Virus record (IMG/VR): IMGVR_UViG_3300017917_002140
Coordinates: 1-29,684 of that record
Reading direction: 5' to 3' (one strand)
Length of the DNA stretch: 29,684 nt
Source of the DNA: a virus
Shown: one piece after another, positions 1-29,684 of the stretch
How the letters are laid out: each line of letters opens with the position of its first letter
Numbering within the stretch: the stretch's first letter is position 1
Translations under genes and position numbers: made by a program
The notes under the pieces: model-generated
Databases searched by the model: none
Told to the model about the DNA's origin: nothing
What the model saw: the letters and a program-made list of their open reading frames with translations, nothing else

Positions 1-961
1 CACCTCCGCCACCACCAGCAACAGCAACAGGAACCCCATTTACTATTACTAGTGAAGCTCCGCCGCCGCCGCCGCCGCCGCCGGAGTATGGTCTCGGACC
101 AGCAGCAGAACCATTGGCTCCACTAAAGCTGCCAAATCCTGATAAGTTAGTACGACTTGCACCACCTATTCCGCCGGGTGCATTACCAGAATTACTTGAT
201 CCGGCAGTACCGCCGTCGCCAACTACAACTTCAATAACATCATTTTTCTCTACGCTAAAATTAACCTTGTGAAATTGACCTGGTGCTCCGTCACCGCCAC
301 GACTGCCGGCGTCCATACCGCCACCGCCACCACCGCCACCCCATAGATACGCAACTACATCCATTGCTATTGGAGCCGTTAATGTGTATCGCCCGCATGT
401 TCTTGTATATTCTGACACTACGGCTGTGGATCTAGTGTCCCATAAAACATTATCGTTGTAGTCAGATATAGTCATCCCAAATCCGGCTACATCGTGTTGA
501 TTAGCTACTTCGAATCGTAATTGATTAATACCTTTAGCTAAAGTGATTGGATATCTAGCAGGAAATGTTGACCAATCTGTAGTTCTATAGCCTCCCCAGC
601 CCCACCAGCCGCCGTAACCATACCATCCATAGCCGCCACCCCACCAGCCACCCCACCACCACCAATGATGATGTTCAACGGTTTGTGTAGTGCCATTTAC
701 TTTTAAGTCGTTGATATAAACTGCGCCGGTATTGTCTGCGCTTGATCGAATAAAATATTCACCGGTATAGGGAGCGTCAAAAATTCTGTAGATTGTATGG
801 CTCCCGCCTGCATTTGTTGTGTTAGGCCATACTGCATACTGCCGCAAAAAACTATTCCATCTACGATCGTCCCTTGCGTATAATACTGGAGGGCTTTGAA
901 CAGGATTTCCGCTTGGTCCAGAAATTCCAAATATGTTTACTATAGGTTGTCTATCTGCCAT
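1..961 (-). CDS. Gly/Trp-rich tail-fibre adhesin, 3' end cut off by window edge
   Basis: This open frame runs from the ATG at 961 to the window edge (320 codons, no stop), so the protein is partial at its C terminus. Residues about 25-195 read like a ligand-binding beta-sandwich of the PA14/galactose-binding type (phrases such as YTGEYFIRSSADN, ITLAKGINQLRFEV and VLWDTRS). That fold is interrupted by an aromatic loop at residues 97-125 with ten Trp, four Tyr and twelve Gly. From residue 207 it becomes a glycine-rich domain: W207 followed by eight Gly, then VVVGDGGTAG, an eight-Gly run at 294-301, and VAVAGGGGG at the edge. This is the pattern of the phage glycine-rich adhesin domain. The start lies 2 bp after the stop of the upstream fibre gene, with no clear Shine-Dalgarno sequence, so translational coupling is likely. 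Last in the tail block, it is inferred to be a receptor-binding or fibre-tip protein. Receptor unknown. Confidence 0.8.
   Translation of the reverse strand, partial: MADRQPIVNIFGISGPSGNPVQSPPVLYARDDRRWNSFLRQYAVWPNTTNAGGSHTIYRIFDAPYTGEYFIRSSADNTGAVYINDLKVNGTTQTVEHHHWWWWGGWWGGGYGWYGYGGWWGWGGYRTTDWSTFPARYPITLAKGINQLRFEVANQHDVAGFGMTISDYNDNVLWDTRSTAVVSEYTRTCGRYTLTAPIAMDVVAYLWGGGGGGGGMDAGSRGGDGAPGQFHKVNFSVEKNDVIEVVVGDGGTAGSSNSGNAPGGIGGASRTNLSGFGSFSGANGSAAGPRPYSGGGGGGGGASLVIVNGVPVAVAGGGGG
62..82 (-). repeat. (GCC/GGC)7 trinucleotide repeat coding polyglycine
   Basis: Seven tandem GGC codons followed by one GGA give Gly294-Gly301 of the adhesin. Each repeat unit is one codon, so slippage would change the polyglycine length without shifting the frame. 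It is strikingly GC-rich in an otherwise AT-rich window. Confidence 0.9.
587..673 (-). other. Aromatic Trp/Tyr/Gly low-complexity loop in the adhesin
   Basis: Codons for residues 97-125 of the partial adhesin spell three His, then 26 residues made only of Trp (10), Gly (12) and Tyr (4), starting HHHWWWWGGWWGGG. The reading frame is open on both sides and the flanks look like beta-strands of one domain, so this appears to be an exposed loop inserted in a beta-sandwich. An aromatic surface that stacks on sugar rings is a plausible role; that part is inference. Confidence 0.85.
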
Positions 962-963
962 AA

Positions 964-2091
964 TTAGGTGTATTTGAACCAGAAATCTCCGTTTGAACCA
1001 ATGGATGCATCAGGATCTCCGGTACTTATGAACTTTCTACTACCGTCCCAAAATACACTTCTAGTCATTACGTACTGGGTGGTAGCAATCTGTGTATTAT
1101 TAGCCCCAAATGTTGGAGTAGGAGCCACTGGCGTACCAGTAAATGTCGGGCTGTTAATATCTGATTTAGTATTAATATTAGCAACCAAAGCTGTTGTTTG
1201 CGCTAGATTTACTGCATCAATCTTGGTATTAAGATTAGTGACATTGACATTTGTTGTCGCAATACTAGCATTAATAGCTGTTACATTTCCTTGTAAAGCT
1301 ACATTTACATCTTTAATATTTTTTGTTAATCCATAGGTGCCTTCAGTATCGCCTATTAGACCCAGTATCGTTTCAACATTTCCGCTGATAGCAATATAGG
1401 TATCTAGATTAATCTGATCTACTCTATTATTAGTAGCACGTATTGCAATTTGAGCGTTAGCTGCTGTTAAGTTTGCACGTAGTTGATTTTCTTCATCAAT
1501 TCGACTAGTTAGATTTGCATTAATCACTGCTACATTAGTAGATAACGCCGTAGTGGCGTGATATCTTGCATTTTGAATTTCGCTGTCTAGATATAATTTA
1601 GTAGGAATTCCAAAATTACTAGTAGCGTTTGCTAGTACTGTTATTAATCCTGTACTACCTTCGATGTTTAAAACATTTGTACTGGTACCATTTACATTTG
1701 CAAATAAACTAATATTCCCGTTATTAGTTTGATTGTTTAAAGTAACTAAGCCAGCTACTTCTTTTATTTCTAAGTTATTAGCACCAATGGTTAAATTTCC
1801 AGTTAAATCAACATTACCAACAATGTCTGATCCTACTGTAATCCATGTTGAACCATTAAATGCTTTAATATTATTTGTGCTAGTATCGTACCACAATTGA
1901 CCTTTAATTGGATTTGCTGGGCTTGAATCTAAAGCAAAATTTTCTAATAGATGTACAAAGTTTTCATTGGTTTGATCACCATAATTTTGTACTAGCCTAC
2001 CAAATAATGTAAGACTAGTACTAGTAGTATCTTTAGTACCATCTAGTACTACAATTGCTGTTCCATCAGTCTTATTAACAAAATATGACAT
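964..2091 (-). CDS. Tail-fibre-type structural protein, 375 aa
   Basis: The N-terminal segment (residues about 30-85) carries NENFVHLLENFA, then PIKGQLWYDTSTNNIKAFNGSTW spread over the following residues, a block typical of tail fibres in T4-like marine phages. Residues about 85-300 are rich in Asn, Thr, Ala and Ile with long alternating polar/apolar stretches, consistent with a trimeric beta-fibrous or coiled-coil shaft. Near the C terminus is SPTFTGTPVAPTPTFG, a linker common in fibre proteins, and it ends with a short aromatic tail (NGDFWFKYT). The ATG at 2091 has an AGGA nine bases upstream, inside the end of the previous gene. It sits 6 bp after the 234-aa gene and 2 bp before the adhesin, so the two fibre-like products are probably made together. 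Whether it is a shaft, an adaptor or a short fibre cannot be decided. Confidence 0.8.
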   Translation of the reverse strand: MSYFVNKTDGTAIVVLDGTKDTTSTSLTLFGRLVQNYGDQTNENFVHLLENFALDSSPANPIKGQLWYDTSTNNIKAFNGSTWITVGSDIVGNVDLTGNLTIGANNLEIKEVAGLVTLNNQTNNGNISLFANVNGTSTNVLNIEGSTGLITVLANATSNFGIPTKLYLDSEIQNARYHATTALSTNVAVINANLTSRIDEENQLRANLTAANAQIAIRATNNRVDQINLDTYIAISGNVETILGLIGDTEGTYGLTKNIKDVNVALQGNVTAINASIATTNVNVTNLNTKIDAVNLAQTTALVANINTKSDINSPTFTGTPVAPTPTFGANNTQIATTQYVMTRSVFWDGSRKFISTGDPDASIGSNGDFWFKYT

Positions 2092-2097
2092 AGTTTA

Positions 2098-2802
2098 TTA
2101 TCCTGCGCTAGTTAAGTTAGTTAGAGTTTGTATTCTAACTGTGTAATCAATTTGAATTAGTCGATTAAGCGATTTTTGCACAGGGTGGAACACAACGTGA
2201 GTTAATAATTTTCCTGTAGTAGTTAGCCCCGATGTTCCATCAGTGCTACGAGCTTTTAATCCAAGTTCGTCAAATGTGTAAGTGTCATCTAAGGTTGTAG
2301 AATTATCAAATGCACTTTGCCCAGCTGGCTCGCCGTAATCTAATAAGCAGCTAATTACAAGATCCGAATAGATACGCCCTGGGGTGTGTCTAACTTCAAT
2401 TTTATTTCTAGTAGGGTCAGTATTTAAGGTGCTGGTGTTATCTACAATCTTTGCAAAAGTGGGATTATACAAATTGCTATTACTTGTATTAATGTTTGAT
2501 GGCAAATAGTTAATAACTCCAGTTGGGTCAATACTGGTCCCACCATTACCAAAATGCATTTCGTAAATGTAGCTCTGTCCTTTATTTGCTAAAGTATAAG
2601 CGATCGCTTCACTAATGTTTTCGTAGTGGATAGCATTGCGTTTATCAACATATACTTCGCCTGAATTGGGATCAAAGATTTTAATGTGTCCTTGAACATA
2701 CACCCCACCATTTTCGTCGGGTTTTTTTTCTGTTTCTGTAGAATTACTCATTGATAAGTCCGTATTTTTGTCCATATCAGTATTTAGCTGTGGCTTTGTC
2801 AT
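2098..2802 (-). CDS. Baseplate/tail-associated structural protein, 234 aa, function unknown
   Basis: The first 30 residues are polar and probably disordered. From about residue 34 the sequence becomes folded-looking: VYVQGHIKIFDPNSGEVYVD, then KRNAIHYENISEAIAYTLA and an aromatic Gly-rich turn (YEMHFGNGGTS). I associate this pattern with small virion proteins next to fibre genes in marine T4-like phages, but no biochemical role is known to me. Its ATG overlaps the TGA of the giant gene by four bases (ATGA), which argues for translational coupling and a matched output. In-frame ATGs at residues 10 and 18 are possible alternative starts. An adaptor between giant protein and fibres would fit its position; this is inference. 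Confidence 0.7.
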   Translation of the reverse strand: MTKPQLNTDMDKNTDLSMSNSTETEKKPDENGGVYVQGHIKIFDPNSGEVYVDKRNAIHYENISEAIAYTLANKGQSYIYEMHFGNGGTSIDPTGVINYLPSNINTSNSNLYNPTFAKIVDNTSTLNTDPTRNKIEVRHTPGRIYSDLVISCLLDYGEPAGQSAFDNSTTLDDTYTFDELGLKARSTDGTSGLTTTGKLLTHVVFHPVQKSLNRLIQIDYTVRIQTLTNLTSAG

Positions 2803-5800
2803 GGTATATAACTCACTTGTTCTTTAATAAATTGGGCTGCATCACTAGTGCTACCTTCTAATCCAACTCCAGTTCCTAACGGAATCCATAAATTACTTTG
2901 TACAATCGACGTAGGCGTACTTAATGTAACGTTTCCAGAATTATCAATTTCGCCTAGTACTTTCATTGCAGTTACATTTGCAAGTGTGTATTGCCAACTG
3001 CTAGTTGAAGGAGTGAAAATCGACACTGTGTTTGCTCCCCCAATAGTAAGATTACCAGAAACAAATTGTACAGCAACTACATTTCCGGAACTAACAGATT
3101 CTAGTAGTTTTACATTTGCGGTATTGGCATTTTGTGTAATGTAACTTCCCACATTAGCAGTAATTGGAGATCCTAATTGTATTCTCCATGTTACGTTTGC
3201 AGCAGTTTTAAATGCTCCCGAAACTGTAGAAATTTTTGGTGCAGTATTTGGCAATCCTTGAACCAAGCTTCCGTCGGATACTCGTGTTCCTGCAAGATGA
3301 ATATTTGCTGATCCTGTTCCATCAACTCCTCTACGTAATTGTGATAGCGTATTTGGATATACTTGTTTTACATTTGCACTATTAATGTAGGTAGTGGCGT
3401 TAGCATAAACGTTAGCAAGGACCAAATAAGTATTACCACTATGTGCAATCAAACTATCAACTGCGAACTTAGTATTTGGAGCCCAGCTGTCAGCTGATGC
3501 TAATTTCGCTGAATCATATTTTTGATAATAATGAATTAGTTCCCCATTGACATAAACTTCGCCTGGGATTCCTACGCTAGCACCGGGATCTGGTAAAATT
3601 GATGCATCTGTAACAAAAATATCAGTATCGGTAATATTTAAATTTGCCGATAATGTAGTAGTTGCGTTAGCACTTATACGATAAAACTCAATATTACCGC
3701 GCATCGGCTGGAATTCTCTAAATCCATATGTAGCTGTATTACTTGCATTATTAGTGAATACTCTAATCTCTAATGCATCAAATACTCGACCGGGTATTAA
3801 TTCCTCTGGGGCATGACTGTTATATGCATCCACATAAGCACCACCAACAATATTAATATCTTCAGGTCTAGTTCCTAGTGCAGTATCTTTATAGAAACTT
3901 GCAATATTAGAATCTAATAAAGTATCAATTGTTAAGTTAGTAATTTTAACATTAGCAGTACCTCCGGCTATAATTTCCGAGATGCTTGCTGCTTTTGGCA
4001 CACCGTTAATTGAAATGGTGTTAGCAGAAACAGTGAATCCAGTTGTACTATGTATAATCTGAATCACATTGGCACTAGAATAATTATGCAACACGTATGC
4101 GTTTGCTCTTGTGTTTGCTTGTGTAATATAATCCCCTTCTTGTAAGCTAACGTTACTGTTTAGGGTAATAGTATAGATAGTTTCAATTGGAGGACCTGAT
4201 ACCATGATTTCACTGTGGTCAATACTTATAATTCTAAAATCAGCATTGTTCTTAAAATCAAAATTGTACTGTCCCTGGATACGCAGAGTATCGTTTAATT
4301 CAAAACCAATCTTAGCAAAATCAACTTGTTGTATATTTGCACTAGTTATACGCATTCCAGTATAATTAAAACCAATTACATCACTAGTAATAGCGTAACT
4401 ATTAGCGTCAAAGGATTTACCTAAAACTCTATTACCTGGGTAAGTAGTTCCGAACATTAACTGTCCAAAATCTTTACCTGGTCTTCCTACTTCGGGGTAA
4501 TAATATGAAGTGATTCTATCGGCCGCTGATAGAAGTATGTTTCCGTCATCAATTCTAGAATATCTAGAAAAATCAAAAACAGACTGACTACTTACATTTG
4601 CATTTGTGGCAATATAAGCAACATTATTATAGTATACGATGTTTCCATTAGTGATATAGACATTGCTATCAATAGGATTAATGCCAACGGAATTAAAAAT
4701 ATAATTTCTAATAGAGTTTGACCCCGAATCACTTATGTACATACCAGTACCGTCGTACTTAAAATACATTCCGGTTGGAGTATCTGTGTTTAGTCTAAAA
4801 CTATTCGACGGAATAGCAGTTGAAACGTCCCAATTAACTGTTAAGGTATATTCATGCAAGTAATCATTTTGCTGACCGATTACATATAATTTTGACCCGT
4901 CTGATTTAAATCTAACTGATGTGGGAATATTATCTTGCACAGACACCACTAAATTTTTTCCAGAATATGTAGCCGTTTCAACTTGCCATGGTGTTGTTAA
5001 AGTATATTGATAAACAGTATCGCTTAATGTCCCGACAACATACATATTAAGACCATCTTTACTAAACTCGACGGCTCTAGGACTTGATTCTTGAGACGAA
5101 ATACTTTTTGCTGAAACATTTGATGCAGTATTCACCATCCAAGGAGTTGCAAGTCTATATTCATAGATATTATCTGTAGTGGTGCCGGCGATGTACATTT
5201 TAGTACCGTCATCTTTAAAATATAATCCTTGAATATTTGTGTCTTGAGTTGCCACACTAAATGCGCCTACATTTGATGCTGTAGTAGTATCCCATGGAGT
5301 AGATAATGTATATTGATAGATTCTGTCTGAATCATTACCAGCAACATACATACTTGTTCCGGTATCGTTAAAGAATAATTCAGTGATGTCTGAATCCTGA
5401 TCACCGACACCGCTGTTTAGATCGTTAAATTCTAATCTATCAAGATTCCATGCATTTGCGTTATTACCATCAACAACGATTGTTTTTTCATAAGGAGTAT
5501 TTGGTTGCCATTCAACTATATTACTTGTGTAAGTTATTCTATCAAATTTTATAGTTGTTATAATGTCTCTAACAGTATTGTAACTTCCGTTAATATTATA
5601 TTCGTTATTTAAAATTGGGTAAGCTGTTGCACCCGAACCAACACCGTTGATATACACAGTAGGTGTAGAAGTATAACCGCTACCGGGATCAGTAACAAAT
5701 ATACCAGTTAATTGTCCAGTAGCAGGATTTATTGTGGTGATTGCACTTGCACCAGCCCCACCACCGCCAATGATTTCAACGTTAGGCGCAGTAGTGTAAT

Positions 5801-8800
5801 TTATTCCCACATTTCCTATTAAGTAATTTGTAACTTTATATTTGTAATTTTCAGCATAAGCAGAATAAAGAGGAAGAGTAAAATACCCAGCATCCGCTGC
5901 GGTATCAATGTCTGGTGATTTATAAATCTCAAGATCTTTATAGTATCTTCCAGGAACATCAAAATCTGTCCAAGTGCCTGTTGCTTCGTCTGTTTTACTG
6001 TACAGAGGAACGTATTCTCTAACAGCCGTACGGTAGGGTTTGGCTTCGTTGATGTATTCGTTATAGAAACTTTGATTATCTCTAATATAGTTCGGAATCT
6101 GCTCTAGAGTTCTTAAATTATGGAATATATCAATGAAACTAGTCTTAAAGATCCAATCTGGACTCTTTTGTTCAGCAAAAATATAATTAACAATAGAGAA
6201 GAATAATGTATTAAATTCAATTGCTAGGCTATTAATTAAAATTTCTTCATATACACTATTAAAAATTTTACCAATTTCTGTGCCGGCTGCTGGATCAAAA
6301 TCCACAATATCAAAAACTGTAGAGTCAAATCCTGCGCCCCAATTTACTTCGTATAATCGACTGTTTAGCGTTAATGTTGCATTTGCAGCAGCTATTAGCG
6401 TTAAACTAAGATCACTCTCTACTCGATAAATTAGCCAATTTCCTGCACCGTCATCTAATATTTGAATATATTGTCCGGCTACAAGATCAACAGTTTGAAT
6501 CGCTCCGTAGTTTGCAACGACGTAACTTATGTCTGTTCCTGCAACATATTCCGAGCTATACCAATCAATTGGATCCCACCAAATACTAGTTTTATAGCTT
6601 TGAATATATTTTAAATCAAATTCTTTAGTAACACCATTGAAAACATATAGAGTCCAGCGACCGTCGTATCGAGAGTCTATTGGTATTAAAATAGTATATC
6701 CATCAACAAAAGTATCCACATCAAGGTATGACAGTTCTGCAAATGATGCTACTTCATCGTCATATACTGTTGGCAAGGGTTCTTCTGCAAATAAAGTTGA
6801 TGCATTGCTAATTAACAGAACAGGATATTGAACAAAAATATCATTTAAATTAATTACAAAACTTTTTAGTGCTTCAATGCGATCTAAAAATACTCCTTGT
6901 CGAGGACGTATTAACAATCCAATTCTATTTTCAACTGTTAGTTTTGGATCTGGTACTAATTTTCCAGCTTCGTCGAATCCTCTGTAACTTTCGCGTAGCT
7001 TGTTAATAATTCTCTGTGGCAATACCTGACTAGGGTTACCTTGCTGTATAAGTTGATATTCGTTGTGTATAAGATTACTATTTTTTATATCACAAGTTTC
7101 TATATGTAAAACAATGTCTTTGCTACTTAAAAGATTTGAAATATTATATAAAGCAAAACTATTTTGTGCCATTGGCCCAATATAAGGAAGATTTTGATCT
7201 TTTGGATTGCTTATATATTTTTCTAAACTAGACACACTTAGTGTTCGCTTAGATTTAATAACATCAACAGATGTTTTATCTCCAACCCAATAATAATATT
7301 TTTGTGAAATAATTCCTGTTGCAGGATCTACTATCGTTACACTTGTGTAGGCAGAATTGTCTTGATACTTCGGAACTCCGTCTCCTCCTGCCGCAACATA
7401 TTGACTAGGTAAGAAATTACTTTCAACCCATTCATAAATTTTAACTTGGCTTCCTGGGAATAAATTACCCCAATTTTTTATTCTATATTGTAAAGAGCCT
7501 TGTTCGTATTCAATAAAACTTGCTTGGCTTGTGTCCCACCAAGTTCTTCCTACATGTCTATTAGACCAATAGAAAGTAGAATTTTTTATTACATCAGAAT
7601 TTGCAGTAGTGTTATAAGAAGCCGGATCGTATTCTTCTTTATAATCTAGTTCCTGATCTACTACTCCCAATATCTTTCCTTTTGCAGGATCATAAACATC
7701 AAAGAAATTTAAGATAGTCTGAGTTTTTTTATTGTAGATAAATGCAGAATCAATAGCCGAAGGATCAACTTGGTTATTTTTATATCTGATTAAATTCCAG
7801 CCAGATCTGTTATCTTCGTTATAGTAAGTGTATATACTACCACCTGACTGTACAATATTAAAATCGTTACTTACGCCTACTGCCATTGAATCACCAACTA
7901 GACTAATGCCGGAACCAAAATTGTATCCGGTGTCTAGATCTGGACCTACTAACTTTTGTGTAAATGCAAACAACGAAGGATTATCAATTGATTCATAAGG
8001 ATTTTGCATTAAGTCATACATATAGACTGCGCCCGAATCTTTAATTTCATCAACAAACACTGTACTTTCGCTATCAAAAGTAGTCGCCGAATAACTTGAG
8101 TCAAACGTAATTGGAATGCTAATATCAGCACCTTCACTACCTATTGCTAAAACTCCAACTGCCTGCGATAAACCTAATGCTGTACCAAACCGTTCGCCAA
8201 CATTATTTGGGTGTTTGATAATCTGTGTCTTTTTATATAATTCAATTCCAAGATCAGCAAGAGCAGTACCGGTACTTCCGGGCTTAATATCTAGTTTTTC
8301 ATTGGCCACAGCAACATCGCTATTAATTCTTAATTGTCCTTGATAGTTTTCCGCAGTAACTCCGGGAATATTAGAATTGTTAATAGAAATAACAACACTG
8401 TCTAGACTAGTTCCTGTTAAGACAACATTCCTGTCATTAATCACTAAAGTATGACCCACAGTAACAGTAGGGTTAGTTATAGTTCCAGTTACTTGACCAT
8501 ACACTCTTCCAACATTTACATAACGAGTTACCAGACCTGATCCGTAATTGATTTCTGCATAGTACGGGCTGCTTGAATATAAATTGCATCCAGATCCACA
8601 CATTGCCAATATACTTCCAAATTTTTGTCCTGTTACTCCAAATTCAGACGCATCAATTGACTGATCCAACACAAATTGGTTAGTTTCGATCCTTATTTTC
8701 TGCCCGCCAGCTGGGGTTGCAAATCCCGGGAACTGTACAACATTTAATGTACCAGAAGGTCTATACCAATCTACGTTTTCTTTTAAGACTGTATTATTAA

Positions 8801-11800
8801 ATAATACTCTATATACGTCATTAAAATCGTCGGGTGCAGTAAATGTACCCGAGAACCCATCAGTTGTAAATTCTGTAATTGTTCTGTGATAAACATTAAC
8901 AGTGCCTTCGTTGGCGGTTCCGTTAATTGATTTATAATTAGCACCAACAGCAATCATTGACGCATCTCGATTGACAGCAATTGCACAACCAAAATTTGTA
9001 TCTGCTGCTCCAGTCAAAGTATCAATTAATTGATAGTACGATGATTTTTTAAGTATATCAAATCTTTCAAAGAGTGTAGGTGCGGTCCCAAAGGTACAAT
9101 TTGTTACTTGTCCTGCCGATCCTACTGTAATTGTTAGATCGTTAGCAGGTGACGTACCTCCTAAATCAGTACCCGCGATTGTTAAGGTATCTCCGGCTGT
9201 ATATCCAGAACCGGCACTAATTCTAATAGTATCTGTATAAACGCCAACGTTGCTATGAATTACAGTAAACTTAGCACCCGTACCTGTACCGCCTGTGGCA
9301 CTTAAATTTGTGTAGGTTAATGTTCCGGCGCCGCTTATTGCATTTCCTGTAGTAGTAAATGCAGTAATACCGTTTGAAGCTTGTGTTATTGTGTATTCAA
9401 CTGTCGGAACATACTCTGCTGATCTTAAAACAGCAAATACCACAACATCAGTTGGGTCTGTTACAGTTGATGATAATGTATATGTGGTACTTGCACCATC
9501 ACCTTCAAAAGATTGAATGTCCTCTGTGCGAGTCTTTACTGCATAGCACATTACTTTATTAGCGCCAGGCGCACCTATGTAAAGATAAGCACCATCTCTA
9601 CTCATTGCAATAGAACTACCAAATCCGTCGTTTGCTGTTCCTATTGAATCGGTTAAAACCTGTATTAGTACGCCGTCTTTATATACATAAACATACCCTT
9701 GCCCAGTTGAACTATCTGGTGCTCCTACAGCAAAATAACCATTGCCATTGGCAATTACTTTACCAAATCCACTTAGTCCAGTACTGTTTCCGTATAAGAA
9801 GGAACTGGGAATCCAAGAACTTGTACTTGCCTTCCCAAAAATTGCAGCTCGACCTGTTCCTGATCCCGGAGCACCAGCATATAGTAATTGACCTGTAGTA
9901 GGATCTAAGCTAACTGTTTTACCAAAGAAGTCATTGCCTGACAGCTTACTTGCGTCCAACTCAACCTTTGATGCATAATCCCAAGGGTCAATTTTATCAT
10001 ATACTCCCCAATTTTGATTACTATCTAAGTTGCTTACCCAAACTTTATCATTAGGGATCCAACCGGCCACTGGTCGAATTGATTCTACTTCATTGAGATA
10101 ATCAATTTTACTTGAAGTTAGTTTAAACAAAATGCCGACACCAGCAAATGCTTGTGTATCAATCATTTGTTGTAAGTTTTGATATAATCTTACATAAAAT
10201 CTTGAACTATCAATTATACTATCAACTTGATATACGCCATCAAATTTTGGTTCAAAGTTTTTTAATACAATTAAATCATCAACAGCTAGTCCGTGTTCTC
10301 TATCAAAAATTACTTCAACTAAATCATCAATATTATATCTTAATCCATAAACATAACCATTAACTAAACTTGCTCTATAAACATTCCAATTTTTATCAAA
10401 ATCTCTAGCTACCCAGATTTTATATCCAATACCAATGTTATTAACAATTGTAGTTAAAGTCTCGTAATCATTTAAATTAAAAATAGTTGCATCAACATCA
10501 TCAAGATTTACAAATCCTGCTACCGGTAACGGTTTATAATCAATTGGTTGATTTATATCAGCTGTTCTTAGTATGTTTGCTTGATACTCGCCAGATGATT
10601 TAAAAACATTTCTGTTATCAAATGATAATACGTCTGGTTCTTTAACTACAGTATCATCAATTAATTGGAAGGCCGTTGGGTTACTACTAAAATCAGTTTC
10701 ATTTAATTCAAATTCAACAAACTGATTAATATCAGTTGCGCCGTACTCACCTACACGAACAGCCCAGTTTTCGTAAAAATTAATATCAGTATCCAGATTT
10801 CCAAACACTGATCCTTTTAATGCATTTAATGCATTTACTGTTCCTTTTTGCTTAATAAACCCTTGATAGAATTTACTTTGTGTTGTTGGATCGATACCAA
10901 GATTACTAAAATAATCTCTATTTCTAAATCCAATTAATCCGTTACTAAACAGTTGTAGGTCTTCGTTAATTGGTTGATTATCAATATCATAGAAATTAAT
11001 ACCTTGCTGAGCATTAGTAGCAAAGTTATTAATCATGCCAGATTTAAGTTCGGACGCTGGAATTAATTGCCAATTGTTAGTCTGGAATTGATCTGATGCT
11101 GTAATGTTTTTAATGGCAGTATAGAATCTAGATTTATACTTAATAACAGAGCCTTTCAGATAGTCCTTCCCCGAAGCCCACTCATCAACGACATCGCTAC
11201 TATATATAAATCCAGGTAATTCAAGAGTTCCGTTCCAGCTTGCGGTTTTTGCTCCAACAAGTTTCAATCTATATTGTCTATTACCTAATTCCGGCACATA
11301 GATGATGTCATTAAACACTGTAATATTGTCTAATATAAGCAGGTGTTCGTACTGTATTAAATCTAATTCTGCAAATCCAACAGTCTGATCAGCATTTGAA
11401 GTAAATGTAAAAGTATTATTTTCTCTGTTTATTGTAAAATTATTTTTAATAATTGGTTTAAAATTTATGTCCAACACTCTACTAGAGTATGGCATATTTT
11501 TAATTTCGTCAATAGTCGCTTCTCTATCGAATACTTTAAGAACAGTAGATACCGGGCTAAGAACAAGAACACTACCAGGGCGCCATCCTTGACTTGACCA
11601 GTGTAAAAATTCCTTGGCGCTTAGAATCCAATCTTTTTGCTCTTTAAGATCGTTATCTCTATCAATAAAAATAAATCCTTGCGCTAGTAGATAACGCTGG
11701 TAACTTACTAAGAAATCAACTACTTGTTGTTTTGTATTAAATTCAAATCCATAAGGAACAGTATATTTTGCTTTTTTAAAGTCTTTGTAGATTGTTCCGC

Positions 11801-14800
11801 GTTGATTGCCAGATGTAATAGTGTAGGCATTATTATTAACTTGGCTAGGAATTATAAAGAAGTAAGGATTAGTTAAATCGTACCCACTTACAACATATCC
11901 AGAAACACTTTTTTCAATAATAACGGCACTGTAGGTAATTTTGTTTACCGGACTTCCTTTATACAACTCAATTCTATAGTTTTCTTCAGGAACTACAACG
12001 CTGTCACTGATACTACTTGGGCTGCTTTGTTCAGCTAGCAATTCAATGAATTTCTTGTCTGTGTATCCTGCCATCTTATACGCCAATTGAACATCTAAGG
12101 CAGCAAGATTATCTTTAATTAATTCAGATGCAGAGTCTATACCTAAGTTTTTAACATAATCTCTGATCCAATTTAAATAACCAGAATTTCGTTCTATAGT
12201 TGAATTGTTATTATATCCCTGTACTAATAACGATGTAGGGGTAACGTGTTGCCCAGTACTGGTTATTTCAAATTGAGCTGTAACTAAATTTCTTGTATAG
12301 TTCTGAGTATTAGCCAATAAAGAAAAATATTTTGCTGGCTTTGCTAAGGCTAATGCCAATTGCATAGCAAAAGGAAACTCACTGCTTCGGCGCCATGCTG
12401 TTTCTGTTGGGCCAAAGTCTCCAACTGCATAACTTACGTTTGCTTTATTGCTATCAAAGTCTGCAATTAATCCAACCTGTTGTCCAGTAGCTGGATTTAT
12501 GCCTCCAATTTCTGTTGGAGATTTTAGATTTCCGCTATCATCAACAGGAACCATAAATGATAAGTTTGGTCTTTGATATCTTAAATCAAATCCTGCACGA
12601 GATCCAGCATGGATATATCCTAGACTTAAGTCACTCCATAATAGTCCATTGCCGCCGGTATAAGGAGCTGGTCCATAACGATCTTCCCAGTAGCTTGGCT
12701 TTTCACTGAATCCTAACATTTCCCAAGGATGTGTATGTGGTCTATCAGTATCGTAGAAATATTTAAAGATAGCTCGCCAGGTCCCTGGAGCAGTTTCGCC
12801 ATTTACCGCATCTCTGAATCGACGGTAGTTCCATGTAAATGGATCTGAAGCTGAGAAAATGTTGTTAGTTGTAAAGTCTAATCTATTAGTTCCGATCCAC
12901 GATAAGAATCCTTGACTTAGAATTTGTGTAAATTCTGTTAAAGAATAATCAGTAGTTCTGAACTTGCCTGGCAGATAATCATGGATATTAAAAATATTAG
13001 TGTCGTATTGAACTTTAATATTGTTATAAATCCGACGTTCTAATTCTAGAATTAAACTATCTCTGAAATCGTTAAAGGCCGGCATAATACTACCATCGTG
13101 ACCTTGGATAACAGAAATTGGCTCTCTGTAAGTATCATCTACGTAGATTTCTGGATAGTACTTAGGATACATCCCCATTTTAGTTGGGGTTTCCGGTACA
13201 TAGCATCCGTCAGTGGTACTGTATTCCACTATGTCAATCTTGTCGCCGTATAATAATCCAAAGCTATCGTTAATAGTAATAGCAGGTCTATCTTGTCTAA
13301 AATAAAAATCTCTATCTTTAATTAACAATGTTTTTGTTGCAACACTATTAATTGTTCTTGTTAGATAAACTAACACCGCTTTATTACTAATAACAGTATC
13401 ATTAAAGATATTTGTAATTTCGTAACTAGTAATGTCAGGATCTAGTACTGTGTAAGTTGGGATGATTGTTTTCCCTAAATCACCATACGGAAACATATCG
13501 CTATAATACCAAGGGAAGGAATCATTTTTGACTGCATTTATTTGCAGCATGATTGCATCAACACTTCCCGGGATATCATTTCTATCCAGGTCTAAGTTAC
13601 TAGCTAAGTCTAAGAATTTGGTTTTAAATTTTGTATATTCTCTATTTGCTAATTTCAGAGAATTAATAAAATTCATTGTTGGGTGATTTAAAAACAGCCC
13701 AGCATACACAACCGGCGCACTGTGTTGCAATACACTTCCGCCTTTGTTAGTATATTGTATATCTCTAAGATTACTATTTCCGGGAACCTTACCAACAACA
13801 TCAAGACTGTTATTTTTAAGCGTAATTAAGTGATTACGCATTTGACCTAGCGTTAAAGTTTCAAGATTCACATTTAAACTATTAACATCAAGGTTTAACG
13901 GAACTTCATAAAACGCATTAGGTGATACTAAGTTTTTATTAAAGATACTAATAAAAATAACATCGTCTTTAACAATGAGATCAGGATTAACTAATACTGC
14001 ATACTGATCAACTACGCGAGTAACAGCAAAATTTCCGATATCTAAAATTTTGTTATTAACTGTTACTTTGATATTAGGATTGATTACGCTAGTATCAGGA
14101 ACATTGTCAATAGGAAATAAGTTTGTTTCTCCATCATACGCAAATTGATAATTTTGATACTGATGGCTAAAATCTCTGTTAATTGTCCATATATTCAATC
14201 TTTGGCATGTAGATGCGCTTAGATTTTTTTGTAAATATCCTGCATTAACATTTATTGTATTAATTCCCCCGTTACCTATTAGGTAATCGAATGACTGTGT
14301 ATCATAATCGTTTGAAAACTGGATATCACCTTGGCTTACAAAATTCTTGTAACTTAAAGGAAAACCAATAATACTGTCATTTACTCCTGTACCTCTTTTA
14401 TAAGAGAAAATCTTTGTACCTGTGAAAGTAGTTCCAGGATAAACTGACGAATCAGTAAAACTTATTCCGCTGTCATTAATAACGTCAAACAACGGTTCTT
14501 GATTGTTAAATGTTTTTTCTTGAGATGCTTTCCAAGACGAACCATTATAATGCCAATGCTTTCCGCCGTTGTCTCCGGACAAAATTAATACTGTATTTCC
14601 GGCAACTATTTCTGCATCATCGGCTTCTTCGATATAAGCCTTGTAAATCAATGGGTCAGGTTGTTCTGTTGTTAGTTCTATTGAAAACTTGTAAATCTTA
14701 TTTCGAACATTGTTATTAATATCATTAGAAAAAATAACTCTATCACCGGTGGTTAAAGTTAAATCTCCTACAGTAAAAGTTTTTGTATCAACACAGACTT

Positions 14801-17003
14801 TTCCTTGTATCTGTGTAAAAGCATTATCAATGGTTGTGTCAAGTATATCAACAGGGAATTTAGCTTCTGCACCAAAATTAAACAATTGTAAGTCAGCATC
14901 AAATTCAATAATTGGACGACTGGCTCTAAGATCTTGATTAAAGATCGCATCTGTTCCGTTGTAGTTTGCAGTTTTTTGAATCACATCCATGTGGAACCAA
15001 CGATTAGATCTAGTCCATGGATTTTGATCAATGCTTGATCTTTTTATTGTAATATAGTCCTGCACAACTGGTTGCAGATAAGCGTTTATTAAAGCATTAA
15101 CTCCTGACCCACCGGTTAAAGTAACAGGATTTGTTGGCAATTTTGAATAGTTGCCCCTGTCTTTAATTTTAAACGCAGAGATTGGTCCAGAAGTTGGCGG
15201 ACTCAGAGTAATCGTAGGGGCTGAAAAATATCCAGCACCGGACGAATCAAGAACAATACTTGTTACTACACCATCAGTAATTACAGCATGAGCATATGCA
15301 CTAGTGCCACTAGAAGGTGCCGATTCAATAGTTACCGTTGGAGCACTAGTATATCCAGATCCTCCGTTGATAATTTCAATTGATAAAATCGCACCAGTAA
15401 TAGAATTAATTGTTGTTGCAGCAGTTGCAGTATCCTCAAATATTTTTGTTACTATTGCAGTAGCAGCTTGAGTTCCGGTTCCGCCGGCAAATGTTAAGCG
15501 ATCTCCTACTAGGTAATTTTTACCTGGCTCAACAATAGTACTAGTGTTAATAGATTCAACGGATACTAAATCTTCTTCTGCAATTAATGTAATGCTGATA
15601 CCAACACCTTCAACATAGTAATTTTTATTTCTCCATGCCTCGGGCGCACTACCATCAAATCGTACTTTTAATCCATTGGTAAATGTAATTCCATTTGGAC
15701 TAGTATAGTTCAGCTGGCCTAAAATTTGAGTGCTCGGGTCTATTTCACTAACAGTTGGCTCAACTAGTTGTATTGAACCAACTGCATTGTTATTTTCTCC
15801 GCTTTGATAAAATAACACATCTTGTGGAGCGGTAATGTATGGAACTGATGTTAATAAATTTAGTCTAGAATAAAATTCTCGGCCAGCATACTGAGCACCT
15901 GCTTTTATTCTAACTTTATGCTCGTTGGCAATTGGTAATTTAGGGAACAATATAATTCGTTCTACATTGTCTTGATCTCGTTCAATCTTAATTGTAAAGA
16001 TACTGTTTCTTTGCTCAAAAGGAATTATGTCATTTTGGTCAAAATACGCTACACCATCTTCGACTCTAGATGTATCAACCCAATAGGCGTCATCTATGTA
16101 AGCAGGATTTACAAAAATAATAGAAGCATTTTCAAGGTAGCGGACTGTTCCATCAACTCCACCAAGGTCTTCGTTAAGTTGTTGCGGATTTGCTCCAAGA
16201 ATTTGATCAAATGATAAGTTCGTTGCATAATCAACATCATCGACAACTGGCATAGAAGTCCATCGACTTTGTGCTGTGCTCGACGGAACAGTGAATCTAA
16301 CTATTCCTGATGATTGTCCGTTGTTAGAAACTCCTAATACTTGTTTAATATCTAAATTAGGCATTGCCGGATCAACACCATTCACACCCGGCTTTGATTG
16401 TATATAAAATTCGTTTCCTGGTTCGTTGATAACAAAATCATATACACCACCACGAGCTAGTGTAATAGTAGGATTTGGTGTTTTTCCGTACCCGGTAAAT
16501 TCATATGTTCCTGATGTTGCATTGTATGTTACATCAAAAGAATAATTCAATGGCACACCAACAGCCGACACAACAACCGGATCAGGACCATTATCTAACC
16601 AGTAGTACTGGCTGAAATTAACAAACTTGTCTAAATCAATTCTAGGATTATATGTGTAATATTCGTTTTCAAATAAACGACTATGATTGTTAGTCAATCC
16701 GCCGTAATATTTGATTTTGTTAATAATATCAGTATAAGTTGTAGCAAACTCAATTTCGTCTGTAACTTCATTTTTAATTACTAACGAAGGCTCAAGTTGA
16801 TAGTTCTGTCTATCTTTACTAGTTTCCTCAATATAGCTATCAGTCGTTTTGTATGATGGAGCTAATTTTCTTCCAATGTACCCATTGATTTTTTTAAGCG
16901 ATGGTTCGCTAACTAACTGATCAAGAGTTGCATTAAGAAACTTTTTATTTGTTTCAGTTTGAAAAACTTCAGGTAAAAACTGATGAGTCTTAATAACGGC
17001 CAT
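2799..17003 (-). CDS. Giant 4734-aa virion (baseplate periphery/tail) structural protein
   Basis: A single uninterrupted frame of 14.2 kb, about 520 kDa. The start is ATG 17003 with AGGA six bases upstream, 11 bp after gp6. The N terminus (FLPEVFQTETNKKFLNATLD) and a block near residues 1430-1540 (DRPHTHPWEMLGF, then RYGPAPYTGGN) look like the conserved core of very large structural proteins in marine T4-like phages. Modules seen, by approximate residue: GSGYTSAPTVTI-type repeats at 540-605, with related copies near 2595 and 3730-3795; a chitin-binding-like W...Y..G..V.Y...Y.A motif at 1941-1978 and a second near 4505-4537; FG-GAP-like beta-propeller repeats at 2355-3068; a five-repeat propeller at 3868-4105; and a PGEVYVNGELIHYYQ...LRRGVDGTG block at 4490-4560. 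Placed between gp6 and the fibres, it could replace or extend T4 gp7/gp10. That role is inferred. Confidence 0.85.
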   Translation of the reverse strand: MAVIKTHQFLPEVFQTETNKKFLNATLDQLVSEPSLKKINGYIGRKLAPSYKTTDSYIEETSKDRQNYQLEPSLVIKNEVTDEIEFATTYTDIINKIKYYGGLTNNHSRLFENEYYTYNPRIDLDKFVNFSQYYWLDNGPDPVVVSAVGVPLNYSFDVTYNATSGTYEFTGYGKTPNPTITLARGGVYDFVINEPGNEFYIQSKPGVNGVDPAMPNLDIKQVLGVSNNGQSSGIVRFTVPSSTAQSRWTSMPVVDDVDYATNLSFDQILGANPQQLNEDLGGVDGTVRYLENASIIFVNPAYIDDAYWVDTSRVEDGVAYFDQNDIIPFEQRNSIFTIKIERDQDNVERIILFPKLPIANEHKVRIKAGAQYAGREFYSRLNLLTSVPYITAPQDVLFYQSGENNNAVGSIQLVEPTVSEIDPSTQILGQLNYTSPNGITFTNGLKVRFDGSAPEAWRNKNYYVEGVGISITLIAEEDLVSVESINTSTIVEPGKNYLVGDRLTFAGGTGTQAATAIVTKIFEDTATAATTINSITGAILSIEIINGGSGYTSAPTVTIESAPSSGTSAYAHAVITDGVVTSIVLDSSGAGYFSAPTITLSPPTSGPISAFKIKDRGNYSKLPTNPVTLTGGSGVNALINAYLQPVVQDYITIKRSSIDQNPWTRSNRWFHMDVIQKTANYNGTDAIFNQDLRASRPIIEFDADLQLFNFGAEAKFPVDILDTTIDNAFTQIQGKVCVDTKTFTVGDLTLTTGDRVIFSNDINNNVRNKIYKFSIELTTEQPDPLIYKAYIEEADDAEIVAGNTVLILSGDNGGKHWHYNGSSWKASQEKTFNNQEPLFDVINDSGISFTDSSVYPGTTFTGTKIFSYKRGTGVNDSIIGFPLSYKNFVSQGDIQFSNDYDTQSFDYLIGNGGINTINVNAGYLQKNLSASTCQRLNIWTINRDFSHQYQNYQFAYDGETNLFPIDNVPDTSVINPNIKVTVNNKILDIGNFAVTRVVDQYAVLVNPDLIVKDDVIFISIFNKNLVSPNAFYEVPLNLDVNSLNVNLETLTLGQMRNHLITLKNNSLDVVGKVPGNSNLRDIQYTNKGGSVLQHSAPVVYAGLFLNHPTMNFINSLKLANREYTKFKTKFLDLASNLDLDRNDIPGSVDAIMLQINAVKNDSFPWYYSDMFPYGDLGKTIIPTYTVLDPDITSYEITNIFNDTVISNKAVLVYLTRTINSVATKTLLIKDRDFYFRQDRPAITINDSFGLLYGDKIDIVEYSTTDGCYVPETPTKMGMYPKYYPEIYVDDTYREPISVIQGHDGSIMPAFNDFRDSLILELERRIYNNIKVQYDTNIFNIHDYLPGKFRTTDYSLTEFTQILSQGFLSWIGTNRLDFTTNNIFSASDPFTWNYRRFRDAVNGETAPGTWRAIFKYFYDTDRPHTHPWEMLGFSEKPSYWEDRYGPAPYTGGNGLLWSDLSLGYIHAGSRAGFDLRYQRPNLSFMVPVDDSGNLKSPTEIGGINPATGQQVGLIADFDSNKANVSYAVGDFGPTETAWRRSSEFPFAMQLALALAKPAKYFSLLANTQNYTRNLVTAQFEITSTGQHVTPTSLLVQGYNNNSTIERNSGYLNWIRDYVKNLGIDSASELIKDNLAALDVQLAYKMAGYTDKKFIELLAEQSSPSSISDSVVVPEENYRIELYKGSPVNKITYSAVIIEKSVSGYVVSGYDLTNPYFFIIPSQVNNNAYTITSGNQRGTIYKDFKKAKYTVPYGFEFNTKQQVVDFLVSYQRYLLAQGFIFIDRDNDLKEQKDWILSAKEFLHWSSQGWRPGSVLVLSPVSTVLKVFDREATIDEIKNMPYSSRVLDINFKPIIKNNFTINRENNTFTFTSNADQTVGFAELDLIQYEHLLILDNITVFNDIIYVPELGNRQYRLKLVGAKTASWNGTLELPGFIYSSDVVDEWASGKDYLKGSVIKYKSRFYTAIKNITASDQFQTNNWQLIPASELKSGMINNFATNAQQGINFYDIDNQPINEDLQLFSNGLIGFRNRDYFSNLGIDPTTQSKFYQGFIKQKGTVNALNALKGSVFGNLDTDINFYENWAVRVGEYGATDINQFVEFELNETDFSSNPTAFQLIDDTVVKEPDVLSFDNRNVFKSSGEYQANILRTADINQPIDYKPLPVAGFVNLDDVDATIFNLNDYETLTTIVNNIGIGYKIWVARDFDKNWNVYRASLVNGYVYGLRYNIDDLVEVIFDREHGLAVDDLIVLKNFEPKFDGVYQVDSIIDSSRFYVRLYQNLQQMIDTQAFAGVGILFKLTSSKIDYLNEVESIRPVAGWIPNDKVWVSNLDSNQNWGVYDKIDPWDYASKVELDASKLSGNDFFGKTVSLDPTTGQLLYAGAPGSGTGRAAIFGKASTSSWIPSSFLYGNSTGLSGFGKVIANGNGYFAVGAPDSSTGQGYVYVYKDGVLIQVLTDSIGTANDGFGSSIAMSRDGAYLYIGAPGANKVMCYAVKTRTEDIQSFEGDGASTTYTLSSTVTDPTDVVVFAVLRSAEYVPTVEYTITQASNGITAFTTTGNAISGAGTLTYTNLSATGGTGTGAKFTVIHSNVGVYTDTIRISAGSGYTAGDTLTIAGTDLGGTSPANDLTITVGSAGQVTNCTFGTAPTLFERFDILKKSSYYQLIDTLTGAADTNFGCAIAVNRDASMIAVGANYKSINGTANEGTVNVYHRTITEFTTDGFSGTFTAPDDFNDVYRVLFNNTVLKENVDWYRPSGTLNVVQFPGFATPAGGQKIRIETNQFVLDQSIDASEFGVTGQKFGSILAMCGSGCNLYSSSPYYAEINYGSGLVTRYVNVGRVYGQVTGTITNPTVTVGHTLVINDRNVVLTGTSLDSVVISINNSNIPGVTAENYQGQLRINSDVAVANEKLDIKPGSTGTALADLGIELYKKTQIIKHPNNVGERFGTALGLSQAVGVLAIGSEGADISIPITFDSSYSATTFDSESTVFVDEIKDSGAVYMYDLMQNPYESIDNPSLFAFTQKLVGPDLDTGYNFGSGISLVGDSMAVGVSNDFNIVQSGGSIYTYYNEDNRSGWNLIRYKNNQVDPSAIDSAFIYNKKTQTILNFFDVYDPAKGKILGVVDQELDYKEEYDPASYNTTANSDVIKNSTFYWSNRHVGRTWWDTSQASFIEYEQGSLQYRIKNWGNLFPGSQVKIYEWVESNFLPSQYVAAGGDGVPKYQDNSAYTSVTIVDPATGIISQKYYYWVGDKTSVDVIKSKRTLSVSSLEKYISNPKDQNLPYIGPMAQNSFALYNISNLLSSKDIVLHIETCDIKNSNLIHNEYQLIQQGNPSQVLPQRIINKLRESYRGFDEAGKLVPDPKLTVENRIGLLIRPRQGVFLDRIEALKSFVINLNDIFVQYPVLLISNASTLFAEEPLPTVYDDEVASFAELSYLDVDTFVDGYTILIPIDSRYDGRWTLYVFNGVTKEFDLKYIQSYKTSIWWDPIDWYSSEYVAGTDISYVVANYGAIQTVDLVAGQYIQILDDGAGNWLIYRVESDLSLTLIAAANATLTLNSRLYEVNWGAGFDSTVFDIVDFDPAAGTEIGKIFNSVYEEILINSLAIEFNTLFFSIVNYIFAEQKSPDWIFKTSFIDIFHNLRTLEQIPNYIRDNQSFYNEYINEAKPYRTAVREYVPLYSKTDEATGTWTDFDVPGRYYKDLEIYKSPDIDTAADAGYFTLPLYSAYAENYKYKVTNYLIGNVGINYTTAPNVEIIGGGGAGASAITTINPATGQLTGIFVTDPGSGYTSTPTVYINGVGSGATAYPILNNEYNINGSYNTVRDIITTIKFDRITYTSNIVEWQPNTPYEKTIVVDGNNANAWNLDRLEFNDLNSGVGDQDSDITELFFNDTGTSMYVAGNDSDRIYQYTLSTPWDTTTASNVGAFSVATQDTNIQGLYFKDDGTKMYIAGTTTDNIYEYRLATPWMVNTASNVSAKSISSQESSPRAVEFSKDGLNMYVVGTLSDTVYQYTLTTPWQVETATYSGKNLVVSVQDNIPTSVRFKSDGSKLYVIGQQNDYLHEYTLTVNWDVSTAIPSNSFRLNTDTPTGMYFKYDGTGMYISDSGSNSIRNYIFNSVGINPIDSNVYITNGNIVYYNNVAYIATNANVSSQSVFDFSRYSRIDDGNILLSAADRITSYYYPEVGRPGKDFGQLMFGTTYPGNRVLGKSFDANSYAITSDVIGFNYTGMRITSANIQQVDFAKIGFELNDTLRIQGQYNFDFKNNADFRIISIDHSEIMVSGPPIETIYTITLNSNVSLQEGDYITQANTRANAYVLHNYSSANVIQIIHSTTGFTVSANTISINGVPKAASISEIIAGGTANVKITNLTIDTLLDSNIASFYKDTALGTRPEDINIVGGAYVDAYNSHAPEELIPGRVFDALEIRVFTNNASNTATYGFREFQPMRGNIEFYRISANATTTLSANLNITDTDIFVTDASILPDPGASVGIPGEVYVNGELIHYYQKYDSAKLASADSWAPNTKFAVDSLIAHSGNTYLVLANVYANATTYINSANVKQVYPNTLSQLRRGVDGTGSANIHLAGTRVSDGSLVQGLPNTAPKISTVSGAFKTAANVTWRIQLGSPITANVGSYITQNANTANVKLLESVSSGNVVAVQFVSGNLTIGGANTVSIFTPSTSSWQYTLANVTAMKVLGEIDNSGNVTLSTPTSIVQSNLWIPLGTGVGLEGSTSDAAQFIKEQVSYIP
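4690..5400 (-). repeat. Five tandem ~51-aa beta-propeller repeats in the giant protein
   Basis: Residues about 3868-4105 hold five copies of the pattern F..DGt.MYvaG...d.IyqYtL.tpWdv.tAs. The MY/LY positions are spaced by about 147-158 bases (49-53 codons), and each unit contains the YQYTL/YEYRL strand and usually a following Trp. The sequence resembles YVTN/NHL-type propeller blades. Five visible blades could be a complete propeller, or part of one completed by less regular flanking strands. Confidence 0.8.
7800..9935 (-). repeat. FG-GAP-like beta-propeller region in the giant protein
   Basis: Residues about 2355-3068 contain repeated blades with an FG..(v/i)... signature followed by a (A/V)GA or VG strand: FFGKTVSLD, GFGKVIANGNGYFAVGAP, DGFGSSIAMSRDGAYLYIGAP, NFGCAIAVNRDASMIAVGA, RFGTALGLSQAVGVLAIGS and NFGSGISLVGDSMAVGVS. 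Most are followed by a YVYVY/VNVYH/VYMYD-type strand. A Gly/Thr-rich segment of about 150 residues (about 2470-2620) is inserted between blades. The pattern matches integrin-alpha-like FG-GAP propellers, here very likely an extracellular contact module. Confidence 0.75.
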
Positions 17004-17014
17004 TACTTTTCCTA

Positions 17015-20000
17015 TTATGCTATATTAAGTTGTCCTGCAGTAATTGCGCTGATAATTTGTACATTATCTACAGTTGCCGCACTTACTAAAATTTCATTTG
17101 CTTCTGCATTAATTTGATACAATGCGCCAAAGCTAGTTAATTCTGCAGCCGGAACAATTACCACGCTGCTTACGTTTGGTGTTAGTGCTGAGTGCAAATA
17201 TGCACTCAATTCACTGAAATAGAAAGTTTCCCCAAAATCCCAGTTTGCAATATCAAAGTACGTATTAATTGCTGCAATAACCTGACTCTTAACATCGTTG
17301 TCACTAATATTTACGTTTGGATTTTTCACCACTTTAAAAGTAGCTCTTAGTGCATCTTCGGCTTTATTACCAAACAAAGGTTTAAATTTAGCCGGATTAT
17401 AAATGATGCTATCGCTAATAGTTTTAAAGTTTTCAATTGAACCAAATTCTGTTCTTAACTCGTCGCTAGTTGGGGCAACTGGTTCTTGAACTCTATTCGT
17501 AGGATCGGTAATATAAGCATAGTACTGATCGCTATAACTTCTTGTTAGAATATAAAAGTCAATTAGATTGTTAGGACTCGGATCAATGCGTCTGCTATTC
17601 GGAGCATTGTGTGTATATTGGAACATTAAATTTTGTCGTCCTACCCTAGCAATATAATTTGTAAGTAATGTTAGCTCAGATCCGTCAGACTGAAAAAATT
17701 TGTTTTCGACGTATGCATAAAAAATTGTAGTTGCTGGATATAAAGTTATATTGTTAATAATATCTGTTTCTGATCCATACGACGATACTATATTAGCCTG
17801 ATCAACTGGATTGTATTTGACAAAATTAAATTGATCAACTGCTTGAACAAAAAATACAAATTTATTTTCTGGATTTGTTGTTGGCTCTACTAAAGTTTTG
17901 AATAGATCAGGATCATCTGGCACTTCGTCTAAGTTGTCGTCGGGGAAAGTTACATAAATTTTTCTGTTATCTTCGAAACCATCAGACTCGATAACCCGAT
18001 TATAAATTCTATAAACCTGACTGTAAAATAAACTATCTGATGAATCAGGCATAGTATTTGTACGTAGAACTTTAATAGCATCTAGTCTAGTAGTTGCAGT
18101 TTTACTGTCATATACTTTTATGTCTGGGTCATAATAAAATCTGGTTTCTCTTCCACTTTGGAAGTAGTAGTTTATTCCGCGACTAGTTACAGTATATTCT
18201 TGATTAGCAAACACAAACTTTAAAAACCAACTATTGTCTAATGCAGTCCCGGAAGTGTTTCCGGTATAGGTAAGATCAAAGCTACCGGATCCAAGATTGG
18301 CTGCATCAATTATAGTCCATAGTTTATTAACTATATCATATCTTAAACCAAAAGTTTTATAACTTAAAATATTATTAATAACTTGAGTTGTTAAAGACGA
18401 AGGCCAAGTGTTGGCAAACACCGGAATAACTTCGGCTATCTCTGCACCAGTAGGAACATTGATACTTAAAACAGCATTACCAACACCTGGGGTAGGATAG
18501 GAAATAATGCTTGCCCAGATAGAAGACCTTTGATATTCTGTTTCTATAGTTCCAGTTTGTAATTGATTCTGTGCGTCAAAGTATTTTCCAGTGGGTGCAT
18601 TGAACTTTACTAAAGCACCTTGATTAAGATAAATGTAACTTGAAGCATCAAAGGTTCCAGTACTACGACCACCGCTAAACGATGTACGAGTCCATGTACC
18701 AGTAGGAGTATATCTAGTTGCTGTTTTATAATACAAATGTCTAGTAGGTATTTTAGCAATTAAAGGCAAAATCATATTTTGCACAATATAATTTACTTCG
18801 CTGCTACTAGTAAATTGGAATGTTTCTATTTCTGAAGAGTCTTCGGTATAAATGATTCCGTCCTCGGCAAAAATATTTGTACTAGAATATTTTCCTGTAG
18901 AATCAACTACATCTAAAAATCTACTTACACCAGAACTTGATCTATTAACTGCTTTAATCTTTAAGATATTACTAAATGTGGTAAAAGGTAAAACATTATA
19001 ATCCTCCCCGGTAACCATACGGTTTTGCGTATAGTATTGTTGAGGAGCATTAGTTCGAATGTCTTCTAAAGTTTCTCTTGCAGATGCATTAGTAACTGTA
19101 TATTGCAAGCTTGCCCGTACTGTTAATGTTTCAGCTCTACCAGTTCTTCCCCTATACGGAATTGTGACAGTTACCGAACTCATCTCTTCGGGAGTAATTT
19201 TATATGTTTGGTTATTACTTACTCGATAATATAATCTAAAGTTTCCAGTTGGAATGTTTGTAAAGCTACCATCGCCAAATACTAAATCAATTTGATCATT
19301 GGCTCGTGTGCTTACGCTGTATAAATTACGGTCTGCGGTATTATTATAAATTACATTAATTCCACTAACTGCAGGAACTTGAGTCCATAATGTAGTAGGA
19401 TTGCCAGCTGCGTTTAACGAATATAGCCACACGTCGGCGTTATTGATGTTATCAAAATTAACATTAACTATACGATTTGGTAAGCTTTCGGTAATTGAAA
19501 AATCTAGATTTTTCAATTCGCCTTGTTTAAAATAGAAAAAGTATCCGGTATTATTTGACCCGTTGCCTTGATTATCGTTTCTGTATAAGAAATTAAAAAC
19601 CCCGCTAGGTGCAGGCTCGCGCTCGTATATATAAGTTTTATCTGCAGAAGTAGGACTTATAATTTCAAACGGATATGTAACTCCAGCAATACTTGAAGTA
19701 TATGGCTGCACCGGAATCAAGCCATTTAATAAGTCAATTGCGTATTCGTCTGTTTTTACTCCGCTTAATGTTTTTGTAGCGCCGGGCTTACCAATTGCTT
19801 GCGTACTAACTAAAGCAGCGTTAAGAACAGCGGTAAATTGTTCTAACCAGTTCTCGTTGGTACTATCGTTCCAATTAATTAATTGATTACTTAAATTAGT
19901 ACCTGTGCTATCGTAAATTATCTCCGATGTGCTTACATTCTGAAACTTTAAGTATCCTGCTGCTGGTGTGCTTCGCTTTGGGTTATAACTAATTAATCTA

Positions 20001-20302
20001 GCTAGTTTAAGTATGCTATCACGGCGTTCGGCTGTATCTAAGAAGTTTTCTCTAGCGTTAATATCTGTTCTGAAAGCTAAACTTTGTCCTAGGAACGCAA
20101 TTAAATCTATTAGCGCAATGTATTCTGAACTTTCAGTAAAGTCATTGAAATCTTCTGGGTAGTATGTACGCAAGTATTCAATCATACTCTTGCGTAATGT
20201 TTCGAAATCAAAACTCTGGAAATCAGCTTCTCTAAAAGTCTGATAGATCTTAGTCCAATCTTGTCGGGCTAATAAACTTGTTTGTCTAGTAGTAATCGCC
20301 AT
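17015..20302 (-). CDS. gp6: Baseplate wedge subunit gp6-like (baseplate J family), 1095 aa
   Basis: The N terminus (FETLRKSMIEYLRTYYPEDFNDF, then YIALIDLIAFLGQSLAFRTDINARENFLDTA across residues about 35-90) is the signature of T4-like gp6, the wedge protein that forms the inner iris ring and triggers sheath contraction. Around residues 400-440 it has ETLEDIRTNAPQQYYTQNRM followed by VTGEDYN, the conserved baseplate-J-like core. The C terminus (YFDIANWDFGETFYFSELSA, then VVIVPAA and FGALYQINAE) matches the family's closing domain. At 1095 aa it is far longer than T4 gp6 (about 660 aa), apparently through insertions between residues 450 and 980. The ATG at 20302 follows a late-promoter motif and a weak AGG. 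The giant gene follows 11 bp downstream. Confidence 0.93.
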   Translation of the reverse strand: MAITTRQTSLLARQDWTKIYQTFREADFQSFDFETLRKSMIEYLRTYYPEDFNDFTESSEYIALIDLIAFLGQSLAFRTDINARENFLDTAERRDSILKLARLISYNPKRSTPAAGYLKFQNVSTSEIIYDSTGTNLSNQLINWNDSTNENWLEQFTAVLNAALVSTQAIGKPGATKTLSGVKTDEYAIDLLNGLIPVQPYTSSIAGVTYPFEIISPTSADKTYIYEREPAPSGVFNFLYRNDNQGNGSNNTGYFFYFKQGELKNLDFSITESLPNRIVNVNFDNINNADVWLYSLNAAGNPTTLWTQVPAVSGINVIYNNTADRNLYSVSTRANDQIDLVFGDGSFTNIPTGNFRLYYRVSNNQTYKITPEEMSSVTVTIPYRGRTGRAETLTVRASLQYTVTNASARETLEDIRTNAPQQYYTQNRMVTGEDYNVLPFTTFSNILKIKAVNRSSSGVSRFLDVVDSTGKYSSTNIFAEDGIIYTEDSSEIETFQFTSSSEVNYIVQNMILPLIAKIPTRHLYYKTATRYTPTGTWTRTSFSGGRSTGTFDASSYIYLNQGALVKFNAPTGKYFDAQNQLQTGTIETEYQRSSIWASIISYPTPGVGNAVLSINVPTGAEIAEVIPVFANTWPSSLTTQVINNILSYKTFGLRYDIVNKLWTIIDAANLGSGSFDLTYTGNTSGTALDNSWFLKFVFANQEYTVTSRGINYYFQSGRETRFYYDPDIKVYDSKTATTRLDAIKVLRTNTMPDSSDSLFYSQVYRIYNRVIESDGFEDNRKIYVTFPDDNLDEVPDDPDLFKTLVEPTTNPENKFVFFVQAVDQFNFVKYNPVDQANIVSSYGSETDIINNITLYPATTIFYAYVENKFFQSDGSELTLLTNYIARVGRQNLMFQYTHNAPNSRRIDPSPNNLIDFYILTRSYSDQYYAYITDPTNRVQEPVAPTSDELRTEFGSIENFKTISDSIIYNPAKFKPLFGNKAEDALRATFKVVKNPNVNISDNDVKSQVIAAINTYFDIANWDFGETFYFSELSAYLHSALTPNVSSVVIVPAAELTSFGALYQINAEANEILVSAATVDNVQIISAITAGQLNIA

Positions 20303-20321
20303 AATCTATACCTATATTCAG

Positions 20322-20329
20322 TATTTATG
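20322..20329 (-). promoter_or_regulatory. Late promoter (CATAAATA) upstream of gp6
   Basis: The minus strand reads CATAAATA, a perfect match to the NATAAATA late-promoter element used by gp55-type sigma factors in T4-like phages. It lies in the 47-bp gap between gp25 and gp6, 20 bases upstream of the gp6 ATG. Transcription would be expected to start some six bases further on, giving a very short leader. Reading the whole plus strand by eye, TATTTAT occurs only here and at 28879, both intergenic. The rest of the gap shows nothing else. Confidence 0.7.
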
Positions 20330-20349
20330 GCAAATAAAAAGTGGTATTA

Positions 20350-20724
20350 TTATGATGCAACGAGGTTGTTTGTGTTGGAATTAAATTCTAATCTTAGTTG
20401 TTCAGAATAATTTCCGGGCAAGAAAGTAAGATCAATTTGAATTTGTATTCCGTGCTCAAATTCATCTAATAAAACATTATCTACACGTAAGCGGGGATCG
20501 TAACTTACTATTCTTCTTACATCTTCGACAATTGTTGATTTAACGTCGGCTGTCAATGGTTCGTACAGCATATTCCAAATAATGCTACCAAAATTTGGAT
20601 TCATCAATTTCTGACCTTTTCTTATGCTAAAATGATTTATAAGGTCGCGTTTAACTAATTCTGCGTCTGTTAGGCGAAATTTTTTAATTTGGTTAATTGT
20701 ACTGAAGCCACGATATCTAGTCAT
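20350..20724 (-). CDS. gp25: Baseplate wedge subunit gp25-like, 124 aa
   Basis: The size and sequence fit the GPW/gp25 family (T4 gp25 is 132 aa), the small wedge protein that joins gp6 and gp53 and nucleates the first sheath ring. Conserved pieces are the central KLMNPNFGSIIWNMLYEPLT (glycine-aromatic turn plus the EP motif), VEDVRRIVSYDPRLRV, and a final IQIQIDLTFLP strand with a short C-terminal tail. The start is the ATG at 20724; no convincing Shine-Dalgarno precedes it in the AT-rich 30-bp gap after the hydrolase gene. It is followed by the internal late promoter, so gp25 closes the first transcription unit. Confidence 0.92.
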   Translation of the reverse strand: MTRYRGFSTINQIKKFRLTDAELVKRDLINHFSIRKGQKLMNPNFGSIIWNMLYEPLTADVKSTIVEDVRRIVSYDPRLRVDNVLLDEFEHGIQIQIDLTFLPGNYSEQLRLEFNSNTNNLVAS

Positions 20725-20754
20725 AATATTATTTAATCCAATTTACAAGCATTT

Positions 20755-22044
20755 TTAAGGGGCAGAATCCGTGGAGATGTCTGCTCCTAGATTTTGTACA
20801 GCAAATCTTCCGGCATTATAAAATAACGAGCCCGGGCGCCCTTTACTATCTTTTTCTTTTCCTTTTTGTCGCCAATCCTTGGCTTTAGTAGCAGGCAAAC
20901 TATTTGCAAAACTGTCACCTTGTTCTTTAAGTTTGCTTACATCAACTTTAGCTGCTGCTGCTTTAAATTGTGCAGCCGATCCTTGCAAAGTTGGATCTAA
21001 TGCAGCTTTTACACTTTCTGTAGTTTTTACAGCGGTATCTTTTATTGTTGGAATACCGGTTGCAGTGGTCTTATCCACTGATGCACTACTTTTCCCCACT
21101 GACAACTTTGATAATGAAGATTGCAATTGCCCGGCAATGTTAGTAATTCCGCTTTCAACAAGTTTTTCTGCGGCTTGAGCCGGGCCGGCTCCAGAATTTA
21201 ATAATCCTCCCAAAGACCCAGCAAGCCCGGAAGCTGCTGATTGTAATCCGCTGGTGTCTGTACCCATTAGTCCAGTCACTGAGGATATAGTTCCTTGCAG
21301 AGTCGGGTTAGCGTCCTGAAATTGATATGCTACTGCTAACATTCCTGCAACTACTTCCTTTGTATCGTAATCTTTGATCGCTCCAGACTTAATGCAAGCT
21401 TGGTATTGTGCAAGTAAAAATTTTTCCATGATACGATCTTGCACGTTTGTATCAAATGTAAATTCAATTTCTGTTGTTACTCCGTCTTTACCTGTAAATG
21501 CTGCTCCATTAGCAAACTTGTACCCATAATTAATTAATGTTTTGTTATGTACAGCATAACGCCCAATTCGTGGAGGTTCGTTGTAAGTACTATCGTTCGC
21601 AGTTTCCATAAAAGCAATTTGTACCATCAAGGCTTTTATATCACTTTCCCGTAACTGTGGAATATTAGGCTTTACCTTTGGCGTAGGTGCTCCAATTGGA
21701 GCATCCGGTGCGTCTAGTAGTGCCCTAGATGCACCTTGAGAAAACGGATTTTTTCTTGCTTCCTCTATCCCAACATTATTTGATTGTGACTTAGCCTGTT
21801 GTCCTGCTGCGGCACTTGGCTTTCCTACATCACCGGTAATTGACGATGTAACTTTGTTTAAGTTTGTCTGCACTTCTGGTGGTAAATTTTGCGATGCTGT
21901 TAATACTGTAGATGCATTTATACCGCCTGATTCAAATGCACTAAACATAGCCGATGCAGCACTAGCCCCTGCCTTAACTTGTGCGTTTGCCTGAGGATTA
22001 TTTTGTACTGCATTATTAATAAATTCTGTTACATTAATTGGCAT
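20755..22044 (-). CDS. Probable tail-associated peptidoglycan hydrolase, 429 aa
   Basis: Residues about 131-245 look like a lysozyme/transglycosylase-type domain of the kind seen in marine T4-like phages. IKALMVQIAFMETANDSTY places Glu147 as the candidate catalytic acid. It is followed by RIGRYAV, INYGYK, a helix with VQDRIMEKFLLAQY, SGAIKDYD and VAGMLAVAYQFQDA. The flanks (1-130 and 250-429) are Ala/Ser/Gln-rich and low in complexity, probably flexible or coiled. There is no signal peptide, as expected for a virion enzyme. CAGGAAG precedes the ATG at 22044, and the gene is 2 bp after gp5. Because this gp5 lacks the lysozyme domain found in T4 gp5, the neighbour is the natural candidate to open the cell wall. 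The enzymatic call rests on motif memory and remains a prediction; a non-enzymatic hub component is the alternative. Confidence 0.6.
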   Translation of the reverse strand: MPINVTEFINNAVQNNPQANAQVKAGASAASAMFSAFESGGINASTVLTASQNLPPEVQTNLNKVTSSITGDVGKPSAAAGQQAKSQSNNVGIEEARKNPFSQGASRALLDAPDAPIGAPTPKVKPNIPQLRESDIKALMVQIAFMETANDSTYNEPPRIGRYAVHNKTLINYGYKFANGAAFTGKDGVTTEIEFTFDTNVQDRIMEKFLLAQYQACIKSGAIKDYDTKEVVAGMLAVAYQFQDANPTLQGTISSVTGLMGTDTSGLQSAASGLAGSLGGLLNSGAGPAQAAEKLVESGITNIAGQLQSSLSKLSVGKSSASVDKTTATGIPTIKDTAVKTTESVKAALDPTLQGSAAQFKAAAAKVDVSKLKEQGDSFANSLPATKAKDWRQKGKEKDSKGRPGSLFYNAGRFAVQNLGADISTDSAP

Positions 22045-22046
22045 GA

Positions 22047-23648
22047 TTAATCTTCCTGACTTCTTGCTGGCTCTGTTAATCCGCTACTTAGTTTTTTCTT
22101 GCCAGATTCTCGAGACCACGGTTCGTGCGTTGGTGTAAATGGGGCAACACTAGATAACCCACTTTGTGTATCAATAAACCAACGTTTAGTAGCCGGGTCA
22201 AATCTAACATTATCTTGCTGATATAATTCCATTGGCGGATTAACTTCCGGAGAAACTGGTGTAGTTGCGTCGGGCACAACTTTACCCGAAGTATTAATAT
22301 AAACTTGATCACCACCTTTGAACCATAACTCACCATTAGCTACTTTCCATCCGCTAGTGGCGCCTGAACTAATTGTAGTTTTACCGGAGGTAGTAACTGT
22401 TAAACTTCCATTTTTTACATTAAACAATCCTGCTGTTTCAAGACTAGCATTTAATGCTCTTATATCTACACTACCGCCGCTGCGTACTCCAACAACACCG
22501 GCATTTATATTATACAAATCTTTAGCTGTTATTAATTGCAATGATGTTTGTGATTCAATTGATGCGCCAGCATACATTCTTAAAGTTGATCCTGCGTTAA
22601 TATTCACGTTTCCGTCAGCATGAAAATTTAAATCCATTTCGGATCTGATATTAAGACTGTCGCCACTGTAGATATTAATGCTACCTTTAGGTGTAAATTC
22701 AAGCCAAGCCGTTCCTTTGTTATTAATAATGTATAATATTTCGTCGGTATCATTCATTAATATTTGATGGCCACCGGCAGAGCGTAATCTCAGTAACTGA
22801 CTATCTCCATACAAATCTCCGTCGTCCATTACAAAGGTATGCCCGCCTCGCCGTTCAGTTGGTTGCCAATCAACAATTTTTTCACCTTGATTACCTTGCT
22901 TTAATGCATCGTCTAATGCATCTCTATCAGGATATTTGTCTGTTAAATCTGGTGATCCGCGTCCTGGTGTGCTAATTCCAAATACTCTACTCGGCGATTC
23001 TCTAGTACTAGAACTAGTTACTGTACCACGAATTGGATCTGTCTCTAGTCCTTGCTGAACTACAATATTTGCTTGATAGGTGTGCATTACTCTATCAAAC
23101 TGTAGATAATTTTGTGCTTTATCTCTTTCTTCGCTTTCTAAATTAACTTCACTAGCCGGTAGATATACGTCATCAGCCGGAATGTCTCGATTAATACCAA
23201 AGCTAGTATCAAGATTAACTAATGTAGTTCCGCTAGGTCTAGCGATACCGGGTATCATATGATTTGATGGTGTGTTTGGGATACACGCAAACCAAAATCC
23301 TTTACTAACATCTCCGTTAACAAAAACAATTAATACTTGATTGTCAAGATCAGGAGGAACCGCCCAAAATCCATAGGTCTGTTGTTCTGTTCCGAATGTG
23401 TTAGGTTCTTCTACGCCAGGCTTTCCGATTGTGCTTCCAAAAAAGGGACTAGCATAACTTACTGTTAGATACGGACCGGATTCTTCTCCACTAATTGCAG
23501 GTATCCAAACTTCTAATCTACCTTGTCTAGTAGGATCAACATTGTTCTTTACAATGCCTATGTGTGGGCCCGGATCAACTTTAATACCGGGTGTTTGATC
23601 TCTATCGTATGCACCTGCAACTTTATTTGGTTTAATTGAATCTGACAT
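22047..23648 (-). CDS. gp5: Baseplate hub/spike protein gp5-like (VgrG-type), no lysozyme domain, 533 aa
   Basis: Residues about 28-140 form the gp5/VgrG OB-fold: HIGIVKNNVDPTRQGRLEVW, then GFWAVPPDLDNQVLIVFVNG and KGFWFACIP. After a linker (140-265) comes RRGGHTFVMDDGDLYGDSQL and then LLRLRSAGGHQILMNDTDE, the entry to the C-terminal triple-stranded beta-helix. Residues 300-460 continue as short repeats (INIYSGDSLNIRSE, NINAGSTLRMYAGAS) like the gp5C needle. T4 gp5 carries a lysozyme domain between OB-fold and helix; here that interval is a short linker without catalytic-looking sequence. The trimer would form the membrane-piercing spike beneath the hub protein encoded 1 bp upstream. The ATG at 23648 has only a distant AGGAT, suggesting coupling to the upstream gene. 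Confidence 0.9.
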   Translation of the reverse strand: MSDSIKPNKVAGAYDRDQTPGIKVDPGPHIGIVKNNVDPTRQGRLEVWIPAISGEESGPYLTVSYASPFFGSTIGKPGVEEPNTFGTEQQTYGFWAVPPDLDNQVLIVFVNGDVSKGFWFACIPNTPSNHMIPGIARPSGTTLVNLDTSFGINRDIPADDVYLPASEVNLESEERDKAQNYLQFDRVMHTYQANIVVQQGLETDPIRGTVTSSSTRESPSRVFGISTPGRGSPDLTDKYPDRDALDDALKQGNQGEKIVDWQPTERRGGHTFVMDDGDLYGDSQLLRLRSAGGHQILMNDTDEILYIINNKGTAWLEFTPKGSINIYSGDSLNIRSEMDLNFHADGNVNINAGSTLRMYAGASIESQTSLQLITAKDLYNINAGVVGVRSGGSVDIRALNASLETAGLFNVKNGSLTVTTSGKTTISSGATSGWKVANGELWFKGGDQVYINTSGKVVPDATTPVSPEVNPPMELYQQDNVRFDPATKRWFIDTQSGLSSVAPFTPTHEPWSRESGKKKLSSGLTEPARSQED

Positions 23649-23649
23649 T

Positions 23650-26600
23650 TTATACTACCGATCCTGTTTGTATAATATCTTGAATTTTCACTTCTTGTCC
23701 TGTGTAATATTCTCTTAATGTCTTTGCATTATTGTTAAGACGATTTGTAAGCTTACTCCAGACTATAAATTGATCTGTTCCTTTGATAGACTGTTGTTGG
23801 CTTAAAGCAAATGTTGATTGGAATATTGCTGCATTTTCTTTTAATGCAGCGTCTAGCGATTGTTGTAATTCTTTTCTTAATGCAATTACTTTTTCTGCAC
23901 GGACTTCTGCACTTAAAGTTGTGTCTTGTCTTAGTTCTCTTAATTTACCATTAAATTGAGAAATAGTTAAGTTTGTGCTATCAGATAATTGTTTTTCTTG
24001 GAAATCATATTCTGATAATAAATCTTTAACGTCTGCTAAACTTTGTTCTTGCGGTGCTATTGCAGTAGCGTCGCTGGCATTAGATGGTGCTGCTTCTGTA
24101 GGTTGAGATGCCGTTGCAACGGTACCTTCGCCCGACGATCTCGGAACCGGATTTGTAGCCGGCTCGGCCGCTGCTTCTTTAAGTTTAGTATTATCTGCTA
24201 CTGCAATACCAGTGGTATCAATAGTTGGATTAGAAGCTGGTGCTGGTGCTGGAGTAGCGACCACTGGCTCAGTTTGTGTAACGCCAGCCTTAAGTTCAAC
24301 TTTAGTATTAACTTTAGGACTGTCGTCATAAAACAGATCGTTAGGCATTTTAATTAGTTCTAGTGTTTGTTCAAATTTTCCTCGGTTAAAATCACTTTTA
24401 ACTTTGAGCACTTTATACACCCCGCTAAAAGTAGCATCTGTTTGGCGACCGTTTAATAATTTTATTTGTTTGTTTGTAATTCCCGTTTCGTCATCAATAT
24501 CGGATGCACTCTTAATGAGCAGTTGCACAAATACTTGTTCTTGATCAAAGATTATTTGTCCGGTGTCGGGATTAACAGGAACAGTTTCATTGCCGTTTGA
24601 TCCGCTAACTCCTAGCGTACTATTAGCTTCATAATCAACGCTCATTGGATTGTAATATATGTCGTCTTGTTTAATAAAGCCAGGATCACCAATTATTCGT
24701 AATTGAACATTTAACATGTCGCCGCGACTTGATGTGTAGATACTATCTGCAATATCCGAAACTGCACTAGAGTCTTTTTTATCTGCTCGGTTTACTTGCC
24801 CGGCACCTTTGGCATTTACTCCTCGTGGTTTGATTTCTACTGGAGGATTTGTGATATTTGGTTTATTAGATTTTCCAGGTTCTACATCTCGAGCATCATT
24901 GTCTTGATTTATAGTTGGCTCGCTATAGCCGACGGACGTTGCTGTTTTACTATCTTGATATGCTGTAATAGAAGTATAATATAAACTATCAAAATCAATT
25001 TCAATACTAACAATATCCTGGTTTAATCCGGTATAAAGATAATTATAGGATCTAACAATTTTGCTTTTGTTTATTCGAGTTTTAGCAAAATCTGGATGAT
25101 AAGCATTAGCAGCTTTATATGGAACAATCGTATATACAACTTGTTTGCTATATGCGTTTCTGCTAGGATCAAAATCTAATAGATACACTTGAGGTATAAT
25201 TTTATACCAATCTAAGAATTTGTATTTGTTTAGTTCGCGACGTGCTTCTTCAATTTCTCTAGTCCTACTGTCTTTTTCGTACTGTGTTTGATTAGGGTCG
25301 TTTAATAAATTGCTTCTATTGGCTATTATTTCGCTATTTTTAGCAATAGCTTCTTTTGCTTCTTTTAATTGTCCTGATATATACTCACTACTTTGCATTA
25401 CTCTATCAATTAATTGCACAATGTTAATACCGGGATTAATATTAAATCCTTGTTTAGATTTACCTTTGAACGCCGGAGAACTCAGTACTGAGGCTTTGAT
25501 TGATTCCATTGGGTCAGCCATTGGAGTTGTTCTTACTTCGGCATTGATTTCATCTACAATTTTACTTTTTTTAATTTTAGTATCTGCAATATTAAACGCA
25601 ATTAACGACGGCGGATATTGGAAAGTTTTTCCGGCTCCAGATATTCCTCGCATAAAAGTGTTATATCCAGCTGGATAGCTTTTTGTAGTATAACTTGTAG
25701 ATGATCTTAATCTATTTCTTTGTTCTGCAATTTCTGCTGCGGTAGGTTTAGTCCCTCCTGTAGATTCAACCTCTGTTGCCCATTTACCTAATTCACTTTC
25801 AATTCGTTCTTCATCGGCGGCGACTTCTGGAGAAAATATTTTAGCTATTTCACTTTCGCTGTCAAAGAATTCCCCCACTGTTCCTGCTTGCACACTTAAC
25901 GCTATAGGCAGTGCTGCTACAGAGTCTTGGAAAGCTACGTGATTAAAAGGAATAGCACGGCAGCGATATTCAGTTCCCCCGGCGCCCGGCTTTATCTTCA
26001 TTTCGGCAATCTTAATTGCTACTCGTTTTCTGTCAATTCTAATAGATTTGTTTCTTGCTTCATCAACATTGGATAAAAAATCTATTTCTAATAGATAAGG
26101 TTGATCAATGTAGTTAGGACTATACACAGGAGCAGATTCGCATGCGCTCATAAGCCTATCAAGTAACGTCATTCCGTACGGTTCAACAATTGTGAAATTT
26201 ATTTCAACTGCATTACTAGCTTTAGTTTTAGCATTTAGTCCAACAACTGTAGTTAAACTAAGATTTTCAATAAAAAAATCTTCTTGGAAGTCTGGGTGTC
26301 TTCCGCTAGTTGTTACCCCAGTATTCCAATTGTAAAGAGGTGCATTAGGAAAGCTCCCGCCACTGCTTATTAAAACATATTTTGGGTTAAATTTATCTGG
26401 TCTATCTACTAATGCCGCATAATCTTGTGCTGATAAAAGATATAAAGTTATTCTGTAAGTTGAACTTGCATAATCATGCAATTTATTTTTTTTAGCAGCA
26501 GCCAGTTTAAATGACAACTCTTTTTGTTTGTCGTTTTCTGTTTTAGTAGTATCTACTTTATCGCTACTTGTGGTCCCAGTAATAGATCCTTGTTGCTTTC

Positions 26601-27636
26601 CTTGTTTTGAATCAATCTTTTCTGAGGATTTAGCTTCTGATGGGGGAGGCGCAGGAAATGCATTAGGAGGCAATTCTTCTGCTGCATCGCTCCTATTTTG
26701 ATTATTGTTAATTTTGTCTGCTTCTGCGGCACTAACTGCTGCTGCTGGAACCATCGCTGGCATAGGATCGGTAGTTTTATCTGGCGATTTGCTACCTACT
26801 CCGGGCTCTGGCGAAATACTTTCATTCTTTATTTTCTCTTCAGCTGTTTGCCCGGCTGCTGAATTTTTGTTAGCTTGATCGTCAGTTTGTGTGCCGTCAT
26901 TTGGTTTCTGTACGCCAGTTGCATTAGGACGTATAGTTACTTCTTCGTATTGATTCTTAGGTGGCGGTCCTAGTGCATCTCTGTTTGTAGTTACATTAAA
27001 ATTTTTGCCTTCGGCTTCTGCTGCTCGAAGGGCTTTGTTTTTTTCTCTAAAATTAGATTGATCTAATCCTAGAGATCTAAGATATTCTTGTTTAGCTGCT
27101 GTAGTTGCTGCTTCGTCGGCTTTGTATGCGGCTGCATTTTTGTCTGACCAAGCTCGCATTTCTGCGGTCATGCGGGTTTCTCGTTCGCCGCCACCGCTTA
27201 CTGTAGTTGTTACTTCGCCTCTAGTATTTGTTGGGCCAGTAGTCTCTGATTTATCTTCTTCGTCGGACCAACCTTTTGCAGCCGCAGCTTTTTCAGCTTC
27301 TCTTTCTTTTCTAAGTCTCTCTAAATTTGCCTGGCGTTCGGCTGCTATTTCTTGATTTCGTTTTTCTCTCGCAGCTTCTTGTTCGGCTACTCGTTTGGCC
27401 TCGGCGTCGGCTATGGCTTTTTCTTCATCAGCCGAATATACTGTGACCGTGCCGTCGCCCTGTCTTATTAGTGTGCCTCTTGAAGGACTGCCAGGTACAT
27501 CATCAAATACATAAGCACCCCAGGCTTCTTCGGGAATGCCGGCGCGACGTAAAGCTTCTTCTTCATCGACTCCGGACTTAATAAGAGAGCTGGCCTGAGC
27601 CGCTTTTACTGGATCATATGTATATTTTGTTGCCAA
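23650..27636 (-). CDS. Large baseplate hub-like protein with disordered/coiled N-terminal arm, TTG start, 1328 aa
   Basis: Residues 1-380 are low complexity: a charged coiled coil at 71-120 rich in Ala, Glu, Lys and Arg, then Pro/Ser/Asp/Asn-rich linker. The folded part starts near residue 382 (HDYASSTYRITLYLLSAQDY), followed by DFFIENLSLTTVVGLN and INFTIVEPYGMTLLDRLMSA (about 475-495). Later segments (MLNVQLRIIGDPGFIKQDDI near 980; GVYKVLKVKSDFNRGKFEQT near 1070) resemble the beta-barrel parts of gp27/gpD-type tail hubs. The final 140 residues are again coiled coil. The gene starts with TTG at 27636, backed by AGGAG at a six-base spacing; the next Met is over 150 residues in. One-base gaps to gp53 and gp5 and its place next to gp5 support the gp27 role, but this is inference. 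Confidence 0.72.
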   Translation of the reverse strand: MATKYTYDPVKAAQASSLIKSGVDEEEALRRAGIPEEAWGAYVFDDVPGSPSRGTLIRQGDGTVTVYSADEEKAIADAEAKRVAEQEAAREKRNQEIAAERQANLERLRKEREAEKAAAAKGWSDEEDKSETTGPTNTRGEVTTTVSGGGERETRMTAEMRAWSDKNAAAYKADEAATTAAKQEYLRSLGLDQSNFREKNKALRAAEAEGKNFNVTTNRDALGPPPKNQYEEVTIRPNATGVQKPNDGTQTDDQANKNSAAGQTAEEKIKNESISPEPGVGSKSPDKTTDPMPAMVPAAAVSAAEADKINNNQNRSDAAEELPPNAFPAPPPSEAKSSEKIDSKQGKQQGSITGTTSSDKVDTTKTENDKQKELSFKLAAAKKNKLHDYASSTYRITLYLLSAQDYAALVDRPDKFNPKYVLISSGGSFPNAPLYNWNTGVTTSGRHPDFQEDFFIENLSLTTVVGLNAKTKASNAVEINFTIVEPYGMTLLDRLMSACESAPVYSPNYIDQPYLLEIDFLSNVDEARNKSIRIDRKRVAIKIAEMKIKPGAGGTEYRCRAIPFNHVAFQDSVAALPIALSVQAGTVGEFFDSESEIAKIFSPEVAADEERIESELGKWATEVESTGGTKPTAAEIAEQRNRLRSSTSYTTKSYPAGYNTFMRGISGAGKTFQYPPSLIAFNIADTKIKKSKIVDEINAEVRTTPMADPMESIKASVLSSPAFKGKSKQGFNINPGINIVQLIDRVMQSSEYISGQLKEAKEAIAKNSEIIANRSNLLNDPNQTQYEKDSRTREIEEARRELNKYKFLDWYKIIPQVYLLDFDPSRNAYSKQVVYTIVPYKAANAYHPDFAKTRINKSKIVRSYNYLYTGLNQDIVSIEIDFDSLYYTSITAYQDSKTATSVGYSEPTINQDNDARDVEPGKSNKPNITNPPVEIKPRGVNAKGAGQVNRADKKDSSAVSDIADSIYTSSRGDMLNVQLRIIGDPGFIKQDDIYYNPMSVDYEANSTLGVSGSNGNETVPVNPDTGQIIFDQEQVFVQLLIKSASDIDDETGITNKQIKLLNGRQTDATFSGVYKVLKVKSDFNRGKFEQTLELIKMPNDLFYDDSPKVNTKVELKAGVTQTEPVVATPAPAPASNPTIDTTGIAVADNTKLKEAAAEPATNPVPRSSGEGTVATASQPTEAAPSNASDATAIAPQEQSLADVKDLLSEYDFQEKQLSDSTNLTISQFNGKLRELRQDTTLSAEVRAEKVIALRKELQQSLDAALKENAAIFQSTFALSQQQSIKGTDQFIVWSKLTNRLNNNAKTLREYYTGQEVKIQDIIQTGSVV

Positions 27637-27637
27637 G

Positions 27638-27943
27638 TTACACTCCTAGATCTTGTTGGAGTGTGGCTTTCTTAGGTATAAAAATTTGGACACCTGCTCG
27701 AAAATCAAATAATGGATCTTTAAGTACATTAGGATTACGTTGGGCAAATACCCACCATAATGCGCTATCACCATAAAGGTCCGATGCTAGGATGTCTGGA
27801 CGATATTCATAGACTTTGTCTATTTCGTATAGGACATCGTCGTCCTTTTTAGTAATAGGACGATGTACCATAACATCTAAAAAATTCCCAAATGTCTTGG
27901 TTTGAGCATAAGGGCTAGTATTTTGATAAGCTACTTTAGCCAT
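27638..27943 (-). CDS. gp53: Baseplate wedge subunit gp53-like, 101 aa
   Basis: The core YEYRPDILASDLYGDSALWW, followed by VFAQRNPNVLKDPLFDFRAG and QIFIPK, is the typical motif of the gp53 family, a LysM-like small wedge protein. It is shorter than T4 gp53 (196 aa), as in other marine relatives. In T4, gp53 works with gp25 and gp6 to close the inner ring of the baseplate. Its ATG directly follows the TAA of gp48 (no gap), with AAGGA about nine bases upstream inside gp48. The hub gene starts one base after its stop. The compact arrangement suggests stoichiometric co-expression of tube cap, wedge and hub proteins. Confidence 0.88.
   Translation of the reverse strand: MAKVAYQNTSPYAQTKTFGNFLDVMVHRPITKKDDDVLYEIDKVYEYRPDILASDLYGDSALWWVFAQRNPNVLKDPLFDFRAGVQIFIPKKATLQQDLGV
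27643..27647 (-). promoter_or_regulatory. Ribosome binding site deciding the TTG start of the hub gene
   Basis: AGGAG on the minus strand lies six bases upstream of the TTG at 27636, inside the end of gp53. No ATG or GTG is available nearby in this frame, and the frame remains open only from just downstream of the gp53 stop, so the TTG start is the best supported choice. Confidence 0.75.
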
Positions 27944-28855
27944 TTAAATAATTCCTTTGGTAATAAGATCTCCGCGGGCAAATGCGCTAAAATCAAAGTC
28001 TCTTTGTTTTGTTCTACTATAAACTGGTTGCAGAGTGATGCTAATAGTACTTACTGTAGGCAATCGTGTTTTGCTAACATCACTTGTAGTTGTTGTTATT
28101 ACGCCCTGACCTTTTTTCTTTGCCGCTTCTTCAGGAGATATTTGTTGTTTAGTTGCCGAATCAATTAAAGTTGTTTGTCCTGGTGCTGTTACTGTAGTTT
28201 CGAGATAATCTACATCGTTGGGCATAGTATGCGAAAATTGTGTTAATAGGCAAGGAACATGCGGTAAATAATGTGCGCCGTATCCATCAAGGTACAAAAT
28301 AGGAGGGGGCGATCCTTGATATGCTCCAGAATTGCCATAAAACATTTTAGTTGATGCTCTGAAAAAGTACAAAGCCCCTAATAGGTATTGTGCATCAAAC
28401 TCGTTTTGCACAGAAAATTCACCGCTTATTTGAATTGCCTGTACTTCGCTAGCTTCATAAAAATAGTTTGTGTAGTTACTGTGAGTTAATGGTTGTGACC
28501 CATATCTAGCTTGATATGCAACCGTAACCTGAGGAATATAAGGAAAAATGACACCGTCTGTATCTTTAAGATACTTCATTACTCCAGGATTTGGATCTCT
28601 ATATAATATCTGTGCATTAGGGCTAACACTAACACGTATGCGCCATTCTGATGCGGATTTATCAAACCCAATTACTGGTGCTTGCCCGCCAGTTGAGGAA
28701 CCAATAGCACCGCCGTCCTTTTGTAAGCCGGCTTTTTGTAATCGGCTTTCTGCAGGGTCTCCTGAACCAGATGTCGAGCTTTTATTAACTGCGCCACTTA
28801 TTGCTGGTTGCGGAGTTGCAAAAATTCCTATTTTTGAATCTTCTACTGTTGGCAT
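27944..28855 (-). CDS. gp48: Baseplate tail-tube cap gp48-like (gp48/gp54 family), 303 aa
   Basis: After a disordered Ser/Gly-rich N terminus (1-65) the protein shows WRIRVSVSPNAQILY, GVIFPYIPQVTVAYQARYG, LTHSNYTNYFYEASEV, YFFRASTKMFYG, GSPPPILYLDGYG and NDVDYLETTV. This is the pattern of the baseplate-to-tube junction proteins annotated gp48 in T4-like cyanophages. T4 gp48 and gp54 are paralogues of similar length (364 and 320 aa), so the exact counterpart is uncertain; the block lacks a second copy in this window. These proteins sit on the hub and nucleate tube assembly. Start ATG 28855 has AAGAGGA at a six-base spacing and a late-promoter motif 24 bases upstream. It is the first gene of the minus-strand tail block. 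Confidence 0.83.
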   Translation of the reverse strand: MPTVEDSKIGIFATPQPAISGAVNKSSTSGSGDPAESRLQKAGLQKDGGAIGSSTGGQAPVIGFDKSASEWRIRVSVSPNAQILYRDPNPGVMKYLKDTDGVIFPYIPQVTVAYQARYGSQPLTHSNYTNYFYEASEVQAIQISGEFSVQNEFDAQYLLGALYFFRASTKMFYGNSGAYQGSPPPILYLDGYGAHYLPHVPCLLTQFSHTMPNDVDYLETTVTAPGQTTLIDSATKQQISPEEAAKKKGQGVITTTTSDVSKTRLPTVSTISITLQPVYSRTKQRDFDFSAFARGDLITKGII

Positions 28856-28861
28856 GCATTT

Positions 28862-28868
28862 TCCTCTT
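28862..28868 (-). promoter_or_regulatory. Ribosome binding site of gp48
   Basis: AAGAGGA on the minus strand, six bases before the ATG at 28855. It chooses this ATG over the overlapping out-of-frame ATG four bases upstream and is the strongest Shine-Dalgarno seen in the block, as expected for the first gene of a transcription unit. Confidence 0.75.
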
Positions 28869-28878
28869 GCTTTTTTGT

Positions 28879-28886
28879 TATTTATT
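28879..28886 (-). promoter_or_regulatory. Late promoter (AATAAATA) driving the tail block from gp48
   Basis: The minus strand reads AATAAATA, a perfect NATAAATA late-promoter element, in the 63-bp divergent gap between gp48 and gp55. It ends 24 bases before the gp48 ATG, leaving room for a start site about six bases downstream and the AAGAGGA ribosome site. The gp55 side of the gap has no NATAAATA, so gp55 is presumably transcribed earlier by the host sigma factor; I see no convincing -35/-10 pair for it. Confidence 0.75.
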
Positions 28887-28908
28887 TGTTAAATTAACAG
28901 CGTATTTT

Positions 28909-28913
28909 AAGGA
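28909..28913 (+). promoter_or_regulatory. Ribosome binding site of gp55
   Basis: AAGGA lies five bases upstream of the ATG at 28919 and supports this start for the sigma factor gene. Confidence 0.75.
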
Positions 28914-28918
28914 CTTAA

Positions 28919-29684
28919 ATGAAACACAATTATCTAAATAACCGAGACATTCTTAAAGAAATCCATAAAAGTAAAACTACGTATTGTAGTTTTTTGACTC
29001 CTGAAGATGGCGACTACGATATAATCTTACCTAGTGTGGATAAAATCAACAAGAAGAATGCAACCGAAGGTCGTAAGCTTAGAGCCGAACGATTAGGAAG
29101 AGCAGCATATGATGCCGCTCAAGCTGCTACCACTGTTAAATTAAAACTCGATGATTTTGCTATTAAACCAAGTAAAATTAAAGATACCGATGTAGTATTT
29201 CGTATAATGACATGGGAGCATATTCCGATTGACGAAAGCAAATCAAAGAAAAGCAACGCTAAAACAGATCCCGACGATGAGGAATTATTAACAGAATACG
29301 ACGAAGCTCCAGCTGTACCTGCTAAATTCCTAAAAGTAAATTTTCCCCCATTCCAACATTATAAAATTGACGAAGATGGAAATCCATATCGTGTAGGAAA
29401 AAGCCATTGGCAAGGTGATTTAAACGATGGTAAATTTTCTAGAGATCACGGTGCAATGACCAAGAAATTAGCACACATGTTTATGAAATTATGTGAGCGT
29501 TATGCTACCCGCAGTAACTGGCGAGGTTACACGTATAACGATGAAATGCGTAGCCAAGCACTACTTCAACTTTCACAGATAGGATTACAATTTGATGAAT
29601 CAAAGTCGCAAAATCCTTTTGCTTATTATACTGCTGCTATCACTAATTCCTTTACTAGAGTCCTTAACATTGAAAAGCGCAACC
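28919..29684 (+). CDS. gp55: T4-type late-transcription sigma factor gp55, 3' end beyond window
   Basis: The frame from ATG 28919 is open for 255 codons to the window edge. The N terminus (KHNYLNNRDILKEIHKSK) aligns by eye with the start of T4 gp55 (YNYVNNKELLQAIIDWK). Residues about 178-255 match its sigma core: AMTKKLAHMFMKLCERYATR, NWRGYTYNDEMRSQALLQLS, and FDESKSQNPFAYYTAAITNS followed by FTRVLN.EKRN. gp55 replaces host sigma on RNA polymerase and directs it, with the sliding clamp, to NATAAATA late promoters. Between the two matching parts lies a charged segment of roughly 150 residues against about 25 in T4, with Asp/Glu-rich stretches and an FPPFQHYKIDEDGNPYRVG block ending in KSHW. 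The gene is divergent from the tail block that carries its predicted target promoters. Confidence 0.92.
   Translation, partial: MKHNYLNNRDILKEIHKSKTTYCSFLTPEDGDYDIILPSVDKINKKNATEGRKLRAERLGRAAYDAAQAATTVKLKLDDFAIKPSKIKDTDVVFRIMTWEHIPIDESKSKKSNAKTDPDDEELLTEYDEAPAVPAKFLKVNFPPFQHYKIDEDGNPYRVGKSHWQGDLNDGKFSRDHGAMTKKLAHMFMKLCERYATRSNWRGYTYNDEMRSQALLQLSQIGLQFDESKSQNPFAYYTAAITNSFTRVLNIEKRN

Follow-up and report, generated by a model that had tools for sequence, protein, structure and literature searches.

Results

A giant gene directly downstream of gp6

The window, by which we mean the whole 29.7-kb virus record analyzed here, carries genes in the order late sigma factor (gp55-like, on the opposite strand), phrog_12050, gp53, phrog_11190, a gp5-like hub, phrog_27932, gp25, gp6, a giant gene, phrog_11259, and fiber-like genes (Table 1). 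The giant gene is a single frame of 14.2 kb on the minus strand, which opens with ATG, encodes 4734 aa, and has zero internal stops. A preliminary description had reported this uninterrupted frame with exact coordinates, leaving its strand unstated, and had placed it between gp6 and the fibers. Both points hold, with gp6 (phrog_10646 and phrog_219) on one side and the fiber-like genes on the other. The gp6 frame ends 11 bases before the giant gene begins. The ATG is preceded by AGGAAAAGTA, and an AGGA motif a few bases 5′ of it constitutes a ribosome-binding site. At the other end, the stop codon overlaps the start of the next gene as ATGA.

Several neighboring genes deserve mention in their own right. 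The sigma-factor gene (phrog_12791, E = 4e-67) is divergent beside the baseplate genes, as it is in RaK2 and PA5oct. The gp5-like hub combines an OB domain with a DUF2345-type match and has no Pfam lysozyme domain, unlike the hubs of RaK2, CBB, and Munch, which are annotated with lysozyme. Between hub and gp25 lies a 429-aa gene, whose match to a PHROG described as "baseplate hub subunit and tail lysozyme" covers only 119 residues. The phrog_11259 protein is encoded directly after the giant gene in PA5oct and Atu_ph07 as well as in the window and may be the giant protein's partner.

Table 1. Features of the giant gene and its neighbors, with positions in the window
Feature	Position	Strand	Basis or remark
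phrog_11259 protein	2098..2802	-	Adjoins giant gene in several relatives
Giant virion protein, phrog_10938 family	2799..17003	-	4734 aa; PHROGs profile match; 4719-aa frame in 4 contigs
Conserved N-terminal block, aa 1-148	16560..17003	-	Invariant residues over 12 phages; aa 33-70 predicted flexible (AlphaFold2)
Cupredoxin-like beta-sandwich, aa 149-419	15747..16559	-	VIA-align match to rusticyanin, Z 10.0, rmsd 2.2 (97 residues)
Gly-rich GSGYTSAP-type repeats, aa 489-640	15084..15539	-	phrog_460 match at aa 512-684; motif positions
Core block C1, aa 646-1745	11769..15068	-	Most conserved part of the family; AlphaFold2 pLDDT ~85
T7 gp17 N-terminal/tail-fiber adaptor-like domain, aa 1177-1263	13215..13475	-	VIA-align Z 7-8
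Core block C2, aa 1745-2215	10359..11771	-	Family alignment
CBM5/12 carbohydrate-binding module, aa 1936-1984	11052..11198	-	VIA-align; Pfam PF02839
FYQG..KQKGT..A..L....YE-W motif, aa 2043-2080	10764..10877	-	Conserved; tentative counterpart of T4 gp7 STKG, profile E ~0.03, not significant
Probable FG-GAP beta-propeller of seven blades, carrying three inserted domains, aa 2350-3060	7824..9956	-	Pfam PF14312 (FG-GAP_2) E 4e-8; seven FG motifs
Core block C3, aa 3065-3725	5829..7811	-	Family alignment
Second Gly-rich GSGYTSTP repeat, aa 3721-3800	5604..5843	-	Motif positions; PHROGs match
Lactonase-type beta-propeller, aa 3850-4105	4689..5456	-	Pfam PF10282 E 2.7e-7 (match aa 3931-4104)
Variable C-terminal region, aa 4106-4734	2802..4688	-	CBM5/12-like motif at ~aa 4507
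gp6 baseplate wedge protein	17015..20302	-	phrog_10646 E 0, phrog_219 E 1e-25; immediately upstream of giant gene
gp25 baseplate wedge protein	20350..20724	-	Pfam PF04965
429-aa gene	20755..22044	-	Partial PHROG match
gp5-like hub	22047..23648	-	OB domain; DUF2345-type match
gp53 baseplate wedge protein	27638..27943	-	phrog_7145 E 9e-30; Pfam PF11246
gp55-like late sigma factor	28919..29683	+	phrog_12791

Family, gene order, and selection

The 4734-aa protein belongs to phrog_10938, a family of giant virion proteins that jumbo phages encode. The PHROGs profile of this family ("virion structural protein," 3324 positions) matched it over four stretches (E = 0, 1196 bits). A nucleotide search of the phage collection returned zero matches. 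Using tblastn, we found orthologs of the protein in approximately 60 sequenced phages, including RaK2/K64-1, PBECO4/121Q, CBB/GAP32, Munch, PA5oct/MIJ3, SCTP-2, Atu_ph07, and Phosso, as well as Vibrio 2.275.O, XaC1, RAS14, and XacN1. IMG/VR contains at least 586 related stretches. The named members RaK2 ORF070w (3326 aa), PA5oct gp355 (3857 aa), Atu_ph07 (4449 aa), SCTP-2 gp140 (3807 aa), and CBB_236 (3340 aa) share with the window protein a homologous core, the order of its blocks, and the single frame. Among the loci that we fetched, 62 complete giant frames, measured from stop to stop, span 3148 to 5280 aa with a median of 4420, and five of the 62 are longer than the window protein. It was fair to call the protein one of the largest phage structural proteins, but it is exceeded by P-SSM2 gp7 (5195 aa) and by the relative L097 (5280 aa). 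The profile of another virion structural family, phrog_701, has 6136 positions.

The gene order of the window recurs largely in its relatives, and the giant gene lies directly 3′ of gp6 in nearly all of them. Specifically, the gp25-gp6-giant order seen in the window is kept in RaK2, PA5oct, Phosso, CBB, PBECO4, Munch, XaC1, Vibrio 2.275.O, RAS14, and XacN1, and in Atu_ph07 the giant gene adjoins the gp6 homolog. The exception is SCTP-2, where a 3096-aa protein stands in gp6's place directly before the giant gene (L014:10633-19923) and the gp6 homolog is encoded some 80 to 90 kb from it.

The frame is also intact outside the window. Four IMG/VR contigs from four other metagenomes, possibly not all independent viruses, carry the giant gene as a single 4719-aa frame. 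Among relatives that are 82 to 84% identical, pN was ~0.10 and pS was ~0.73 in all comparisons, and pN was far below pS in each 200-codon window tested, from aa 1 to ~4400. The giant protein is under purifying selection across the entire tested length. Such a deficit of pN along the frame indicates a functional protein and not an accident of assembly.

The preliminary description had called the product a virion protein, a statement that holds for its orthologs and is presumed for the window protein. In CBB, 21 peptides of CBB_236 were identified in virions by mass spectrometry (PMC5259590). In phAPEC6, gp245 (381.88 kDa) is listed in virions with 17 peptides, beside the baseplate wedge protein gp244 (PMC7247149); we take gp245 as an ortholog on the basis of size, neighbors, and the near-identity of phAPEC6 to PBECO4 rather than a direct alignment. 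The PA5oct gp355 record carries the note ESI-MS/MS.

A conserved core with exchangeable modules

In an alignment of 13 family members, aa 1-148, 646-2209, and 3065-3725 form conserved blocks, and the stretches between them are poorly shared. This core is conserved among phages whose hosts are Klebsiella, Agrobacterium, and Pseudomonas. Conserved blocks together with unevenly shared domains indicate that the giant protein is a conserved core bearing exchangeable, lineage-specific modules. AlphaFold2 gave a pLDDT of 85.3 and a pTM of 0.65 for aa 1-1200, and 84.6 and 0.77 for aa 1000-2199, with low confidence at aa 33-70 and in a few loops. Two fragment alignments (A4 and A5) were dropped from structure prediction, as they stretched short blocks over the query (checked on A4).

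The conserved blocks, two propeller regions, sugar-binding-like motifs, and Gly-rich repeats that had been read from the sequence at the outset were all recovered. The cupredoxin-like sandwich at aa 149-419 is interrupted by an insertion and is missing in RaK2-type members. GSGYTSAP-type motifs sit near aa 548-596 and 3774. A match to phrog_460, "head closure Hc2," was rejected as a sign of a neck protein because it falls on the Gly-rich repeat. Seven FG motifs at aa 2360-3034, along with the FG-GAP_2 match, probably form a seven-bladed propeller with three inserted domains. The Lactonase-type propeller is 37% identical to a protein of Lentibacter phage ICBM2. More broadly, it is 30 to 37% identical to proteins of Lentibacter phage, Roseobacter phage, and S-SKS1, a module common to differing marine phages. 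Neither the FG-motif propeller nor the repeat motif of propeller 2 was detected in 12 isolate orthologs; relative to the named isolates, the window protein adds both propellers and the Gly-rich repeats.

Two smaller domains resemble parts of other phage tails. The CBM5/12 module was matched by VIA-align to the Milano baseplate chain 8fqc_P1 (Z = 6.7, rmsd 1.0), and its PF02839 match (E = 3e-4) lies below the Pfam cut-off. In the predicted model, aa 1177-1263 matched many phage tail-fiber or adaptor chains (8ck1, 7rfv, 9ay5, and 7ey9), weakly and near the tool's background level. We treat its likeness to T7 gp17 N-terminal and fiber-adaptor domains as a lead.

With this domain content, it is conceivable that the protein is mainly a giant adsorption fiber or adhesin, docked to the baseplate outside the wedge. 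It is beta-rich and carries a carbohydrate-binding module, two propellers (the second common to other marine phages), Gly-rich repeats, and a T7-fiber-like domain. However, the propellers, like the repeats, are insertions that vary, whereas the core of 2.4 thousand residues is conserved from Klebsiella to Agrobacterium and Pseudomonas hosts, unlike receptor-binding fibers, and separate fiber genes come after the giant gene. We regard this explanation as unlikely.

Comparison with gp7 and other wedge proteins

T4 gp7 (1032 aa) has the same position after gp6 and the same role that we propose for the window protein, but it is more than four times shorter, has no detectable sequence homology to it, and is absent among the structural matches shown. 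The giant gp7 proteins of cyanophages (P-SSM2 PSSM2_111, 5195 aa; S-SSM7 gp7, 3007 aa; phrog_2885) resemble the window protein in their slot directly after gp6, in their size, and in their GSGYTS-type repeats, but not in their core blocks, which are without significant homology. In Synechococcus phage S-SSM7, two giant genes in one region are annotated gp7, with one smaller gene between them (L031:16861-30276).

Profile comparison separates these two groups. Cyanophage giant gp7 matched the T4 gp7 profile significantly as a positive control (probability 90.8, E = 1.2e-6), and no block of the phrog_10938 family significantly matched either T4 gp7 or giant cyanophage gp7. An HMM-HMM search against T4 gp7 had been suggested in the preliminary description as a check on its fusion idea, and it came back negative beside a positive control. 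Cyanophage gp7 proteins of 3007 to 5195 aa share an STKG region with T4 gp7, and this motif is detectable in them but not in the window protein.

It is possible that the protein truly descends from T4 gp7, having diverged extremely and grown through insertions as cyanophage gp7 did, with the KGT region at aa 2043-2080 as a remnant of STKG. Besides the shared slot and the STKG region common to T4 and giant cyanophage gp7, the best alignment of the C2 block falls in that very region of both the cyanophage and T4 profiles. Yet the alignment (E ~0.03, probability <2%) is not significant, the KGT region has no Pfam, PHROGs, or PDB-sequence matches except to its own family, and the motif lies ~2000 residues into the protein compared with ~190 in cyanophages. 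We therefore doubt this descent, though somewhat less than the other alternatives, and keep the KGT motif as a candidate remnant and a lead. The question concerns descent, and the answer can be compatible with a wedge role.

Additional searches covered six complete related jumbo-phage genomes. A gp7 alignment search that found T4 and P-SSM2 but missed S-PM2 detected no gp7 family member in these six or in four large contigs. The gp8 family was likewise unrecognized in the six genomes, with T4, P-SSM2, and, weakly, S-PM2 found as controls; P-SSM2 and S-PM2 retain a separate gp8. The gp9/10 family (PF07880) was also unrecognized in the six, in a weak test that missed P-SSM2 and S-PM2 too. The six genomes do carry gp6, gp25, and gp53 of the wedge core, while gp7 and gp8 are unrecognizable in them.

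The preliminary description had suggested that the giant gene may be a fused replacement for several proteins of the T4 wedge and periphery, encoded in T4 by separate genes (gp7 to gp12). One large chain where T4 has several genes, and the unrecognized gp7, gp8, and (weakly) gp9/10 families, would fit a fusion. But profile comparison showed no block that resembles gp7, and Pfam and PHROGs found no match to the gp8 or gp9/10 (gp10) families anywhere in the 4734-aa protein. Absence by sequence is itself weak evidence, given that PF07880 also missed the two cyanophages. In nearly all relatives the protein is a single chain whose blocks keep their order; the gene is split over separate frames at just three loci, which look like broken frames, and no split ancestral gene set occurs among the relatives. 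In addition, PA5oct has a separate gene for a Gp10_C-bearing fiber. We consider a fusion very improbable. The giant gene occupies the position of gp7, directly after gp6, and neither gp7 descent nor a gp7-gp12 fusion is supported.

Structural searches gave a similar picture over the modeled range. For models of aa 1-2199, Foldseek matched no solved structure significantly. The Foldseek and VIA-align lists for these residues included no T4 wedge proteins, and the VIA-align lists included no gp8- or gp10-like folds, although absence from the VIA-align lists does not exclude T4 gp7. Structure prediction had also been proposed at the outset as a way of finding a wedge-like fold; within aa 1-2199, the resulting models gave no significant match to a wedge protein. 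Foldseek also paired aa 1-1200 with DDB1, but these alignments were long and of low probability, and we discarded them as spurious. Sequence searches of solved structures with the whole protein and the family block alignments yielded nothing significant and no family structure, and the available portions of the phiKp24 and phAPEC6 papers contain no atomic wedge model. The 4734-aa protein is an additional member of a family that is known but whose structure is unsolved.

A proposed wedge-position baseplate protein

The explanation that we favor, with a probability of roughly 65%, is that the virus is a T4-related jumbo myovirus from the RaK2/Atu_ph07/PA5oct assemblage and that the gene encodes its giant baseplate protein in the wedge position, the core of which joins the gp6 wedge and forms the outer baseplate. 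The phrog_10938 match, the gp25-gp6-giant synteny, and the virion peptides of orthologs argue for such a role. So do the matches of the CBM5/12 and fiber-adaptor-like domains to phage baseplate and fiber chains in VIA-align and the retention of gp6, gp25, and gp53 in six genomes with unrecognizable gp7 and gp8. By analogy, cyanophages offer a precedent with a giant gp7 in the same slot. Against it, there is no significant sequence match to any wedge protein and, for aa 1-2199, no significant fold match; the strongest structural matches concern small domains and lie near background level, and SCTP-2 breaks the adjacency to gp6.

As a baseplate protein of this kind, it would be present in six copies per baseplate. 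The conserved core (aa 1-148, 646-2209, and 3065-3725) would join the gp6 wedge, and the N-terminal block, the first segment after gp6, is the proposed attachment to it. The core may then form the outer baseplate and carry the attachment sites for fibers. The exchangeable modules (cupredoxin-like, CBM5/12, propeller, and Gly-rich) would face outward, where they could contact glycans of the host or the environment or else brace the fibers. Upon fiber binding, the giant protein may transmit motion to gp6 and the sheath, like the periphery of T4.

A bolder version holds that one chain, 3 to 5 thousand residues long, fills the roles of T4 gp7, gp8, and gp9/10 through unrelated folds, which would make a single-chain wedge characteristic of a large jumbo-phage assemblage; we offer it as a speculative possibility. 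The phrog_10938 family is widespread, and its members occur in virions, yet database records describe them just as "structural" or "hypothetical" proteins. Placing the protein in the gp7 slot, mapping its core against its modules, and finding gp7 and gp8 unrecognizable makes baseplate construction in jumbo phages testable by one cryo-EM structure.
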